In this document: positions 1 to 64,000 of the stretch, one piece after another
Position numbering within the stretch: position 1 is the stretch's first letter
Layout of the letters: each line of letters begins with the position of its first letter
DNA from: Sinomonas atrocyanea
Lineage (GTDB): Bacteria > Actinomycetota > Actinomycetes > Actinomycetales > Micrococcaceae
DNA: 64,000 nucleotides
Assembly: GCF_030812675.1 (NCBI RefSeq)
Contig: NZ_JAUSTE010000001.1
Span: 124,001 to 188,000 of the forward strand
Direction of reading: 5' to 3'
Translations under genes and position numbers: made by a program
Notes under the pieces: generated by a model
Seen by the model: the letters and a program-made list of their open reading frames with translations, nothing else
What the model was told of the DNA's origin: nothing
Database searches by the model: none

Positions 1-1
1 C

Positions 2-661
2 GCCGTGATCCCGTGGAACTCCCCCGAACTCAAGAGCCCGTTCGCCGGCGTCCTCGACCTCGCGGGCCTGCCCGGCGCCGCCACGGTGATCACCCTCGTG
101 GCGGTCGTCGCACTCCTGTCCGCGCTCAACGCCAACCTCTACGGCGCCTCGCGGATGATCTTCTCCCTGGCCGAGCGCCGGGAGGCGCCGCGCGCCCTCA
201 CGTCGCTGACCAAGACCAGGGTCCCGGCCCTCGCCGTCGCGGCGTCGGTCGCCTTCGGCTTCATCGCCACGGTGCTCGAGCTCCTGTTCCCCGACCATGT
301 CCTGCCGCTGCTGCTGAACTTCGTCGGGTCCACGTGCCTGATCGTCTGGGGTTCGGCGCTCGTCTCGCAGATCGTGCTGCGCCGCCGCGCCGATGCCGCG
401 GGCACCGCGCTGCCCCTGCGCATGGCAGGCTTCCCGTGGCTGTCCGCCTTCGGCGTCGTGCTCCTCGCCGCGATCTTCACGGTAGGCCTCATCGGAGCGG
501 ACAGCCGCGCCCAGCTGCTGAGCACGTTCGTCCTCGTCGCCGCCATCGCCGCCGGCGCCTGGCTGCGACGCCGCGCGGTGGCGGGACAGCCCGCCGGGGT
601 CAGCACGGAAGACGAGCCCGGTCCGCGGGATCTGGCAGGCACGGGAGACGCTGGCCGCTGA
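2..661 (+). CDS. APC-family amino acid permease, C-terminal part (5' truncated)
   Basis: The gene enters from outside the window, so only about the last 219 residues are visible. They hold several hydrophobic helices and an NANLYGASRMIFSLAERREAP-like stretch near residue 40, which is typical of the middle of amino acid permeases of the LysP/GabP/AroP type, followed by about four more membrane segments and a short polar tail. It probably imports an amino acid, or an amine or aromatic amino acid judging from the catabolic genes that follow, but the substrate cannot be read from this piece. A strong hairpin follows the stop codon, so it is probably not co-transcribed with the dehydrogenase genes downstream. 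Confidence 0.85.
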   Translation, partial: AVIPWNSPELKSPFAGVLDLAGLPGAATVITLVAVVALLSALNANLYGASRMIFSLAERREAPRALTSLTKTRVPALAVAASVAFGFIATVLELLFPDHVLPLLLNFVGSTCLIVWGSALVSQIVLRRRADAAGTALPLRMAGFPWLSAFGVVLLAAIFTVGLIGADSRAQLLSTFVLVAAIAAGAWLRRRAVAGQPAGVSTEDEPGPRDLAGTGDAGR

Positions 662-676
662 TCCAGCCCCCTCGCC

Positions 677-721
677 GCCGCGGGCCCGGACCACGCACCC
701 AGCGTGGTCCGGGCCCGCGGC
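677..721 (+). terminator. Strong hairpin terminator after the permease
   Basis: A perfect 20-bp GC-rich stem (677-696 pairs with 702-721) closes a 5-nt loop 15 nt after the permease stop codon. The following bases (CGTCTCTGTC) are pyrimidine-rich but not a true T-run, as is usual for terminators in very GC-rich actinobacteria. Confidence 0.85.
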
Positions 722-743
722 CGTCTCTGTCCTGAGAGCGGTA

Positions 744-754
744 GCACATTGTGC
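744..754. promoter_or_regulatory. Upstream operator-like palindrome GCACA-T-TGTGC
   Basis: A perfect inverted repeat with 5-bp arms and a 1-nt centre. A second copy with the same arms and a 3-nt centre lies at 816-828. The two centres (749 and 822) are 73 bp apart, close to seven helical turns, which suits a regulator that binds both sites and loops the DNA. Which protein binds is unknown. Confidence 0.6.
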
Positions 755-813
755 AGTGATCTAGGCCACAGCAGGCGTTCGCTATACAGATTGCAAGCTT
801 GACATCAGAACGA

Positions 814-842
814 TTGCACACACTGTGCGCCCCGCGTACGGT
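814..842 (+). promoter_or_regulatory. Promoter with embedded operator for the dehydrogenase operon
   Basis: A -35-like TTGCAC (814-819), a 17-nt spacer and a -10 TACGGT (837-842) end 6 nt before the ATG at 849, the leaderless arrangement seen for many genes in this window. The palindrome GCACA-CAC-TGTGC (816-828) covers the -35 and spacer, so a bound protein would block RNA polymerase. This also argues that the in-frame GTG at 825, which lies inside the palindrome, is not the start. Confidence 0.6.
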
Positions 843-848
843 CCTGCT

Positions 849-1937
849 ATGCAGACTTCACCGACAGCACAGGCCTCGACCGGCCGTGCGGGCCTCGCCG
901 GGGCGCACCCGGACCCGTTGCCGGAGCTCCCCGCGGCGGCCCCCGTGACCGACGCAGACCTCCTCGAGCTCTACCGGCTCATGACGGCGGTCCGGCAGCT
1001 CGACCTCGCCGCCGTCGCGTGGCAGCGCCAGGGCATCCTCCCCGCCTACGCGCCCGAGCTCGGGCAGGAGGCCGCCCAGGTCGCCTCGGCGCTCGCCCTG
1101 GACCTCTCGCGGGACTTCGCGTTCCCCACCTACCGGGAGCTGGGCGTCGCCCGCGCGGCAGGGGTGGACATGGTCGAGTACATGTCCACCCATCTGGCCA
1201 CGTGGCACGGCGGGCTCTGGGACGCTGCCGCGACGCACGTCGCGCCGATCCAGGCCGTCGTCGCGGGCTCGGTCCTGCACGCGGTGGGGTGGGCGCACGG
1301 CCAGACCCTCGCGGGGGAACCCGGCGTCGCCATCACCTACCTCGGCGACGGAGCCTCGAGCCAGGGCGACGTGCACGAGGCCATGAACTTCGCCGGAGTC
1401 TTCAGGGCACCGGTCGTCTTCTTCGTGCAGAACAACGGCTGGGCCATCTCGGTGCCGACCGAGCGGCAGGTCGCGGGCGGCAGCGTCGCCGCGCGCGGCG
1501 CCGGCTACGGCATCCCGGCCCTCCAGGTCGACGGGAACGACGCCGCCGCCGTGCTCGAGGCGACCCGCCGCGCTGTCGCCCACGCCCGTGCGGGCCACGG
1601 GCCCGTGATCATCGAGGCGATGACGTACCGGCGCGGCCCGCACGCCACGAGCGACGACCCCGGCCGCTACCGCACGCTGGACCAGGAGCGCGCCGACGGC
1701 GGCGCCGACCCGCTGGTCCGGCTGCGCGAGCGCCTGACGGGCGAGGGCATCGCGGACGAGGCAGCGCTCGACGCCGCCGACGCCGCGGGAGCCGCCGAGG
1801 CCGAGGCGGTGCGCGAGGGCGTCCTGGCACTGGGCCCGCGCCCGGGTGCCGAGATGTTCGACTTCGTCTTCACCGAACCCACCGACGAGCTGCTGCAGCA
1901 GAAGGCTGCGTGGCGCGAGGAGTCCGAGCATGCCTGA
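849..1937 (+). CDS. Thiamine-diphosphate 2-oxoacid dehydrogenase E1 component, alpha subunit
   Basis: The 362-residue protein belongs to the PdhA/BkdA1/AcoA family, the alpha half of the heterotetrameric E1 that decarboxylates a 2-oxoacid (or cleaves acetoin) and passes the acyl group to a lipoyl domain. The ThDP/Mg motif GDGASSQGD runs to the paired Asn of VQNNGWAIS about 30 residues later, and the HATSDD phosphorylation-loop-like motif is present. The start chosen is the ATG preceded by a leaderless-type -10; an in-frame GTG 24 nt upstream lies inside an operator. It overlaps the beta-subunit gene by 8 nt. The true substrate (pyruvate, branched-chain or aryl 2-oxoacid, acetoin) cannot be told from sequence alone. 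The hydrolase two genes downstream favours an acetoin/AcoABC-like system or an aromatic 2-oxoacid role. Confidence 0.88.
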   Translation: MQTSPTAQASTGRAGLAGAHPDPLPELPAAAPVTDADLLELYRLMTAVRQLDLAAVAWQRQGILPAYAPELGQEAAQVASALALDLSRDFAFPTYRELGVARAAGVDMVEYMSTHLATWHGGLWDAAATHVAPIQAVVAGSVLHAVGWAHGQTLAGEPGVAITYLGDGASSQGDVHEAMNFAGVFRAPVVFFVQNNGWAISVPTERQVAGGSVAARGAGYGIPALQVDGNDAAAVLEATRRAVAHARAGHGPVIIEAMTYRRGPHATSDDPGRYRTLDQERADGGADPLVRLRERLTGEGIADEAALDAADAAGAAEAEAVREGVLALGPRPGAEMFDFVFTEPTDELLQQKAAWREESEHA

Positions 1938-2970
1938 GACCCTGTCCACCACCGGCGCACCCGACGCCTCGGCCTCCCGGCCCGGGTCCCGCACGCTCTC
2001 ACTGCAGGGCGCCCTCAACCTCGCCCTCGACGAGCTCCTCGCGGAGGACCCGAAGGTCCTCGTCCTCGGCGAGGACGTCGGCACCCTCGGCGGCGTCTTC
2101 CGCGTCACCAGTGGGCTCGCCGCCGCCCACGGGGCCGAGCGCGTCTTCGACACACCGCTCGCGGAGTCGGGCATCCTCGGCATGTCGATCGGCCTCGCGA
2201 TGGCGGGCTTCCGGCCGGTGCCCGAGGTCCAGTTCGACGGCTTCGCCTACCCGGCCATGAACCAGATCGTCACCCAGCTGGGACGGATCCACTACCGCTC
2301 CCGCGGCGCCCTCCGCGTACCCGTCACGCTGCGGGTGCCGAGCTTCGGCGGGATCCGCGCCCCCGAGCACCACGGCGAGAGCCTCGAGTCCGTGTTCGCG
2401 CACGTGCCGGGCCTCAAGGTCGTCTCCCCCGCGGACCCGCAGCAGGGGTACTCGCTGCTCAAGGCGGCGGTCCGCATGGACGACCCCGTGATCTTCATGG
2501 AGCCCAAGTCCCGCTACTGGCAGAAGGGCGAGGTCGTCACGGAGGACGGGCACTCCGACGTCACCGGCGCGCGGATCGCCCGCGAGGGCCGCCACCTCAC
2601 GCTCGTCGCCTGGGGAGCCATGGTGGCCCGGTGCCTGCAGGTCGCCGAGCTCGCCGCGGAGGACGGGATCGACATCGAGGTCGTCGACCTGCGCTGGCTC
2701 AAGCCGATCGACACCGAGACGCTGGCGAGGTCCGTGGCGAAGACGCGGCGCGCCGTCGTCGTCCACGAGGCCCCGCTCACCGCAGGCCTCGGCGCGGAGG
2801 TGGCCCAGCGCATCACGGAGCGCTGCTTCGGCACCCTCAGGGCACCCGTTGAGCGCATCACGGGCTTCGACGTACCGTATCCGTCGGGGGACCTGGAGGA
2901 CGAGTACATCCCGAATATCGACCGCATCCTGTTCGGCATCCAGCGAGTATTGGAGTACAAGCGTGGCTGA
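1930..2970 (+). CDS. Thiamine-diphosphate 2-oxoacid dehydrogenase E1 component, beta subunit
   Basis: A 346-residue transketolase-like beta subunit (PdhB/AcoB/BkdA2 family). It carries the early GEDVGTLGGVFRVTSGLAAAHGAERVFDTPLAE region that binds the pyrimidine side of ThDP, the central VVSPADPQQGYSLLKAAVR, and the C-terminal VVHEAPLTAGLGAE segment typical of the family. The start overlaps the alpha-subunit stop by 8 nt, so translation is probably coupled, and its stop overlaps the GTG of the lipoyl gene. No E3 (lipoamide dehydrogenase) gene is nearby; the complex would have to borrow one from elsewhere in the genome. Confidence 0.9.
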   Translation: MPETLSTTGAPDASASRPGSRTLSLQGALNLALDELLAEDPKVLVLGEDVGTLGGVFRVTSGLAAAHGAERVFDTPLAESGILGMSIGLAMAGFRPVPEVQFDGFAYPAMNQIVTQLGRIHYRSRGALRVPVTLRVPSFGGIRAPEHHGESLESVFAHVPGLKVVSPADPQQGYSLLKAAVRMDDPVIFMEPKSRYWQKGEVVTEDGHSDVTGARIAREGRHLTLVAWGAMVARCLQVAELAAEDGIDIEVVDLRWLKPIDTETLARSVAKTRRAVVVHEAPLTAGLGAEVAQRITERCFGTLRAPVERITGFDVPYPSGDLEDEYIPNIDRILFGIQRVLEYKRG

Positions 2971-3292
2971 GATCTCCTTCCCCCTTCCCGACCTCGGCGA
3001 GGGCCTCATCGAGGCCACCGTCCTCGAGTGGCTCGTCGCCGAGGGCGACCAGGTCGAGCGCAACCAGCCGATGGTCGAGGTCGAGACGACGAAGTCGGCC
3101 CTCGAGCTGCCGAGCCCGCAGGCCGGCGTCGTCAAGAAGACCCACGGAGCGCCCGGCGAGGTCATCAAGGTGGGCGAGCCGCTCATCGTCTTCGAGGTCG
3201 CGGACGACACTGCGGGCATCGTCGGCACCGTGCCGTCCGAGGGCGCGCCGAAGCGCCGCGTGCGGCTGAGCGCGAACCTCGACGAGGATTGA
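2963..3292 (+). CDS. Stand-alone lipoyl carrier protein (split E2 N-terminal domain)
   Basis: The 109-residue product is one lipoyl/biotinyl domain and little else. It starts AEISFPLPDLGEGL, like an E2 N-terminus, and has the lipoylation loop ETTKSA with the acceptor lysine at residue 44; after residue 80 only a short polar tail (RVRLSANLDED) remains. Ordinary E2 proteins continue into a subunit-binding domain and a roughly 230-residue acyltransferase core, both missing here. The GTG start overlaps the E1 beta stop by 8 nt. The next gene encodes an alpha/beta hydrolase, so the pair mirrors AcoC-type E2 proteins of acetoin dehydrogenases, in which a lipoyl domain is fused to an alpha/beta-hydrolase-fold domain. 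The domain call is firm; the split-E2 idea is inference. Confidence 0.85.
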   Translation: MAEISFPLPDLGEGLIEATVLEWLVAEGDQVERNQPMVEVETTKSALELPSPQAGVVKKTHGAPGEVIKVGEPLIVFEVADDTAGIVGTVPSEGAPKRRVRLSANLDED

Positions 3293-3354
3293 GCACAGGA
3301 GCGGCACCGGCAGCCCCGAGGGGGACAGCCGCCGCGATCGCGGACGAGGAGAGG

Positions 3355-4185
3355 ATGGCGCACATGATGTCAGGCCAGCACGCCGGGCAGGCGGCGCACC
3401 ACACGGTCGAGGGCACCGACCCCGGCCTGCACGTGGTCGTCGCAGAGCCCGAGGACCCCGCGGCGCTGCCGCCCGTCCTCCTCATCCACGGCTTCGCCTC
3501 GTCAGTGGCCCTCAACTGGGAGCAGAGCGGCTGGGTCGGGGCGCTGACCGGCGCGGGGCGGCGCGTGATCGCCGTCGACCTCCCCGGGCACGGCTCGAGC
3601 CAGGCACCCGAGGACGTCGACTCCTACACCCCGGGGCGCATCCGGGCCGACCTGCTGCAGATCGTCACCGACTGCGGCGCCCGGCCCCTCGCCGCCGGGC
3701 AGCCCGAGAGCGGCCTCGACGTAGTCGGGTACTCGCTCGGGTCACGGCTCGCGTGGGAATTCGGGGCGACCCAGCCCGCGCTCGTGCGGCGGATGGTGCT
3801 CGGCGGACCGAACAGCCGCGATCCGCTCGCGGAGTTCGACCTCGCCGCCGCCCAGCGCTTCCTCGCCGACGGCACGCCGATCGAGGACGCCTCGACCGCG
3901 CGCCTGGTCACGATGGCCCTCGCCTCGCCGGGGTCGGACATGTACGCCCTGCTCTCCCTCGTCGAGGGGATCAAGGAGGAGCCGTTCGACGCCGCCGAGG
4001 CCGTGCCCCAGCAGCCCCTCCTGCTGGTCTCGGGCGAGAAGGACGAGCGCGTCGGGGCCCTCGAGGTCCTCGCCGCGCTCGCGCCCACCGCGACGACCGT
4101 AGTGGTCCCCGGGCGGAACCACGTCAACGTCGTGACGGCGCGCGCGTTCAAGCAGGCGGCCCTCGAGTTCCTCGCCCAGGACTAG
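3355..4185 (+). CDS. Alpha/beta hydrolase, probable AcoC-like acyl-handling partner of the lipoyl protein
   Basis: The 276-residue alpha/beta-hydrolase-fold protein has an oxyanion-hole LLIHGF near residue 40, a nucleophile elbow GYSLG near residue 125, an acid-region SGEKDERV and the catalytic histidine in GRNHVN near residue 258, so the triad is complete. A GAGGAGAGG ribosome site precedes ATG 3355 and the following ATGs at 3364/3367, so the start may be 3-4 codons later. An in-frame TTG at 3289, overlapping the lipoyl stop, would add 22 Ala/Gly/Pro-rich residues resembling an E2 linker. It ends the dehydrogenase operon, with about 140 nt to the next gene. It could act as the acyl-transferring or thioesterase half of a split E2, or be a separate C-C hydrolase. 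Confidence 0.75.
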   Translation: MAHMMSGQHAGQAAHHTVEGTDPGLHVVVAEPEDPAALPPVLLIHGFASSVALNWEQSGWVGALTGAGRRVIAVDLPGHGSSQAPEDVDSYTPGRIRADLLQIVTDCGARPLAAGQPESGLDVVGYSLGSRLAWEFGATQPALVRRMVLGGPNSRDPLAEFDLAAAQRFLADGTPIEDASTARLVTMALASPGSDMYALLSLVEGIKEEPFDAAEAVPQQPLLLVSGEKDERVGALEVLAALAPTATTVVVPGRNHVNVVTARAFKQAALEFLAQD

Positions 4186-4225
4186 CGTCCCGGGAGGCCA
4201 CTTTCTCCTCGCCCCTCAGCGGGGG

Positions 4226-4286
4226 TTGACGGGCCGCGTGTTCCACGGCACACTGGATCGTATACGATGATCGTATACGATCCAGT
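4226..4286 (+). promoter_or_regulatory. hpa-operon promoter with a perfect double GntR-type operator
   Basis: A -35-like TTGACG (4226-4231) and a weak -10 CACACT (4249-4254, 17-nt spacer) lead into a perfect inverted repeat: arm 4252-4268, one central G, arm 4270-4286. Each arm contains ATCGTATACGAT, itself a palindrome and a good match to the GTATAC-centred sites bound by GntR proteins of the FadR/FCD subfamily. Such a regulator is encoded by the second gene of this operon, so autoregulated repression at this site is the natural reading. Confidence 0.8.
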
Positions 4287-4326
4287 TCCCGTTTCCGGGA
4301 GCTGTCGACTCAAGGGAGAGGGACAC

Positions 4327-5910
4327 GTGGAGCGAGCAGAACAGCGCGAGCAGCTGCGCCAGGACACCATCACGGGCGCCGGCAAGGTGATCGCCGTCCA
4401 CCTGAACTACCCCAGCCGCGCAGCGCAGCGGGGACGCACCCCCGCGGTGCCCTCCTACTTCCTCAAGCCCGCGACCTCGCTCGCGCTCGACGGCGCCGAG
4501 CTGGCACGACCGCGCGGCGTCGAGCTCCTCACGGTCGAGGGCGAGGTCGCCCTCGTCATCGGGGCCCGCACCCGCAACGTCTCCCCCGAGGACGCCTGGT
4601 CCCACGTGGAGTCGGTGACCGCCGCGAACGACGCCGGCCTCGCCGACCTGCGCTGGCCGGACAAGGGCTCGAACCTCCGCTCGAAGGGCGCCGACGGCAT
4701 CGCCCCGATCGGCCCGGCCCTCCTGCCGGCCCAGGAGCTCGACCCCGCTGGCCTGCGGGTGCGGATGTGGATCAACGGCTCCCTCGTCCAGGACGACTCG
4801 ACGGCGACCCTCCTGTTCCCGTTCGCGCAGCTCGTCGCCGACCTCTCGCGCCTCATGACCCTCGAGCCCGGCGACATCATCCTCACCGGGACCCCGGCCG
4901 GGGCCACCGTCGCGCGGCCCGGCGACGTCGTCGAGGTGGAGGTCGACGGCGTGGCGTCCGACGGCGCGACCCTCACCACCGGGCGGCTCACCAATACGGT
5001 GGTCGACTCCGGCCTCGTCCTCGAGCCCTACGGCGCGCTCCCCAAGCTCACCGACGCCGACCGCATCGACGCCTGGGGCTCGGCCGAGGCCGCGGGGCTC
5101 TCAGCTGACGGCGGCCCCGCGGACGGCGCGCCTGCGGCGGACGCCAACCAGCCGGCGTCGTCCGCGTCCGCCCCGGACACGCGGCCGGCGAGCGTCCTGA
5201 CCCCGGAGCTCACCGAGAAGCTGCGGTCCGTCGGGACCGCGACCCTGAGCGTGCAGCTGCGCAAGCGCGGCATGCAGAACTGCCACATCGAGGGTCTGAC
5301 CGCGACCCACCCCGGCGCCAAGGTCGTGGGCACGGCCCGCACCCTGCGCTACATCCCGGCCCGGGAAGACCTCTTCAAGGAGTTCGGCGGCGGGTACAAC
5401 GCGCAGAAGCGTGCCGTGGACTCGCTGCGGCCCGGCGACATCCTCGTCATGGACGCACGGGGCGAGAAGGGCACGGGCACCCTCGGCGACGTCCTCGCGC
5501 TGCGCGCCCAGGTCCTCGGCGCCGAGGCCGTCATCACCGACGGCGGCATCCGCGACTTCGGTCCGGTCTCCGCGATGGAGATCCCCGCCTGGGGCGCGAA
5601 CGCCCACCCGGCCGTCCTCGGGCGCCGGCACGTGCCGTGGAGCGTCGACGACACAGTCGCGTGCGGCGGCGCCGCCGTGGTCCCGGGCGACGTGATCGTG
5701 GGCGACGAGGACGGCCTCGTGGTCATCCCGCCCGCGCTCGTGGCCGAGGTGGCCGAGGACGCCGTGGTCCAGGAGCGCATGGAGGCCTGGGTCGCGGACC
5801 GCGTCGCCGAGGGCCACCCCGTGGACGGCCTGTTCCCGATGAACGCCGAGTGGAAGGCGAAGTACGAGGCGTACCTCGCCCAGCAGCGGGGCACCGGGGA
5901 GCAGCAGTGA
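4327..5910 (+). CDS. Fusion of a fumarylacetoacetate-hydrolase-family domain and an RraA-like domain (HpaG-type)
   Basis: The 527-residue protein has two enzymes in one chain. Residues about 20-240 are an FAH-family domain with the metal-binding EGE at 71-73, the GSNLRSKGADGIAPIGP region and the end motif DIILTGTPAGA. An Ala/Pro/Asp-rich linker covers about 260-290. Residues about 295-500 are an RraA/demethylmenaquinone-methyltransferase-like fold with TDGGIRD at 404-410, the signature of the aldolase/decarboxylase branch. In the classical pathway HpaG is a two-domain FAH protein with isomerase and decarboxylase activities, so this fusion probably does the decarboxylation, perhaps with one domain as isomerase. 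GTG 4327 is preferred because GGGAGAGG lies just upstream and the longer ATG (4267) is inside the operator. The next gene overlaps its stop (GTGA). Confidence 0.85.
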   Translation: MERAEQREQLRQDTITGAGKVIAVHLNYPSRAAQRGRTPAVPSYFLKPATSLALDGAELARPRGVELLTVEGEVALVIGARTRNVSPEDAWSHVESVTAANDAGLADLRWPDKGSNLRSKGADGIAPIGPALLPAQELDPAGLRVRMWINGSLVQDDSTATLLFPFAQLVADLSRLMTLEPGDIILTGTPAGATVARPGDVVEVEVDGVASDGATLTTGRLTNTVVDSGLVLEPYGALPKLTDADRIDAWGSAEAAGLSADGGPADGAPAADANQPASSASAPDTRPASVLTPELTEKLRSVGTATLSVQLRKRGMQNCHIEGLTATHPGAKVVGTARTLRYIPAREDLFKEFGGGYNAQKRAVDSLRPGDILVMDARGEKGTGTLGDVLALRAQVLGAEAVITDGGIRDFGPVSAMEIPAWGANAHPAVLGRRHVPWSVDDTVACGGAAVVPGDVIVGDEDGLVVIPPALVAEVAEDAVVQERMEAWVADRVAEGHPVDGLFPMNAEWKAKYEAYLAQQRGTGEQQ

Positions 5911-6626
5911 CCGCCCCCGCCCACGGAGCGCCGGCCCCGCCCGGCGAGCGCGCGGCGAGCAAGTCCGAGCTCGCCTACGAGTGGCTGCACGAGCAGATCG
6001 TCAGCGGCGGCTTGGCGCCCGGGGCCCGGCTCGTGCTGTCCCAGGTGGCCGAGAAGCTGGACGTCTCGGTGGTCCCGGTCCGCGAGGCGGTGCGCCGGCT
6101 CGAGGCCGAGGGTCTCGTGACGTTCGAGCGGAACGTCGGCGCCACCGTGGCCGGCATCGACCCGACCGAGTACCTGTACACGATGCAGACGCTCAGCCTG
6201 GTGGAGGGTGCCGCAACGGCGCTCTCGGCGCCGGCGGTGACGGCCGAGGACCTCGCGGCGGCGCGGGCGGTCAACGAGCGCATGCGCGAGTTCCTCGCCC
6301 CGGATCCGCTGCACTTCGACTCCGTGGCCTTCACGGCGCTCAATCGCGAGTTCCACTCCGTCCTGTTCGAGCGCTGCCCGAACCCGCACATCCTGGACCT
6401 CGTCCACCGCGGCTGGAACAGGCTCAAGGCCCTGCGCGGCTCGACGTTCAGCTACGTGCCGGAGCGCGCGAGCCAGTCCATCGAGGAGCACGAGGCGCTC
6501 CTTGCGCTGATCGAGCGCGGAGCGCCGACCGCGGAGATCGAGCTCGCGGCCCGGCGGCACCGCTCGGCGACCCTCGACGCCTACCTCGCCCACACGGGCG
6601 AAAACCCCGGCTTCCCGACCCTCTAG
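5907..6626 (+). CDS. GntR-family regulator (FCD/FadR subfamily) of the hpa operon
   Basis: A 239-residue transcription factor. The N-terminal winged helix (about 18-90) contains LAPGARLVLSQVAEKLDVSVVPVREAVRRLEAEGLV, the standard GntR helix-turn-helix. The C-terminal FCD domain carries the spaced histidines expected for its metal/ligand pocket (NREFHSVLF, IEEHEALL, RRHRSATL). The GTG start overlaps the previous stop as GTGA. The perfect GTATAC-type double palindrome in front of the operon is the likely target, with a pathway intermediate as inducer; both are inferred from context and family behaviour. Confidence 0.88.
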   Translation: MTAPAHGAPAPPGERAASKSELAYEWLHEQIVSGGLAPGARLVLSQVAEKLDVSVVPVREAVRRLEAEGLVTFERNVGATVAGIDPTEYLYTMQTLSLVEGAATALSAPAVTAEDLAAARAVNERMREFLAPDPLHFDSVAFTALNREFHSVLFERCPNPHILDLVHRGWNRLKALRGSTFSYVPERASQSIEEHEALLALIERGAPTAEIELAARRHRSATLDAYLAHTGENPGFPTL

Positions 6627-6679
6627 TCCCTCATCCCGGGCGCAGCGCGTCCACACGTCCACCCATCGGAGGATCACTG

Positions 6680-8230
6680 ATGACCACCCATTCCGTTCCG
6701 GAGAACCTGCCCGAGCGCATCCAGCACTACATCGACGGCGAGTTCGTCGACTCGGCCGACGGCGACACGTTCGACGTCCTCGAGCCCGTCACGAACGAGG
6801 TCTACGTCAAGGCCGCCGCCGGCAAGAAGGCGGACATCGAGCGCGCCGTCGCCGCGGCGAAGCGCGCCTTCGAGGAGGGCCCCTGGCCCAAGATGCTCCC
6901 GCGCGAGCGCTCGCGGGTCCTGCACCGCATCGCGGACATCGTCGAGTCCCGCGACGCCCGCCTGGCCGAGCTCGAGTCCTTCGACTCGGGCCTGCCCATC
7001 ACCCAGGCCCTCGGCCAGGCCCGCCGTGCGGCGGAGAACTTCCGCTTCTTCGCGGACCTGATCGTGGCCCAGGCCGACGACACCTTCAAGGTCCCCGGCC
7101 GCCAGATCAACTACGTCAACCGCAAGCCGATCGGCGTCGCGGGCCTCATCACGCCGTGGAACACCCCATTCATGCTCGAGTCCTGGAAGCTCGGACCGGC
7201 GCTGGCCACGGGCAACACCGTGGTGCTCAAGCCGGCCGAGTTCACCCCGCTCTCGGCGTCGCTGTGGGCCGGGATCTTCGAGGAGGCGGGCCTGCCGAAG
7301 GGTGTGTTCAACCTCGTCAACGGCCTGGGCGAGGATGCGGGCGATGCGCTCGTGAAGCACCCCGACGTGCCGCTCATCTCCTTCACGGGCGAGAGCCGCA
7401 CGGGCCAGATCATCTTCGCCAACGCCGCCCCGTACCTCAAGGGCCTCTCCATGGAGCTCGGCGGCAAGAGCCCGGCGGTCGTCTTCGCCGACGCCGACCT
7501 CGACGCGGCCGTGGACGCCACGATCTTCGGCGTCTTCTCCCTCAACGGCGAGCGCTGCACCGCCGGCTCCCGCATCCTCGTCCAGCGCGGCATCTACGAC
7601 GAGTTCGTGGAGCGCTACGCGGCGCAGGCCAAGCGGGTCAAGGTCGGCTACCCGCACGATCCCGCCACCGAGGTCGGCTCCCTCGTGCACCCCGAGCACT
7701 TCGAGAAGGTCATGGGCTACGTCGAGCTCGGCAAGGAGGAGGGCCGCCTCGTCGCCGGAGGCGGCCAGCCCGAGGGCTTCGAGTTCGGCAACTTCGTGGC
7801 TCCCACGGTGTTCGCCGACGTCAAGCCGGACGCCCGGATCTTCCAGGAGGAGATCTTCGGCCCCGTCGTCGCGATCACGCCGTTCGACACCGATGCAGAG
7901 GCCCTCGAGCTCGCCAACAACACCAAGTACGGCCTGGCCGCCTACGTGTGGACCAACGACCTCAAGCGGGCCCACAACTTCGCGCAGTCCGTCGAGGCCG
8001 GCATGGTCTGGCTCAACTCGAACAACGTCCGCGACCTCCGCACCCCCTTCGGCGGCGTGAAGGCCTCCGGCCTCGGCCACGAGGGCGGCTACCGCTCGAT
8101 CGACTTCTACACCGACCAGCAGGCGGTCCACATCACGCTGGGCAAGGTGCACAACCCGACCTTCGGCAAGCAGGAGGCGCCTGCGGAGACGCACACCGCC
8201 ACCGACCTCGACGACCCGGATCCCCGCTGA
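6680..8230 (+). CDS. hpaE: 5-carboxymethyl-2-hydroxymuconate semialdehyde dehydrogenase
   Basis: A 516-residue aldehyde dehydrogenase. It has the NAD-binding region ITPWNTPFMLESWKLGPALATGN, the catalytic-site general base in SMELGGKSP and the nucleophilic cysteine in LNGERCTAGSR, followed by EEIFGPVVA and the FGGVKASGLGHEGG C-terminal motif. It oxidises the ring-opened semialdehyde made by HpaD. GGAGGATCAC precedes the ATG at a good distance. HpaE rather than a generic aldehyde dehydrogenase is assigned because the next genes are unmistakably hpaD, hpaH and hpaI and because the N-terminus (QHYIDGEFVDS) matches HpaE proteins. Confidence 0.9.
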   Translation: MTTHSVPENLPERIQHYIDGEFVDSADGDTFDVLEPVTNEVYVKAAAGKKADIERAVAAAKRAFEEGPWPKMLPRERSRVLHRIADIVESRDARLAELESFDSGLPITQALGQARRAAENFRFFADLIVAQADDTFKVPGRQINYVNRKPIGVAGLITPWNTPFMLESWKLGPALATGNTVVLKPAEFTPLSASLWAGIFEEAGLPKGVFNLVNGLGEDAGDALVKHPDVPLISFTGESRTGQIIFANAAPYLKGLSMELGGKSPAVVFADADLDAAVDATIFGVFSLNGERCTAGSRILVQRGIYDEFVERYAAQAKRVKVGYPHDPATEVGSLVHPEHFEKVMGYVELGKEEGRLVAGGGQPEGFEFGNFVAPTVFADVKPDARIFQEEIFGPVVAITPFDTDAEALELANNTKYGLAAYVWTNDLKRAHNFAQSVEAGMVWLNSNNVRDLRTPFGGVKASGLGHEGGYRSIDFYTDQQAVHITLGKVHNPTFGKQEAPAETHTATDLDDPDPR

Positions 8231-8281
8231 GCCGGCGGCCCCGCAACCACACCCCATCTCACTGAAAGCAAGGACGCTGCC

Positions 8282-9448
8282 ATGACCCACCGCGACGACA
8301 TGACCCTGACCTCGTCGGGCTTCTACGTCTCCCAGGAGGCCCCGATCTCCTGCGCCAACCCCGTCCCCACCCCGTCGGTGCCCGCGCCGGACATCCTGCG
8401 CTGCGCCTACATGGAACTCGTGGTGACGGACCTGGAGCGCTCGCGCAACTTCTACGTCGACGTCCTCGGACTCACGGTCACCGAGGAGGACGAGAACGCC
8501 GTCTACCTCCGCTCGCTCGAGGAGTTCATCCACCACAACCTCGTGCTGCGCAAGGGCCCGGTGGCCGCCGTGGCCGCCTTCTCCTACCGCGTCCGCACCC
8601 CGGGGGACCTCGACAAGGCGGTCGCCTTCTACACCGAGCTCGGCTGCCGCGTCGAGCGCCGCGCGGAGGGCTTCACCAAGGGCATCGGCGACTCAGTGCG
8701 TGTGGAGGACCCGCTCGGGTTCCCCTACGAGTTCTTCCACGACGTCGAGCACGTCGAGCGCCTCGCGTGGCGCTACGACCTGCACACGCCGGGCTCGCTC
8801 GTCCGCCTCGACCACTTCAACCAGGTCACCCCGGACGTCCCGCGCGCCACGAAGTTCATGCAGGACCTCGGCTTCCGCGTCACGGAGGACATCCAGGACG
8901 AGGACGGCACGGTGTACGCCGCGTGGATGCGCCGCAAGCCGACCGTCCACGACACCGCGATGACCGGCGGCAACGGCCCCCGCATGCACCACGTGGCCTT
9001 CGCGACGCACGAGAAGCACAACATCCTCGCGATCTGCGACAAGCTCGGTGCCCTGCGCATGTCGGACCACATCGAGCGCGGCCCGGGCCGCCACGGCGTC
9101 TCGAACGCGTTCTACCTCTACATCCTCGATCCGGACGGCCACCGCGTGGAGATCTACACGCAGGACTACTACACCGGCGACCCGGACAACCCGGTGGTCA
9201 CGTGGGACGTGCACGACAACCAGCGCCGCGACTGGTGGGGCAACCCGGTCGTGCCGAGCTGGTACACGGAGGCCTCGCTCGTCCTCGACCTCGACGGCAA
9301 CCCGCAGCCGGTCATCGAGCGCACGGACTCCTCCGAGATGGAGGTGACCATCGGCGCCGACGGCTTCTCCTACACCCGGGCCGACGACGAGTCCGGCTCG
9401 TACCACGGCCAGGCCTCGAAGGGCTTCAAGATCGGCAACCAGCTCTAA
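8282..9448 (+). CDS. hpaD: 3,4-dihydroxyphenylacetate (homoprotocatechuate) 2,3-dioxygenase
   Basis: A 388-residue type I extradiol dioxygenase of the vicinal-oxygen-chelate fold, resembling the Brevibacterium/Arthrobacter HPCD/MndD enzymes. The metal ligands are recognisable: His178 in VRLDHFNQ, a His about 60 residues later in PRMHHVAF, and the Glu of HRVEIYTQDYY near residue 290. The second-sphere acid/base His is in KPTVHDTAM. The metal may be Fe(II) or Mn(II), since both occur in this family with the same ligands. AAGGA lies 7 nt before the ATG. It opens the ring of homoprotocatechuate between C2 and C3. The start is about 20 residues longer than I recall for the Brevibacterium enzyme. 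Confidence 0.93.
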   Translation: MTHRDDMTLTSSGFYVSQEAPISCANPVPTPSVPAPDILRCAYMELVVTDLERSRNFYVDVLGLTVTEEDENAVYLRSLEEFIHHNLVLRKGPVAAVAAFSYRVRTPGDLDKAVAFYTELGCRVERRAEGFTKGIGDSVRVEDPLGFPYEFFHDVEHVERLAWRYDLHTPGSLVRLDHFNQVTPDVPRATKFMQDLGFRVTEDIQDEDGTVYAAWMRRKPTVHDTAMTGGNGPRMHHVAFATHEKHNILAICDKLGALRMSDHIERGPGRHGVSNAFYLYILDPDGHRVEIYTQDYYTGDPDNPVVTWDVHDNQRRDWWGNPVVPSWYTEASLVLDLDGNPQPVIERTDSSEMEVTIGADGFSYTRADDESGSYHGQASKGFKIGNQL

Positions 9449-9451
9449 GCC

Positions 9452-10237
9452 ATGCTGAGCGAAGAGACGATTGCGGCAATTGCCGACGAGCTCGTGGAGG
9501 CAGGGCGCACGCGCACGCCGGTGCCCCTCCTCCACACCCGCTACGAGGGCATGGACGTCGAGGACTCGTACGCCGTGCAGAAGCTGTGGGCCAGCCGCCT
9601 CGAGGCGGAGGGGCGGCGGGTGGCCGGCCGCAAGATCGGCCTGACGTCCAAGGCAATGCAGGCGGCCACCGGCATCACCGAGCCGGACTACGGCGTCATC
9701 TTCGACGACCAGGTCCTCGAGAACGGCGCCGTCGTCGAGTGGAAGCGCTACACGCACCCGCGCATCGAGGTCGAGCTCGCGTTCCGCTTGGGCCGCGACC
9801 TCAAGGGGCCGGGGGTGACGCTGTTCGACGTGCTCGACGCGACGGACTACGTGGTCCCCGCCCTCGAGATCCTCGACTCGCGGATCGAGATGGAGGGGCG
9901 CACCATCGTGGACACCATCTCGGACAACGCAGCGCTGGGCGCCATGGTGGTGGGCGGGCGCCCCGTGCGCCCGCACGACGTGGACCTGCGCTGGGTGTCC
10001 TCCCTCCTCTACCGCAACCAGGAGATCGTGGAGACGGGCGTCGCCGCCGGCGTCCTCAACCATCCGGCGACGGGCGTCGCGTGGCTCGCGGACAAGGTCG
10101 CCCAGCACGGCCAGGACCTGCGCGCGGGCGACCTCATCCTCGCGGGCTCGTTCACCCGGCCCATGTGGGTCTACGAAGGCGACACGGTGTACGCGGACTA
10201 CGGGCCCCTGGGGACGGTGACATGCCGTTTCGTCTAG
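9452..10237 (+). CDS. hpaH: 2-oxo-hept-4-ene-1,7-dioate hydratase
   Basis: A 261-residue FAH-fold hydratase close to 4-oxalocrotonate decarboxylase/2-hydroxypentadienoate hydratase. Diagnostic stretches are [12 protein letters not shown], the metal-binding [22 protein letters not shown] and the terminal [19 protein letters not shown]. It adds water to 2-oxohept-4-ene-1,7-dioate before the aldolase step. Only three bases separate it from hpaD, and its end overlaps hpaI by 16 nt, so the genes are tightly coupled. Confidence 0.92.
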
Positions 10238-11055
10238 AGCCCGAGAGGACGTTCCGGCACGCCCTGGCCGCGGCGGCCGAGGCCGGCAGCGGGGCGCAGA
10301 TCGGCCTGTGGGTCTGCTCCGGCAGCCCCCTGGTCGCGGAGATCATGGCCGGCTCGGGGGCGCAGTGGCTGCTGATCGACACCGAGCACAGCCCCAACTC
10401 GCTCGAGTCGGTGCTCGCCCAGCTCCACGCCGTGCACGGCTATGACGTGCTGCCGATGGTGCGCCTGCCGTGGAACGACGTGGTGCTCATCAAGCAGTAC
10501 CTCGACCTCGGGGCCCAGAACCTCCTGATCCCCATGGTCAACGACGCCGAACAGGCCAGGGCCGCCGTGGCCGCCGTGCGGTACCCGCCGCACGGCGTGC
10601 GGGGCGTCGGCTCGGCCCTCGCCCGCGCTGCCCGGTGGAACCGCATCCCGGACTACCTGGCCCGCGCGGACGAGACCATCTCCCTCACCGTCCAGATCGA
10701 GACGGGCGAGGCCGTGGCCAATGTCGAGGAGATCCTGGCGGTGGACGGCGTGGACGGGATCTTCATCGGCCCGTCCGACCTGGCCGCGTCCATGGGCGTC
10801 CTCGGCCAGCAGGAGCACCCCGAGGTGCGCGCCGCGGTCGAGCACTGCCTCGACGCAGCCCGGGTGGCCGGGAAGCCCGCCGGCGTCAACGCGTTCGTGG
10901 AGGCCACCGCGCGGCACTACATCGAGCGCGGCGCGCGGTTCGTGCTCGTGGGCGCCGATGTGGCGATCCTCGCCCGCTCGAGCGAGGAGCTCGCCTCCCG
11001 GTTCGCCGCGGCTTCAGACACGGCGGACGACGGCGCGCGGCCGGCGAGCTACTGA
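10222..11055 (+). CDS. hpaI: 4-hydroxy-2-oxoheptane-1,7-dioate aldolase
   Basis: A 277-residue class II (metal-dependent) pyruvate aldolase of the HpcH/HpaI family. Visible motifs are LLIDTEHSPNS, the PMVRLPWND arginine that binds pyruvate, VQIETGEAVANVEEI with the metal-binding Glu, and GPSDLAASMG with the metal-binding Asp. It splits the last intermediate to pyruvate and succinate semialdehyde, ending the pathway. The start lies 16 nt inside hpaH. A UUCG-capped terminator follows the gene, marking the end of the operon. Confidence 0.93.
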   Translation: MPFRLEPERTFRHALAAAAEAGSGAQIGLWVCSGSPLVAEIMAGSGAQWLLIDTEHSPNSLESVLAQLHAVHGYDVLPMVRLPWNDVVLIKQYLDLGAQNLLIPMVNDAEQARAAVAAVRYPPHGVRGVGSALARAARWNRIPDYLARADETISLTVQIETGEAVANVEEILAVDGVDGIFIGPSDLAASMGVLGQQEHPEVRAAVEHCLDAARVAGKPAGVNAFVEATARHYIERGARFVLVGADVAILARSSEELASRFAAASDTADDGARPASY

Positions 11056-11089
11056 ACCCCGCCACGCAGGCTGATCACCGGAACGCCAC

Positions 11090-11121
11090 GCGGAGTCGGA
11101 ACCTTCGGGTTCCGGCTCCGC
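11090..11121 (+). terminator. UUCG-tetraloop terminator of the hpa operon
   Basis: A 14-bp stem (11090-11103 with 11108-11121, one G-U pair) is closed by TTCG and lies 35 nt after the hpaI stop. The following bases (TTCCGCTCC) contain few T residues. It can also act for the convergent DUF1992 gene. Confidence 0.85.
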
Positions 11122-11217
11122 TTCCGCTCCGGTGCGGGCATGCCGACGCAACTCGCGCGATCCGGGGCGCTTTCGCACGGAAGCTGACCTCAATGATGGC
11201 GATATGCCCGGCTGCGC

Positions 11218-11829
11218 TCAGCCTCCCCTGCCGCGGCCGAACCAGCGGCGCCAGAACGGCGGCGGGCGGTTGCCGGCGTCGTCCGCCTCCTCCGCGGCGT
11301 GTGCGGCGGCCTCGGCCGCGCGGCGCTCGTGCCAGAGGGCGACCTCGCGGTCGACGTCGCGGGTCTTCGTGATGACGGGCGGGCCGCCCAGGAGCTGGCG
11401 GCGGGCCTCGATGATGCGCCGGTTGAACGCCTCAAGGCTGTCCCTTACCTGCTGCTCCGTGTAGAGCGCGTCGAGGGTGGACTCCAGCCGCGCGTCCTCG
11501 ACGCGCAGGACGAGTGCCTCGGGCCCGAGGCCGGTGAGCTGCTCACGCTGGATGAGGCCCTTGAGCCACCAGTCGGGGTCGTTGACGTTGTCCAGGTTAG
11601 GGATCGGCTTCCCCGCGTACTTGAGGTGGTCGAACTCGCCCCGGGCGATCGCGTCGCGGAGGAGGTAGTCGGCCCGGCGCGCGGGATCGACCTCCCGGCG
11701 TCTGCGGTTGAGCTCGTCCTCCCGCTCGATCTCCTCGGCTTCCTCGGGCGTGTGGGCGATCCGGCCCGCCCGCAGTTCTGCGGCGCGCTCCATCCGGCGC
11801 CGCAGCTCCTCCTCGCCTCGGCCTCCCAT
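11218..11829 (-). CDS. DUF1992 (DnaJ-homologue subfamily C member 28-like) protein
   Basis: A 203-residue charged soluble protein. The conserved DUF1992 core is clear: ADYLLRDAIARGEFDHLKYAGKPIPNL followed by DPDWWLKGLIQREQL. The C-terminal third is helical and Arg/Glu-rich and ends in a basic FWRRWFGRGRGG tail. No J domain is present, although the family is named after DnaJC28. The ATG at 11829 is preferred because GGGAGGT lies just upstream; a longer in-frame start at 11928 has an atypical Cys-rich N-terminus. The function of the family is not established. Confidence 0.8.
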   Translation of the reverse strand: MGGRGEEELRRRMERAAELRAGRIAHTPEEAEEIEREDELNRRRREVDPARRADYLLRDAIARGEFDHLKYAGKPIPNLDNVNDPDWWLKGLIQREQLTGLGPEALVLRVEDARLESTLDALYTEQQVRDSLEAFNRRIIEARRQLLGGPPVITKTRDVDREVALWHERRAAEAAAHAAEEADDAGNRPPPFWRRWFGRGRGG

Positions 11830-11927
11830 GCCACCTCCCGATCGGCTCGTCCTGGGGCCGTTCCGACGCCCGGCCCCGTGGCGCAGGGCGCCGCACATGG
11901 CGCCGCATTGCACGGCACACCACAGCA

Positions 11928-11965
11928 CAGTGCCGCCACGTCCACGGTAGGACGTGACGGCACTG
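11928..11965 (-). terminator. Terminator of the APC permease gene
   Basis: Arms 11928-11943 and 11950-11965 pair over 15 of 16 positions around a 6-nt loop. It lies just past the permease stop in the direction of minus-strand transcription and before the DUF1992 start. Confidence 0.7.
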
Positions 11966-11998
11966 CAGTCACGGCGGCTCCCGGAGGGAGGCCGCGGA

Positions 11999-13525
11999 TC
12001 AGTCCTCCTCGTCGCCGAGGTGGTGCGCGCGGCCTTCCTCGCCGTGGCCGATCCTCGCGTACAGCGCGGGGTCCGCGCGGCGGAGCCGGAGGGCCCAGAG
12101 GATGCCGACCAGGCCGGGGACGACCACGATCGCGGGGAGCACCCAGCTCAGGGCGCTGGGCTCGGTGAGGCCGAGCAGCACGTCGAAGTTCGCCACGATG
12201 AGGCAGAACACGGCCGCGAGGGCCACGGCCCCGAGCGTCGGGGCGATCACGGCGGTCCAGACACCGGCGCGGAGGGCGGGGCGCCGCCGGAAGAAGCCGA
12301 TCACGGCCACCGAGACGATCGCCATGAGCAGCACGAGGCCCATCGCGCCGGCGTTGGTGAGCCAGGTGAACATGGTCAGGACCGGGTACAGCGGGCCGAG
12401 CTCGGAGCCGCTGCCCGCCATCGCGAAGGCGATGGTCACGATCACGGCGATGCCGGTCTGCACGATCGAGCCCGCCTTCGGCGCGCCGTGGCGGCTCGTG
12501 GCCTCAAGCCAGCCCGGCAGGACCCGCTCGCGGCCGAGCGAGAAGAAGTAACGCGCCACGGCGTTGTGGAAGCTCACCAGCGCCGCGAAGAGGCTCGTGA
12601 TAAACAGGACCTGCGCGACGTCCGCGGCGATCTGGCCCACGTGGGCGCCGAGGAAGGAGAAGACGAGGTCCGGGCCCTGCTTGCCCGCGGCGTCGAAGAG
12701 CTGGGACGGCCCGGTGCCCACGGCCATGGCCCACGAGGAGACGGCGTAGAAGACGGCGATGATGCCGACCGCGGTGTAGGTGGCGCGCGGGATGGTGCGG
12801 TGGGGCTCCTTGGCTTCCTCGCCGTAGATCGCGGCGGACTCGAAGCCCATGAAGGCCGCGACGCCGAAGGAGAGCACGGCGCCGATGCCGGGCACGAAGA
12901 GGCTCGACGGCGCGAGCGGCGCCGCGGTCACGCCCTCGGGCGCGACGGTGAACGAGGCGATGTCGTACACGATCACAACGAGGAACTCGAGGGCCACGAG
13001 GGCGCCGAGCACCTTCGCCGAGAGGTCCACCCGGTTGACGCCGAGCGCCGCGACGACCGCGATGCACAGGAGGATGGGGACCCACCACGGCACGTCCACG
13101 CCGAACCGCTCCGCGATGAACGAGGAGACGGTGAAGCCGAAGATGCCGTAGATGCCCACCTGCATGAGGTTGTAGGACATGAGGGCCGTGAGGGAGGCGC
13201 CCACCCCCGCGGGCCGGGAGATGCCCTGCGAGACGTAGGCGTAGAACGCGCCCGCGTTGGTCACGTGGCGGCTCATGGCCGCGTAGCCGACCGCGAAGAC
13301 CGTGAGGATGGCGCCGAGGATGAGGAAGGACAGCGGGACGCCCAGCAGGCCGGTCACGGCGAACGTCGTCGTCACGCCGCCGGCCAGGACGGTCAGCGGC
13401 GCGGACGCCGCGATGATCATGAGGGTCACGGAGGCGACTCCGAGGCGGCGCGGACGCGGTGAGGCTGCGGCCTGCGCCACGGTGGCCTCCTTGGTCCGAC
13501 GCGGGGAGCTCGTCGGGATGCTCAT
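11999..13525 (-). CDS. APC-superfamily permease, probable amine or amino acid importer linked to the amine oxidase
   Basis: A 508-residue integral membrane protein with about 12 hydrophobic helices. The N-terminal helix region (VTLMIIAASAPLTVLAGG), the GYAAMSRHVTNAGAFYAYVSQG segment and FMGFESAAIYGEEAKEPHRTIPRA are hallmarks of the amino acid-polyamine-organocation family. GGAGG lies 6-7 nt before the ATG. The amine oxidase gene lies directly upstream on the same strand, separated by a hairpin, so the permease most likely imports that enzyme's amine substrate. Substrate assignment is by context only. Confidence 0.85.
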   Translation of the reverse strand: MSIPTSSPRRTKEATVAQAAASPRPRRLGVASVTLMIIAASAPLTVLAGGVTTTFAVTGLLGVPLSFLILGAILTVFAVGYAAMSRHVTNAGAFYAYVSQGISRPAGVGASLTALMSYNLMQVGIYGIFGFTVSSFIAERFGVDVPWWVPILLCIAVVAALGVNRVDLSAKVLGALVALEFLVVIVYDIASFTVAPEGVTAAPLAPSSLFVPGIGAVLSFGVAAFMGFESAAIYGEEAKEPHRTIPRATYTAVGIIAVFYAVSSWAMAVGTGPSQLFDAAGKQGPDLVFSFLGAHVGQIAADVAQVLFITSLFAALVSFHNAVARYFFSLGRERVLPGWLEATSRHGAPKAGSIVQTGIAVIVTIAFAMAGSGSELGPLYPVLTMFTWLTNAGAMGLVLLMAIVSVAVIGFFRRRPALRAGVWTAVIAPTLGAVALAAVFCLIVANFDVLLGLTEPSALSWVLPAIVVVPGLVGILWALRLRRADPALYARIGHGEEGRAHHLGDEED

Positions 13526-13545
13526 GGGTCCTCCAAGGTCAATGA

Positions 13546-13574
13546 GGTGGGGCGGCCGGTGCGGCCGCCCCACC
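13546..13574 (-). terminator. Hairpin between amine oxidase and permease genes
   Basis: A perfect 12-bp stem (13546-13557 with 13563-13574) with a 5-nt loop lies between the oxidase stop and the permease ribosome site. It could end the oxidase message or reduce read-through into the permease. Confidence 0.7.
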
Positions 13575-13665
13575 ATCGTGCGATGGACGCCCTCTGCGTG
13601 ACTTGTCCCACAGTGAACGCCTCTTGTCTGCCTGAGCGCTACCTGGGCGGCGCTCCTCGGCGGCC

Positions 13666-15678
13666 CTACCGGTGGCAGTGGCCGCCGGCCGCCGGGGCGG
13701 GGACGTCGAGGACGGGGCTGCGGTCGAAGAAGCCCTCGGGGCGGATCTTGAAGCCCACGTGGTCCACCGGCATGATGGGCCAGTCCTCGGGGCGGGGGAA
13801 GTGGGTCAGGCCGAACGTGTGCCACACGACGAGGTCCGTCCCATCGAGGTCGCGGTCCTGGGCCTGGTACGCCGGCAGGCCGGCGCCCCCGGCGTGCTGG
13901 TTGACGAAGTCGCCGGTCGGGTAGCGCTCCGCCTCGTCGTAGCGGGTGACCCACAGAGCCTTCGTCGCGAAGGCGGCCCGGGCCGCGACCGACGACGCCG
14001 GGTCGGCCAGGAGGGTCGGGTGGCCCTGCGGGTGGATCTTGTAGCCCACGGGCTCGCCGAGGCGGTTGAGCGAGGTGGGGTTGGAGACGACCCAGGAGCG
14101 GCCGGCCGCCATGTCGTTCTCGCGCGCCGCCTCGGACTCGCGGGCCAGGAGGGTGCGCCTGCGGGTGAAGGCGTTGCCGCGCTCGTTGCCCGGGCCCAGC
14201 GGCACGCGCACGGCGTCCTCCTCCTCGACGCGGTTCGGGCCGCCGTCGAGGGCGAAGTCGAGGCGGGCGCTGAAGAGGTGCTGGTGGAACGGCGCGCCCA
14301 GGCCGGGGGCCATCTCGGACGAGTACGGGTAGTCCGCCGAGGGCTGGGCGGACGTGAACACGACGCCGGTGGCCTTGGCCTCGAACTCGATCGTGCCGTC
14401 CAGGTAGAGGTACCAGTAGAAGCCGTAGTCGTAGTTGCCGATCGTGGTGAAGAAGCTGATGACGAGGCGGCGGTTGCGGCGCACGTAGCTGACCCCGCTC
14501 CACAGGTCCGAGTGCTTGGCCAGGATCGAGGCGTCCTCCTCGTGCATGCAGATCCCGTTCGAGATGGTGCGCGGGTTGCCGAATGCGTCGGCCACCACGG
14601 GGCTGAGGTAGGTGATCTCGCCCAGGCAGTCGCAGCCGAGTTCGAGGGAGTTGGCGAACTGGCCCACGAGGTACTCGCCGGTGTCGAAGTAGTTCTGCCA
14701 CGAGCGCACCGGGGACGGGTCGCCGTACGGGACCACCATCTCCGCGATCGAGGCACGGTCCAGGATGCGGCGGCGGCGCGTCGGCTTCCTGTCGCCGGGG
14801 TTGCCGGCCGCGGCGTCGTCGAAGGCGATGTTGTGCAGCACGAGGCCCTCGCGCACGTCGAAGCCGACGTCGAGGCTCCAGCGCTCCCACTCGACGTGGT
14901 TGCCGCCCGTGACCGTGAAGCTCGGCCCCTCGGGCTGGGTGATCTCGATCGGCTTCTGGGTGGTCCGCACCGGCCCGGTCAGCTCGGGGTCGGTGAAGTT
15001 GCCGTGCTCGGCCGGGACGGGGACCGCGCCGAAGTCGAGGACCTGGTCGACGCTGCGGCTGACGACGTCGACATAGGCCACGAGGCCGTCGACGGGGTGG
15101 GCCCACGGGCTGTCGGAGCCGTGCTCCTGGACGAACGCCAGGCCGCGCAGGATCCTGCGGCCCTTCTCCTCTGGATACTCGAAGACGCCCGCGGAGAGCG
15201 GGGCGACGCGGACCGTTGCGGGGTCGAGCCCGCGCGCGGCGAGGGCCTCGAGCCAGCGACCGTCACGACAAAGGATCTCCTCGACCACCTCGAACTCTTC
15301 CTCGAGCACGGGAAGCTCGCCGGTCGCGGAGGTGTCGAGCTCGGTCTCGGAATCGATCTCGCCCCGCGTCACCGAGAGGGTGACATCGCGCGGGCGGGAC
15401 CCGCCGACGTCGTGCAGGAAGATGCGGAACCGGCGGTCGGCGGGCGCGTCCGGTCCGGGCGCGCCGCTCCCCCGCGGCGGGTCGACGAGGCCGAGGTAGG
15501 CGATGCGGGTGGTCTCCCGCCAGAGGCCCGTGCTCTCGAGGATGCCGCGGGCAGCCCCGATCTCGGCGGCCGTGGCCAGCGCGTACTGCCCGGCCGCGCC
15601 GTCCGCCGGGGAGGCCTGCTCGTGGCAGGCGTGCTGCTCGGGGGCCGGGTGCTCGTGGGCCGTGGTGTCGATGCTCAT
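13666..15678 (-). CDS. Copper amine oxidase (primary amine oxidase, tyramine/phenethylamine/histamine type)
   Basis: A 670-residue TPQ-dependent copper amine oxidase, converting a primary amine plus O2 to aldehyde, ammonia and H2O2. The self-processing tyrosine is Tyr416 in [10 protein letters not shown]; copper ligands are the HQH pair near residues 467-469 ([13 protein letters not shown]) and the His of [15 protein letters not shown] near residue 624. Two small N-terminal domains precede the catalytic beta-sandwich, as in Arthrobacter globiformis enzymes, and the length is typical. No signal peptide is seen, so it is likely cytoplasmic. The His-rich start ([15 protein letters not shown]) and the end (GGHCHR) could bind metal. 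GGAGGATCC precedes the ATG. It diverges from TetR and AraC/FeaR-like genes, the regulator type used for tyramine oxidase in E. coli. Confidence 0.94.
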
Positions 15679-15703
15679 CGGATCCTCCAGGGGGTCGGCG
15701 GAG

Positions 15704-15766
15704 TTTTTTTCTATGGACGTAGAGAATAACCGCCTGTAAGCTGAATCACAACGGTTGTAGAAAAAA
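15704..15766. promoter_or_regulatory. Symmetric divergent control region between amine oxidase and TetR genes
   Basis: Two arms, TTTTTTCTA (15705-15713) and TAGAAAAAA (15758-15766), mirror each other across 44 bp, an AT-rich exception in this DNA. Next to the right arm, and sharing its first base, is the 11-bp palindrome ACAACGGTTGT (15748-15758), a plausible binding site for the TetR or AraC product. The -10/-35 boxes cannot be fixed with confidence. Confidence 0.5.
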
Positions 15767-15811
15767 GACCGCGGGCCGCCGGGCCCGACGGGCGAAGACT
15801 GCGAGGGGCAG

Positions 15812-16405
15812 ATGCCGAAGATCGTCGACCACGACCAGCGCCGGCTCGAACTCGTCGATGCGACGTGGCGGGTCATTGCCGAGCGGGGCCTCGACGCCGC
15901 CACGATGCGCGAGATCGCCTCCGCCGCCGGGTTCGCCAACGGCGCGCTCAAGCCGTACTTCACCTCGAAGGACGGCCTGCTGGACTTCGCGTTCGAGCAC
16001 GTCTTCGCCCGGACCAACCTCCGGATGGCGGCCGCGACCGCCGGCCTCTCCGGGCGCGCCGCCCTGCGGGCCTACTGCCACGAGATCCTGCCGCTCGACG
16101 ACGACCGGGTCGCCGAGGCGCGGGTCGCGATCGCGTTCTGGAGCAAGGCAGTCAGGGACCGGGACAAGGCGGCCCTGCACGAGCGCTCCATGGACCAGTG
16201 GCGGGCAGCGCTCGCAGGCCTCCTGCGCGAGGCGGGCTTCTCCGGCGGACCACAGGACCTCGAGCCGGCGGTCGGCGCCGTCATGGACCTCGTGCTCGGC
16301 GCCCAGATCACGGCCACGCTCTCCCCCGCCCACCACGGTGCCGGCCAGCTCGTCGCCCAGCTCGACCTCCTGCTCGACGCGCTCCTGCCCGAGGAGCGGT
16401 CATGA
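15812..16405 (+). CDS. TetR-family regulator
   Basis: A 197-residue protein with a TetR N-terminal helix-turn-helix ([44 protein letters not shown], residues about 15-55) and a helical ligand-binding half. The BetI-like C-terminal pattern ([28 protein letters not shown]) is visible. GAGGGGCAG precedes the ATG. The stop overlaps the AraC gene as ATGA. It faces the amine oxidase gene, so it probably controls the shared intergenic region and itself. Confidence 0.88.
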
Positions 16406-17397
16406 GCGTGGCACTCTCCCCCGTGGCGCCCTCCCCCGCGGCGGCAGACCGGACGGCCGGGCTCGAGGTGACCGTCGCCCACGACTTCGACTCCTGGCGG
16501 CGTGCCGTCTCCGCCTCGTTCGTCCCCCTGGCCGTCGAGGCGGACCGGCACTCCGCCTTCACGGGCAGCATGCGCGGCCGCCACCTCGCGGCCCAGCAGA
16601 CGAGCATGATCGAGATCGCTGCGAGCAGCCACGCCGTCATGCGCACACCCGAGCTCATCGCCGCGGCGGACCGGAAGTACTTCAAGCTCGGCGTCCAGCT
16701 CGCCGGCACGGGCCTGCTCCTGCAGGACGGCCGGGAGGCCGTGCTCACGCCCGGCAGTCTCGCGATCTACTCGACGGACCGCCCGTACACCCTCGCGTTC
16801 GACGGCGACTTCCGCTCGCTCGTGCTGATGTTCCCGCACGCCGCGCTGGACCTGCCCGCCGACGCCATGGCACAGGTGACGGCATCCGCCATCAGCGGCT
16901 CGGAGGGGCTCGGCGCCCTCGTCGCGCCGTTCCTCATCCGGCTCTCGGAGAACCTGGGCGCGGTGGCCGGCCCGAACGGCTCACGCCTCGTGGGCAACGC
17001 ACTGGACCTCGTCACGACCCTGTTCAACGGGGAGCTCGACGCCCGGTCGGCGGCCTCCCGCGACCCGCACCAGATGCTCCTCGCCCGGATCCACGACTAC
17101 ATCGAGGCGCACCTGCCCGATCCGGACCTCTCCCCCGGATCCATCGCGGCCGCGCACTTCATCTCGACCCGCCACCTCCACGACCTCTTCCGCGAGCTCG
17201 GCACGACCGTGTCGGCGTCGATCCGCGAGCGTCGCCTCGAGCGGTGCCGCCGAGACCTGCGGGACCCGGTGCTCGCCGACCGGCCCGTGACCGCGATCGC
17301 CTCCCGCTGGGGCCTGACGGACTCGGCCCACTTCTCCCGCATCTTCCGCGCCGCCTACGGGCTGCCGCCGACCGCCTACCGCGCGGGAGAGGGCTAG
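16402..17397 (+). CDS. AraC-family activator, FeaR-like
   Basis: A 331-residue regulator. Residues about 20-200 form the AraC_binding_2 (NasR/FeaR-type) ligand domain with IEIAASSHAVMRTPELIAA and LAIYSTDRPYTLAF. The last 100 residues are the double helix-turn-helix with the terminal signature DRPVTAIASRWGLTDSAHFSRIFRAAYGLPPTAYR. It overlaps the TetR gene by 4 nt (ATGA), so a repressor and an activator are made from one message. In enteric bacteria FeaR responds to aromatic aldehydes and switches on tynA (amine oxidase) and feaB; the same role next to an amine oxidase is likely here. Confidence 0.87.
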   Translation: MSVALSPVAPSPAAADRTAGLEVTVAHDFDSWRRAVSASFVPLAVEADRHSAFTGSMRGRHLAAQQTSMIEIAASSHAVMRTPELIAAADRKYFKLGVQLAGTGLLLQDGREAVLTPGSLAIYSTDRPYTLAFDGDFRSLVLMFPHAALDLPADAMAQVTASAISGSEGLGALVAPFLIRLSENLGAVAGPNGSRLVGNALDLVTTLFNGELDARSAASRDPHQMLLARIHDYIEAHLPDPDLSPGSIAAAHFISTRHLHDLFRELGTTVSASIRERRLERCRRDLRDPVLADRPVTAIASRWGLTDSAHFSRIFRAAYGLPPTAYRAGEG

Positions 17398-17679
17398 CCG
17401 GCAGCCGCCGGCCGCCCCGCGCCCGGGGAATCGGAAGCGAGGCGCAGGCTGGGAGCCCGCGTTCGCCCCGCGCGAGATCTGGCAGTCTTCAGCAGGGACA
17501 TCGAGGCGATGCTGGAATGCACGGGGCGGGGCGCACGCCACTGCCCAAGGGTCGGCCGAAGGCCCTCCCGCCCGCGTCCGGCGAGGGCACGGTGCACTTC
17601 ACGTTCGGTGCCCAGGGCCAGCTGGACCATGCACCCAGAAAGATACGATCCGAGCCGGCCCGAGCGGGACTGAGGTCCG

Positions 17680-18723
17680 TCAACGGGCGACGGTGCGGAA
17701 CCCGCAGTTGCCGCTCGAGGAGTCGGCAGTGTTGGAGCTGCGCGCCGCCACACGGTAGCGGTTGCAGTAGGAGTCATGGCACAGGTACGAGCCCCCGCGC
17801 ATCACACGGGCCGTGCCGCTCGCCGGGCCCTTCGGGGACGACTCCGGGGACACATGGTAGTAGCGGGCCGAAAACCAGTCGGCGCACCATTCCCAGACAT
17901 TGCCGCTCGTGTCCCATAACCCGTACCCGTTCGGAGAGTAGGTGCGCACGGGCGAGGTCCCGATCCAGCCGTCGTCGGCCGTATTGACCGTCGGGAAGAC
18001 GCCCTGCCAGATATTGCAGCGATGTTCTCCGCCCGGCAGGAGCTCGTCGCCCCACGGGTAGCGGGCGCCCGTAAGGCCGCCGCGCGCGGCATACTCCCAC
18101 TCCGCCTCGGTGGGCAGGCGGCGGCCGGCCCACCGGGCATACACGAGCGCATCCCGATGCGAGACGTGCACCACGGGATGGTCGGCGACGTCGCGCCAGG
18201 ATGACCGTGTCCCGCCCGGGTGGGCCCAGTCCGCCCCCCGTACCGTAAACCACCATGGCGTCCCGGCCACGGGGCCGAGGACTGCGGGTGGCGGCGCCTC
18301 CACAAGCAGGTGGAACACGGCCGAGACGCCGAAGTGCTCGGCGTCCGTCCGGAATCCGGTGGCCTCGACAAAGGCGGCGAACTGGGCGTTCGTCACCGGG
18401 GCGGAGTCGATGCGGAATCCCTCGAGGGCCACGCGGTGGACGGGCTGCTCACCGTCGGCGGGAGATCCCTCGTCGAACGCGTCGCCCATGTGGAACGTAC
18501 CGCCGGGGATCCACACGTCGTCGTGCCCGACCGCCGAGGGGCGGGGCCGCCGGGTCACAACGAGGTCCGGCGAGGCGGCCGCGACCACCGAGGCGGTGCC
18601 GGGTTCACCCGGTGCGGAGGCATCGGCCGAAAGGGCTGCAGACGACGGCGCACAGCACCGCGGTATCTGTTCCTCAGGTGACTCCCCTACGGGGCTGCAG
18701 GAAGCCGGATAGTGCCCGGTCAT
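17680..18723 (-). CDS. Formylglycine-generating enzyme dedicated to the adjacent sulfatase
   Basis: A 347-residue FGE/SUMF1-family protein that oxidises the sulfatase active-site cysteine to formylglycine. The catalytic pair is present as Cys315 and Cys320 in SYLCHDSYCNRYR (i, i+5, as in known FGEs), inside the family core from WIPGGTFHMGD (about 70) to the terminal GNCGFRTVAR. Markers such as LPTEAEWEYAARGG and YGLWDTSGNVWEWCADWF are intact. The first 65 residues are a low-complexity, Cys/Ser/Ala-rich extension without an obvious signal peptide, so the enzyme should work in the cytoplasm. GGAAG precedes the ATG. It is the last gene of the sulfatase operon, 43 nt after the sulfatase stop. Confidence 0.93.
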   Translation of the reverse strand: MTGHYPASCSPVGESPEEQIPRCCAPSSAALSADASAPGEPGTASVVAAASPDLVVTRRPRPSAVGHDDVWIPGGTFHMGDAFDEGSPADGEQPVHRVALEGFRIDSAPVTNAQFAAFVEATGFRTDAEHFGVSAVFHLLVEAPPPAVLGPVAGTPWWFTVRGADWAHPGGTRSSWRDVADHPVVHVSHRDALVYARWAGRRLPTEAEWEYAARGGLTGARYPWGDELLPGGEHRCNIWQGVFPTVNTADDGWIGTSPVRTYSPNGYGLWDTSGNVWEWCADWFSARYYHVSPESSPKGPASGTARVMRGGSYLCHDSYCNRYRVAARSSNTADSSSGNCGFRTVAR

Positions 18724-18766
18724 CGGCTGCTTCCTTTCCTTTCGCGGGATTGCCTATGCTCTGTGG

Positions 18767-20371
18767 CTACGCGGCGGCGGTGGGGGCTGTACCCTCATCG
18801 GCCAGGCTCGCCATCTGGGTGACGAGGGCCTCTGTGAGCCGGCGCTCGAGGGCAGCGTACTCAGGTTGGCCTGCCACATTGTGCAACTCCCACGGGTCCA
18901 GGGCGTGGTCGTACAGCTCGACCTCGCCCGCGCCAAAGTAGCGCGTGAGGCGCCCCTCAGCGGTCACGACTGTGCGCATGCGCACTGGCCCCGGCAGCCC
19001 GGGCAGCCCGAACGGCTGATCCTCCTCGATCAGGAGAGCCGGCCGGTGCACGTCCTCGCCCCCGTGCAGGATCGACGCGAACGAGATTCCCTGGATCCCC
19101 CGGAACTGTCCCGCTCCGGTGAGCTCCATGAGGGTTGGCACGAGGTCGGGGCTCGCCACGAGGGAGCGGCTTCGGCCTGCCGCGGACCGCGGACCAGCAC
19201 TCGCACCGGGAAGCGCGACGACGAGCGGCACGTTGGTCACGGCCCTGTAGTGGCAGAAGTGCTTGAGCATCAGACCGTGGTCACCGAACAGGTCGCCGTG
19301 GTCTGCGGTGAACACGACGATCGTGTCCTCGGAGAGCCCCTGCGCGTCGAGCTCCGCGAGGATCCGCCCGATCTGCTCGTCCATGAGCGTGATGAGTCCG
19401 TACTGCGCGGCCGCGGCATGCCTGTACTGTTCGGCCGTGGCCGCCCATGTCATTGTCGGATCCGTCCCAGGCTCGCCGCGGCGCGACACCATGTGGCGGA
19501 TGTGTCGAGGCGAACGCGAGTGATCCTGGTCGAACCCGAGGGGAAGCGGGATGCTGTCCGGATCGTACAGCGTGTCGTACCCGGCGGGGGGCGAGAACGG
19601 ATGGTGTGGGTCGGGAAACGAGACGAACAGGAAGAACGGCGCGTCGTGGCCCGCCGCGTCTTTGAGATGCTCGACCGCTTTCTCCCCGATGTATGCGCTC
19701 GGGTGGAGGTCCGCCGGGATGGCAGTGCGGTAGACCTGATCCCACCCCGGGTAGACCGCTTCAGATCCGTCGGGGCCGCCGACCGCATCGGGGTCGAGCC
19801 CTCGCTCCCGTGCCCAGTGCAGGTAGTGGCCGCCGGGGTGGTCCCCGTGGCCGACGATGAGGTCGACGTGCGAGTACCCGTAGTAGTCCGTCGGGAGCGG
19901 CACGAACGCCTGCTCGTGCCGAGCGCGGTCCTCCCAGTGGTCCCATCCGGCCGGCCCGCTGCGCGGGCGAGCGTCCTCGGCAGTCGTGTTCAGAAGGAGC
20001 GGCGCCGTCGCACGGATCTCGGCCTGTTGCTCGGGCTCGAATTCCCAGCCCATGTTCTGGTGGTGCAGCTTGCCGACGGCCAAGGTGCGGTACCCGGTAT
20101 CGGCCAGCGAGCGCATGAGCGTCCGCGACGCAGGATCCAGCGGGATGCCGTTGCATCGCGTGCCGTGGGCTGAGGGCCACCGTCCCGTCACGAGTGAAGC
20201 CCGATTGGGCATGCACGTTGGGTTGGCCACGGTCGCGTTCTCGAACACCATTCCCCGATCAGCAAGGGCATCGAGATTCTGCGTCTTCACCACGGTATTG
20301 CCCCCGAAGCCCAGATGGTCCGCACGCAGCTGGTCGGCGACGATGACCAAGACGTTCGGGCGCCGCGTCAT
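18767..20371 (-). CDS. Formylglycine-dependent sulfatase, cytoplasmic
   Basis: A 534-residue type I sulfatase of the alkaline-phosphatase fold. The maturation motif CMPNR (Cys53, Pro55, Arg57) lies in NPTCMPNRASLVTGR, matching C-x-P-x-R with Asn where Ser/Ala is more common. Metal-site elements follow: VIVADQLRADHLG at the start and FTADHGDLFGDHGLMLKHFCHYR in the middle. There is no signal peptide, so sulfate esters must be imported first, which fits the ABC importer upstream. Its start overlaps the ATPase stop as ATGA. The substrate is unknown; length and motifs resemble both arylsulfatase and choline-sulfatase-like enzymes. Confidence 0.92.
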   Translation of the reverse strand: MTRRPNVLVIVADQLRADHLGFGGNTVVKTQNLDALADRGMVFENATVANPTCMPNRASLVTGRWPSAHGTRCNGIPLDPASRTLMRSLADTGYRTLAVGKLHHQNMGWEFEPEQQAEIRATAPLLLNTTAEDARPRSGPAGWDHWEDRARHEQAFVPLPTDYYGYSHVDLIVGHGDHPGGHYLHWARERGLDPDAVGGPDGSEAVYPGWDQVYRTAIPADLHPSAYIGEKAVEHLKDAAGHDAPFFLFVSFPDPHHPFSPPAGYDTLYDPDSIPLPLGFDQDHSRSPRHIRHMVSRRGEPGTDPTMTWAATAEQYRHAAAAQYGLITLMDEQIGRILAELDAQGLSEDTIVVFTADHGDLFGDHGLMLKHFCHYRAVTNVPLVVALPGASAGPRSAAGRSRSLVASPDLVPTLMELTGAGQFRGIQGISFASILHGGEDVHRPALLIEEDQPFGLPGLPGPVRMRTVVTAEGRLTRYFGAGEVELYDHALDPWELHNVAGQPEYAALERRLTEALVTQMASLADEGTAPTAAA

Positions 20372-21234
20372 GCCGGCCTCTTGATGAGGGAGAGGACCTC
20401 GGTGCGCTGCGCCGCGAATTGGGGCAGGGAGCGGGTGCCGATCTGGTCGCGCGGCGCGGGGAGGTCGACGTCGGCGATCTTCAGCACACGTGCCGGCTTC
20501 GACCCGAGCACCACCACGCGGTCAGCGAGATAGACAGCCTCGTCAATGTCATGGGTGACCACGAGGATCGTCATGCCAAAGTCCTCACGGATCTTCAGGC
20601 AGAGGTCCTCTAGGTCGAACCGGGTCTGGGCGTCGACCGAAGCGAAGGGCTCGTCCATGATGAGGACCTCCGGCCTGTAGGCGAGCGCGCGGGCGATCGC
20701 GACCCGCTGCTGCATGCCGCCGGAGAGCTGCCACGGGTACTGGTGCTCGGCGTGGGAAAGGCCCACCGCCTCGAGCGCCTCGTCGCACCGGGCCTTGAGT
20801 TCAGCACGGGGCAGCCGCAGGTGACGCAGCGGCAGGATCATGTTCTTGCGGACGGTGAGCCATGGCATGAGCGAGCGGCTGTAGTCCTGGAACACGAGTG
20901 CCATCTCAGGCGGCGGACCGCTGATGACGCGGCCATCGATCCGCATCTCGCCCGATGTGGCCGGATGGAGGCCGGCCAGACATTTGAGGAGCGTCGTCTT
21001 GCCGACGCCGGAAGGGCCGACGATGCACACCACCTCGCCGGCGTCGACGCTGAACGTGAGGTCCTCGATGATCGTCTTGGCCGACGAGCCCGTCCCGTAG
21101 GCCTTGCGGAGATGCCTGACCTCGAGGCGCGCCTGCCTCGTGCTCTCTCGCTCTGCGGACGTCGTCACGGCGTTGGTTTCCATGGCATGGCCTGTCTGGG
21201 AGGTGGTCAGGGGGCTGAAGGTGGTGGGAGTCAT
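20368..21234 (-). CDS. ABC importer ATPase (SsuB/TauB-like)
   Basis: A 288-residue nucleotide-binding subunit with Walker A GPSGVGKTT near residue 84, Q-loop LVFQDYSRSLMPW, signature LSGGMQQRVAIARAL and Walker B VLIMDEPFASVD followed by the switch histidine in VTHDIDEAV. It belongs to the nitrate/sulfonate/taurine importer group. The ATG at 21234 overlaps the preceding permease stop (ATGA), and its own stop overlaps the sulfatase ATG. The roughly 45 residues before the ATPase core are polar and poorly conserved, so a later start at 21183 is possible. Confidence 0.92.
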   Translation of the reverse strand: MTPTTFSPLTTSQTGHAMETNAVTTSAERESTRQARLEVRHLRKAYGTGSSAKTIIEDLTFSVDAGEVVCIVGPSGVGKTTLLKCLAGLHPATSGEMRIDGRVISGPPPEMALVFQDYSRSLMPWLTVRKNMILPLRHLRLPRAELKARCDEALEAVGLSHAEHQYPWQLSGGMQQRVAIARALAYRPEVLIMDEPFASVDAQTRFDLEDLCLKIREDFGMTILVVTHDIDEAVYLADRVVVLGSKPARVLKIADVDLPAPRDQIGTRSLPQFAAQRTEVLSLIKRPA

Positions 21235-22004
21235 GATGTACGAGCCAATCTGCGGGAGCCGATGTACCAGGCCAGGACCTTCCGTCGGACCAGGTCGAAG
21301 ATGAGGTTTGCTGCGAACCCGATCACGCCGAGTAGGAGGATGCCGGACCACATGTCCGGGATCATGAAACTCTGCTGGGCGAGGAGCGTCATGGCGCCGA
21401 TCCCCTGGGACGGGCCGAGCATCTCCGAGGCGATCATCACGACGAACGCCGTCTGCAGGCTCACCTGGAGGCCCGAGAAGATCTGCGGTCCTGCCGCCGG
21501 AAGGAGCACCGAGAAGACGCGTTCCCCCGGACGGAGACGGTAGACGCGGGTGACGTCGATGAGACCGCGGTCCACAGCCCGCAGTCCGTCGACGGTCGCG
21601 ATGAACGTGGGGAAGAACGCCGCGAGCGCGATGCTCGTGATCCGCATCTCAGGGCCGAAGCCCATGAGGGAGATGAAGATTGGCACGAGCGCGACCGGCG
21701 GGATGCCCCGCAGGAAATGGATGACTGGGTCAATCGCCCAGCGGATGGGCGAGGCGAGCGCCGTCACAAACCCGACGAGGACGGCGGCGACGCCCGCGAG
21801 GATGTAGCCGACGGCGAGATTGCGGAGGCTCACGAGAACGTCCGAGCCGAAGTGGTCGAAGAGCCACAGCGCGCGGAAGCGATCAAGGATGTCTGCGAGC
21901 GGAGGGAAGAATGTGTCGGTCGAACCCGCCGAGGCGATCCACCATGCCGCGAATAGAGCGGCCGGTGTCCCCGCGCCCAGGATCCACAGGATGATGCGTT
22001 TCAT
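21231..22004 (-). CDS. ABC importer permease 2 (SsuC/TauC-like)
   Basis: A 257-residue permease with about six membrane helices. The coupling EAA-type loop is visible as VYRLRPGERVFSVLLPAAGPQIFSGLQVSLQTAFVVMI. The start shares one base with the previous gene's stop (TGATG), so translation should be coupled. With the neighbouring permease it would form a heterodimeric channel, whereas SsuC/TauC systems normally use one permease gene twice. Confidence 0.9.
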   Translation of the reverse strand: MKRIILWILGAGTPAALFAAWWIASAGSTDTFFPPLADILDRFRALWLFDHFGSDVLVSLRNLAVGYILAGVAAVLVGFVTALASPIRWAIDPVIHFLRGIPPVALVPIFISLMGFGPEMRITSIALAAFFPTFIATVDGLRAVDRGLIDVTRVYRLRPGERVFSVLLPAAGPQIFSGLQVSLQTAFVVMIASEMLGPSQGIGAMTLLAQQSFMIPDMWSGILLLGVIGFAANLIFDLVRRKVLAWYIGSRRLARTS

Positions 22005-22777
22005 CAGTGCACCGCCTCTCGGTAGGACTCATGCCAATGGAGCAGCCGACGTTCAGCGGCCCGCGTCGCCGCCTGGAACAGCAGCCCTAGGACGCCGAGG
22101 ATCACCACCAGCGCGTACATGGTGGCGTAGTCCCCTCCTGCCTGAGCGAGGTACAGGCTCTGTCCGAGCCCGGGGCCGCCGCCGAGCAGCCCGGCCACCA
22201 CCGTGATGATGAGGGAAGCCGGGGCGGTGACCCGGACTGCGGTCCCGATGTACGGAAGGGCGCTCGGCAGCACGATTCGGGAGAGGATCTCCGCAGGCGG
22301 CATGCCGTAGGAACGCGCGGTGTCCCGCGCGACGGGGTCGGTGCTGTGGACGCCGTCAACCGTCTGCATGGTGATCGGGAGCAGGCAGCCGAGGAACACG
22401 AGGAACCACGACATTTCTCCGGTGGGCCCGAGGACCAGCACCACGAGTGGCAGGATCACGATGGGCGGGACGGGCTTGAGGAACTCGAGGACGACCCGGG
22501 TCGCGTAGCGCACCGGTTCGAAGCTTCCCACGAGGATGCCGACGGTCACCCCGCACACCCCGGCCGCGGCCAGGCCGAGGAGTGCGATGCCGATCGTAGC
22601 GCCGGCCGCAGACCAGAAGTCGGGACTGCCGACGAGCGATCCGAGCTCACCGATCACCCGGCCGAGCTGCGGAAGCGAGCCCCCCGCCGCTCGGGAGAGT
22701 GCAGCGAGCTGCCAGATCAGCAGCGCTGACGCGATGCCGGCGGCGCCGACCGCTGTGGGCTTGAGGGACGTTCTCAC
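22004..22777 (-). CDS. ABC importer permease 1 (SsuC/TauC-like)
   Basis: A 257-residue inner-membrane subunit with an N-terminal hydrophobic helix and five more, and the EAA loop in ARSYGMPPAEILSRIVLPSALPYIGTAVRV. It lies 6 nt after the solute-binding protein gene. Equal length and parallel motif layout with permease 2 suggest the two arose by duplication. Confidence 0.9.
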   Translation of the reverse strand: MRTSLKPTAVGAAGIASALLIWQLAALSRAAGGSLPQLGRVIGELGSLVGSPDFWSAAGATIGIALLGLAAAGVCGVTVGILVGSFEPVRYATRVVLEFLKPVPPIVILPLVVLVLGPTGEMSWFLVFLGCLLPITMQTVDGVHSTDPVARDTARSYGMPPAEILSRIVLPSALPYIGTAVRVTAPASLIITVVAGLLGGGPGLGQSLYLAQAGGDYATMYALVVILGVLGLLFQAATRAAERRLLHWHESYREAVH

Positions 22778-22783
22778 GGGCGG

Positions 22784-23779
22784 TCAGCTTCCCAGGATGA
22801 GGTCAGCGGGGAGCTTGACGGGCTCCTTGAGGTAGCCGAGACTCGCCATCGCGTCATCAACGCGCTGGATATCGTCGATGGTGACCTTGTCGGGCCAGTA
22901 GTTCACCGCGCCGGCCTTGATGACGTCGACCGGGTTGTTGGTGATCTGGGCGCTGAGCTGCTGGGCCTCATCGATGTGAGCATTTGCGTAGGCGTTGGCC
23001 TTGTAGATCGCAGTTCGGAATCCCTCGATGGCTTTTTTCTCCTTGGCCAGCGCGCTCTTGCCAGTGACCCAGATGCCCACCGCGCCCGCTTTGAAGAAGG
23101 CCACTCCGGGTGAGGCCAGGAGGCGGTCGCCCTCCGAGATGGCTTTGGATACGAATGGCGCCACGAGCGAGGCCGCGTCGACTCGTCCGGAGTTGAGGGA
23201 CTGGAGGGCCGAGGAGGGATCGAGGACCATCCAGTTGACCCTGGATGGGTCCCCGCCGTCGTCCTTGACGAGCTTGCTCACTGTGACCTCGAGCTGCGCC
23301 TTGCGTGCCGGCACCGACACCGATTTGCCCTCGAGGTCCTTGGGACGCTGAATGGGCGAGTCCTTCGCGACGAGGAGGCCCGTGTCGTCGACCTTGGTCA
23401 TGTCCTTGCTCGCCATCGCCTGGTCGGAGTATCCGTCGGCAGCCGCCACGACGGTGAGGGGGACGTTGTTTCCGAGCGCATTCAGAAGGGGAATCGAAGG
23501 GGTATAGGTCAGGTCGAGTTGGCCGCTCTGCGCGGCGGCGATGCCCGCTGGCGGATTCGCAACGACTGATGTCTTGACGTCGAGGCCCTGCTCCTTGAAG
23601 AAGCCCTTGTCGACAGCGAGCTTGATGGCCGCATCGCTCCCGATGCCGATCGTGCCGACTTTGAGAGTTGTGATGCCATCGTTGCCGCCGGAGGCCGTGC
23701 TCGATGATGCAGCGCCGCCGCAGGCGGACAGCGTCAGGGCGAGGATTGCGGCCAGGGCCGCGGGGATGCTACGTCGCAT
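22784..23779 (-). CDS. ABC importer solute-binding lipoprotein (SsuA/NMT1-like)
   Basis: A 331-residue periplasmic-binding-fold lipoprotein. The signal peptide ends in the lipobox LSAC (cysteine near residue 20), followed by a Gly/Ser/Ala linker and TTLKVGTIGIGSDAAIKLAVDKGFFKEQGLDV, the standard opening of SsuA/TauA/ThiY-type proteins. GAGGAGAG lies before the ATG at 23779; the longer frame start has no ribosome site. It should be anchored outside the membrane and deliver the substrate to the two permeases. The ligand is unknown but is presumably what the sulfatase and amidohydrolase process. Confidence 0.92.
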   Translation of the reverse strand: MRRSIPAALAAILALTLSACGGAASSSTASGGNDGITTLKVGTIGIGSDAAIKLAVDKGFFKEQGLDVKTSVVANPPAGIAAAQSGQLDLTYTPSIPLLNALGNNVPLTVVAAADGYSDQAMASKDMTKVDDTGLLVAKDSPIQRPKDLEGKSVSVPARKAQLEVTVSKLVKDDGGDPSRVNWMVLDPSSALQSLNSGRVDAASLVAPFVSKAISEGDRLLASPGVAFFKAGAVGIWVTGKSALAKEKKAIEGFRTAIYKANAYANAHIDEAQQLSAQITNNPVDVIKAGAVNYWPDKVTIDDIQRVDDAMASLGYLKEPVKLPADLILGS

Positions 23780-23862
23780 GGTTCTCTCCTCGAGAGGTTG
23801 AAGGGTGGCGTGGAAACGGGTGTCAGGCGAACATGAAGGGCGGCAGGCGAGCACTGTAGGTG

Positions 23863-25587
23863 TCAATCCAGCAGGGCCTCTGCGTGGACGGGGATGCCCG
23901 CCGCGAGGGTGAGGACCACCTCCATGGCGAGGAGATCCTCAATGTTCGCGTCATCGGGCCATGGAGCGGAGAGAACGCACACATCCGCTGCCATGCCCGG
24001 AGAGAGCACGCCCTTGACGTGCTCCATGTGGTCCTGCCATGAGGCTTGCGCCGTCATGGCGGCAAGGGCCTCGGTTCCATGGATGCTCTCGGGATCACCG
24101 GGCGTTCCGGGCGAGGTTCGCGTTCCGCGCCGGACGGCCGCGACGATTGTCTCGCGCCAGTCAGTGCTGGCCACGGGCGCGTCCGAGGCCAGCGTGAAGC
24201 GAACTCCTGTCTGGGAGGCCGTGCGGAGGGGCTGGTGTCGGGCGAACCGTTTGTCGCCGAGGATACGGCGCATCGCGTCGCCGGCGCCATGGCGGATGAG
24301 CGGATTGGTGCTGTAGCCGATCCCGTGCCGCGCCATGCCGTCGAGGGTCTCCTGGCCGCTGAAAGCGCCGTGGATGATGTAGTGGCGATTGACCCGTGCA
24401 TCCGTCCGCGCGATGAGGGCTGCGACAGCGGCCTCCGTGGCCGCATCTCCCGTCGCGTGGATGCCGGCCTGCAGCCCTGCCCCATCGATCGCAGCCAAGA
24501 TCTGGCCCAGCTCCTCGAGTCGGTCCGCATCGGTGGCACCAGCGATGACGAGGCTGCCGTGGGTGCAGTGGTCGCCGTAGGGCTCGTTCATCCAGGCCGT
24601 GCCGCTGCGCGGGATGCCGTCCGCGAAGACCTTGACGCCTGCGATTCGGAGCCGCTCGGGGTCGATCCCGCGGTCGGTGTACGCGTGGCCCAGCCCGCTC
24701 GCGAGGCCGGCCATGATGGCCGTGCTGTCCGCACCCCCCGTGCCGGCGAACAGCATCAGCACCGTCGCGCGCAGGGTGAGCTCACCCGATTGTGCGAGGT
24801 CGCCGAGGAGATGGATCGCCTCGGTCGAGCCGGACCCGTCGAGGAGCCCTGCGCAGGCGGGTCCGAGGCCCGGCTCGGTGAAGGAGGTGATTCCCTGGGC
24901 GTGCATCCGGCGCTGCATCGCGAGCATCGCGTCCCTGAGCGCTGTGCGCGGGACGGGAGGGAGTGCGCGGTTGAGGAGCTCCATTGCGGCGTCCTGGAAC
25001 AGGCCATTCAGCTCGCCGAGCCCGTCGCGACCGATGACGCCGCCCGCCGGGTCGTGGGCCGCCGCCGTGAGTCCCGCCCTGCGCAGCGCCTCCCGGTTGG
25101 CCACGAGCTGGTGGCCGGTCTGGTCGAAGGCGACGATCGGCGTGTCGGAGCGGACGTCGAGGATCTGGCCGGCCGCGTCGCCAATGAGCACGTCGTCCCA
25201 GCCTCGGGCGCGAATCCACCCGTCGGCTCCCGGCTCCGCGCGGCGTAGGAGGTCCACAATGCCGTCCCAGCTGGGTGCCACTGCCGCGGAGATGTCGAGG
25301 TAGCCGAAGGTCGACATGGCGGCGCCGGTGAAGTGCAGGTGGGAGTCGTTGATCCCCGGCAGCACCGCCCCGCCCTTCGCGTCCACCACCGTGGTGCGAG
25401 GGCCGATGACGGCGGCGACATCCGCGGTGCCGACGGCGAGGATGCGGCCTTCACGGACCGCGAGCGCATCCGCGACGGGTCCGTCCGCGCTGCTCCCCCG
25501 GCCCGCGGGATCCATAGGCAGGACTTGGGCGTTGACGATCGCCATGTCTGCGAGGGGCGTCGTGTCGGTATATCGCGCCACTGTCAT
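23863..25587 (-). CDS. Amidohydrolase family 3 protein (YtcJ/NfdA-like)
   Basis: A 574-residue metal-dependent hydrolase. The N-terminal HxH is in GINDSHLHF, later ligands are in AGIHATGDAATEA and HYIIHGAF, and the final metal-site aspartate is in FTLASDAPVAST. Relatives cleave amide or related C-N bonds in N-substituted formamides, exoenzyme-like substrates and purine analogues. The ATG at 25587 has GAGGAG almost directly against it; the longer start at 25632 has no clear ribosome site and would add 15 residues. It is the first gene of the operon that ends with sulfatase and FGE, 83 nt ahead of the binding-protein gene. Its exact reaction is unknown. Confidence 0.85.
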   Translation of the reverse strand: MTVARYTDTTPLADMAIVNAQVLPMDPAGRGSSADGPVADALAVREGRILAVGTADVAAVIGPRTTVVDAKGGAVLPGINDSHLHFTGAAMSTFGYLDISAAVAPSWDGIVDLLRRAEPGADGWIRARGWDDVLIGDAAGQILDVRSDTPIVAFDQTGHQLVANREALRRAGLTAAAHDPAGGVIGRDGLGELNGLFQDAAMELLNRALPPVPRTALRDAMLAMQRRMHAQGITSFTEPGLGPACAGLLDGSGSTEAIHLLGDLAQSGELTLRATVLMLFAGTGGADSTAIMAGLASGLGHAYTDRGIDPERLRIAGVKVFADGIPRSGTAWMNEPYGDHCTHGSLVIAGATDADRLEELGQILAAIDGAGLQAGIHATGDAATEAAVAALIARTDARVNRHYIIHGAFSGQETLDGMARHGIGYSTNPLIRHGAGDAMRRILGDKRFARHQPLRTASQTGVRFTLASDAPVASTDWRETIVAAVRRGTRTSPGTPGDPESIHGTEALAAMTAQASWQDHMEHVKGVLSPGMAADVCVLSAPWPDDANIEDLLAMEVVLTLAAGIPVHAEALLD

Positions 25588-25650
25588 CTCCTCGTCGTCT
25601 AGCGGGTACGAATGTGATCCGGACAACATCATGCACCATGACTGGATCGT

Positions 25651-25669
25651 TTGACTAGGTCAAGTGACC
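25651..25669. promoter_or_regulatory. Overlapping palindromes in the amidohydrolase/TetR divergent region
   Basis: TTGACTAGGTCAA (25651-25663) is a perfect palindrome with 5-bp arms, and GGTCAAGTGACC (25658-25669) is a second perfect palindrome that overlaps it by 6 bp. Each also offers a TTGAC -35-like box, one per strand. This is the probable operator of the TetR gene at 25763. A -10-like TAGGAT (25730-25735) lies 27 nt before that gene's ATG. Confidence 0.65.
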
Positions 25670-25762
25670 AAGTTCAGTTGTAGGCTTGTCCTGAGTCCGT
25701 CGCGCCACGGCGGCAAGTCGGCCCGCGCCTAGGATGGACGCTGATGACAGGGGGAGGGACCA

Positions 25763-26410
25763 ATGCCCAGGATTCCCGCCGAGGAGCGGAGGATGCAGTT
25801 CGTCGAGGCTGCCGCGCGGGTGATCGCCGCGGAGGGCCTGCCTGCTGCGACGACGAGGCGCATTGCGGCCGAGGCCGATGCGCCGCTGGCCGCGCTCCAC
25901 TACTGCTTCCGGAATAAGGACGCGCTCCTCGAAGAGGTCTACAACTTCCTGAGCCGTGACTACGCGAAGAGCCTGACCCCCATCGAGGACCTCGGTGCCG
26001 GCCTCCCCCGCGTGATCCGGCAGCATGCCCAACGGATCTGGGACCGCATGCTCGAGCGCCCCCACGAACAGGTGACCACTTTCGAGCTCCTTCTCCGCCG
26101 CTTCCGCGAACCTCCCGAATCAGAGCCGGTGGCGCGGGCCCAGAACCGCTCGATGTACGAGGGATGGGTCACCTCGACCGCGGAGCTGTTTGCATCGGCG
26201 TGCAGAGCCTCGGGACAGGACGTGCCGCTCCACCTCGACCTCGTCGCGCGGCTGTTCATCTCCGGCATCGACGGCATCAGCATGCAGCACATCGCCGATC
26301 CCGACACGGAGCGATCGCAAGCGCTGATTGCACTCCTCGCGGATTCGCTCGTGGAACTCCTCGCACGGTCGGACGCTGCCGCTTCGGACTCTGCCGCCAG
26401 CGGGACCTGA
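25763..26410 (+). CDS. TetR-family regulator of the sulfatase/amidohydrolase operon
   Basis: A 215-residue TetR protein: the N-terminal helix-turn-helix covers about 10-55 (AARVIAAEGLPAATTRRIAAEADAPLAALHYCFRNKDALLEEV), then a helical ligand domain. GGGGGAGGGACC precedes the ATG. It is divergent from the operon, with overlapping palindromes in between, so local control is the simplest reading. Its 3' end meets the convergent hydrolase gene with only 4 nt between. Confidence 0.87.
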   Translation: MPRIPAEERRMQFVEAAARVIAAEGLPAATTRRIAAEADAPLAALHYCFRNKDALLEEVYNFLSRDYAKSLTPIEDLGAGLPRVIRQHAQRIWDRMLERPHEQVTTFELLLRRFREPPESEPVARAQNRSMYEGWVTSTAELFASACRASGQDVPLHLDLVARLFISGIDGISMQHIADPDTERSQALIALLADSLVELLARSDAAASDSAASGT

Positions 26411-26414
26411 GGGG

Positions 26415-27203
26415 TCAGCGAGAGCTTCCGGACAGGAACGGCACGAGCACCTCCAGGATCGGGCCCGCCGGTGCGAGCGTCCCGGCGTGCGCCCGCCCGG
26501 GAAGCTCGACGAACCGGGCGTCCGGCATGATCTCGGCCGCGCGGCGCGAGTCCTCGAGCCGCTGGGGGTCCCGGGTGCCCGCCATGAGGAGGGCAGGCAG
26601 CGCGAGCTGGGCGAGCACGGCCTCGGGCAGCCCGGGGTCCTCCTCGGTTCCGGTGAAGCACGCGGCGAGCGCCCCGGCGTCGTTCGCGAGGAACGCCTGG
26701 CGCGTGGCCGGGTCCACCGCCTTCCCGCTGGCCTCGAGCCCCTCGACGAAGGCGTGCATGCCGCCCGAGCGCAGGGCCCCGAGGTAGCCGGGGAAGAAGA
26801 CCTTGGCCACCTCGCCGCGCTGGGGCCGGTACGTGCCGCCCAGCGCCGTGAGCGAGGCCGCACGCGCGGGGGCCCCGGCGGCGAGGGAGAACGCGACCCG
26901 TGCGCCGAGTGAGTACCCCACCAGATGGGCCCGGCCGATTCTCTCGGCGTCGAGGACGGCGAGGACGTCGCCGGTGTGCAGCGCCATCCGGTACGCCTCG
27001 GGGGCGGCCGGCGTGCCGCTGCGCCCGTGGCCGCGGAGGTCGATCCGCACCACCCTGAAGCCCTCCAGCGCCTTCACGTAGCCGAGTCCGCGCCAGATCG
27101 CCTTCGACAGGGCGGAGCCGTGGAGGAGGACGACGGCGGGCCCCTCGCCGACGGCGTCGTAGGAGATCTCGGTGCCATCGGCGGGGTTCGCGGTCGTGCT
27201 CAC
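26415..27203 (-). CDS. Alpha/beta hydrolase
   Basis: A 262-residue hydrolase with the oxyanion motif VVLLHGSALS, HGRSG after strand 4, the nucleophile elbow GYSLG near residue 98 and the catalytic histidine in LPGRAHAGTL near the C-terminus. The GTG at 27203 is chosen because a -10 box TAGGGT lies exactly 6 nt upstream, the leaderless spacing used widely here; GTG 27209 would add two residues. It resembles esterases and 3-oxoadipate-enol-lactonase-like proteins; no substrate can be named. Confidence 0.8.
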   Translation of the reverse strand: MSTTANPADGTEISYDAVGEGPAVVLLHGSALSKAIWRGLGYVKALEGFRVVRIDLRGHGRSGTPAAPEAYRMALHTGDVLAVLDAERIGRAHLVGYSLGARVAFSLAAGAPARAASLTALGGTYRPQRGEVAKVFFPGYLGALRSGGMHAFVEGLEASGKAVDPATRQAFLANDAGALAACFTGTEEDPGLPEAVLAQLALPALLMAGTRDPQRLEDSRRAAEIMPDARFVELPGRAHAGTLAPAGPILEVLVPFLSGSSR

Positions 27204-27256
27204 CGGCACACCCTACCGCCGCACGGCGCGGGGGCGGCTCCGATGTGGCGCACCCC

Positions 27257-27676
27257 TCAGCGGGGCACGACGGCGGCGCGCGACGTCCGCTGCCGGCGCA
27301 CCCAGGCGGCGGCGAGGAGGGCGGTGCCGAGCTCGACCGCGATGATGGCGAGCATGGCCCCTGCATGGGCATCCACCGTCCCCGCGGACGGGTGGTGGGC
27401 GTGCGCGTGGCCGCCCCCGGGGCCGCCGGAGAGCAGGAGCGCACCGTGCACGAGCACCATGGCCAGCGACATCCCGATCACGGTGCGGGCGGCGCCCAGG
27501 CTCGGCCGGCGCCAGAGGTGCCACGCGCAGGGCAGGCAGGCCGCGGCCATGGCCGCCCCGAGCGCTGCCATCCATCCGCCGCCGGGAACCATGGCGAGGT
27601 GGGCTGCCCCGGCGGCTGCGGCCGCCGCGGCAGCCCAGCGGCCGGAACGCCGTTCGGGCACCGTCCTCATGTCCAT
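27257..27676 (-). CDS. Small four-helix membrane protein, function unknown
   Basis: A 139-residue protein with about four hydrophobic segments. The most notable feature is a His-rich loop, GGGHAHAHHPSAGTVDAHAG, between helices 3 and 4, which might bind metal. The start at 27676 (MDMRTV) is tentative; no strong ribosome site is seen and ATG 27670 is also possible. It resembles DUF5134-like actinobacterial membrane proteins in layout, but I do not recognise the family with confidence. Confidence 0.55.
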   Translation of the reverse strand: MDMRTVPERRSGRWAAAAAAAAGAAHLAMVPGGGWMAALGAAMAAACLPCAWHLWRRPSLGAARTVIGMSLAMVLVHGALLLSGGPGGGHAHAHHPSAGTVDAHAGAMLAIIAVELGTALLAAAWVRRQRTSRAAVVPR

Positions 27677-27751
27677 GCCACGAGCATCACAGGCTGAGTG
27701 AGCTAGGGGCTTCGGCCACAGCGCACCGACCTTGACCACCCGCGCACAGCG

Positions 27752-27789
27752 CGACGGCGGGCCCTCCCGCGTGGGAGGGCCCGCCGTCG
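27752..27789 (-). terminator. Terminator of the MHS transporter gene
   Basis: A perfect 17-bp GC stem (27752-27768 with 27773-27789) with a 4-nt loop lies about 75 nt past the transporter stop in the direction of minus-strand transcription. Confidence 0.85.
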
Positions 27790-27866
27790 TGCGCCAGTGC
27801 CAGCAGCGCCCGGTGCGAGCGAGCGGCAGGGGTCAGCGAGGCGCCGGGGTCAGCGAGGGCGCACGG

Positions 27867-29231
27867 TCAGTGCGCGGCCTCGGGGTGCTCGCGGACGTAG
27901 TCCTCGTGCGCGTCGGCGACATGGAGGTCGACCCCCTTGGTCTCCTTCACGAGCGAGACGCCCACGAGGGAGATCACGGCGGCGACGGCGATGTAGGCGC
28001 CGATCGTCCAGGACATCTTGAACTGGTTCATGAGCATCTCGGCGATCATCGGGGCGAAGGCGCCGCCCAGGATCGCGCCGAGGGCGTAGCCGATCGAGAC
28101 GCCCGAGTACCGCACCTTCGCCGGGAACATCTCGGCGTAGAGCGCGGACTGGGGACCGTAGGAGAGGCCGAGTCCGAACGTCATCACGAAGAGCGCCACG
28201 AAGTACCAGACGATGTTCTTCGTGTCGATGAGGAACCACATCGGCACCGCCCACAGGGCGAGGAAGGCGTAGCCGATCTGGAACGTGCGGATGCGGCCGA
28301 GCCTGTCGGAGACCACGCCGCCCCAGAGGGTGAAAATGAGCCAGCCGAACGAGGCGAGCGTCGTCGCCAGCAGCACCGTGGGCTGGTCCATCTTGAGGTT
28401 CTTCACCGCGTAGGTGGCGAAGTAGGCGATCAACAGGTAGCCGGCGGCGTTGTTGGCGATGAAGATGACCGCGGTGAGGGCGACTTCCTTCCAGTTGTGG
28501 CGGAAGAGCTGCCCGAGGGGCGCCGAGGACTCCTTGCGGCGCTCCTGGAGCTGCAGGAAGACCGGGCTCTCCTCGACGGCGCGGCGGATCAGGTAGCCGA
28601 CGGCGATGAGGACGATTGAGAACAGGAACGGCAGGCGCCACCCCCACTGGACGAACGCCGGCCCCATCATGGTGGTGAGGATCCACAGCGTGAAGGTCGC
28701 GAGGATCATGCCGATCGGGACGCCGATCTGCGGGTAGGCGCCGAAGTAGCCGCGGCGGCCCTTGGGCGCGTGCTCGACCGACATGAGGGCGGCGCCGCCC
28801 CATTCGCCACCGGCGGAGAAGCCCTGGAGCACCCGCAGGAGGATGAGCAGGAGCGGTGCGAGCGCGCCGACCTGGGCGTAGGTGGGCAGGACGCCGATGA
28901 GCGAGGTGGACAGGCCCATCATGATGAGCGTGAACACGAGCATCTTCTTGCGGCCGAGCCGGTCGCCGAGATGGCCGGCCACGATCGCGCCGAGGGGGCG
29001 GAAGAGGAACGAGATGCCGATCGTCGCGAAGGCGATCACCTGGGACAGGCCCGGGTTCTCCTTCGCTACGGGGGCGAGGAAGAGCGGACCGAGCACGACG
29101 CCGGCCGCCTGGGCGTAGATGAAGAAGTCGTACCACTCGATGGTGGTGCCGACGAGGGTGCCAGCCAGGACCCGACGCTCCTCGCGCGACATCGCGGAGG
29201 TGGGCTGGGAGGCGTTGACTGCCTGGGTCAT
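27867..29231 (-). CDS. MFS transporter of the metabolite:H+ symporter (MHS) family
   Basis: A 454-residue transporter with 12 predicted helices. The MHS layout is clear: LAGTLVGTTIEWYDFFIYAQAAG at the start, GHLGDRLGRKKMLVFTLIMMG between helices 2 and 3, and RVLQGFSAGGEWGGAALMSVEHAP in helix 4. Relatives import shikimate, 2-oxoglutarate, proline/betaine or aromatic acids. The gene diverges from an IclR regulator, with a PcaR/PobR-like box and a TetR-type palindrome in between, which hints at uptake of an aromatic or related acid. GGAG precedes the ATG. Substrate is inferred only from context. Confidence 0.88.
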   Translation of the reverse strand: MTQAVNASQPTSAMSREERRVLAGTLVGTTIEWYDFFIYAQAAGVVLGPLFLAPVAKENPGLSQVIAFATIGISFLFRPLGAIVAGHLGDRLGRKKMLVFTLIMMGLSTSLIGVLPTYAQVGALAPLLLILLRVLQGFSAGGEWGGAALMSVEHAPKGRRGYFGAYPQIGVPIGMILATFTLWILTTMMGPAFVQWGWRLPFLFSIVLIAVGYLIRRAVEESPVFLQLQERRKESSAPLGQLFRHNWKEVALTAVIFIANNAAGYLLIAYFATYAVKNLKMDQPTVLLATTLASFGWLIFTLWGGVVSDRLGRIRTFQIGYAFLALWAVPMWFLIDTKNIVWYFVALFVMTFGLGLSYGPQSALYAEMFPAKVRYSGVSIGYALGAILGGAFAPMIAEMLMNQFKMSWTIGAYIAVAAVISLVGVSLVKETKGVDLHVADAHEDYVREHPEAAH

Positions 29232-29567
29232 TGGGACTCCGTGGTTCTAGGGTGCGAATGCCCCGCGGAGGGGCGAACCGTTGACGGCGGACGCCGGTGG
29301 GCGTCCCGACCGCTCGATTTACCAACCGATTGGTCGGTCAACAAAGGCAGAATACATGACTGTGAGATGGCACACAGGCGGTCCGGGGCCCGACGTGGCG
29401 CGGTGCGGCGAGCGGCACCTGCGGCGCGCCGAACGGCGCCCTGCGTTGCCGCACCAGCCCGATGTGCCCGATACTGGGCCAAGACGTTCGATAATGGAAC
29501 AGAGGTTGCTGATATCGGACAGCGCCGAGCGCGGAACGCCGCGACCCAGCCAGCTGCAGAGGATCCC
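29232..29567. promoter_or_regulatory. Intergenic control region between MHS transporter and IclR gene
   Basis: The 336-bp region contains no convincing gene. It holds an 18-bp pseudo-palindrome ACCAACCGATTGGTCGGT (29321-29338, symmetric at 14 of 18 positions), which overlaps a minus-strand TTGACC -35-like box for the transporter, and the 15-bp box GTTCGATAATGGAAC (29486-29500). The latter closely matches the GTTCGATAATCGCAC site I recall for PcaR-type IclR regulators, with an embedded -10-like GATAAT for the IclR gene. Confidence 0.6.
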
Positions 29568-30278
29568 ATGCCACGCACCGCCGAGACCGGCCCCCACTCC
29601 CAGACGCTCTCCCGGGGCATCCGCGCCCTCGAGCTCCTCGCGGAGGCGCGCAGCCCCCTGACCATTGCCGAGCTCTCCTCGGCGCTCGACGTGCACCGCT
29701 CGATCGCCTACCGGATCGTGCGCACGCTCGAGGACCACGCGCTCGTGACGCGCGACGACTCGGGCCGGCTGCAGCCCGGAGCGGGCCTCGCTGTGCTCGC
29801 CCGCTCGGTCTCTCGGGACCTCCAGGCGGCGGCCCTGCCGGAGCTCGGCCGGCTCGCGGCCGAGCTGCACATGACCGCCTTCGTGGCCGTCTGGGACCGC
29901 ACCGACTGCATCACCCTCGCCACGGTCGAGCCCCAGCACAACGGCGCGACCCTCGCCCAGCACCCGGGGACCAGGCACCCCCTGGACCGGGGCGGCCCCG
30001 GTATCGCCATCCAGTCCGCCCTCGGGCGGGAGGAGTGGCAGCAGCGGGTGCCCGACGTGCCCTACCGCGCGGAGTCGGACGAGTCCCGGGAACGCGGCTA
30101 CGCGCTCAGCCACGACGAGGTGATCCCCGGTCTGTCCTCCGTGGCCGTCCCCCTGATCCTGCCGCACCACCGGCCCGCGGCGCTTGCCGTGGTCTACCTC
30201 GGGACCGCCGTCGAGCCGGCGCCCATCGGCGCCGCCCTCCTCGCCGCAGCCGGCCGCATCGCGCACGCCGTCGGCTAG
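29568..30278 (+). CDS. IclR-family regulator
   Basis: A 236-residue regulator. The N-terminal winged helix (about 13-70) reads SRGIRALELLAEARSPLTIAELSSALDVHRSIAYRIVRTLEDHALV, and the C-terminal effector domain follows with TAFVAVWDRTDCITLATVEP and HPLDRGGPGIAIQSAL. AGAGGATCCC precedes the ATG. It is divergent from the MHS transporter and has a PcaR/PobR-like box in its own promoter, so it probably controls both and responds to a small acid taken up by that transporter. Confidence 0.87.
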   Translation: MPRTAETGPHSQTLSRGIRALELLAEARSPLTIAELSSALDVHRSIAYRIVRTLEDHALVTRDDSGRLQPGAGLAVLARSVSRDLQAAALPELGRLAAELHMTAFVAVWDRTDCITLATVEPQHNGATLAQHPGTRHPLDRGGPGIAIQSALGREEWQQRVPDVPYRAESDESRERGYALSHDEVIPGLSSVAVPLILPHHRPAALAVVYLGTAVEPAPIGAALLAAAGRIAHAVG

Positions 30279-30288
30279 CGCCGCCGGC

Positions 30289-31572
30289 TCAGGCCGCGGC
30301 CCGGGCGCGCCCGCGCGGCAGGAGCAGGGCCGCCGTGCCGAGCAGCATGAGTGCGCCGGCCGAGGCGAGGGGCGCGGCGAACGCCGCGGCCGCACCGCCG
30401 CCCTCCGCAAGGGCCCCGGCGGTGCCTGCTCCCAGGGCGACGCCTGCGACGAGGCCGCTGGCGAGCGCAGTCATGGCCGTGCCCATGCGGCCGGGGGGCG
30501 CCAACCGGCCGCCGAGGCCGTAGACCGTGACCATGATGGGGCCGACGGGCAGGCCGATCAGGAGCATCACGGCCGCCATCGCCCCGAGGGAGTGGGGCAC
30601 GAGCATGAGGAACGCCAGTGCCGTCAGGGCCCCAGCGCAGGCCGCCCAGCGCGCGGCGAGGGTGAACCCCGCAGGCCAGGCGGCAACGCTGAGTGCCGCG
30701 ACGGCGGAGGTCAGGCCCAGCGCCGCGTAGAGGAGCCCGGCGATCTCCGCCGCGCCGCGCTCGCCGGCGAAGGCGGTCAGTGCGGTCTGCGTACTGCCGA
30801 AGAAGGCGCCCATCGCGAGCATTCCCCCGACCGGCAGCGCGACGGGGCCCCAGCCCCCGACAGTCCGTGCCCCGGCCGGCGCCTGGTCGCTGGCCGGCGT
30901 CCTCTCACTGGCCGGGTGGGCAGCCCGCGTGGCCGGGTGCACGGCGCTCGCGGTGGGGTGCAGCGCGAACGCGGTCACGAACACGGCCGTGAGGGCGGCG
31001 GCCAGGGCCAGCGGGAGCCAAGGTGCGAGGGCCGCCCCGAGGGCTCCGACCAGGGCGGGGCCGAGGACGAACGTCAGCTCGTCGGCCGTGCTCTCGTAGG
31101 AGAAGGCCGCATCGCGCTCGAGCTCGCGCAGCGGACGCCGGGCGGTGAGGGCCATCCACCGTGCGCGGGCGAGCGGACCGACCTGCGGAAGGGTCAGCCC
31201 CGCCAGGAGCGAGGCGGTCATGAGCGGCAGCGGCGCAGACTCGTGGAGGCCGCCGGCCGGGTAGCTCGCGACGATGACCGCCACCGTCGCGGCCGCGTTG
31301 AGGAGTCCCGCGACGAGGACTGTGCTGCGCTGCCCGTACCGGTCGGCGAGCCAGCCGAGGGCTGGCGCGCCGAGCGCCGAGCCCACGCCCACAGCCCCTG
31401 CAGCGAGGCCGCCGAGCGCGTACGAGCCGGAGGCGACCGACGCGAGGGCCAGGGTGCCGATGGTCAGCATCGCCAACGGGAGCCGGGCCACGAGGGCGAT
31501 GGGGATGAAGCCCGCCCCCGCGAGGGACGGGAGCGCGGAGTAGCGGGCAAGGAGGGAGACGCGGACGGCCAC
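30289..31572 (-). CDS. MFS transporter, probable exporter
   Basis: A 427-residue major-facilitator protein with 11-12 hydrophobic segments; the loop between helices 2 and 3 reads GWLADRYGQRSTVLVAG. A polar central loop (about 205-245) contains short Ala/His-rich repeats (TASAVHPATRAAHPASERTPASDQAPAG). GTG 31572 is preferred over GTG 31608 because GAGG lies 6-7 nt upstream. It most resembles AraJ/YfcJ-like efflux proteins, but substrate specificity cannot be told. It converges on the IclR gene with 10 nt between. Confidence 0.8.
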   Translation of the reverse strand: MAVRVSLLARYSALPSLAGAGFIPIALVARLPLAMLTIGTLALASVASGSYALGGLAAGAVGVGSALGAPALGWLADRYGQRSTVLVAGLLNAAATVAVIVASYPAGGLHESAPLPLMTASLLAGLTLPQVGPLARARWMALTARRPLRELERDAAFSYESTADELTFVLGPALVGALGAALAPWLPLALAAALTAVFVTAFALHPTASAVHPATRAAHPASERTPASDQAPAGARTVGGWGPVALPVGGMLAMGAFFGSTQTALTAFAGERGAAEIAGLLYAALGLTSAVAALSVAAWPAGFTLAARWAACAGALTALAFLMLVPHSLGAMAAVMLLIGLPVGPIMVTVYGLGGRLAPPGRMGTAMTALASGLVAGVALGAGTAGALAEGGGAAAAFAAPLASAGALMLLGTAALLLPRGRARAAA

Positions 31573-31639
31573 GGGATACCTCGAGGACAGGCACGGCGTC
31601 CCTGCCACCCGCCGTGCAGGACCCGGTAGCCCTCACATC

Positions 31640-34600
31640 CTACTGGGCGGTCTGGGAGGCCTGGGCCCTCTGGGAGGCGTGGGCCGTCGGGGGGACGAGC
31701 CCCACCGAGGCGATGCGGGATCCGTCGCGGCCCTTGCTCACCCGGATCTGGGCCGGGATGCGCTGCTTGAGCTCCGAGACGTGGCTCACGAGGCCCACTA
31801 CGCGGCCGCCAGCCCGCAGGCCCTCGATCGCGTCCATGACCTGCTCGAGGGCCTGTTCATCGAGGCTGCCGAACCCTTCGTCGACGAACAGCGTCTCGAT
31901 GTCGATGCCGCCGGCCTCGTGCTGGACCACGTCCGCCAGACCGAGCGCCAGGGCGAGGGAGGCCATGAACGTCTCTCCGCCCGAGAGGGTGGACGGGTCG
32001 CGCCGCTGGCCCGTCCACCCGTCCACGACGTCGAGCCCGAGGCCCGAGGCGGCCCCTCGGGCGGCGAGCGCATCGGTATGCTCGAGGCTGAACCGTCCGT
32101 CGCTCATCGCCAGGAGCCGCTCGGACGCGGCGACGGCGACCTGCTCGAGCCGGGCAGCGAGCACATAGCTGTGCAGCGACATGCGGCGCGCGTTCTCGCC
32201 CTGGCCCCGCGCTGTCCTGGCCAGCTCGGCGAGCGTGCTGGCGCGGCCGCGGGTCTGCTCGAGCAGGGGCCGGGAGCCCTCGAACGCTGCCCGCAGGGTC
32301 GCCAGGCGCCCGCAGGCGGCGGCAGTCCGCTGGGCGGCGAACTCGCCTGTCCTCGCCCGGAGCTCGGCCGCGGACTCGGCGGTCCGCGCTGCCTCCAGGG
32401 CGCTCCCGTCCGCAGCTGCGCTTCCGTGCTCGGCGTCGAGGGCCCGCTGGACCGCCGCCGAGGCGAACAGGCCGCTCAGCTGCTGTCCTTCTGCCTCGTG
32501 GGCCGCCGCCTCGGCCTCGAGCCGTGCCGCCTGGGCGGGACTCAGGAGTGCCGCGCGCGCCGTCGGCGCGTCGGCGAACGGGGAGGCCTCGAGGGCCGCC
32601 GAAAGGGCCGCGTCCGCCTGGGACAGTGCGTCCTGGGCCGCGCGGCAGGCCCCGAGGGAGTCTCCGAGCGCGGCGAGGGTGCGGGCCCGCGCCGCGACGT
32701 CGGACTGCCGGGCGGAGACGCTGGGGAAGCCGCCGCGCCAGAGCACGACGTCGGCCTGCCGGCGGTCCCGCTCCTCACCCCGGCTCCGGAGTGTCTCCTC
32801 GGCACGGATCCTCAGGCCCGTGGCCTCCTCGCGGGCAGCGAGGGCGGACTGGCGGCGATCGGAGAGCGTGCGCAGCTGCGCGAAGACGGACGTGAGCCGG
32901 GCCTCGGCCTCACGGGCATGGCGGACGGCCGCGAGCTTCTCCTCGCGCACCCGGACGGCCTTGTCCGGGTCTGTCGCTCCCCCGCGGGCCTCCACGGCCG
33001 CGAGCTGCGCGCGCGCCTCCGCCACCGCCTCGAGGGCGGCGCGCTCGCGTGCTGCCGCTGCCTCCGAGGACCTGGCCGCGGCGCGCTCCGCGTCGACGAG
33101 CAGGAGCGGATCCTCGGCGCCCTCTGCGGGAGCGGGGTGGTCGGCGGAGCCGCACACGGGGCACGGGACATCCGGGTCGAGGTGCGCGGCCAGCTCGGCG
33201 GCGGCCTGGCCGAGCCGCCGTTCGCGCAGGCCCAGCCAGGACTCCTTGGCATCGAGGGCCTGGGTGCGGCGTTCCTCGTGCTCCCGCGTGGCGTCGCTGA
33301 GCGTCCGGAGGGCCAGCGCGCGGTCCTCGACGGCCTTCACGATGTCCTCCGCGGCGTCCGCCTCGATGGTGGCGGCGCCGAGGGCTGCGGCGTCGACCGC
33401 GATCCGCGCCCGCTCCTCCTCGAGCGCGGCGAGTTCCCGGCTGAGCCGTTCCGCGTCCGCGTCCGCGCGCTCTGCGGCGGCCCGGTGCGCCCCGAGGGCC
33501 GTGGCGGCGTCCGCAAGCTGGCGCTCGAGGTCGGCGAGTTCGCGCTCGGCGGCGATGCGCTCCGCGAGCACGGCCGCCTCCGCCTCCTCGGACGATGCCG
33601 CTGCCCTCACCTCCTCCGCGTCGGGCAGCCCGCTGCGCGAATCGGTGCGCGAAGGCGACCACCCCGTGGCAGCGGTGGCTTCCGCGAGGGCCGCAGCGTC
33701 GGCGCGCGCCCGTGCTGCCGCCTCCGACGCGCGTTCGGCGTCGGTGAGGGGCCGGCTGAGGAGGGCGGCCGCGCGGTGCGAGGCGATGGCCTCGAGCCGG
33801 TGGGACTGCGTGGCGGCTGCCGCCTCCCAGTCCCCTCGGCGTGCCCGGGCGGCAGCGAGTTCCCGGGCGTCCTCGAAGGCGCGTGTGGCCTCGGTGACCG
33901 CGCGGCGGCTGTCCGCGAGCGCCGCGCGGGCGGCCTCGCAGTCCGACGCCGCGCGGTCCCTGAGCGCGCTGAGGGTCGCCTCGGACCATGCGAACAGGTC
34001 AGCGGCGCACTCGGGGTCCAGAGGCTGGTCTGGGTCCAGGACCCGGCCCGGCCGCTGCTCCCGGCCCTGTTCGTGCCCGTCCGCCGGGTCCTCACGTCGG
34101 CCCACGGAGCCCTCGCGCCCGGCGACGGACTCCTCACGGCCGGCCTCGGGGTCCTCGCGTTGACCCTCGGAGCCCTCGCGGCCGGCGACTCGGCGGGCCA
34201 GCTCGTCCGGCAGTTCCTCGGCGAGGGCGGCAAGCTCCGCCTCCAGGCTGGCGACCGGCCGGGCCGCGGCGCGTTCGGCGGCCTCGGTCTCGGTCCGCGC
34301 AGCCTGGGCGAGGGAGGCAAGCTGGTTCTCCACCTCGGCGAAGCGGCGGGTGCCGAAGAGCTTCTCGAGGAGCTCGGTGCGTTCGGAGGCCTTGGCCCGC
34401 AGGAACGACGCGAACTCGCCCTGGGGCAGGAGCACTACCCGGGTGAACTGTTCGCGGGCCATCCCGAGCACGCCGCCCAGGAGGGCGCCTGCCTCGTCGT
34501 TGCGCGAGGTGAGGGGCCGCCACGCTCCGTCCACGAGCTCGCGGACATGCGTCGCGGCCTTCTGCTGGACCCACCCGGCCGCGGACCGCGCGCTCGGGCG

Positions 34601-34897
34601 CGACCATTCCGGGGTCCGGCGGACCTCGAAGCGCCGGCCCTGGGCCGTGAACTCGAGTACCACCGCGGGCTCAGCGTCACCGGGCGCGTGGTGGCTCTTG
34701 AGCGAGCGCGTCCCCTGGCGGGCTCCGGGGAGGCTGCCGTAGAGCGCGAAGCAGACCGCGTCGAGGATGCTCGTCTTGCCCGCTCCGGTGGGCCCGTTCA
34801 GGAGGAAGAGCCCATGCTCGGCAAGGGAGTCGAAGTCGATGGCCTCGTCACCGGCGAACGGTCCGAACGCGCTGATCTCGAGCCGGTGGAGCCTCAC
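31640..34897 (-). CDS. sbcC: SbcC, ATPase subunit of the SbcCD nuclease (Rad50-like)
   Basis: A 1085-residue SMC-like ATPase. The Walker A is GPTGAGKT (35-42). Two long, Ala/Glu/Arg-rich coiled coils flank the zinc hook CPVCG near residue 578. Near the C-terminus lie the signature TLSGGETFMASLALALG (about 970) and Walker B TLFVDEGFGSLD (about 1000). With SbcD it opens and trims DNA hairpins and protein-blocked ends. The GTG start overlaps the sbcD stop as GTGA. Oddly, residues 238-279 form six 7-residue repeats of the AGREGSV type, an expansion inside the first coiled coil. Confidence 0.95.
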   Translation of the reverse strand: MRLHRLEISAFGPFAGDEAIDFDSLAEHGLFLLNGPTGAGKTSILDAVCFALYGSLPGARQGTRSLKSHHAPGDAEPAVVLEFTAQGRRFEVRRTPEWSRPSARSAAGWVQQKAATHVRELVDGAWRPLTSRNDEAGALLGGVLGMAREQFTRVVLLPQGEFASFLRAKASERTELLEKLFGTRRFAEVENQLASLAQAARTETEAAERAAARPVASLEAELAALAEELPDELARRVAGREGSEGQREDPEAGREESVAGREGSVGRREDPADGHEQGREQRPGRVLDPDQPLDPECAADLFAWSEATLSALRDRAASDCEAARAALADSRRAVTEATRAFEDARELAAARARRGDWEAAAATQSHRLEAIASHRAAALLSRPLTDAERASEAAARARADAAALAEATAATGWSPSRTDSRSGLPDAEEVRAAASSEEAEAAVLAERIAAERELADLERQLADAATALGAHRAAAERADADAERLSRELAALEEERARIAVDAAALGAATIEADAAEDIVKAVEDRALALRTLSDATREHEERRTQALDAKESWLGLRERRLGQAAAELAAHLDPDVPCPVCGSADHPAPAEGAEDPLLLVDAERAAARSSEAAAARERAALEAVAEARAQLAAVEARGGATDPDKAVRVREEKLAAVRHAREAEARLTSVFAQLRTLSDRRQSALAAREEATGLRIRAEETLRSRGEERDRRQADVVLWRGGFPSVSARQSDVAARARTLAALGDSLGACRAAQDALSQADAALSAALEASPFADAPTARAALLSPAQAARLEAEAAAHEAEGQQLSGLFASAAVQRALDAEHGSAAADGSALEAARTAESAAELRARTGEFAAQRTAAACGRLATLRAAFEGSRPLLEQTRGRASTLAELARTARGQGENARRMSLHSYVLAARLEQVAVAASERLLAMSDGRFSLEHTDALAARGAASGLGLDVVDGWTGQRRDPSTLSGGETFMASLALALGLADVVQHEAGGIDIETLFVDEGFGSLDEQALEQVMDAIEGLRAGGRVVGLVSHVSELKQRIPAQIRVSKGRDGSRIASVGLVPPTAHASQRAQASQTAQ
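34061..34186 (-). repeat. Six 21-bp coding repeats inside sbcC
   Basis: The segment encodes six successive 7-residue units: AGREGSE, GQREDPE, AGREESV, AGREGSV, GRREDPA, DGHEQGR. The phase is exactly 21 bp, so copy-number change would keep the frame. The block sits in the region where the N-terminal coiled coil should be continuous. Confidence 0.75.
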
Positions 34898-36057
34898 GCG
34901 CCCACCTCCGTGAGCCGCACCGAGTCGAGCGCCCCCTCCAGGGCTGCCCGTTCACTGGCGTCGGCACCGCGGCCGCGGACGTGCTCGAGGAATCCGCAGC
35001 ACAGGTCCAGGTCGCTGCGCGCGGCGGCGAGCCGCTCGCTGTAGGTTGCCGTGGCCGCCTCGTCGCGGCCTGCGGGTTCGAAGGCGAGCGCGACGGTGAG
35101 GGGGAAGCGCGCGCGCAGCCGCTCCATGGCGGCGCGCGGACGCTCCGGGTCGGTGAGGGTGACGTGGCAGTACGCGGTCTCGGCGTCCGCATGGGACGGG
35201 TCGGACAGGAGGTCCTCGAGCGGTCCGCGCAGGACCGCGAGCCGGTGCCGGCTCACCCAGTCGACAGGTTCGATCGACGCGATCCCGTCCGGCCCGACGT
35301 CGAGCATCCACGCCCCCTTGGCCTGCCGCCATTCCGAGAACGAGTAGGCGAGCGGGGACCCCGAGTAGCGGATTGTCGGGGCGAGCTCCTGCCGCCCGTG
35401 CAGGTGGCCCAGGGCGGCGTAGTCGAAACCCTCGAAGACCCCCAGCGGCACGACGTCGAGGCCCCCCACCGAGAGCGCGCGCTCGCTCTCGCTCGGCACC
35501 CCGCCGCCGGCGAACGTGTGGGCCATGACGATCGAATGCACGGTGCCCGCGGCCCGCCGGGCCTCCAGGTCTGCCCTTGCCCTCCCGAGCGCCGCCGCGG
35601 TGACGGAGGCATGGCCGGGCGCGGACGCGCCGAGGAACTCTGCGACCAGGCGGGGCTCGAGGTACGGGAGCCCATAGACGGCGAGCTGGGCGCCGTCCCC
35701 GAGCGGAAGCAGCACGGGGTCCCCGATCTGGTCCAGGCGGGTGCGCAGGTGCACGCCCCCGCGCTCGAGGAGCCGGGAGCCGAAGCCGAGCCGCACCGCG
35801 GAGTCGTGGTTTCCGCTGGTGACGACCACCTGCGCGCCGGCGGCCGTGAGCCGCACGAGCGTCTCGTCGAGGAGCTCGACGACGTCGACGGCGGGCAGGG
35901 CCCGGTCGTAGACGTCCCCGGCGACGAGCACCGCTGCGACGTCCTCGGACTCCACGTGGGCCACGAGCGCATCGAGCCACTCGCGCTGCGCGCCGAGCAT
36001 CCCGACGCCGTGGAAGGACCGGCCCAGGTGCCAGTCCGAGGTGTGGAGGATCTTCAT
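34894..36057 (-). CDS. sbcD: SbcD, nuclease subunit of SbcCD (Mre11-like)
   Basis: A 387-residue calcineurin-like phosphoesterase. The metal-site motifs are in order: TSDWHLG (residues 6-12), VAGDVYD, VTSGNHDS, MAHTFAGG and GHLHGRQ. The C-terminal capping domain follows. The ATG at 36057 is preceded by a -10 TAGCGT 7 nt upstream, fitting a leaderless message that starts the sbcD-sbcC operon. It overlaps sbcC by 4 nt (GTGA). Confidence 0.95.
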   Translation of the reverse strand: MKILHTSDWHLGRSFHGVGMLGAQREWLDALVAHVESEDVAAVLVAGDVYDRALPAVDVVELLDETLVRLTAAGAQVVVTSGNHDSAVRLGFGSRLLERGGVHLRTRLDQIGDPVLLPLGDGAQLAVYGLPYLEPRLVAEFLGASAPGHASVTAAALGRARADLEARRAAGTVHSIVMAHTFAGGGVPSESERALSVGGLDVVPLGVFEGFDYAALGHLHGRQELAPTIRYSGSPLAYSFSEWRQAKGAWMLDVGPDGIASIEPVDWVSRHRLAVLRGPLEDLLSDPSHADAETAYCHVTLTDPERPRAAMERLRARFPLTVALAFEPAGRDEAATATYSERLAAARSDLDLCCGFLEHVRGRGADASERAALEGALDSVRLTEVGA

Positions 36058-36112
36058 GGTCGAAACGCTAGACGGTGGCACCGACACTTTTCGCGATGCC
36101 ACCGCCTCGCAC

Positions 36113-37141
36113 TCAGCGGTCCTTGTCGAAGAAGTCGCGTGCGTCGTCGTCGGCGGTGCGCTCCGGCGCCCGCTCGGTCTCCGGCGCGGGCTCAGCCGTC
36201 GCGGGGTCAGCCGCCGGTGCTGGTTCGGCCTCAGCCGCCGGTGCGCTCCCGGGCTCCCGCACCCCGGCGTCGCGGGCATCGCCTCGCCCGGCCTCCGCCG
36301 GGGCCACGGAGGTCTCGGAGACCCGGGTGCCGTCGTCGCGCGTCGCCTCGGCGGTCAGGTCCCCGACGCCGCCGGCCGTCGCGCCGTGCAGTTCGTCGGA
36401 GGAGCCGAAGCCCCGGAAGATGAGGCCCGTGAGGACCGCACCGAGGACGGGGGCGACCCAGAAGAGCCACAGCTGGCCGAACGCGTTGCCCTGGGCGAAC
36501 ACGGCGGTCGCGGTCGAGCGCGCCGGGTTGAGGGAGGCGTTGGTGATCGGGGCGATTGCCTGCACGAGGATCGACAGGCCCAGGCCGATCGCCCAGGGCG
36601 CCATGCCCTTGACGGCGCGCTTGCTGGTCACGAAGAGGATGATGGCCACGAACACGGCGGTCGCGACGACCTCGGCGAGGAGGCCGGCAGCCATCGGGAA
36701 CTTGCTCGGCGAGAGGTCGTCGAACCCGTTCGAGAGCTGGGTGAAGATGGTCTGGGAACTGTTGCCGCTGCTCAGGCTCGGGAGCGTGCGGATGGTCACC
36801 CAGAGGATGAGCGTGCCGACCAGGCCGCCCACGAGCTGGGAGGCGATGTAGCCCGGCACCAGCCGCCAGTTGGTGCGGCCGGCCACCGCGAGCCCGAGGG
36901 TCACCGCCGGGTTGAAGTGGCCGCCCGAGATGTGCCCCACGGCGGCGATGCCCACGGCGATGCTCAGGCCGACGGCGAAGGGCGTCGGGATCGGCGCCGA
37001 CGAGGGGCTGCTGAACAGCGCCACGCCGAGCCCTGCGTACGCGAGCAGGAAGGTGCCGAACGCCTCGGCGACGAGCTTGGCGACGACGCTGAACTCGGCC
37101 GGCGCCTTCACGGGCGTGGGCGCAGCCACGTCTGTGGTCAT
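36113..37141 (-). CDS. Aquaporin Z-like channel with a long acidic tail
   Basis: A 342-residue MIP-family channel: six helices and both half-helices with HFNPAVTLG (near residue 75) and SLNPARS (near residue 205). The Arg in NPARS and the bulky residues around it suggest a water channel of the AqpZ type, not a glycerol facilitator. From about residue 250 a 90-residue tail rich in Ala, Glu, Pro and Asp (ending DDDARDFFDKDR) follows; typical bacterial aquaporins end near residue 235-260. GAGG precedes the ATG. The tail should be cytoplasmic, and its role is unknown. Confidence 0.9.
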   Translation of the reverse strand: MTTDVAAPTPVKAPAEFSVVAKLVAEAFGTFLLAYAGLGVALFSSPSSAPIPTPFAVGLSIAVGIAAVGHISGGHFNPAVTLGLAVAGRTNWRLVPGYIASQLVGGLVGTLILWVTIRTLPSLSSGNSSQTIFTQLSNGFDDLSPSKFPMAAGLLAEVVATAVFVAIILFVTSKRAVKGMAPWAIGLGLSILVQAIAPITNASLNPARSTATAVFAQGNAFGQLWLFWVAPVLGAVLTGLIFRGFGSSDELHGATAGGVGDLTAEATRDDGTRVSETSVAPAEAGRGDARDAGVREPGSAPAAEAEPAPAADPATAEPAPETERAPERTADDDARDFFDKDR

Positions 37142-37312
37142 GAGGTCCTCTTTCGTGGAGTGTGGAAGTGCTCACGTGGGTGCCTGAGCGGGCCGCCAGC
37201 CCCGGGGGCAGGCCTCCAGCAGACTATCGCCTCGGACGGGGTGCCCCGAAAAGCGGCCCCGCCCCCGGCGCCCCGCGCGGGCCATCGGGGGCGGCGAACT
37301 TACTCTGGTCCC

Positions 37313-37783
37313 ATGGATTCCCTGGACACCGGCCCCGGCGAGGCGTGGGGCCTCACCGACGTGATCACCCGGCTGCGCCGCACGCTCCGGGCGGGCGTGC
37401 GGGACGAGCTGCCCTGGGAGGCCCTGCCGATGGCGCAGGTGGAGCTCCTCCAGCGGCTCGCCGACGAGCCCGGACTCGGGGTGAGCGAGCTCGCGCAGCG
37501 GCAGAACCTTGCGAAGAACACGGTCAGCAACCTCGTGGCCCAGATGGCCTCCTCGGGGCTGCTCGAGCGCCGGCCCAGCGAGGCGGACCGCAGGGCTGTG
37601 GTGCTGAGCCTCACGGACGACGGCCACAGCCGCCTGGGGCACTGGCAGCAGGCCAACGAGAGGCGCATCCGCCGCGCCCTCGCCTCGCTCGCCGCCGAGG
37701 ACCAGGACACGATCAACCGCGCGCTCCCGGCGCTGCGGGCCCTTGCATCCCGCATGGAGGCAGAGGCCGCCGGGGAGGCCTAG
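37313..37783 (+). CDS. MarR-family regulator
   Basis: A 156-residue winged-helix protein: LPMAQVELLQRLADEPGLGVSELAQRQNLAKNTVSNLVAQMASSGLLERRPSEADRRAVVLSLTDDG is the complete MarR core (about 35-105), including the wing with the DRR motif. A -10 TACTCT lies exactly 6 nt before the ATG, so the message is probably leaderless. It sits divergent from the aquaporin gene and convergent with the ClC gene; targets are unknown. Confidence 0.87.
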   Translation: MDSLDTGPGEAWGLTDVITRLRRTLRAGVRDELPWEALPMAQVELLQRLADEPGLGVSELAQRQNLAKNTVSNLVAQMASSGLLERRPSEADRRAVVLSLTDDGHSRLGHWQQANERRIRRALASLAAEDQDTINRALPALRALASRMEAEAAGEA

Positions 37784-37837
37784 CAACGGGTTGCCCCCCC
37801 CGGGCGGCGTCGCGCGCTCGCCGAGTAGCCCCGCCCC

Positions 37838-37905
37838 GCCGGGCACCCCGCTCAGGCGGGCACCCCGCCCCGCCGGGCACCCCGCCCCACCGGACACCCC
37901 GCTCA
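37838..37905. repeat. Four tandem 17-bp repeats running into the ClC stop codon
   Basis: Units 37838-37854, 37855-37871, 37872-37888 and 37889-37905 follow the consensus GCCGGGCACCCCGCYCM with 1-4 differences each. The last three bases of unit 4 are the reverse complement of the ClC gene's TGA. This is a candidate variable-number repeat, and the GC-rich units could also form hairpins between the convergent marR and ClC genes. Confidence 0.75.
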
Positions 37906-39156
37906 GGCGATGTCGGAGAGGCGCGTGCGCTCGAGGAAGTAGACCACCGCGAGCGCCCCGGCCGTCGCCAGCATGGCGGGGACGAGCATCTCGGGGCTCA
38001 TGCCGGTGAACTCGGACGCGAGGATCAGTCCGGTCATCGGCGCCCTCATGGTGCTCGCGAGGAAGGCCGCCGCGCCGACGAACGCGAACGCGGCAACGGA
38101 GGTCCCGGGCGCGAACGCGTTCACGACGCTTCCGAGCACGATCCCCAGCATCGCGCCGACCGCGACCGACGGAGTGAGCGTGCCGCCCGCCGCGCCGGCC
38201 CTGATGGTGGCGAGCGTGGTTCCCGTCTTCGCCACGAGGAGGATCCCGACGAGCGCGAGCGGCGCCATCGCCGAGAACGCGGTCTGGGCCGCGGCCTTGC
38301 CGTTCCCCACCACCTCCGGAAGCACCATCGCCACGGCGCCCACGGCGGCGAACAGCAGGGGCATGGTCCACAGGATCGACCGGCCGCGGGGGCGCGTGCC
38401 GGAAGCGTAGCGGGTGAGCCAGGTGAAGCCGGCGGCGCCGAGCCCGATCAGCGGCCCCGCTGCGAAGGACCAGCCGACGAGCGTCGGGGTGAGCTCCACC
38501 GGCGGCAGCGCGTACATCGGATCGGTGGGGACCACCAACCGGGCCACGGTCGCGGCGATCGCAGAGGTCGCGAACGCGGGCAGCAGGACCGCGAAGCTCA
38601 CCTCGGCGAGGAGCACCTCCACGGCGAAGAGCGCCCCGCCGAAGGGAACGTTGTAGACCGCCGCGAGCCCGGCGCCGGCCCCGCAGGCCACGAGGATCCG
38701 CACCTCCCGGGCCGAGAGGCCCGCGGCACGCGAGACCTTCTCCGCGAGCAGCGCACCGAGCTCACGCGGTGCGGCCTCGCGGCCGATCGAGGCGCCGAGT
38801 CCCACGATCACCACCTGCAGCGCGGCGTTGGCCACGGTCGTGAACCACGGCATCGGCGTGCCCTTCGCGGCGTCCTCGACCGAGACGACGCGCCTCGCCC
38901 AGGTCCGCAGCGCCCACCAGCCCACGGCTCCGACCATGCCCGCAGAGACGAGCGCCGCCAGCCGCCGCCAGGGAGGCGCCTGGGTCGCGCCGTCGAGGAG
39001 GGACCCGCGCGAATAGCCGAAGGCGAGGTGCTCGAGCGCCTGTAGGGCGAGGTCGACGCCGATGCCCACCAGCCCCGCGCCGACGCCCACGGCGACGACG
39101 ACCGCGGCCAGGCGCAGCAGCCGGCGCCCCTCCTGCCGGACCCCGTCGACGCTCAC
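37903..39156 (-). CDS. ClC-family chloride channel/transporter
   Basis: A 417-residue membrane protein of the voltage-gated chloride channel family. The selectivity-filter segments are recognisable: GLGASIGREAAP (gating Glu in GRE), AAVYNVPFGGALFAVE, and GAAGGTLTPSVAVGAMLG. The second motif normally reads GREGP, so Gly-to-Ala at the fourth position is a variant. It lacks the C-terminal CBS domains of some relatives. The start is a GTG with no clear ribosome site. It could be a Cl-/H+ exchanger for acid tolerance or a channel; the sequence does not decide. Confidence 0.85.
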   Translation of the reverse strand: MSVDGVRQEGRRLLRLAAVVVAVGVGAGLVGIGVDLALQALEHLAFGYSRGSLLDGATQAPPWRRLAALVSAGMVGAVGWWALRTWARRVVSVEDAAKGTPMPWFTTVANAALQVVIVGLGASIGREAAPRELGALLAEKVSRAAGLSAREVRILVACGAGAGLAAVYNVPFGGALFAVEVLLAEVSFAVLLPAFATSAIAATVARLVVPTDPMYALPPVELTPTLVGWSFAAGPLIGLGAAGFTWLTRYASGTRPRGRSILWTMPLLFAAVGAVAMVLPEVVGNGKAAAQTAFSAMAPLALVGILLVAKTGTTLATIRAGAAGGTLTPSVAVGAMLGIVLGSVVNAFAPGTSVAAFAFVGAAAFLASTMRAPMTGLILASEFTGMSPEMLVPAMLATAGALAVVYFLERTRLSDIA

Positions 39157-39191
39157 GGCGGCCCCATCAGCGGCCGCCGCGGACCCAAAGA

Positions 39192-39208
39192 AGTTCTGTC
39201 ATAGAACT
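39192..39208. promoter_or_regulatory. Inverted repeat AGTTCT-N5-AGAACT upstream of ClC
   Basis: Perfect 6-bp arms around GTCAT, in an AT-rich patch between the divergent ClC and ADP-ribosylglycohydrolase-like genes. It is about 36 nt upstream of the ClC GTG and looks like an operator; the cognate protein is unknown. Confidence 0.5.
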
Positions 39209-39283
39209 ATTCTAGGCGGGGCCAGCGTCCTCCGCATCCCTGGCCGCGCTGCGGGCGGGATCGGCGCCCACTACGCTGTCAGC

Positions 39284-40264
39284 ATGGACGTCCCCTCCCC
39301 CGCCTCCCGCATCCTCGGCTGTCTCGCGGGCACGGCCACGGCCGAGGCGGCAGCCCTCGCCGGATTCGGGCCCGAGAGGGGCGCCGCGTCCCCCGATCGG
39401 GGCACCACGCTGCCGCTCGGACCGGCCGGCCAGCTCACCCTCTTCACCGCCGACGCGCTGCTGGAGGCGATCGAGTGGGCCAACGACGGCGTGGCCGCGG
39501 ACGAGGCCGCGTGCGTGTGGCTCGCCTCCCTGCGCTGGGCGGCTGTCCAAGGAGTCCCGCTCTCGCCCACCGCGCCCCTCGCCCAGCCCCGCTGGCTCGA
39601 CGGGCAGGACGGCGTCCGGGTCCCCGCCGCCGTGCGGCCGGACTGGATCGGCTCGCTCGCCGACGGGCAGATGGGGACCTCCTCGCGCCCTGTGGGCCCG
39701 GCGTTCGACGACGCCGGCGCCGCCGCCCATGCGGCCCCCTTCGGTCTCGTCCCCCACATCCCGGCGGCCGCCGTGGTGAAGATGAGCGCAGACGGCGCCT
39801 TCCTGACGCATGGCACGCCCCGGGCGGTGCAGGCCGCCGTCGCGGTGGCGTCCATGACGCACTTCCTGTCCCTGGGCGCGGACGCGGCGACCGCGGCCGG
39901 GTCCGCGCGGGCGCAGATCGCCTCGCTGCCCACCCCCGATGCGGGCGTGCTGCACGCGTTCGACGCCGGTGCTCCCGCCGCGGAGGGCGGCGGAGCGGAC
40001 GCCGCCGCGGCCCTCAGGGCTGCGCTCAGCGCGGTCCTCGCGGCCGAGAGCGCCGCCGAGGCCGGCGACTCCGAGCAGGCGGCGTTCGCCGCCGCCACCG
40101 AGCTCGCGGCGGTCGGCGGAGTCGACGCGGCCGCGATCGCGGGGGCCCTGCTGGGCACCCGCTGGGGCGCCGACGCGATTCCGGCCCCATGGGCGGAGCG
40201 GACGGCCGGCATGGGCGCGGCCGAGGGCCTCGCGGCCCGGTTCGCCAATGCCACAGGGGCCTGA
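39284..40264 (+). CDS. ADP-ribosylglycohydrolase-like protein with a degenerate metal site
   Basis: A 326-residue Ala-rich protein with the DraG-family outline: SRILGCLAGTATAEAAALAG at the start, GQLTLFTADALLEAIEWAN, SRPVGPAF, THGTPRAVQAAVAVA, and the end block GVDAAAIAGALLGTRWGADAIPAPW. The residues that normally bind the two Mg ions are lost: TDDT-type is here FTAD, TH-x-DP is THGTP, and the C-terminal D-T-D-T is VDAA. It is therefore probably a non-catalytic relative, or one with another activity. A -10 TACGCT sits 6 nt before the ATG (leaderless). Confidence 0.75.
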   Translation: MDVPSPASRILGCLAGTATAEAAALAGFGPERGAASPDRGTTLPLGPAGQLTLFTADALLEAIEWANDGVAADEAACVWLASLRWAAVQGVPLSPTAPLAQPRWLDGQDGVRVPAAVRPDWIGSLADGQMGTSSRPVGPAFDDAGAAAHAAPFGLVPHIPAAAVVKMSADGAFLTHGTPRAVQAAVAVASMTHFLSLGADAATAAGSARAQIASLPTPDAGVLHAFDAGAPAAEGGGADAAAALRAALSAVLAAESAAEAGDSEQAAFAAATELAAVGGVDAAAIAGALLGTRWGADAIPAPWAERTAGMGAAEGLAARFANATGA

Positions 40265-40278
40265 CGGGACAACCCGGA

Positions 40279-40300
40279 CCTGACGGGCGACCCGGTCAGG
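40279..40300. terminator. Hairpin between convergent genes
   Basis: CCTGACGGG (40279-40287) pairs with CCCGGTCAGG (40291-40300) with one bulged G and a CGA loop. It lies 15 nt after one stop codon and 46 nt before the other. Confidence 0.55.
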
Positions 40301-40345
40301 CTGGGCGCGACTCAGCCCGCGCGGGACTCCGCCGCGGCTCCTGCC

Positions 40346-40936
40346 TCAGGACTTGCGGCGCCGCAGCGCGATGTCGCTGCAGGCCTCGCACGCCGAGGCG
40401 GGGACGAGTCCTGCCAGCTGGAGGCGGCCGAAGAGCCAGCAGCCGAGGCAGAACCCCGCGAATGCCTCGAGGGAGGCCGCGACGATCAGGACACCGAGGG
40501 CCGCCCAGGCTGCGCCCGCCAGCCCGCACGCGAACAGCACCGCCGCGGCGGTCGAGACCGCGGCCCCGATGCCCTGGGCGAAGCGCTTGGGCGGGCCTGC
40601 GACCAGCCGGGCGGAACCGAGGCGCGGCGCGATGACGTGCACCGCAAGGCGGCCGGCCGGCGAGTACCGCGGGCCGCCGGCCACCCTTAGCCAGAATCCG
40701 GCGGCGATGACCCACAGTCCCCATCCGGCCCCGGTGACGAGCCCCGTGGCGAGCACCGCCGTGCTCAGCACCACGATGATGCCCGCGGTGGACCTCGCGG
40801 CATACTCGTTCACCGGGTTCGGGAAGGCAAACGCCCGGGCCAGGAGCGACGGACGGGCCTGCACAGGTGCGACGAACTGGCCGCCCTGCGGCGCATCGAA
40901 GACAGACGGGGCAGCGGGGGACGTGGGTGCAGCCAT
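40346..40936 (-). CDS. DUF4395 membrane protein
   Basis: A 196-residue protein with about four membrane helices. The DUF4395 pattern is visible: VNEYAARSTAGIIVVLST, RVAGGPRYSPAGRLAVHVIAP, PPKRFAQGIGAAVST and the Cys-bearing AFAGFCLGCWLFG. The two Cys in GFCLGC and a second pair in ACEACSD could form a redox pair. ATG 40936 is chosen because TAGCAT lies 7 nt upstream; ATG 40945 falls inside that -10 box. The function of the family is not established. Confidence 0.8.
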   Translation of the reverse strand: MAAPTSPAAPSVFDAPQGGQFVAPVQARPSLLARAFAFPNPVNEYAARSTAGIIVVLSTAVLATGLVTGAGWGLWVIAAGFWLRVAGGPRYSPAGRLAVHVIAPRLGSARLVAGPPKRFAQGIGAAVSTAAAVLFACGLAGAAWAALGVLIVAASLEAFAGFCLGCWLFGRLQLAGLVPASACEACSDIALRRRKS

Positions 40937-41006
40937 GCGGATCATGCTAGGAACTCCGGCGCCAGCCCGCGAAGGAATGTTGCCCCGGATGACGGAGCCG
41001 CTAGGC

Positions 41007-42035
41007 TCAGGCGCTCGCCGCGGGCCAGTGGCCTCCGAGCATCTGGAGGAACTCGCCCTCGGAGAGCACCTCGACCCGCTGCCCCCTCTCCTGCAGCTGA
41101 AGGGCGCGTCTGGCCTTGGTCGTCACGCGGCCGGAGGCGAGGTCGGAGGCCACGAACCCGTCGCCCACCACGAGGAGCGTGGTCGCCCTCGTCACGGAGC
41201 TGGCCGGCTGCGCCCCGAGCTCGGCGGCCCGCGACTTCGCCTCGCTGCGCGGCATCCCCAGCGCCCCGGTGAAGACGATGCGGTGCCCGAAGAGCGGGTG
41301 GTGCGGGTCTGCTGCGGCGTTCGCGGGCGGGTTCGCCCCCTCCTGCGGCCACGGCGCCCAGGTGCGGCCCGCGCGGGGGCCGCCTCCCGCCGTCGTGCGC
41401 CCCGCCCCTGACGCGAGGCCCTCGAGGGCGCGGGCCGTGGCCGGGGAGTAGGGGTCGCCGGGAACGTACGCGGCCTGGCGCGGGAGGGCGAGGCCCACGG
41501 CGCCGTAGACGCCGGCCACGGTGTCGGCTCCGTGCCGGCCGGCGATGTCGATGAGGATGCCGGCGCAGGCCGCGGCATCCTCGGTGGCGTCGTGGTGGTG
41601 CTCGAGCGGCACTCCGGCTTCCCTCGCGGCGAACGGCAGCGAATGGGAGACGAGCCGGTAGGTCTTGCGCGAGAGGACCACGGTGCAGGCGTAGTCGTAG
41701 GCCGGGGCCCGGAGGCCGCTGACCTCGAGGGCCGAGCGGATCACGCCGAGGTCGAAGGCCGCGTTGTGGGCCACGAGGACGTCGTCGCCGATGAACCCGC
41801 CGATCTCGGCGAAGAGGTCACCGAACCGCGGGGCCCCCGCGACCATCTCTGGGGTGATGCCGTGGATGGCGACGTTGCGGGGGTCGAACGCATCGTGGCC
41901 GGCCGGGGGACGCATCAGCCACGAGGCCCGCTCCGTCACCCGCCCGCCGCGGACCCGGATGAGGCCGACGGAGCACGGGGACCCCCGGAACCCGTTGGCG
42001 GTCTCGAAGTCGATCGCGGTGAAGTCCAGGGCCAC
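41007..42035 (-). CDS. DEDDh exonuclease with C-terminal BRCT domain (DNA polymerase III epsilon-like)
   Basis: A 342-residue protein. Residues 1-170 are a DnaQ-like 3'-5' exonuclease with the catalytic set DFETAN (Exo I), VAHNAAFDLGV (Exo II) and HHDATEDA (Exo III, DEDDh type). After a low-complexity Gly/Ala/Pro linker, residues about 248-340 are a BRCT domain (LFGHRIVFTGALGMPRSEAKSRAAELGAQ). The GTG has a -10 TAAGCT 6 nt upstream (leaderless). It probably takes part in DNA repair or end processing. Confidence 0.88.
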   Translation of the reverse strand: MALDFTAIDFETANGFRGSPCSVGLIRVRGGRVTERASWLMRPPAGHDAFDPRNVAIHGITPEMVAGAPRFGDLFAEIGGFIGDDVLVAHNAAFDLGVIRSALEVSGLRAPAYDYACTVVLSRKTYRLVSHSLPFAAREAGVPLEHHHDATEDAAACAGILIDIAGRHGADTVAGVYGAVGLALPRQAAYVPGDPYSPATARALEGLASGAGRTTAGGGPRAGRTWAPWPQEGANPPANAAADPHHPLFGHRIVFTGALGMPRSEAKSRAAELGAQPASSVTRATTLLVVGDGFVASDLASGRVTTKARRALQLQERGQRVEVLSEGEFLQMLGGHWPAASA

Positions 42036-42156
42036 GCAGAGAGCTTAGCCGGGCGCTCGCCGCGCTCCGGCGACCGCCACGCGCCGGAGGCGTGCCGGCC
42101 CCTGTGGGCTGCCCCACTCCCCCGCCGCGGTGCGCCCCGGCCGGTACCCTTGGAGG

Positions 42157-42939
42157 GTGATCCCTGCTGCCCTGGCCGATGCCGCCTCCGTCCTGACGCT
42201 CGCCGTCCAGCCCAAGACCGCCTCGTTCCTGCCTGACTGGCTCAACCCGGATGTGTTCCTGCGCGACTCGCCGCTCGGACCCTGGGTGGTGCTCGTGGTG
42301 TGCGGGATCATCTTCGCCGAGACGGGCCTGCTCATCGGGTTCTTCCTCCCCGGCGACTCGATGCTCTTCACCGCGGGCCTGCTCGTCGCCACCGGCGCGA
42401 TCCGGTTCAACCTGTGGCTCCTGGCCCTGCTCGTGGTCGTCGCGGCGATCATCGGCAACCAGTGCGGCTACCTCATCGGCGCCAAGGCCGGCCCCGCCAT
42501 CTTCAACCGTCCAGACTCCCGCCTCTTCAAGCGGGAGAATGTCGACAAGGCCCATGCCTTCTTCGCCAAGCACGGCGGCAAGGCGCTCATCCTCGCCCGC
42601 TTCGTGCCGATCATCCGCACGTTCGTGCCCGTGATCGTGGGCGTGGCGGGCATGAGCCGCACGCGGTTCTTCCTCTACAACGTGATCGGCGCCGTGCTCT
42701 GGGGCGGCGGCGTCACCCTCTTGGGCGCCTGGCTCGGCCAGTACGCGTGGGTGGGCAAGAACATCGACCTCATCTTCGTCGCGATCGTGCTCGTCTCAGT
42801 GCTCCCGATCGTCATCGAGTTCCTCCGCGGCCGCTCCGCCGGGCGTCAGGCGACCGCGTTCGGCACCGACCCCGTGGACGAGTTCATCGAGGAGCACGAG
42901 CCGGTCGAGGAGCGCAAGACCAACCCCGACTGGAAGTAG
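42157..42939 (+). CDS. DedA-family membrane protein
   Basis: A 260-residue inner-membrane protein (VTT/DedA domain): GIIFAETGLLIGFFLPGDSMLFTAGLLVATG, GYLIGAKAGPAIFNR and the arginine motif ARFVPIIRTFVPVIVGVAGMSRTRFFLYN. DedA proteins are linked to undecaprenyl-phosphate and lipid flipping. GTG 42157 has a -10 TACCCT exactly 6 nt upstream, so a leaderless start fits better than GTG 42130. A bidirectional hairpin separates it from rdgB. Confidence 0.9.
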   Translation: MIPAALADAASVLTLAVQPKTASFLPDWLNPDVFLRDSPLGPWVVLVVCGIIFAETGLLIGFFLPGDSMLFTAGLLVATGAIRFNLWLLALLVVVAAIIGNQCGYLIGAKAGPAIFNRPDSRLFKRENVDKAHAFFAKHGGKALILARFVPIIRTFVPVIVGVAGMSRTRFFLYNVIGAVLWGGGVTLLGAWLGQYAWVGKNIDLIFVAIVLVSVLPIVIEFLRGRSAGRQATAFGTDPVDEFIEEHEPVEERKTNPDWK

Positions 42940-42947
42940 CCCGCCAG

Positions 42948-42976
42948 GGTGCTGCGCGGCTCAGCCGCGCAGCACC
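42948..42976. terminator. Bidirectional terminator overlapping the rdgB 3' end
   Basis: A 29-bp perfect palindrome (14-bp arms, 1-nt centre) begins 8 nt after the dedA stop codon. Its centre holds the rdgB stop (42961-42963), so the hairpin serves dedA fully and includes the last codons of rdgB. Confidence 0.7.
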
Positions 42977-43686
42977 TCGACGATGGCCGGCAGCAGCGCC
43001 CGGAACGCGTGCCCGCGGTGGCTGATCTCGTTCTTCTGCTCACGGCTCAGCTCCGCGACGCTCACCTCCAGGCCCGCAGGCAGCAGGATGGGGTCGTAGC
43101 CGAAGCCGCCCTCGCCGCGCGGCTCGCGCAGCAGCGTGCCGGGCATCTCCCCCAGCTCGACCGTCTCGTAGCGGGTCCCGCCCTCCCCCGGCACGGCGAG
43201 CGCCGCCGCGCACACGAACGCCGCCTGCCGGTGCTCGTCGCGGACGTCGCCGAGCTGGGCCAGGAGCAGTTCGAGGTTCGCCCGGTCGTCGCCGTGGCGG
43301 CCGGCCCAGCGCGCCGAGAAGATGCCGGGCGCCCCGCCGAGGACCTCGACGGCCAGGCCCGAGTCGTCAGCGATGGCGGGCAGCCCCGTGGCCTCGGCCA
43401 CCGCGCGCGCCTTCTTCAGCGCGTTCTCGGCGAACGTCACGCCGTCCTCGACGACGTCGGGGCCGCTCACCGCGCCCGCGTCGACCACCTGGGTGTCCAC
43501 GTCGAGGCCCGGGACCTGGCCGCGCAGCAGGTCGCGCAGCTCCTTGAGCTTGCCCTGGTTGTGGGTGGCGAGCACGAGCCGCGGCGCCGGGACGGACGAC
43601 GGCGAGCGGTCGCCGTCGTGCGCAGCGCCCACCGCAGCGCCTCCCTGCTCCTCCGCACCGGCTCCGCCGATGCCGGCAGCGCTCAC
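42961..43686 (-). CDS. rdgB: RdgB/HAM1 non-canonical purine NTP pyrophosphatase
   Basis: A 241-residue protein that removes (d)ITP and XTP. Key segments are [63 protein letters not shown], and the end motif [16 protein letters not shown]-like stretch. The first ~37 residues are a Gly/Ala-rich extension, so the true start may be later than GTG 43686, although that GTG overlaps the rph stop as GTGA, supporting coupling. Confidence 0.93.
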
Positions 43687-44447
43687 CGCAACGCCTCAGA
43701 CAGGGTGTCCCGCTGGATGTCCGCCAGCTGGGCGGTCCCCAGGAGGGCCAGGTCCAGGAGGCTGTTGAGCTCGTCGCGGTCGAACGGGGCGCCCTCGGCG
43801 GTGCCCTGGACCTCGACGAACTTGCCCGAACCGGTGACCACGACGTTCATGTCAGTCTCCGCCCGCACGTCCTCGACGTAGGGCAGGTCCAGCATCGGCA
43901 CGCCGTCGATGATCCCCACCGACACGGCGGAGACCGTGTCCACGAGCGGCTCGGCGCCGCGCTCCACGAGGCCCTGCTCCTTCGCCCAGCGGACCGCCTC
44001 GGCGAGCGCCACGAAGGCGCCGGTGATCGCGGCGGTGCGGGTGCCGCCGTCGGCCTGGAGGACGTCGCAGTCGAGGACGATCGTGTTCTCCCCGAGCGCC
44101 TTCGTGTCGATGATCGAGCGCAGCGACCGGCCGATCAGCCGGGAGATCTCGTGCGTGCGGCCGCCGATGCGGCCCTTGACCGACTCGCGGTCCGAGCGGG
44201 TGTTGGTGGCCCGCGGGAGCATCGCGTACTCGGCCGTGACCCAGCCCCTGCCCTCGCCCTTGAGCCAGCGCGGCACACCCTCGGTGAACGAGGCGGTGCA
44301 CAGCACGCGCGTGCTGCCGAACTCGATGAGGGCCGATCCCTCGGCCTGCTTCGACCAGCCGCGGGTAATCGAGATGGGCCGGAGCTGGTCGGGCGTGCGG
44401 CCGTCGGCGCGCGCGACGGAAGGAGTTCCAGGGGTGCTTGGGGTCAT
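43683..44447 (-). CDS. rph: Ribonuclease PH
   Basis: A 254-residue phosphorolytic 3'-5' RNase that trims tRNA ends. It has [32 protein letters not shown], the [27 protein letters not shown] region with phosphate-binding arginines, and [20 protein letters not shown] -10 TAAGCT lies 6 nt before the ATG. It forms a two-gene unit with rdgB, as in many actinobacteria. Confidence 0.95.
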
Positions 44448-44453
44448 GGGACC

Positions 44454-44465
44454 AGCTTATAGACT
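44454..44465. promoter_or_regulatory. Back-to-back -10 boxes of rph and the aldo-keto reductase gene
   Basis: On the minus strand TAAGCT (44459-44454) and on the plus strand TAGACT (44460-44465) touch with no base between, each 6 nt from its start codon. Only 24 bp separate the two genes, so the two promoters cannot be open at the same time. Confidence 0.7.
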
Positions 44466-44471
44466 CGCCGC

Positions 44472-45326
44472 ATGGTCGCCGAAGTCCCCACCCTCGCCCT
44501 GCCCAACGGAACCGAAGTCCCCGTGCTCGGCCAGGGGACGTGGTACCTCGGGGGCTCCCCGTCGGCCCGGGCCGAGGAGGTCCGCGCCCTCCGTTCTGGC
44601 CTCGACGCGGGCCTGAGCCTCATCGACACGGCCGAGATGTACGGCGACGGGCGGGCCGAGGAGCTCGTCGGGGAGGCCATCGCCGGCCGGCGCGACGAGG
44701 TGTTCCTCGTGAGCAAGGTGCTGCCGTGGAACGCGACGGCCCGCGGCACGGCCGCCGCGCTCGAGGGCAGCCTCCGCCGGCTCGGGACCGACCGGCTCGA
44801 CCTCTACCTCTACCACTGGCGGGGGAGCGCTCCGCTGGCCGAGAGCATCGGGGCGCTCCAGCGGCTCCAGGAGGACGGCAAGATCCTCGCGTGGGGCGTG
44901 AGCAACCTCGACCCGGACGACCTCGACGAGCTCGCGGCCCTCCCCGGCGCAGCGGGCCCGTCCGGCGTCCAGACCGACCAGGTCCTGTACAACCTCGGCC
45001 GGCGCGGGATCGAGGCGGACCTCCTGCCGCGGCTGCGGCGCGAGGGCGTGCCGGTCATGGCGTACTCCCCCATCGAGCAGGCCCGGCTGCTCGGCCATCC
45101 GGCCCTCGCCGCCGTGGCGGGCAAGCACGGCGTCGACGAGGCGGCCGTCGCGCTCGCATGGGTGCTGCGGGTCCCGGGCGTCATCGCGATCCCGAAGGCG
45201 GGCACCGCCGAGCACGTGCTCTCCAACCGGGCTGCCCTCGAGGTGGTGCTCGACGAGACGGACCTCGCCGAGCTCGACGCCGCGTTCCCGCCCCCGCGCG
45301 GGCCCGTCCCGCTGGAGATGCTCTAG
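44472..45326 (+). CDS. Aldo-keto reductase
   Basis: A 284-residue NADPH-dependent (beta/alpha)8 reductase. The catalytic tyrosine is in LIDTAEMYGDGRAEELVGEAI, the lysine in VFLVSKVLP and the histidine in LDLYLYHWRG; the cofactor-binding end IAIPKAGTAEHVLSNRAAL is present. A leaderless-type -10 precedes the ATG. It stands alone on the plus strand inside a conserved minus-strand block (rph on one side, metallo-hydrolase and murI on the other), which suggests a later insertion into that block. Substrate unknown. Confidence 0.88.
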   Translation: MVAEVPTLALPNGTEVPVLGQGTWYLGGSPSARAEEVRALRSGLDAGLSLIDTAEMYGDGRAEELVGEAIAGRRDEVFLVSKVLPWNATARGTAAALEGSLRRLGTDRLDLYLYHWRGSAPLAESIGALQRLQEDGKILAWGVSNLDPDDLDELAALPGAAGPSGVQTDQVLYNLGRRGIEADLLPRLRREGVPVMAYSPIEQARLLGHPALAAVAGKHGVDEAAVALAWVLRVPGVIAIPKAGTAEHVLSNRAALEVVLDETDLAELDAAFPPPRGPVPLEML

Positions 45327-45352
45327 CGCCGGGTCCGGGTACCCCTCCGGGC

Positions 45353-46150
45353 TCAGACGGTGTAGTGGACCCCCGCGACCGCAACGGCGATCGGGCCCCC
45401 GTACGCCTTCTGCGCTTCGGCCACGGAGCGGTTCGCGTCGTTCCACACCGGAAGGTGGGTCAGCAGCAGGCGCTTCGCGTCGGCGTCGTGCGCGGCCTGC
45501 CCAGCGCGCAGGCCGGTGAGGTGGACGCCGTCGATCGCGTCGTCGCGGCCCTCGTGGTAGGCCGCCTCGCAGAGGAAGAGGTCGCACTCCCGCGCCGCCT
45601 CGACGAGCCCGGCGCACGCGTCGGTGTCGCCCGAGTAGGTCAGGACGCGCCGCTCGGCATCGCCTGCGCCGCCGGGCTCGGTGCACTCGATGCGCAGCGA
45701 GTACGCCTCGTCGATGGGGTGCCGTGCCGGGAACGCGGTGAAGCGGAAGGGGCCGAAGTCGACCGGCTCCCCCGCGGCCCAGTCGTGGAACTCGAAGTCC
45801 TCGTCGAGGTCCATCTCCGGCTGCATGTCGATCGCGGTCGTGATGCGCTTCTTCGTCGCTGCGGGCCCCCACACCGGGATCCGGCCGGCCGCCCAGCCGT
45901 TCGGGTCCCAGTGGACGGCCACGTGCAGGCCGGTGAGGTCCATGCAGTGGTCTGGGTGGAGGTGGCTCAGGAGGACGCCGTCGACGTCGCTGAGGTCGAG
46001 GTAGCGCTGGAGCACGCCGAGCGCGCCGGAGCCGAGGTCGAGCAGGATCCGCCAGTCCCGCTCGCCGTCGTTGGCCGTGACGAGATAGCACGAGGCGGGC
46101 GAACTCGGACCGGGGAACGAGCCCGAGCAGCCGACGATGGTGAGCTTCAC
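45353..46150 (-). CDS. Metallo-beta-lactamase-fold hydrolase, Rv1339-like (probable cyclic nucleotide phosphodiesterase)
   Basis: A 265-residue MBL-fold protein with the metal motif [11 protein letters not shown], a further histidine in [12 protein letters not shown], the bridging Asp in [10 protein letters not shown] and the last histidine in [11 protein letters not shown]. It lies directly after murI and next to rph, the same position as Rv1339 of M. tuberculosis, for which an atypical cAMP phosphodiesterase activity has been reported. The GTG overlaps the murI stop (GTGA). The cAMP role is inferred by synteny. Confidence 0.85.
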
Positions 46151-47133
46151 GGTGCCATCCTGCCCGCGTCGCGGCGGGCGAAGTGGGAGATCCGGGCCGA
46201 CCCGCCGCGCGCCCGCGCCTCCTCGAGCATCGCCGGGGTGATGGTGGCCAGGCTCGCCGTCGGGTAGCGGGCGGCCACGTGGTCCGCGTGCTCCACGCCC
46301 TGGACCTCGGGCCCGAGGAACCGGCGCGCGAGGGCCTCGAACTGCACGGGGTCCCCGGTGGCCACGAAGCGGTGCACGGGCGGGGTGCTGCCGGTGCGCG
46401 CGAGTCCGTGCCGCATGAGCGCCCGGTAGACGTCCTTGGCCGTCTCCTCCGCGCTCGAGACGAGCGTCACACCCTCCCCCATGACGTAGGAGATGACTCC
46501 GGTCAGGAGCGGGTAGTGGGTGCAGCCGAGCACGAGCGTGTCGACGCCGGCGGCCTTGAGCGGGGCGAGGTAGCCCTCGGCTGCCTCGAGGAGCTCGGGC
46601 CCGGTGGTGACGCCCGCCTCGACGAACGGGACGAAGTCCGGGCACGCCGCAGAGGTGATCTGCAGGTCAGGGGCCGCGGCGAACGTGTCCTCGTAGGCAC
46701 GCGAGCCCACCGTGGCGCTCGTGCCGATCACGCCGACCCGGCCGTTCCGGGTGGCGGTCACGGCGGCGCGCACCGCCGGCTGGATCACCTCGATGACGGG
46801 GATCCCGTACCGCGCCGTGTAGCGCTCGCGCGCGTCCCGCAGCACCGCCGCGGTCGCCGAGTTGCAGGCGATGGTCAGCGCCTTGACGCCGGAGTCGACG
46901 AGCTCGTCCATGACCCCGAGGGCGAACGCCCGGACCTCCGCGATCGGCAGCGGCCCGTAGGGGCCGTGAGCGGTGTCGCCCACGTACACGATCGACTCCT
47001 GGGGCAGCTGGTCGATGACGGCGCGGGCCACGGTGAGGCCGCCCACGCCGGAGTCGAAGATGCCGATGGGGCGCTCCGAGCGCGGCAGCTCGCCCAGGGG
47101 GCCGTGCTCGGCCGGGGATTCCGGCTCACTCAT
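46147..47133 (-). CDS. murI: Glutamate racemase
   Basis: A 328-residue racemase that makes D-glutamate for peptidoglycan. The first catalytic cysteine is in [20 protein letters not shown], the second in [15 protein letters not shown], and the N-terminal [17 protein letters not shown] is typical. The gene overlaps DUF2017 by 8 nt at its start and the MBL gene by 4 nt at its end. About 50 residues at the C-terminus are longer than in E. coli-independent minimal homologues. Confidence 0.95.
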
Positions 47134-47707
47134 GGCCGCTCCCCTGGGAGCGCACCCGGCGGGCGTCGAGCATCGCCTCCACGAGGGTCGTCTGGAGCCA
47201 TGTCACGAAGTTGTACACGAGAGCAAGGTACGCCTCGACGTCCTCGGCCGCCGACCAGTCCGTGATCGCGTGGACCTTCTCGGCGTCCTCCTCGCTGCGG
47301 ATCCCAAGACGCGAGGCGAGGACAAGGCGGACATCGTTGAGCGCCGTCGACCAGTGCTGCGCGGCGGCGTCGTCGAGCACGAGGTGGCGGGACTCGAGGG
47401 AGAGGGAGGCCGCGCGGAGGGCGCCGGCCTTGCCCTCGCGCAGGGACCGCTCCGTCAGGCGCCGGAAGTCGAGCGCCGCCTCGGGGTCGTCCTTGAAGGC
47501 GTTGGGCAGCAGCCGGGCGAGCGCGGGATCCTCCGGCTCGGCGGCGTGGGGGGACAGCCCCACGAGGGCCTCGAGGGGGTCCTGGTCGCCGGCGCCGGTA
47601 TCGAGCATGCCGATGACGTCGTCGAAGAGCCCGCGCAGGAGCTCACGCTCCGGCTCCTCGAGCCGGCCGGTGATGCCCCGGCGTCCGTAGGTGAACGGCT
47701 CAGCCAT
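47126..47707 (-). CDS. DUF2017 protein (AosR-like)
   Basis: A 193-residue helical protein with the DUF2017 pattern [20 protein letters not shown] near the start and [25 protein letters not shown] near the end. It is the positional equivalent of M. tuberculosis AosR (next to clpS), which was reported to sense redox state through cysteines and control cysteine biosynthesis. This protein contains no cysteine at all, and the mec-cysO-cysM genes that follow aosR in mycobacteria are absent here. It overlaps clpS by 8 nt and murI by 8 nt. Confidence 0.85.
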
Positions 47708-48017
47708 GCTCGCCGGACCTCTCCACCGTGGCCCACAGGCCGTAGGTGTGCATCGCGACGGCATGCTGCTCGACCGCCTCCTTCGAGCCGTGGCTCACGA
47801 TCGAGCGCCCCTCGGTGTGGACCTGCAGCATGAGGGCGTCGGCCTTGGCCTCGGAGTAGCCGAAGTAGGACTGGAACACGTAGCTGACGTAGCTCATGAG
47901 GTTGACCGGATCGTTCCAGACCACGAGGTTCCACGGGGTCAGCCGTGCGGCATCCTCCCGCGCCTCGATCTGCCCGGCGACCTCCTGGGAGGGCTCGGTG
48001 GCGACGCTGATGCTCAT
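47700..48017 (-). CDS. clpS: ClpS adaptor of the ClpAP/ClpCP protease
   Basis: A 105-residue N-end-rule adaptor. The substrate-binding NLVVWNDPVNLMSYVSYVFQSYFGYS and the partner-binding MLQVHTEGRSIVSHGSKEAVEQHAVAMHTYGL are complete. ATG 48017 is chosen because TAGAAT lies 7 nt upstream; the ATG at 48026 falls within that -10 box. It heads the minus-strand block clpS-DUF2017-murI-MBL. Confidence 0.94.
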   Translation of the reverse strand: MSISVATEPSQEVAGQIEAREDAARLTPWNLVVWNDPVNLMSYVSYVFQSYFGYSEAKADALMLQVHTEGRSIVSHGSKEAVEQHAVAMHTYGLWATVERSGEHG

Positions 48018-48100
48018 GCGCTCCATTCTAGGCAGGCCTTCCGACGCCCCGGCCGCCGCCGCGGCCGGGACTGCCGGAGCCTGCCCTATAGAGTGGCACC

Positions 48101-49429
48101 GTGACCGATCCGAGTCCCTGGGCCCCGCCCCGCACGTCCCTGTTCACGGACCACTACGAGCTCACGATGCTCCAGGCCTCCCTCCACTCCGGGGCCGCCC
48201 ACCGGCGCTGCGTCTTCGAGGCGTTCGCCCGCCGTCTCCCGGACGGGAGGCGGTACGGCGTCGTGGGCGGCACCGGGCGCCTGCTCGAGGGCATCACGGC
48301 CTTCCGCTTCACGGACGAGGAACTCGGCTTCCTCGAGCGCGCGAACGTGGTCAACAGCCAGACGCTCGACTACCTCGCCGGCTACCGATTCTCCGGCGAC
48401 GTCTACGGCTACGCCGAGGGCGAGGCGTACTTCCCCAACTCCCCGATCCTCATCGTCGAGTCCACATTCGCCGAGGCCTGCATCCTCGAGACCTACGTCC
48501 TCTCGGTGCTCAACCATGACTCCGCGATCGCCTCCGCGGCCTCGCGGATGACGACGGCGGCCGGCGGCCGCCCCTGCATCGAGATGGGCTCGCGGCGCAC
48601 GCACGAGGAGTCCGCCGTCGCCGCCGCCCGGGCAGCCGTGATCGCCGGATTCGCGAGTACGTCCAACCTCGAGGCCGGGCTCCGCTACGGCATCCCGACC
48701 GTGGGCACCGCGGCCCACTCGTTCACCCTCCTGCATGACACCGAGCGCGACGCGTTCGAGGCCCAGATCGCCTCCATGGGGCCGGGTACCTCACTGCTGG
48801 TGGACACGTACGACGTCGAGCGGGCCGTGCGCACGGCGGTCGAGATCGCCGGCGAGAGGCTCGGGGCCGTGCGCCTCGACTCGGGAGACCTGATCGAGCA
48901 GGCGCACTCGGTCCGCCGGCTGCTCGACGAACTGGGCAACGTCAACACCCGGATCATGGTCACCTCGGACCTGGACGAGTATGCGATCGCGGCGCTCCAG
49001 TCCGCGCCCGTGGATGCCTACGGCGTGGGGACCTCGCTCGTCACCGGGTCCGGGGCGCCGACCGCGTCCATGGTGTACAAGCTCGTGAGCCATACCGACG
49101 AGGCGGGGCACGAGGTCTCGGTCGCCAAGGCCTCGAAGAACAAGGCCAGCGTCGGCGGCCGCAAGTACGCCCTCCGGCGGCTCGATGACCGGGGCCGGGC
49201 GACGCAGGAGATCATCGGCGTGGGGCACCGGCCGCACGACGACGGCAACGACCGGCCGCTGCTCGAGCACTTCATCGCCGGGGGCGAGCTCAAGCCAGGC
49301 TGGACGGGGCCCGAGGGCGTGTCCCGTGCCCGCGAGCGGCACGCGGCCTCCCTCGCCGAGCTGCCCTCGTCGGTTCAGCGCATGCACCGCGGCGAGGCGG
49401 CGATCCCGACGGTGTACGAGGAGTCCTGA
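48101..49429 (+). CDS. pncB: Nicotinate phosphoribosyltransferase
   Basis: A 442-residue type II PRTase making nicotinate mononucleotide in NAD salvage. It has the N-terminal LFTDHYELTML, FVE-like ALDEAF region (FEAFARRLPDGRRYGV), the histidine-bearing MGSRRTHEESA, LEAGLRYGIPTVGTAAHSFTLLH and the phosphate-site VRLDSGDL. TAGAGT lies 6 nt before the GTG (leaderless). The next intact gene is pncA, which supplies its substrate nicotinate, although a broken gene and repeats lie between them. Confidence 0.94.
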   Translation: MTDPSPWAPPRTSLFTDHYELTMLQASLHSGAAHRRCVFEAFARRLPDGRRYGVVGGTGRLLEGITAFRFTDEELGFLERANVVNSQTLDYLAGYRFSGDVYGYAEGEAYFPNSPILIVESTFAEACILETYVLSVLNHDSAIASAASRMTTAAGGRPCIEMGSRRTHEESAVAAARAAVIAGFASTSNLEAGLRYGIPTVGTAAHSFTLLHDTERDAFEAQIASMGPGTSLLVDTYDVERAVRTAVEIAGERLGAVRLDSGDLIEQAHSVRRLLDELGNVNTRIMVTSDLDEYAIAALQSAPVDAYGVGTSLVTGSGAPTASMVYKLVSHTDEAGHEVSVAKASKNKASVGGRKYALRRLDDRGRATQEIIGVGHRPHDDGNDRPLLEHFIAGGELKPGWTGPEGVSRARERHAASLAELPSSVQRMHRGEAAIPTVYEES

Positions 49430-50257
49430 CCCGTGGGGAGTCAGATCCTGACGCAGCGCGTCACGAAGCCGCTGCGCCTCGTCGTTGTGGTGTGCGCCTT
49501 CGTATTGGATGACCAGTCTGAGGTGCGTGTAGCCCATATCGCCGGATGGCGAATACGGGTCGAGCGGCCGGAGTGAGATCTGAAGCTCCGGCTCAGGCAG
49601 TCCCTCCGCGATGATGGCCTGGCGGAGCAGCGACTCGGGGACCGAATCGGCCCCGATGCGGATGTGCTCGAGCGCCGACCGCGCCAGACCGACACCCTTC
49701 ATCCACACGTGGGAGTCCAGCATTTCCCGCAGTTCGGCCACAGTCGTCATGGGCTGGTCGCGGCCGCCCTCGAGCTCTGGGCGGGGACGACGGATGAGCT
49801 GGTCGCCGAGCGCGATCCGGAACTCCTCCCCGAGCTCGACGGCGAGGTCCAGCCAGGTCCGCGCCGGTGTGGTCATGAGTATGCCGCCGACGTGATGCAG
49901 CTCACCCGGCTGCACCCGCGTGTGGTGACCTGCCACGCCGACGCGCCTGACCCGGGGCAGGTGTGCGGGCTTGCTCACGTGGATCAGCGCGTGGTCAGCG
50001 ACCCACGGTGGCAGGAACATCCCTTGGAGCGCCGCCGCTGTCCGGTGCGAGATCCACGCGTCGGGAGTGACCGCGAGAAGGATCCCGGCGCGTTCCCCGA
50101 GCGTCGAAGGTCGCCCAGCCTCTGCGTAGATGCCGCGGCTCCAGCGCTCAAGGTCCTGCGCGCGCAGCCTGCTCAGGCTGACGCCCGCAGCGAGGGCATC
50201 ATGGTAGGTGAAGGCCCGATCCCGAAAATCGGCTGGCAGGTCCTCGCGTATGCTCAC
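49430..50257 (-). pseudogene. AbiEi-like / DUF559-type protein gene truncated at its 3' end
   Basis: About 275 codons from ATG 50257 encode a protein with an N-terminal winged-helix typical of AbiEi antitoxin-domain proteins (FTYHDALAAGVSLSRLRAQDLERWSRGIYAEAG, then AGILLAVTPDAWISHRTAAALQG) and a C-terminal nuclease-like start YEGAHHNDEAQRLRDALRQD. The family normally continues about 30-40 residues into a GWxVxR motif. Here the frame instead runs into the antisense strand of pncB and stops only at 48791, with no further similarity. It looks like a gene cut at the junction near 49430. It may still be translated as a fusion with junk sequence. Confidence 0.65.
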
Positions 50258-50308
50258 GCGTTCAGTCTGCTGCAGGCTCCCTCGGAGCTGCCAAAGTTAT
50301 CCACAGGA

Positions 50309-50366
50309 ACCCGCAGGAGGTGACCTCCAGAAGGTGGCTCCCAGAAGGTGGCCGCAGCAGGGGGTG
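50309..50366. repeat. 14-bp repeat array downstream of pncA
   Basis: Units ACCCGCAGGAGGTG (50309-50322), ACCTCCAGAAGGTG (50323-50336), GCTCCCAGAAGGTG (50337-50350) and a longer degenerate copy to 50366. The unit is the same as in the array on the other side of pncA (50993-51076). It lies between the pncA stop and the truncated AbiEi-like gene. Confidence 0.75.
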
Positions 50367-50369
50367 AGG

Positions 50370-50960
50370 TCAGGCCAGGGCGATGCCGGAGGCCTCGAGC
50401 TCCTCGTACGTGGGAGCGAGGTCCTCGGCGATTCCGGCACACAAGCCGGTGAGCACCCGGGTCGCATATCCGGACCGCGCGGCGTCGAGCGCCGTGGCCC
50501 TTACACAGTAGTCCGTGGCGATCCCGGCAACGTCGACTGCAGCGATGCCGTGGTCGCGCAGCCATTCGTCGAGGGTCGCCGAGTCATCCGAATCTCCGGC
50601 TGCGTCGCCGTACTGGGCGAGGTGTCCCTCGAAGCCGGAGTAGGCGGCGGCGTACTGCCCCTTCCGGAACATCGCGTCGGCACCTGCAATGTCGAGGTCC
50701 GGGTGGAACTCGGCTCCGCGGCTACCCGCCACACAGTGCGGGGGCCACGAGTCGACGAAGTCCGGGTGGTCGGAGAAGTGGTGCCCCGGATCGACGTGCC
50801 AGTCCTGGGTGGTGACCACGGCGTCGTAATCCGACGCGTGCTCGGCGAGGAACGAGGTGATCCGTGCGGCGACGGCCGCTCCGCCGTCCACCGCGAGGGA
50901 TCCTCCTTCACAGAAGTCGTTCTGGACGTCGACGATCACGAGTGCGCGGGAGGTGCCCAT
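50370..50960 (-). CDS. pncA: Nicotinamidase/pyrazinamidase
   Basis: A 196-residue cysteine amidase converting nicotinamide to nicotinate. The Asp-Lys-Cys triad is visible: Asp11 in IVDVQNDF, Lys in AMFRKGQYAAAYS near residue 99, and Cys in GIATDYCVRATALDA near residue 151. The metal site DWHVDPGHHFSD is intact. A weak -10-like CACAAT lies 6 nt before the ATG, so it may be leaderless. Both flanks carry the same 14-bp repeats. It supplies PncB. Confidence 0.94.
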   Translation of the reverse strand: MGTSRALVIVDVQNDFCEGGSLAVDGGAAVAARITSFLAEHASDYDAVVTTQDWHVDPGHHFSDHPDFVDSWPPHCVAGSRGAEFHPDLDIAGADAMFRKGQYAAAYSGFEGHLAQYGDAAGDSDDSATLDEWLRDHGIAAVDVAGIATDYCVRATALDAARSGYATRVLTGLCAGIAEDLAPTYEELEASGIALA

Positions 50961-50992
50961 GGCACTATTGTGACCCTTCACCACCGCCGGAG

Positions 50993-51076
50993 ACCCACAG
51001 GAGGTGACTCCCAGAACGTGACCCGCAGGAGGTGACCCGCAGGAGATGACCCGCAGGAGGTGACTTCCAGACCAGA
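50993..51076. repeat. 14-bp repeat array upstream of pncA, Shine-Dalgarno-like
   Basis: Six units in exact 14-bp phase starting at 50993, 51007, 51021, 51035, 51049 and 51063 (the last only partly conserved), consensus ACCCGCAGGAGGTG. Read across unit borders on the plus strand, AGGAGGTGA appears three times, the full complement of the 16S rRNA 3' tail; the minus strand (pncA's coding strand) therefore carries copies of the anti-Shine-Dalgarno sequence TCACCTCCT. Confidence 0.85.
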
Positions 51077-51109
51077 GGGCGGCCTCGGGCTGGGCCTGGG
51101 GGCCCGGGG

Positions 51110-52942
51110 TCAGGCGCGGCCCACGAACCAGTCGGCCAGCTTGGAGAGCCTCGCCTTGAGCTGCGCCTCGTCCGCCTGGGCCACGGCTGGCCCGCCGCAC
51201 AGCTCGCGCAGCTTGTTGTGCACCACGCCGTGCGGGGTGCCCGTCCGTGCGCTCCACGCCGAGACGTTCTTGGCCAGCTCGTTGCGCAGGTCCATGAGCC
51301 GGCGGTGGTCCGGCACGCCGGCGGGAGAGGACGTGGGCCTGGAGCCCCGCCGGGACACCTGCTCCTGCTGCCGCTGCCGCAGCAGGGTGGCGACCTGGTC
51401 GGCGTCGAGCAGGCCGGGGATGCCGAGGAAGTCGAGCTCGTCGTCGGAGCCGACGTCGCCGCCCATCCCGAACTCGCCGCCGTCGAAGAGGACGCGGTCG
51501 AACGCGGCCTGGGACTCGAGCGCCTCGTACTTGCCCTTGACGAGGGTGTCGGAGGCCTTCTCCTCGCGGTTGGCCTCGTCCATGAGGGACTCCTCGAGGT
51601 CCATGAGCCCGTCCTCGCCGCTCGAGGGGCGGTCGAGGGCGTGGTCCCGCTCGGCCTCCATCGAGTTGGCGAGCGCCATGAGCTGGGGCACGGAGGGGAG
51701 GAAGACCGACGCCGTCTCCCCCCGCCGCCGCGCGCGGACGAAACGGCCCACGGCCTGGGCGAAGAAGAGCGGGGTCGAGGTGGAGGTCGCGTACACGCCG
51801 ACCGCGAGGCGCGGGACGTCCACGCCCTCGGACACCATGCGCACGGCCACCATCCAGCGCTGCGCCCCGGCGGAGAACTCCTCGATCTTCCCCGAGGCCT
51901 TGGCGTCGTCCGAGAGGATGACCGACGGCGACTCGCCCGTGATCTTCTTCAGGAGCCCGGCGTAGGCGCGGGCGTCCTCGTGGTCGGTCGCGATGACCAG
52001 GCCGCCGGCGTCGGGCACCGTGCGCCGCACCTCGGTGAGGCGGCGGTCCGCGCCGGCGAGGACGGCGGGGATCCACTCCCCCTGCGGGTTCAGCGCGGTC
52101 CGCCACGCCTGGGCGGTGACGTCCTTCGTGACGGCGGCCTCGCCGAGGGAGGCCGCCATCTCCTCGCCGGCGCTCGTGCGCCAGCGCATCTGGCCCGAGT
52201 ACGCCATGAAGATGACCGGCCGCACCACGTGGTCGCGCAGGGCCTGCCCGTAGCCGTACGTGTAGTCCGCCTTCGAACGGCGGATGCCGTCCTTGTCCTC
52301 GGCGTACTCGACGAAGGGGATGGGCGAGGTGTCGGACCGGAAGGGCGTGCCGGTCAGCGCCAGGCGCCGCACGGCGGGGTCGAACGCCTCGCGCAGTCCG
52401 TCGCCCCACGAGAGGGATTCGCCGCCGTGGTGGATCTCGTCGAGGATCACCAGGGTGCGCGCCGCCTCCGTCTTGGCCCGGTGCAGGAGCGGCTTGCTCG
52501 CGACCTGGGCGTAGGTGACGGCGACGCCCATGAATCCGCGCCCGTGCTGGCCGTCGGCATTCTTGAAGTTGGGGTCGATGGCGATCCCGACGCGGGCCGC
52601 GGCGTCCGCCCACTGGCGCTTGAGGTGGTCGGTGGGGGCGACGATCGTCACCCGGTTGATCTGACCGCGCTCGATCAGCGTCGAGGCGACACGCAGCGCG
52701 AACGTCGTCTTGCCGGCGCCGGGCGTCGCGACCGCGAGGTAGTCCTTGGGCGCGCGCTCGAGGTACTTCTCGAGCGCGTCCTGCTGCCAGGCACGCAGCT
52801 TGGGAGCGGTGCCCCAGGCTGCGCGCTCGGGGTAGGCGGGGGGAAGCGCCGCGGGAGAGGCCTGCGGGAGCGGGGCGCCGCCGTCGGCCGCGGAGGATCC
52901 GGCGTTCGACGACGACGGTCCACCGAAGAGCGTTTCCCTCAC
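51110..52942 (-). CDS. DEAD/DEAH-type helicase
   Basis: A 610-residue superfamily 2 helicase. After a short Ala/Pro-rich N-terminus come the Q-like region LRAWQQDALEKYL, Walker A ATPGAGKTTFALR (about 68-80), motif II VILDEIHHGG, motif III ALTGTPFRS, and in the second lobe GVDVPRLAVGVYATS and QAVGRFVRARR. The acidic C-terminal part has no domain I recognise. The GTG overlaps the MFS stop (GTGA). Related genes are common single-copy genes in Micrococcales; the role in nucleic acid metabolism is unknown. Confidence 0.88.
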   Translation of the reverse strand: MRETLFGGPSSSNAGSSAADGGAPLPQASPAALPPAYPERAAWGTAPKLRAWQQDALEKYLERAPKDYLAVATPGAGKTTFALRVASTLIERGQINRVTIVAPTDHLKRQWADAAARVGIAIDPNFKNADGQHGRGFMGVAVTYAQVASKPLLHRAKTEAARTLVILDEIHHGGESLSWGDGLREAFDPAVRRLALTGTPFRSDTSPIPFVEYAEDKDGIRRSKADYTYGYGQALRDHVVRPVIFMAYSGQMRWRTSAGEEMAASLGEAAVTKDVTAQAWRTALNPQGEWIPAVLAGADRRLTEVRRTVPDAGGLVIATDHEDARAYAGLLKKITGESPSVILSDDAKASGKIEEFSAGAQRWMVAVRMVSEGVDVPRLAVGVYATSTSTPLFFAQAVGRFVRARRRGETASVFLPSVPQLMALANSMEAERDHALDRPSSGEDGLMDLEESLMDEANREEKASDTLVKGKYEALESQAAFDRVLFDGGEFGMGGDVGSDDELDFLGIPGLLDADQVATLLRQRQQEQVSRRGSRPTSSPAGVPDHRRLMDLRNELAKNVSAWSARTGTPHGVVHNKLRELCGGPAVAQADEAQLKARLSKLADWFVGRA

Positions 52943-54402
52943 GCGAGGTCCTCGTCGGCCGCCGACGCCACGGCCGAGGGCACGGCGGATCTCGCGCCGG
53001 CGAAGGCCGACAGGAACGCGGAGAGGGTCAGGGCGGCGGCCAGGAGGGCGAAGACGCCGGGCCCGGGAACGGCCTCCGGCGTCAGCAGCAGCGAGTACAG
53101 CGTTCCAGCTCCGGCGGTTCCCATCACTCCACCGAGCATATCGGCCATCTGCAGCGAGGCCGAATTGCGCCCCCGGTCCGCGGCCTCGCTCAGGTCGAGG
53201 ACGAGCACGGAGGTCGTGGTCGTGGCGAGCCCCATCCCGCACCCCGCGAGGAACCAGGCGACGGCCAGGAGCCACGGCGCGGCGGTGGCGGCGACCACGC
53301 CCGCGATCGAGCCGAGCCCCACGGTCAGGACCACGGAGCCGAGCACGAGGAAGGTCGGCTTGCCGAGCCAGCCGCGCGCCTGCACGAACGAGCCGACCGT
53401 CCAGCCGAGCGCCCCGCCGGTGAGCGCGAGCCCGGCGACCGAGGGCTCGAGCCCGTAGGCGTCGACCAGCATGAGGGGGATGAACGCCTCGGCGCCGAAG
53501 AACGCGAGCGTCAGGAGGCCGCGCACCACCATGACGGCGGGCAGTCCCCTGGCCACGCGGGCCACCCCGCGCGGCATGAGCCGGGGCGCCGCCGCTGCGA
53601 CCGCGGCCACCCCGCAGAGCACGACGGCGGCGAGCAGCGCCGGCGGGACGGTGGCCCTCGCGCCGGGGTCGGTCCAGGACTGGGCGGCCCACTGGGCCGC
53701 CGCGACGCCCGCGGCGAGGACCACGCCCAGGAGGGCGCGGCGTCGTCCCTCGCCCGCTGCGAGGGAGGTCTCCTCCGGCGCCCCGAGCCCGCGGACGCGC
53801 GGCCAGACGAGCACGACGGCCACGATGACGATGGGGGCGACGCCGAAGAACACCCACCGCCAGCTCGCATGCTGGGCGAGCAGTCCGGAGATGTAGGGCC
53901 CCACGAGGGACGGGAGGACCCAGGCAGCGGAGAACCAGCTGAACAGGACGGGCTGGAGGGCCGAGGGCAGCGCCTGCCCGATGATCACGTAGAGCGGGAC
54001 GATCATGAAGCCGGTGCCCGCGCCGGAGACCATGCGCCCGAGCGTGAAGACGCCGAAGTCCCACGCCCCGCCAGCCAGCAGGAGGCCGCCGGTCATGAGG
54101 ACGAGCCCGACCAGGAGCGAGGGCCGCGGGCCGGCCCGGTCGCACCACGGGCCCGCGGCGGCGGTGGCGGCCAGGGACGCGGTGAGGAAGAGGGAGAAGG
54201 CGAGGCCGTAGGCCCGCTGCCCGCCGAGGTCGGCGGCGACCACGGGCATTGCGGTCGTCACGGCCATCGCCTCGAAGGCGCTGCACGTGACGATCGCCAG
54301 GAGGCCCACCACGAGGCCCCGGTACGCGGCGGACAGGAGCCCCCGCGGGCGCGGCGAGGACGCGTCAGGCCCGTGGGGCCCCTCCCCCACAGGCGCCGTC
54401 AC
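52939..54402 (-). CDS. MFS transporter (14-helix drug-resistance type likely)
   Basis: A 487-residue transporter. The opening GLVVGLLAIVTCSAFEAMAVTTAMPVVAADLGG resembles the first helix of EmrB/QacA proteins, followed by GPWCDRAGPRPSLLVGLVLM and RMVSGAGTGFMIVPLYVIIGQALP. About 13-14 hydrophobic stretches are seen. The GTG start lies 4 nt past the DUF3039 gene's stop, and its end overlaps the helicase GTG. Substrate unknown. Confidence 0.85.
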   Translation of the reverse strand: MTAPVGEGPHGPDASSPRPRGLLSAAYRGLVVGLLAIVTCSAFEAMAVTTAMPVVAADLGGQRAYGLAFSLFLTASLAATAAAGPWCDRAGPRPSLLVGLVLMTGGLLLAGGAWDFGVFTLGRMVSGAGTGFMIVPLYVIIGQALPSALQPVLFSWFSAAWVLPSLVGPYISGLLAQHASWRWVFFGVAPIVIVAVVLVWPRVRGLGAPEETSLAAGEGRRRALLGVVLAAGVAAAQWAAQSWTDPGARATVPPALLAAVVLCGVAAVAAAAPRLMPRGVARVARGLPAVMVVRGLLTLAFFGAEAFIPLMLVDAYGLEPSVAGLALTGGALGWTVGSFVQARGWLGKPTFLVLGSVVLTVGLGSIAGVVAATAAPWLLAVAWFLAGCGMGLATTTTSVLVLDLSEAADRGRNSASLQMADMLGGVMGTAGAGTLYSLLLTPEAVPGPGVFALLAAALTLSAFLSAFAGARSAVPSAVASAADEDLA

Positions 54403-54406
54403 GGGA

Positions 54407-54709
54407 TCATGGCTGGTTGTCGTCGTTGCTCGGGCGCAGGCCCTCGTAGATCTCCTTGCACGTGGGGCACACGGGGAACTTCTTGGGGTCCCGGCCGGGC
54501 GTCCAGACCTTGCCGCACAGGGCGATCACGGGCTCGCCGGTGAGGGCGGACTCCATGATCTTCTCCTTGCGCACGTAGTGGGAGAAGCGCTCGCGGTCGC
54601 CCGGCTCGAGCTCCTCGCGCAGCTCCTCGCGCTCGATCGTGGCGGTGGAGCCGCCGAGGCCGGGGTCGCGGGGGTCGTCGGCGAACGGGTCCGGGGGCAT
54701 GGTGCTCAT
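54407..54709 (-). CDS. DUF3039 protein
   Basis: A 100-residue actinobacterial protein. The DUF3039 core reads RFSHYVRKEKIMESALTGEPVIALCGKVWTPGRDPKKFPVCPTCKEIYEGL; three cysteines (CGKVW and CPTC) could bind zinc. A -10 TAGCAT sits 6 nt before the ATG, and its TAG is the nagB stop codon, so the promoter and the end of nagB share bases. Function not established. Confidence 0.88.
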   Translation of the reverse strand: MSTMPPDPFADDPRDPGLGGSTATIEREELREELEPGDRERFSHYVRKEKIMESALTGEPVIALCGKVWTPGRDPKKFPVCPTCKEIYEGLRPSNDDNQP

Positions 54710-54718
54710 GGGTCCATG

Positions 54719-55531
54719 CTAGCCCCGGCGGGCAGGGCCGCCCCAGTCACAGCCCCCCTGCCACGAGGGCTTGTTGTCGTAGATGTGGCGGTAGTAGTCG
54801 GCGAGGTCCAGCGCGGAGGCGGCGGCCTCGTCCACGACCACCGTGGTGTGCGGGTGGAACTGCAGGACGGACGCCACGCACATCGCGGTGACCGGCCCCT
54901 CCACGAGCCCGTGCACGGCCTCGGCCTTGAGGGCACCGGTCGCCACGAGCACCACGTGGCGGGCGGCCATGATGGTCCCGACGCCCTGGGTCACCACATG
55001 GTGCGGCACCTCGTCGTGGGAGGAGAAGAACCGCGCGTTGTCGCGTCGGGTCTGCTCGGTGAGGGTCTTGATGCGCGTTCGGGAGGCCAGCGAGGACCCC
55101 GGCTCGTTGAAGCCGATGTGGCCGTCGGTTCCGATGCCGAGGATCTGGAGGTCCACTCCCCCGGCATCGACGATGGCCTGCTCGTAGCCGGCGCACGAGG
55201 CCTCGAGGTCGGCCGCGGCCCCGTCGGGGCTGTGGACGCGCGCGGGGTCGATGTTGACCCGGCCGGCGAAGTCGCGGCGGATCACGGAACGGTAGGACTC
55301 GGGGTGGTCCGCCGGCAGGCCTACGTACTCGTCGAGCGCGAAGGCCCGCGCGCGGGAGAAGTCGAGCCCCTCCTGGGCGTGGAGGCGGGCGAGCTCGTCG
55401 TAGACGGGCAGGGGCGAGGACCCGGTCGCGAGGCCGAGCACGGCCTCGGGCCGGCGCCGCAGCAGGGCCGCGACGGCGGACGCCGCCGTCCTGCCGGCCT
55501 CGCGTGCGTCCTTGACGATGACGACTTCCAT
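54719..55531 (-). CDS. nagB: Glucosamine-6-phosphate deaminase
   Basis: A 270-residue sugar-phosphate isomerase/deaminase. Family motifs: LGLATGSSPLPVYDEL, the catalytic Asp in FALDEYVGLPADHPESYR, and GIGTDGHIGFNEPGSSLASRTRIKTL with the acid/base histidine. It converts glucosamine-6-P to fructose-6-P and ammonia. The last ~25 residues (DNKPSWQGGCDWGGPARRG) end in a Gly/Arg tail. No nagA or transporter gene is next to it. Confidence 0.94.
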   Translation of the reverse strand: MEVVIVKDAREAGRTAASAVAALLRRRPEAVLGLATGSSPLPVYDELARLHAQEGLDFSRARAFALDEYVGLPADHPESYRSVIRRDFAGRVNIDPARVHSPDGAAADLEASCAGYEQAIVDAGGVDLQILGIGTDGHIGFNEPGSSLASRTRIKTLTEQTRRDNARFFSSHDEVPHHVVTQGVGTIMAARHVVLVATGALKAEAVHGLVEGPVTAMCVASVLQFHPHTTVVVDEAAASALDLADYYRHIYDNKPSWQGGCDWGGPARRG

Positions 55532-55582
55532 GGTGGGCTCTCCCGTCGCTCGCTGGCGTTGCATCCGGCGGTGCGCCGCCGA

Positions 55583-57181
55583 TCACCGCACCCGGACGAG
55601 GCTCGCGTACAGCTCGGGCCCGCGGGCGTCCATGAGGCGGCCGCCGAGGACCACCCCTGCGGCGAGCAGCGCGCCGCCGAGCAGCACGCCCGCGCCGAGG
55701 GCCGCCCAGGCGAAGCCCGCGGCGCCGGTCGCCGCCGCGAGCACCGTGAGGATGACCTCGGGTGCCGCGAGGACCCCGAGTGCGGCGATGCCGCCGAACT
55801 GGACGAGGAAGGTCTGGGCGCTGTTGCCGGCGGGCTTCTTGAACGGGCTCTCCCCGGGCAGCGGCACGGCCACCGTGTACCGCGCCGAGACCACGGAGGA
55901 CAGTCCGACGCCGCTGAGCAGCACCCCGAGCGCGAGCCCGAGGAGCGCGGGGAAGAGGCCCCAGTCCCGCGCCAGGGCGAAGGGGACCGCGCTGATGAGC
56001 GCCACGGCCGGGAGGGCGAACAGCAGCAGCGCCCCGGCGCGCCCGAGCCGGTCGGCCCAGCCGCGCACCCCCGCGGCCAGGTGCATCGAGAAGGCTGTCG
56101 AGTCGTAGGAGACGTCGGCGGAGATGGACCAGGCCAGGACGAAGGCGGAAATGGGCCCGGCGAGCGGGAACGGCCCCTCGAGCACCGAGCCGGAGCTGTG
56201 CCGGCCGGCCACGGAGGCGACGTAGAGCACCACGGGCAGCAGCGGCACCACGATGAGCCCGGTCGTGTACCTCGGGTCGCGGATCCAGTAGGTGAGCGCG
56301 CGGGCCGCGACGGCGCCCGCCGGCGACGCGGGCATCCAGCCGAAGGCCCCGAGGCCGCGGCGCGGTGCCGGCGCGCGCCCGGAGGCGCGGCTTCCGGGGT
56401 TCTCGAGGGCGCGTGCGAGCGCCCAGGACCACCCCCAGGCCGCGAGGAGGAGCGCTGCGGCGGTGATCAGCAGCTTCGCGGCCGCCTCCCCCAGCCGGCC
56501 CTCGGCCGCGGCGGCCGGCGCCGAGAAGGCCGAGCCGAGCGGGGTCCAGCCGAGTACGGCAGCGGCCCGGGCGACGGCGGTGCTGCCGCCCTCGCCGATG
56601 CCGCGCGCGAGCAGCGAGATGCCGGGGCCGAGGAACATGATCGGCACGATGAAGAGGATGCGGCTCACATCGCGGAACCGGCGCGAGGACGCCAGCTCCG
56701 CCGCGACGCTCGCCACGAGGCGGCTGGCCACCACGCACAGCGCGAGCGCGAGCAGCGCCCCCAGTACGGCCACCGCGACGACGAGGCCGCCGCGGGCCCA
56801 CGTCACGATCGTCCCGGCGAGCGCGAGCGCGGTGCACACGCCCGGCACGCCGATGAGCCCGGCGGCGGCCTGCCCGACGAGGAGCTGCCGCAGCGGGATG
56901 GGGTACAGAGCGAACCGGGCCGGGTCCAGCGTGAGGTCGATTCCCGAGAGCAGGATGGGGGTCAGCGCCCAGCCCACCACGAGCAGGGAGCCGGCGAGCA
57001 CCAGCACGGTCTCAGCCAAGGCGGTCGGGACCGCCCTGAGGGCCACGAGCCCCACGAGCGCGAGCGCGAGGATCCAGAGCCCGTACAGGGCGCCGACGAT
57101 CACGCCCACCAGCTGCCAGGGGCTGCGTCGGAGGCCGTTGCGCAGCAGGGTCAGCTTGAGCCGGATCAGGTGTGCAACCAC
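55583..57181 (-). CDS. ABC transporter permease (exporter type)
   Basis: A 532-residue protein with about 12-14 hydrophobic segments, starting MVAHLIRLKLTLLRNGLRRSPWQLVGVIVG. Two halves of similar layout are suggested. It matches actinobacterial ABC-2-like exporter permeases that pair with an adjacent ATPase. The GTG at 57181 lies inside the 3' end of that ATPase gene, on the same strand, so the two are coupled. The exported substrate is unknown. Confidence 0.85.
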   Translation of the reverse strand: MVAHLIRLKLTLLRNGLRRSPWQLVGVIVGALYGLWILALALVGLVALRAVPTALAETVLVLAGSLLVVGWALTPILLSGIDLTLDPARFALYPIPLRQLLVGQAAAGLIGVPGVCTALALAGTIVTWARGGLVVAVAVLGALLALALCVVASRLVASVAAELASSRRFRDVSRILFIVPIMFLGPGISLLARGIGEGGSTAVARAAAVLGWTPLGSAFSAPAAAAEGRLGEAAAKLLITAAALLLAAWGWSWALARALENPGSRASGRAPAPRRGLGAFGWMPASPAGAVAARALTYWIRDPRYTTGLIVVPLLPVVLYVASVAGRHSSGSVLEGPFPLAGPISAFVLAWSISADVSYDSTAFSMHLAAGVRGWADRLGRAGALLLFALPAVALISAVPFALARDWGLFPALLGLALGVLLSGVGLSSVVSARYTVAVPLPGESPFKKPAGNSAQTFLVQFGGIAALGVLAAPEVILTVLAAATGAAGFAWAALGAGVLLGGALLAAGVVLGGRLMDARGPELYASLVRVR

Positions 57182-57938
57182 GACAGTCCCCCGTCCGCCC
57201 GGGTCCGCCCACGAGCTGGACGAACCGGTCCTCGAGGGAGGCCCCCGCGCGGACCTCGTCCACGGTCCCGGCTGCGAGGATCCGGCCCTGGGCCACGACG
57301 GCGACGTGGTCGCACATGCGCTGCACGAGGTCCATGACGTGGCTCGAGACGACGACGGTGCCGCCCGAGCTCACGAAGTCGGCCAGGATGGTGCGGATCC
57401 CGGAGGCAGAGATGGGGTCCACCGACTCGAAGGGCTCGTCCAGCACGAGGACTCTCGGCGCGTGGACGAGGGCCGCGGCGAGGGCGATCTTCTTGGTCAT
57501 GCCGGCCGAGTAGTCCACCACGAGCGTGCGGGCGGCATCGGCGAGGTCGAAGGCCTCGAGCAGGTCGCGGGCTCGCCCGGCAACGGTGGCTCGGTCCATG
57601 CCCCGCAGGAGCCCCGCGTAGGTCAGCAGCTGCTCCCCGCTGAGCCGGTCGAAGAGCCGCACGCCGTCCGGGAGCACCCCGAGCAGGCGCTTCGCGCCGA
57701 GCGGGTCGGCCCAGACGTCCACGCCCAGCACGGCGGCCGTGCCGACGTCCGGCCGGAGCAGTCCCGTGGCCATGGAGAGCGTGGTCGTCTTCCCCGCCCC
57801 GTTCGGCCCGACCAGGCCGTAGAACGAGCCGGCGGGCACGTCGAGGCTGATCCCGTTGACGGCTGGCTTGCCGCCGAAGGTCTTCACGAGGCCCCGGAGG
57901 GAGAGCGCGGCGGGCGCGGCCGGGCTGGGAGCTTCCAT
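57012..57938 (-). CDS. ABC transporter ATPase (exporter type), with an unusual C-terminus
   Basis: The first ~245 residues are a standard ATPase: Walker A GLVGPNGAGKTTTLSMATG (about 43-60), signature VVDYSAGMTKKIALAAALV, Walker B VLVLDEPFESVDP and SSHVMDLVQRMCD. After FVQLVGG, however, this frame continues for about 60 Arg/Pro-rich residues and overlaps the permease gene by 170 nt. In the next frame the same DNA gives RADGGLSWLHT and a stop at 57166, overlapping the permease GTG by only 16 nt. A frameshift near the GGGGG run is likely (real or sequencing error). A -10 TAGCGT lies 6 nt before the ATG. Confidence 0.82.
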   Translation of the reverse strand: MEAPSPAAPAALSLRGLVKTFGGKPAVNGISLDVPAGSFYGLVGPNGAGKTTTLSMATGLLRPDVGTAAVLGVDVWADPLGAKRLLGVLPDGVRLFDRLSGEQLLTYAGLLRGMDRATVAGRARDLLEAFDLADAARTLVVDYSAGMTKKIALAAALVHAPRVLVLDEPFESVDPISASGIRTILADFVSSGGTVVVSSHVMDLVQRMCDHVAVVAQGRILAAGTVDEVRAGASLEDRFVQLVGGPGRTGDCRGCTPDPAQADPAAQRPPTQPLAAGGRDRRRPVRALDPRARARGARGPQGGPDRLG

Positions 57939-58122
57939 GCCACCACGCTAGCAAGGCCGGTCACGCTGGGGATGAGCCCCGAGGATGAGGATCGGCTCAG
58001 CCTTGAGGATGACCCCGCGCACTGGCTCCAGAAGTGGATGGCTTCGGAAGAGGATCAGCTCCAGGAGAGCTCGGTCCCCAGCGGCGTAACACGCTCAGGG
58101 GAACAGGCGCAAAGCAACAGGC

Positions 58123-59106
58123 TCAGAAGAGCGCGCGGGCGAGCTGCTGCCGCGCCGCGGCCACCCGCGGATCGGCGGCACCGATCACCTCGAAGAGCTC
58201 GAGCAGCCGGACGCGCGCGGCCTCACGGTCCTCGCCGCCCGTGCGGGAGATGAAGCCCACGAGGCGCGAGAAGGCATCGTCCACATGGCCGCCGGCCACG
58301 TCGAGGTCCGCGACCTGGAGCTGGGCGGCGAGGTCGTCTGGCGATGCCGCGGCGGCGGCCCGGGCGGCGTCTGCCGCCGGCTGGTCCACGTCCGCCACTC
58401 TGGCCATGAGCTGGACCTGGGCCAGGCCCGCCTTGGCCTCGCGGTCCGCGGGCTGCTCGGCGAGCGCCTTGCGGTACGCGGCCTCGGCAGCGGCGAAGTC
58501 GCCCCGGTCGATCGCGTCGAAGGCCTCCTGGTGCAGCGGCGGCAGCTCCGGCTCCGCCTCGGCCGCGGGGATGCCGTCCGCGGTTCCGGTGACGCCGTTG
58601 GCCGCGGCGACACGCAGCAGCTCGTCGAGGAGCTGGCGCACCTGCGGCTCGGAGGCCGCGCCCTGGAACAGCGGGATGGGCTGGCCCTTGAGGATCGCGA
58701 CGGCGGTCGGGACGGCCTGGGCCTGGAACGCCTGGGCGAGCTGTGGGAAGGCCTCGACGTCCGCCGCGGAATAGAGCAGCCGCCCGGAGTACGAGGAGAC
58801 GATGGTGCCGAGCTCGTCGCGCAGCCGCTGGGACTCGGGCGAATAGGAGGCCCACAGGAGCACGACGACGGGCACGGTCGCCGAGCGCTGGACGACCTCG
58901 CCGAACGTCCGCTCGTCCAGCTCGATCCACCCCTGCACACCGGGAGCCGGCGCGGCCGGGGCCGACGGCTCCCCCGAGGGGGCCGGCGCCGGGTGGGAGG
59001 CGGAGGCGGGCGGGGCCGCCGTCGCGCGCGCCTTGAGGGCCGAGAGGTCGACGGCGCCGCGGAAGTTCAGCTGCGGCTGGGGCTGGCGGGAACCGGGAAC
59101 GCTCAT
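58123..59106 (-). CDS. Thioredoxin-like/TPR co-chaperone (CnoX/YbbN-like), no active-site cysteines
   Basis: A 327-residue protein. After a Pro/Ala-rich N-terminus (1-55), residues about 58-165 are a thioredoxin fold; the usual WCGPC is WASYSPES, so both cysteines are missing. The TPR half follows (HQEAFDAIDRGDFAAAEAAYRKALAEQPADREAKAGLAQVQLM and further repeats). CnoX in E. coli also has a modified thioredoxin domain plus TPR and works as a holdase handing clients to GroEL/DnaK. A -10 TAAGCT lies 6 nt before the ATG (leaderless). Confidence 0.87.
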   Translation of the reverse strand: MSVPGSRQPQPQLNFRGAVDLSALKARATAAPPASASHPAPAPSGEPSAPAAPAPGVQGWIELDERTFGEVVQRSATVPVVVLLWASYSPESQRLRDELGTIVSSYSGRLLYSAADVEAFPQLAQAFQAQAVPTAVAILKGQPIPLFQGAASEPQVRQLLDELLRVAAANGVTGTADGIPAAEAEPELPPLHQEAFDAIDRGDFAAAEAAYRKALAEQPADREAKAGLAQVQLMARVADVDQPAADAARAAAAASPDDLAAQLQVADLDVAGGHVDDAFSRLVGFISRTGGEDREAARVRLLELFEVIGAADPRVAAARQQLARALF

Positions 59107-59201
59107 GGGTCCAGCTTAGCGAAGCGCCGGAACGGCGAGGGCGGGGCCGCACCGAATGGGTGCTGCCCCGCCCCGGCCGGTTCGGCGCTGGACGTCCGGC
59201 G

Positions 59202-60983
59202 TCAGCTCACGCTGGCTCCGGAGAGGTTCCGGGTCGCCCCGATCAGGGTCACCTGCTGCGGGCCTCCGTCCTTGGGGAGGTAGAGCATGACCGACTCGCG
59301 GAACGTGAGGGTCGCCTTCTTCGTGGCCTCCTTGCCGCCGGCGAGTGCCGCGGCGTCGTCCTGCAGCGTGACCTTGTCGCCGGAGGCCTTCGGCGTGCCC
59401 TCGACCGTGAAGTCGAGGGGGGCGATCACGATCGCGCCGCCGTCGGCCGCGCGGAAGGCGGCGGCCTCGTTGCCCACGGGCGTGTGCTTGAAGGTGAACG
59501 TCGCGTCCGCGGCCTTGGCGATGTCGGCCTGGTAGCCGAAGGTGTCCTTGATGTAGGCGTTGTCCGGGATCCTGCCCTTCCAGGCGCTGTTGGCGTTGGA
59601 GAGCCGGTCCGCGATGCCCGCGATCGCGTCCTTGGGGCTCACCGCGAGTCCCGCCTTGTCGTCCAGCGAGAGCTGCTCGGCGCCGGACTTGGGGGTGCCG
59701 GGGAAGGTCGCGCCCGGCAGGAGCGGCGCGGCCTCGATGAGCTTGTAGTTCTCACGGGCGGACGCCTGGCGCAGCGTCAGGAGCTGCGGGGTGGTGTTGC
59801 CCTGGCCCTGGGTGACCGCGATGACGGTGCGCGGCCAGGACCTCTGGGTGGTCACCACGGTGGTGAGCAGCTTGGACGAGCGCACCGGGGCGATCGCCGG
59901 GGCGCTGGAGACGGCCGCGCGCACCTTGTAGTTCTGCTGGCGGGCGAGCAGCGCTGAGCCGTCGACCCGGGCGCCGAGCTTGCCGGCGTCCTTGGCGTCG
60001 TCGCCGGCCTGGACCGCGTTCGCGGTCTGGTCGAGGATGCGCGTGAGCTGGTCCTCGACCACCACGCGGGTCCCGGCCTCGGCCGGGCTGGGGGCGGGCG
60101 CGGTCGCAGCCTGGGCCGGGACTGCGGCAAGCCCGCCCAGGCCGAGCAGGGCGGCGAGGGCCGCCGAGGTGCGGGCAGCCCGCGGGCGACGGCGTGCGGC
60201 CGACGCCGCGGTGCGCTGCGCGGTGCCGGGAGCCGTGCCGGGTGCGGCGCCCGGGGCGGCGCCGGGCGCCTGGCCGGGCACCGGGGGGATCGCGGTCGTC
60301 GCGGGCCCGCCGTCCGCGGGCGCACGACGCCGGTCGCCGCCCTCCGCGTCCGGCCCGCCCGCGCCGGGGCCCGGGCGGCGGGGGCCGCCCCGCAGCCGCG
60401 GCAGCAGCACCAGGGCCGCGGCCGCGAGGATGAGGAGGGCGCCGATGACGATGAGCGGGACGGCCCACGGCATGGTCGCGTGGCTCGGCCACGTGATCGT
60501 CACATCCTGGGGCGCCGGGGCCTTGCCGTCGCTCGCCAGGAGGAGCTGCCAGTCGCCGGAGTCCGGGAGGTCCCAGTGGTAGTCGAGGGTGCCGTTCGCG
60601 TTCTGGGTCGTGGCGAACAGGTCGGCGCCGGCAGGGTTCGGCGAGGTGGCCTCGCCGTCGGTGTGGGTGGCCTTGAGGACCTTGCCGTCGTCGGAGGCGC
60701 CGTCGATCGTCGTGTGCGCCGCCTTGCCGACCCAGGCGGCCATGTCGTCCGGCCGCGCGGCGGCCAGCACGAAGTTGCCGTTGCCGTGTACGGTCAGCGT
60801 CGCCTCTCCCCCTCGGAGGTCCTTGAGCTTCGCATCGATCACGGTCAGTGGGGAGGCCGGGGTGCCGGCTGGGACCGTCGCGGTCACCTGGTCGGCGGGC
60901 GCCCACCAGGTGAGCTGGCCGATGCCGGCCACGAGGGCTACAAGGCCGAGCAGCAGGAGCGCGGCTGCGGTCTTCAATCGCAC
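59202..60983 (-). CDS. Unknown envelope protein with two membrane segments
   Basis: A 593-residue protein with an N-terminal hydrophobic segment (AAALLLLGLVALVAGIGQL), an extracytoplasmic domain of about 140 residues, a membrane helix (about 166-190, PWAVPLIVIGALLILAAAALVLL), a 60-residue Pro/Gly/Ala linker with APGAAPGAAPGT-type repeats, a second hydrophobic stretch (SAALAALLGLGGLAAVPAQAA) and a 300-residue C-terminal domain. The second hydrophobic stretch ends in A-Q-A-A, like a signal-peptidase site, inside the protein. The C-terminal domain is rich in Thr/Ala/Lys and resembles secreted actinobacterial proteins of unknown function (DUF8094-like). GTGAGG precedes the GTG. Confidence 0.7.
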   Translation of the reverse strand: MRLKTAAALLLLGLVALVAGIGQLTWWAPADQVTATVPAGTPASPLTVIDAKLKDLRGGEATLTVHGNGNFVLAAARPDDMAAWVGKAAHTTIDGASDDGKVLKATHTDGEATSPNPAGADLFATTQNANGTLDYHWDLPDSGDWQLLLASDGKAPAPQDVTITWPSHATMPWAVPLIVIGALLILAAAALVLLPRLRGGPRRPGPGAGGPDAEGGDRRRAPADGGPATTAIPPVPGQAPGAAPGAAPGTAPGTAQRTAASAARRRPRAARTSAALAALLGLGGLAAVPAQAATAPAPSPAEAGTRVVVEDQLTRILDQTANAVQAGDDAKDAGKLGARVDGSALLARQQNYKVRAAVSSAPAIAPVRSSKLLTTVVTTQRSWPRTVIAVTQGQGNTTPQLLTLRQASARENYKLIEAAPLLPGATFPGTPKSGAEQLSLDDKAGLAVSPKDAIAGIADRLSNANSAWKGRIPDNAYIKDTFGYQADIAKAADATFTFKHTPVGNEAAAFRAADGGAIVIAPLDFTVEGTPKASGDKVTLQDDAAALAGGKEATKKATLTFRESVMLYLPKDGGPQQVTLIGATRNLSGASVS

Positions 60984-61076
60984 AGGAAATACCTCACGTC
61001 GGGGGAAGGGAACCTGTCCATGGTAACCAAATCGTGACCATCGGGTCAGATCGGGCCGGCTGGTAGGGTTTGCGCA

Positions 61077-61151
61077 GTGGGCCCGGGGGGCTGCAGCCCA
61101 CCGCAGCCGAACCCTCGGCGCCGGTCGTCCTCCGGCCCGTCCGGACCCTAG
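61077..61151 (+). other. Possible leaderless 24-codon leader ORF before the AI-2E-type gene
   Basis: A -10-like TAGGGT (61064-61069) lies 7 nt before GTG 61077, which opens MGPGGCSPPQPNPRRRSSSGP and stops with TAG at 61149-61151, 14 nt before the transporter GTG. The length, the arginine run and the prolines would suit a regulatory leader peptide, but no homology supports it. Confidence 0.3.
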
Positions 61152-61165
61152 AAGAAGGCAGAGGC

Positions 61166-62482
61166 GTGGGAGAGAACCACCAGCCCGAACCAGTCGAGCC
61201 GGAGTCTCCCTCCGCTGCGGGGACGAACCCCCCGGTGAAGCATCCGGTGATCGGTGGCGGGGACGCGGCCGAGCACCATGGCGGCAGGGACTTCATGCGC
61301 AGCGTGGCCCAGCGCCTGCGGACTCCCCTCCCGGGCGCCCAGCCGCGGGTGCGGTTCGAGATGCCGCCCCTGGCGGAGGCGGAGGAGGGCAGCCCCCTCG
61401 CGCCCCTGTCGAGGGACCGGGGCCTCGGCGAGCCGGGCCCGCGGGTCTCGACCCGGAACCCCGTCTACATGGGCTTCATGGCGACGGTCGGCGTGGGGAT
61501 CGCGCTCGCGCTGTACTACATCGCGGCGCACACCACCCAGCTGCTGCTGTGGATCCTCGCGGCCCTGTTCATCTCCCTCGGGCTCGACCCCGTGGTGCGG
61601 TGGCTCGAGTCGCACCGCGTCCCGCGGGCGCTCGGGATCGCCGCGACGATCCTCGTGCTCCTGGCCGTGCTGGGCGCGTTCTTCGGCACGCTCATCCCCG
61701 CGATGGTCGACCAGATCACGCAGCTCGTGAACAACGTGCCCACGTGGATCAACGACTTCCTGGCCTCGGACTTCTACAAGAGCATCGACGAGCAGTTCGG
61801 CATCAAGACCCGGGTGACCGAGGAACTGCAGAAGTTCGGCCAGGACTCGACCGCCGTCACGAACCTGTTCGGCGGGGTCCTGGGCTTCGGGACGACCGTG
61901 GCGAACTCTCTGTTCGGGGTGCTCATCGTCGTCGTGCTCAGCCTGTACTTCCTCTCGGCCATGCCGGCGATGAAGCAGTGGGCCTACCGGCTCGCGCCCC
62001 GCTCCCGCCGGGTGCGGGTGCAGGCGCTCAGCGAGGAGATCACCCGGTCGGTGGGCAACTACGTGATCGGGCAGGTCTGCGTCGCCGCCCTGAACGCCGC
62101 CTTCGCCTTCATCGTCATGACCGTCCTCAACGTGCCCTTCGCCGCGCTGCTGGCCTTCATGGTCGGCTTCCTGGCATTCATCCCGCTCGTGGGCGGGGTC
62201 GTCGCCGGGACGATCATCTCCCTCGTCGCGCTCACGTCCGGCTGGCAGACGGCGGTCATCATGGCCGCCGCGTACTTCGCCTACCTCCAGTTCGAGGCGT
62301 ACTTCATCTCCCCGCGCATCATGCAGCGCGCCGTGGCGGTCCCCGGCCCGGTCGCGGTGATCTCGGTGATCGCCGGCGGCAGCCTCCTCGGCGTGCTCGG
62401 GGCCCTCATCGCGATCCCCACCGCGGCCTCGGTGATGCTGCTCATGCGGGAGGTCTTCATCACGCGGCAGGACCAGCACTAG
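61166..62482 (+). CDS. AI-2E-family transporter (TqsA/YdiK-like)
   Basis: A 438-residue membrane protein. The first ~100 residues are polar and Pro/Glu-rich, then about eight helices follow with ALFISLGLDPVVRWLESHRVPRALGIAATILVLL, the conserved TRSVGNYVIGQ and FIPLVGGVVAGTIISLVAL, and the end PGPVAVISVIAGGSLLGVLGALIAIPTAA. GAAGG lies upstream of GTG 61166. Members export AI-2 or act as Na+/H+ or other antiporters, so the function is open. It faces the minus-strand hydrolase gene. Confidence 0.85.
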   Translation: MGENHQPEPVEPESPSAAGTNPPVKHPVIGGGDAAEHHGGRDFMRSVAQRLRTPLPGAQPRVRFEMPPLAEAEEGSPLAPLSRDRGLGEPGPRVSTRNPVYMGFMATVGVGIALALYYIAAHTTQLLLWILAALFISLGLDPVVRWLESHRVPRALGIAATILVLLAVLGAFFGTLIPAMVDQITQLVNNVPTWINDFLASDFYKSIDEQFGIKTRVTEELQKFGQDSTAVTNLFGGVLGFGTTVANSLFGVLIVVVLSLYFLSAMPAMKQWAYRLAPRSRRVRVQALSEEITRSVGNYVIGQVCVAALNAAFAFIVMTVLNVPFAALLAFMVGFLAFIPLVGGVVAGTIISLVALTSGWQTAVIMAAAYFAYLQFEAYFISPRIMQRAVAVPGPVAVISVIAGGSLLGVLGALIAIPTAASVMLLMREVFITRQDQH

Positions 62483-62508
62483 CCCGAGCGTCCGGCGCGC
62501 CGCCCGGC

Positions 62509-63297
62509 CTAGGGGGCCGTCGCCGTCGGCCCCTCCCACACGGCGGGAAGCTCGCCGGAGGCGCCGAGCACGTCGTCGACCACCTCGCCGAGGACCCGCT
62601 GCACGAACTTCTCCCCCACCCAGAGGTGCTTGGCGCCCTCGACGCCGACCACCCGCGCCTGGGGCACGCGTGCGAACCGCTGGGCCGCCTCCACGGGGCG
62701 CAGGTAGTCGTCGAACTCCGGGACGAGCACCGTCATCGGCTTGCCGCACGCCGCCCACGCGTCGAGGTCGGCGTCGCCCGCGCGGTGCAGCGGCGGCGAG
62801 AGCAGGACTGCGCCCTCGATCTGGTCCACGACCGGGGCGACCGCCCCGTACTTGAGCGCGAGCTCGGTGCCGAAGGACCAGCCCACGAGCCATCGGCGCG
62901 GGAGCCCGCGGTCGGCCGCGAAGCGCACGGCGGCCTCGACGTCGGCCCGCTCGCCGATGCCCTCCTCAAACCGGCCGCCGCTGGTCCCGCGCGGGCTCGA
63001 GGTCCCGCGGGTGTTGAACCTCAGGACGGCGATGCCGGCGAGCGCGGGGAGCCGGAAGGACGCCTTCCGGTAGACGTGCGAGTCCATGAAGCCCCCGTGG
63101 GTGGGGAGCGGGTGGAGCGTGACGAGCGTCGCCACCGGCTCTGTGTCCTGCGGCAGGGCCAGCTCGCCGACGAGCGTGAGCCCGTCCTCGGTGCGCAGCT
63201 CGATATTCTCGCGGCGGGCGGGCAGGACCGTGTTGGCGCGGATGGCCGCGGGGCCGTCGGGCGCCGTGAACACGTACGAGGAGGGGTCGAAGCTCAT
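62509..63297 (-). CDS. Alpha/beta hydrolase (dienelactone-hydrolase/esterase-like)
   Basis: A 262-residue hydrolase. The nucleophile elbow is GWSFG near residue 142, RFNTRGTSSPRGTSGG matches the oxyanion/'GTS' segment of bacterial 'alpha/beta superfamily' proteins, and the catalytic histidine is in VEGAKHLWVGE. A -10 TACTGT lies 7 nt before the ATG (leaderless). Its stop is 27 nt from the convergent transporter stop. Substrate unknown. Confidence 0.82.
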   Translation of the reverse strand: MSFDPSSYVFTAPDGPAAIRANTVLPARRENIELRTEDGLTLVGELALPQDTEPVATLVTLHPLPTHGGFMDSHVYRKASFRLPALAGIAVLRFNTRGTSSPRGTSGGRFEEGIGERADVEAAVRFAADRGLPRRWLVGWSFGTELALKYGAVAPVVDQIEGAVLLSPPLHRAGDADLDAWAACGKPMTVLVPEFDDYLRPVEAAQRFARVPQARVVGVEGAKHLWVGEKFVQRVLGEVVDDVLGASGELPAVWEGPTATAP

Positions 63298-63320
63298 GGC
63301 CCCCACAGTATCGAAGGGGC

Positions 63321-63665
63321 CTACCGGTAGCGGTACGTGCGGGTGCGCCAGCAGTGCGTGTGCCAGTGACGGCGTTCGGCGATGCCGGCCTCCTCGCCGA
63401 AGAGGTGGTCGTCTGCCCACACCACCAGATGGGCCGTCCCCGGCGGGATGCTGCGCGAGCAGCCGGGGCACGTGTACACCTTCGCCGCGCTGCGCGTGGT
63501 CACCTGCCGGACCCGCCAGTCGCCGTCCGGGGCCGATTCGAGGCGGGCGAAGCCGGCGAGGACGCGTTCGGGATTGAAGTCGTCCCGGCCCTCGCGCGCC
63601 TCCGCGGCGTCCCTGTCGCTGCGGGGGGCGGCAGGGCGGCGTCGGGGACGGTTCGAGCGCGGCAT
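63321..63665 (-). CDS. Small zinc-ribbon protein
   Basis: A 114-residue protein. After a basic, Arg/Pro-rich N-terminus the conserved part is VYTCPGCSRSIPPGTAHLVVWADD with CPGC and a second pair H/C in RRHWHTHCWR, a likely zinc site. The family is widespread beside nucS in actinobacteria and sometimes mis-annotated as an ATP/GTP-binding protein; no P-loop is present. A -10-like CAGAAT lies 6 nt before the ATG. Confidence 0.75.
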   Translation of the reverse strand: MPRSNRPRRRPAAPRSDRDAAEAREGRDDFNPERVLAGFARLESAPDGDWRVRQVTTRSAAKVYTCPGCSRSIPPGTAHLVVWADDHLFGEEAGIAERRHWHTHCWRTRTYRYR

Positions 63666-63795
63666 GGCTCCATTCTGCCGTGCCCCGTGCCGCGCCCCCG
63701 CTCCGTCGGGCGCCGCCGGCCCTCTCCTCCCGCCGCCCTGGGGCCTCCCCACGCCCGCGCCCGGGCGGCCGCGGCCGCCACGGTAGAGTGCTCGG

Positions 63796-64000
63796 GTGCG
63801 ACTCGTCATTGCCCGGTGCTCCGTCGACTACGTGGGCCGCCTGAAGGCCCACCTGCCCCTCGCGACCCGTCTCCTCGTCGTCAAGGCCGACGGCTCGGTG
63901 CTCGTCCACTCGGACGGTGGGTCGTACAAGCCGCTGAACTGGATGAGCCCGCCGGCCACGCTGCGTGTCCTCTCCCCGGCCGACGCCGAGCTCGAGGAGG
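63796..64000 (+). CDS. nucS: Mismatch-specific endonuclease NucS, 5' part (runs out of the window)
   Basis: The first 68 codons read [20 protein letters not shown], then [25 protein letters not shown], the N-terminal domain of actinobacterial NucS/EndoMS. This enzyme performs mismatch repair in actinobacteria, which lack MutS/MutL. TAGAGT lies 6 nt before the GTG (leaderless). The nuclease domain lies beyond position 64000. Confidence 0.9.

Follow-up and report, generated by a model that had tools for sequence, protein, structure and literature searches.

A TetR-associated actinobacterial operon with an importer, a formylglycine sulfatase, its own maturation enzyme and an amidohydrolase: a possible route into sulfated, N-acylated aromatic amines

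Importing a sulfated organic compound and then removing its sulfate is a known logic, with precedents in choline-O-sulfate catabolism and in the acesulfame route, which uses a formylglycine (FGly) sulfatase plus an amidase. In Pseudomonas putida S-313, AtsRBC-AtsA combines ABC import of a sulfate ester with an intracellular sulfatase, as we propose for the cassette described here, but it has one permease, no amidohydrolase and sulfur-starvation control, unlike the cassette. The choline-O-sulfate system is regulated by BetI, a member of the TetR family, as the cassette has a TetR regulator. Its alphaproteobacterial form (betC/betI) contains a class I FGly sulfatase that shares the catalytic set of the cassette enzyme (excerpt of PMC5870055), and in Ruegeria pomeroyi it has two palindromes with one shared flank, similar to the two overlapping sites of the cassette (excerpt of PMC12442346). 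The cassette differs in having an amidohydrolase and its own formylglycine-generating enzyme (FGE); its sulfatase scores 176 bits against the choline-sulfatase equivalog model, below the cut-off of 433, and Pfam identified no choline or betaine-aldehyde dehydrogenase gene among the seven operon genes. The acesulfame pathway of Shinella (FGly sulfatase, ANSA amidase and TauE/SafE), as presented in the available text of PMC11500405, also has two hydrolases, sulfatase and then amide cleavage, and some aquatic relatives of the cassette likewise have TauE/SafE after the sulfatase. However, it is plasmid-borne, and its second hydrolase is an amidase-signature enzyme while that of the cassette belongs to Amidohydro_3. 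The terms “ABC transporter” and “FGE” are absent from the main text of that paper in the form available; the formylglycine-generating enzymes of this system are located elsewhere. SsuABC and TauABC share the binding-protein fold and the ATPase and permease families with the cassette importer, which differs in its two permeases; no monooxygenase and no SsuD/TauD oxygenase was detected by Pfam among the seven operon genes. Finally, aromatic amine catabolism (tynA/feaR/feaB) may be represented next to the cassette in the window by a copper amine oxidase and a FeaR-like regulator, and MoaF, which belongs to the monoamine regulon of enteric bacteria, lies beside it in relatives. We know of no sulfatase-importer-amidohydrolase cassette in either of these amine systems. 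The initial annotation of this DNA knew of no described pathway with this gene set, and we also found no description of the combination in the literature searched.

The window (the whole 64,000-nucleotide stretch of Sinomonas atrocyanea DNA analyzed) contains seven genes on the minus strand, running from 25587 down to 17680, and all seven family assignments exceed their respective Pfam cut-offs (Table 1). The packing described in the initial annotation was confirmed: permeases 1 and 2 overlap by 1 nt (TGATG at 22004), permease 2 and the ATPase by 4 nt (ATGA at 21234, with the ATPase ATG at 21234), and the ATPase and sulfatase by 4 nt (ATGA at 20371), so that its four genes joined by 1- to 4-nt overlaps correspond to three measured overlaps. 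Gaps of 83 nt (amidohydrolase/binding protein), 6 nt (binding protein/permease 1) and 43 nt (sulfatase/FGE) separate the others, and the amidohydrolase starts at ATG 25587 or GTG 25581. The inventory of seven genes stood, but it had missed the divergent TetR gene, the operator and, on the downstream side, the amine oxidase, FeaR-like and homoprotocatechuate genes. Judging from the sequence, the fusion and aldehyde dehydrogenase genes at 4267..8131 probably belong to the homoprotocatechuate cluster, and we presume from its position that the gene following hpaD is hpaH.

Table 1. Features of the operon and its surroundings in the window
Feature	Position	Strand	Basis
FAA hydrolase/RraA fusion	4267..5910	+	Pfam
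Aldehyde dehydrogenase	6746..8131	+	Pfam
3,4-Dihydroxyphenylacetate 2,3-dioxygenase HpaD	8282..9448	+	TIGR02295, 438.7 bits (cut-off 321.4)
HpaH-like gene, FAA hydrolase fold	9452..10237	+	PF01557, 41 bits
Amino-acid/amine permease (APC family) adjoining amine oxidase	12035..13489	-	AA_permease_2, 88.6 bits
Copper amine oxidase, 5' end not fixed	13672..15675	-	NCBIfam primary-amine oxidase, 827 bits (cut-off 651); Pfam Cu_amine_oxid; extent by homology
FeaR-like AraC-family regulator	16453..17397	+	Best NCBIfam match FeaR, 138 bits, below cut-off 199; extent by homology
FGE, Cys315/Cys320 pair	17680..18723	-	FGE-sulfatase (PF03781), 275 bits
Predicted cytosolic FGly sulfatase, motif C53-M-P-N-R57	18767..20371	-	Sulfatase (PF00884), 141 bits
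ABC ATPase	20368..21234	-	ABC_tran, 118.6 bits
ABC permease 2	21231..22004	-	BPD_transp_1, 79.3 bits
ABC permease 1	22004..22777	-	BPD_transp_1, 80.9 bits
SsuA/TauA-like substrate-binding lipoprotein	22784..23779	-	NMT1, 79.6 bits
YtcJ-type metal-dependent amidohydrolase (Amidohydro_3)	23863..25587	-	Pfam, 210 bits
Predicted operator TGGTCACTTGACCTAGTCA, between TetR gene and operon	25652..25670	-	Intergenic conservation, window scan
TetR-family regulator, BetI-type C-terminal domain, divergent from operon	25763..26410	+	Pfam TetR_N, 44.5 bits; TetR_C_6, 30.6 bits

Our overall reading, to which we assign a probability of roughly 0.45, is a TetR-controlled catabolic operon for an O-sulfated, N-acylated aromatic amine. 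Gene content and its conservation, the catalytic residues, one operator per genome, co-occurrence and the neighborhood are direct observations, from which we infer the import, the desulfation, the order of the steps and the substrate class as follows. A small sulfated organic anion would be taken up by the SsuA/TauA-like ABC importer, its sulfate would be released in the cytosol by the FGly sulfatase, matured by the FGE of the same operon, and its amide (C-N) bond would be cut by the YtcJ-type amidohydrolase. Candidate substrates of the class would be N-acetyl-tyramine or N-acetyl-dopamine sulfate, and the freed amine could pass to the neighboring copper amine oxidase, then to an aldehyde dehydrogenase and on to ring cleavage by the homoprotocatechuate pathway. 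That import, desulfation and hydrolysis form one pathway is highly probable. An aromatic amine as the product is a tentative proposal, and the N-acyl detail of the substrate is doubtful.

The start codon of the binding protein, ATG 23779, is preceded by GAGGAGAG, and the protein has the lipobox LSAC. A Foldseek search with its AlphaFold model (pLDDT 86.6) returned TauA and SsuA at ranks 1-7 (16-22% identity), and its scores against the curated SsuA_fam (88 bits; cut-off 163.5) and TauA (43 bits; cut-off 304) models were both below cut-off (alignment A4 of this protein leaves out L022 and L016). Two BPD_transp_1 genes (81 and 79 bits) agree with the earlier remark that two permeases are unlike SsuC/TauC systems. 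Within the first 70 residues, the 17-residue Kyte-Doolittle maximum was 2.0 for the binding protein and 0.94 and 1.04 for the sulfatase and FGE, which by this hydropathy measure appear to have no strongly hydrophobic N-terminal stretch. This matches the signal-peptide-less enzymes of the initial annotation, and its proposal of intact import followed by cytosolic desulfation with a dedicated FGE fits one coherent operon.

The sulfatase and the FGE are the sole PF00884 and PF03781 genes detected in the genome. They make a compact pair, apparently with a single sulfatase for the FGE to mature. The best PDB match of the FGE was FGE 6muj (E 2.6e-129), and the Cys pair that it carries with its FGE domain is copper-binding in such enzymes. 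Five metagenome-assembled genomes (MAGs) had no detected FGE; radical-SAM maturation was considered for these, and no match above the curated cut-off was obtained in the 10 genomes searched. The C, P and R of the C-x-P-x-R maturation motif (CMPNR in the window) and the K101 and H103 of GK-x-H were both kept in 80/80 relatives (the best 80 of 119). We take an Arg to be counted among the 11 catalytic positions of choline sulfatase. Assigned by motif and spacing rather than by superposition (section 8 of PMC5870055), all 11 are in the cassette sulfatase (D13, Q14, C53, R57, N74, K101, H103, H256/H257, D357, H358 and K370), and all were invariant in 26/26 sampled orthologues (24 drawn from the 41 cassette loci, together with L016 and the window).

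The AlphaFold model of the sulfatase (pLDDT 89.0) places phosphonate monoester hydrolases at Foldseek ranks 1-3 (query TM 0.74-0.76) with sulfatases close behind, i.e., the modeled overall fold is equally near both. By a title cited in PMC5870055, phosphonate monoester hydrolases are also FGly enzymes, and the “sulfatase” could be one of them or a phosphodiesterase in an operon for phosphorus or phosphonate use. We consider this very improbable, as the K/H pair is what differs between these hydrolases and sulfatases, and K101/H103 are present with the rest of the active-site positions. In the profile comparison with the Burkholderia enzyme, the aligned region stops before K101, the R. leguminosarum hydrolase shares just 9/11 positions (excerpt of PMC5870055), and the importer resembles sulfonate-binding importers.

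A second, probably C-N-cleaving step, as the initial annotation had suggested, is supported by an Amidohydro_3 enzyme with an intact putative metal site. Its putative ligands H98, H100, K334, H392, H421 and D484 (numbered from ATG 25632), which we take to be a YtcJ-type site (HxH, Lys, His, His, Asp), were identical in 26/26 aligned orthologues. Alignments A2 and A3 are built on the window, L016 and a sample of 24 from the 41 cassette loci, and the amidohydrolase alignment leaves out L017. The Nocardioides and Pimelobacter amidohydrolases branch outside the main clade, and the second step may therefore differ among lineages. According to the available part of a preprint (PMC13081902), the family takes in N-acyl-taurine/bile-salt hydrolases and the formamide deformylase NfdA.

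Our sulfatase scan gave 119 relatives, of which the best 80 were kept as loci. The six-gene core was together in 41 of these 80, in several gene orders, and its grouping is therefore beyond chance. Five further loci (L037, L038, L043, L049 and L054) were interrupted by contig ends. Cassette sulfatases were 47-90% identical, and conservation of the cassette extends beyond Sinomonas and Arthrobacter as far as Nocardioides and aquatic actinobacterial MAGs, which makes the earlier suggestion of a xenobiotic pathway seem unlikely. Of 15 Sinomonas, 4 have a close sulfatase (81-100% identity), and the same 4 have the amidohydrolase (Fisher p 0.0007). Outside the genus, the idea that the amidohydrolase always accompanies the sulfatase failed: homologues (40-43% identity) were found in 2/396 genomes of the order, 3 of the 4 copies there had no other core gene adjoining (5- to 19-kb stretches), and a Rhodococcus plasmid has a homologue (41% identity) among other genes. 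A broad distribution in the phylum was also rejected, with 4/396 genomes at E 1e-100 including its own; in the remaining three, the stretches examined (a 4.9-kb contig in one case) contained none of the other five core genes. A virus-borne cassette was rejected, as no relative was confirmed in viral contigs, and so was a plasmid-borne one: plasmid sulfatase relatives (16 records) were 29-38% identical, with other transporters in the two best regions.

A TetR homologue is present in 28/41 cassette loci. The operator site in Table 1 overlaps a second predicted one, at 25639-25657, which carries one mismatch. The motif had exactly one exact match per genome in 28/28 TetR-type cassette genomes searched and was absent from the 6 cassette-less Sinomonas searched (of 11 cassette-less), while the reversed pattern had 0 matches in all 34 genomes. 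An operator found once per cassette genome and in none of these 6 implies private regulation of the cassette; the TetR protein would bind the 19-bp operator, with repression and induction predicted.

This bears on general sulfur scavenging, in which assorted sulfate esters would be imported under sulfate shortage and the amidohydrolase would widen the range or be a bystander. The SsuA/TauA-like importer would suit such a role, as would the abundance of sulfate esters, at 20-60% of organic soil sulfur (excerpt of PMC4267179). We regard it as improbable, given that the TetR-type operator occurs only at the cassette and the amidohydrolase co-occurs with the close sulfatase in the genus. Furthermore, a TauE/SafE-family gene directly follows the sulfatase in 4 of the best 80 loci (Pfam confirmed on one), suggesting surplus sulfur there. 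The private operator and the aromatic-amine neighbors together argue against sulfur starvation as the main purpose, and the scavenging role offered by the initial annotation is thus less supported.

The copper amine oxidase and the FeaR-like regulator are both adjacent to the cassette in the window, scoring above and below their curated cut-offs, respectively; the former is a possible next enzyme and the latter a possible partner of the pathway. For controls, 60 evenly spaced 20-kb stretches were taken from four cassette genomes. At least one of the FeaR-like, copper amine oxidase, permease and MoaF genes adjoined 20/41 cassettes versus 4/60 control stretches, although 13 of the 20 share one Paenarthrobacter-type layout and therefore make fewer independent cases (7 loci lie outside it). 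Two or more adjoined 18/41 versus 1/60. Individually, the FeaR-like regulator (18/41 versus 0/60), MoaF (16/41 versus 0/60) and the amine permease homologue (17/41 versus 2/60) recurred, whereas the oxidase, on which our reading depends, was hardly enriched (4/41 versus 3/60). Since the markers were picked after inspection, p-values for these comparisons are rough. The first control, with a marker at 0/34 non-cassette sulfatase loci, was weak because these were mostly proteobacterial, and the 60 stretches were added for this reason; they left our estimates as they were. The five interrupted loci are counted neither among the 41 cassettes nor among these 34 loci. Of 20 cassette genomes examined, 11 have MoaF, and in 8 of these it lies no more than 16 kb from the operator; in the window's own genome it is unlinked to the cassette.

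None of the four markers was in the fetched flanks, some of which end at contig ends, of 21/41 cassettes, including 13/13 TetR-less loci. The TetR-less loci and the weak enrichment of the oxidase would be expected if the substrate were another sulfated nitrogen compound (sulfamate or acesulfame-like, a sulfated amidated bile acid, a sulfated alkaloid or an osmolyte-like ester) and the amine genes were unrelated. The bile-salt hydrolases within Amidohydro_3 (PMC13081902, in part) and the degradation of acesulfame by an FGly sulfatase and an amidase (PMC11500405, in part) point the same way. We think this unlikely: the nearest Shinella plasmid sulfatases in the set searched are only 31.6% identical (and may not be the acesulfame gene), the Shinella partner is not of the Amidohydro_3 family, and FeaR-like, permease and MoaF genes recur beside the cassette in several layouts.

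Returning to sulfated, N-acylated aromatic amines, conjugation of this kind is one way by which animals and insects render catecholamine- and tyramine-type amines inactive and dispose of them. Papers of 1978 and 1981 reportedly, by their titles, linked tyramine oxidase with arylsulfatase in enteric bacteria. It is a speculative proposal, and one we hold with considerable doubt, that the cassette is a widely conserved, previously undescribed actinobacterial route for sulfated and N-acylated catecholamine/tyramine conjugates, with both conjugations reversed intracellularly before amine oxidation. If true, it would explain in concrete terms why old reports tied arylsulfatase to tyramine oxidase, and the TetR sensor should respond to the sulfated or the deconjugated amine. 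It would also mean that Arthrobacter-like soil bacteria, and perhaps aquatic actinobacteria too, salvage sulfur, nitrogen and carbon by a conserved route whose substrate class is defined and testable.

The initial annotation had described seven tightly packed genes, four of them joined by 1- to 4-nt overlaps, with a sulfatase and an FGE that lack signal peptides. All seven were found in this arrangement (table below), with overlaps of 1, 4, and 4 nt joining permease 1, permease 2, the ATPase, and the sulfatase. Hydropathy revealed no export signal in either the sulfatase or the FGE. The actinobacterial host genome, taken to be a Sinomonas, spans 4.12 Mb in 32 contigs, and only one PF03781 gene and one PF00884 gene were detected in it, namely, the FGE and sulfatase of the operon. 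Thus, the FGE appears to be dedicated to a single sulfatase.

Coordinates of features in the window and at sulfatase loci of other genomes (L-handles)
Feature	Location	Coordinates	Strand	Remark
Seven-gene operon	Window	25587 to 17680	minus	Order: amidohydrolase, binding lipoprotein, permease 1, permease 2, ATPase, sulfatase, FGE
TetR-family gene	Window	25763-26410		Divergent from operon
Alpha/beta hydrolase, sugar-type MFS transporter, IclR regulator	Window	26415-27209 and 27867-30278		Beyond TetR gene; MFS and IclR homologues also flank Paenarthrobacter cassettes
FGE copy	L016 (Sinomonas G397)	2716-3726		Downstream of sulfatase; split over frames
Amidohydrolase	L018 (S. gamaensis)	8775-10453		Broken into two frames
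Amidohydrolase	L046 (Nocardioides/Pimelobacter)	11609-13237		
Amidohydrolase	L047 (Nocardioides/Pimelobacter)	11664-13229		
TauE/SafE exporter	L048	10157-10870	plus	Directly after sulfatase
Luciferase-like monooxygenase	L048	2359-3294	minus	After transporter genes

A pattern-based scan of an 84,980-genome collection with the sulfatase alignment gave 119 relatives, of which the best 80 were kept. Following gene order into other actinobacteria, as initially suggested, we found the six core genes complete at 41 of these 80 loci in several layouts. The amidohydrolase comes first, comes last (Nocardioides and Pimelobacter), or forms a pair with the sulfatase, and this pair either precedes the transporter or has it divergent (aquatic MAGs). 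Since the genes stay together despite the changed order, they are probably functionally tied. The amidohydrolases of the Nocardioides/Pimelobacter cassettes group with noncassette homologues, apart from the other 24 aligned cassette sequences, as judged with three outside rows only; this perhaps reflects a separate recruitment.

Within the order, the sulfatase (E value of 1e-80) was present in 4 of 396 genomes; these 4 and 2 further genomes had the amidohydrolase (1e-60), so the cassette is uncommon. Across 15 Sinomonas genomes, the amidohydrolase (1e-60) and a close sulfatase (81 to 100% identity) occurred in the same four, all of which are among the six with an FGE. A fifth genome with a sulfatase match (G407) has only two sulfatases, 30% identical. 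The amidohydrolase split in S. gamaensis is either a sequencing error or decay. In Sinomonas G397, where one FGE copy is split, a second copy beyond the TetR gene has an open frame.

In the flanks retrieved, 10 of the 41 cassette loci had an FGE relative; genome-wide, 28 of 33 cassette genomes had an FGE-family match, which was partial in at least two. The five without any match are all MAGs, mostly with lake or reservoir sample names. These MAGs (G426, G427, G429, G430, and G432, the genomes of L048, L050, L053, L055, and L057) have an intact CMPNR sulfatase, and neither an FGE nor a radical-SAM maturase above the cutoff was detected in them. Either the genomes are incomplete or the sulfatase is matured by another route. 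In some aquatic cassettes, a TauE/SafE exporter gene immediately follows the sulfatase, and a luciferase-like monooxygenase gene comes behind the transporter (L048 in the table). By Pfam assignment from L048 only, the same gene clusters place the exporter also in L049, L050, and L053 and the monooxygenase also in L050 and L053. L054 carries another aquatic-type cassette; its contig is assigned to a Bifidobacterium breve MAG, probably wrongly. At loci from Prescottella, Dietzia, and Tomitella (L063, L064, and L065), a 44 to 45% identical sulfatase lies near an oligopeptide-type ABC importer and an AMP-forming ligase (Pfam from L063, the other two by the same gene clusters), a possible further import-and-desulfate variant.

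The sulfatase maturation motif is C53-M-P-N-R57. The residues that match, in motif and spacing, those described for the active site of the S. meliloti choline sulfatase (PMC5870055) were unchanged in 26 of 26 orthologues sampled (the window protein, L016, and proteins from 24 of the 41 cassettes). Every one of the best 80 of 119 relatives keeps C, P, and R in the maturation motif, together with K and H in GK-x-H. In fold, the model (pLDDT of 89.0) was closest to phosphonate monoester hydrolases, followed narrowly by sulfatases, so structure does not settle the matter by itself; the GK-x-H pair favors a sulfatase. All six putative metal ligands of the amidohydrolase were kept in 26 of 26 aligned orthologues, and its best PDB relatives are uncharacterized hydrolases. 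The binding protein model (pLDDT of 86.6) had TauA and SsuA as its closest folds (ranks 1 to 7, 16 to 22% identity), and its scores were below the curated cutoffs of both families.

The TetR/amidohydrolase intergenic regions have a 19-bp motif in common. In whole-genome searches, the pattern TRGTCANNTGAYYNAGTCA matched exactly once per genome in all 28 TetR-type cassette genomes searched and had no match in the 6 cassette-less Sinomonas genomes searched (of 11 known); a reversed-pattern control had none in all 34. Because the pattern was derived from cassette loci, its presence there is by construction, while its absence elsewhere is not. It occurred at 27 of 41 cassette loci, every one with TetR (L079 being the sole TetR locus without it), and at none of the 34 other sulfatase loci.

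In the window, genes neighboring the operon encode a FeaR-like regulator (scoring under its cutoff), a copper amine oxidase (827 bits; cutoff, 651), and an amino-acid/amine permease; a homoprotocatechuate-type cluster, in which HpaD exceeds its cutoff, also lies beside it. Across the 41 cassette loci, the neighbors included FeaR-like regulators (18), the permease (17), MoaF (16), aldehyde dehydrogenase (7), amine oxidase (4), and HpaD/HpaH (2). At least one of four markers (regulator, oxidase, permease, and MoaF) was present at 20 loci and at least two at 18. As a control, we took 20-kb stretches at even spacing from four cassette genomes (G397, G408, G410, and G411), 60 in all, avoiding the cassettes. 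These gave 0 FeaR-like, 2 permease, 0 MoaF, and 3 amine oxidase matches, with at least one marker in 4 and at least two in 1. By this comparison, the regulator, permease, and MoaF are enriched beside cassettes, whereas the amine oxidase by itself hardly is. No marker was found at 34 noncassette sulfatase loci, but most of these are proteobacterial.

The Paenarthrobacter-type layout accounts for 13 of the 20 positive loci. The other seven are from two Sinomonas (L021 and L041), Arthrobacter AQ5-06 (L028), Specibacter (L085), Arthrobacter B6 (L022), Micrococcales 31B (L045), and A. mobilis (L035), the last with a 36% identical FeaR-like gene as its sole marker. An SbcC-MFS pair flanks the Paenarthrobacter cassettes and recurs in the window about 4 kb further away. 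We counted MoaF in 26 whole genomes, 20 of them with a cassette. It was present in 11 of the 20, and in 8 of these 11 one copy lay <16 kb from the operator. Counted by gene, 8 of 16 lay this close, against about 0.1 expected under random placement, in a test picked after the neighbors had been inspected. The host genome of the window has a single MoaF copy, unlinked to the cassette.

Parts of this system have precedents. Choline-O-sulfate offers one, a cytosolic-type FGly desulfation controlled by a BetI regulator (PMC12442346; PMC5870055), and acesulfame another, a sulfatase combined with an amidase (PMC11500405). As the initial annotation had held, no described pathway with the exact gene set was found among the matches listed, judged by title and abstract opening.

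Some background supports the pathway proposed below. Two older papers reportedly treat tyramine oxidase together with arylsulfatase, and arylsulfatase repression is relieved by tyramine. The deformylase NfdA, from Arthrobacter, acts on N-benzylformamide. According to a preprint, Amidohydro_3 members include NfdA as well as N-acyl-taurine and bile-salt hydrolases (PMC13081902). FeaR activates the aromatic amine oxidase pathway of E. coli, and Arthrobacter grows by means of such oxidases (PMC4640556).

None of the four markers was found at 13 of 13 TetR-less and 8 of 28 TetR-type cassettes, which limits an amine reading to the Micrococcaceae form; it may fail for the others. The marker queries were from Micrococcaceae (1e-20) and may have missed distant homologues. 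For the Micrococcaceae form, we hypothesize the simplest pathway in which each component has a role. A sulfated compound would be taken up by the ABC importer, desulfated by the sulfatase, and cleaved at its amide by the amidohydrolase, and the released amine would be oxidized by the amine oxidase. An arylethylamine bearing an O-sulfate and an N-acyl group would call for precisely this pair of hydrolases ahead of the amine oxidase.
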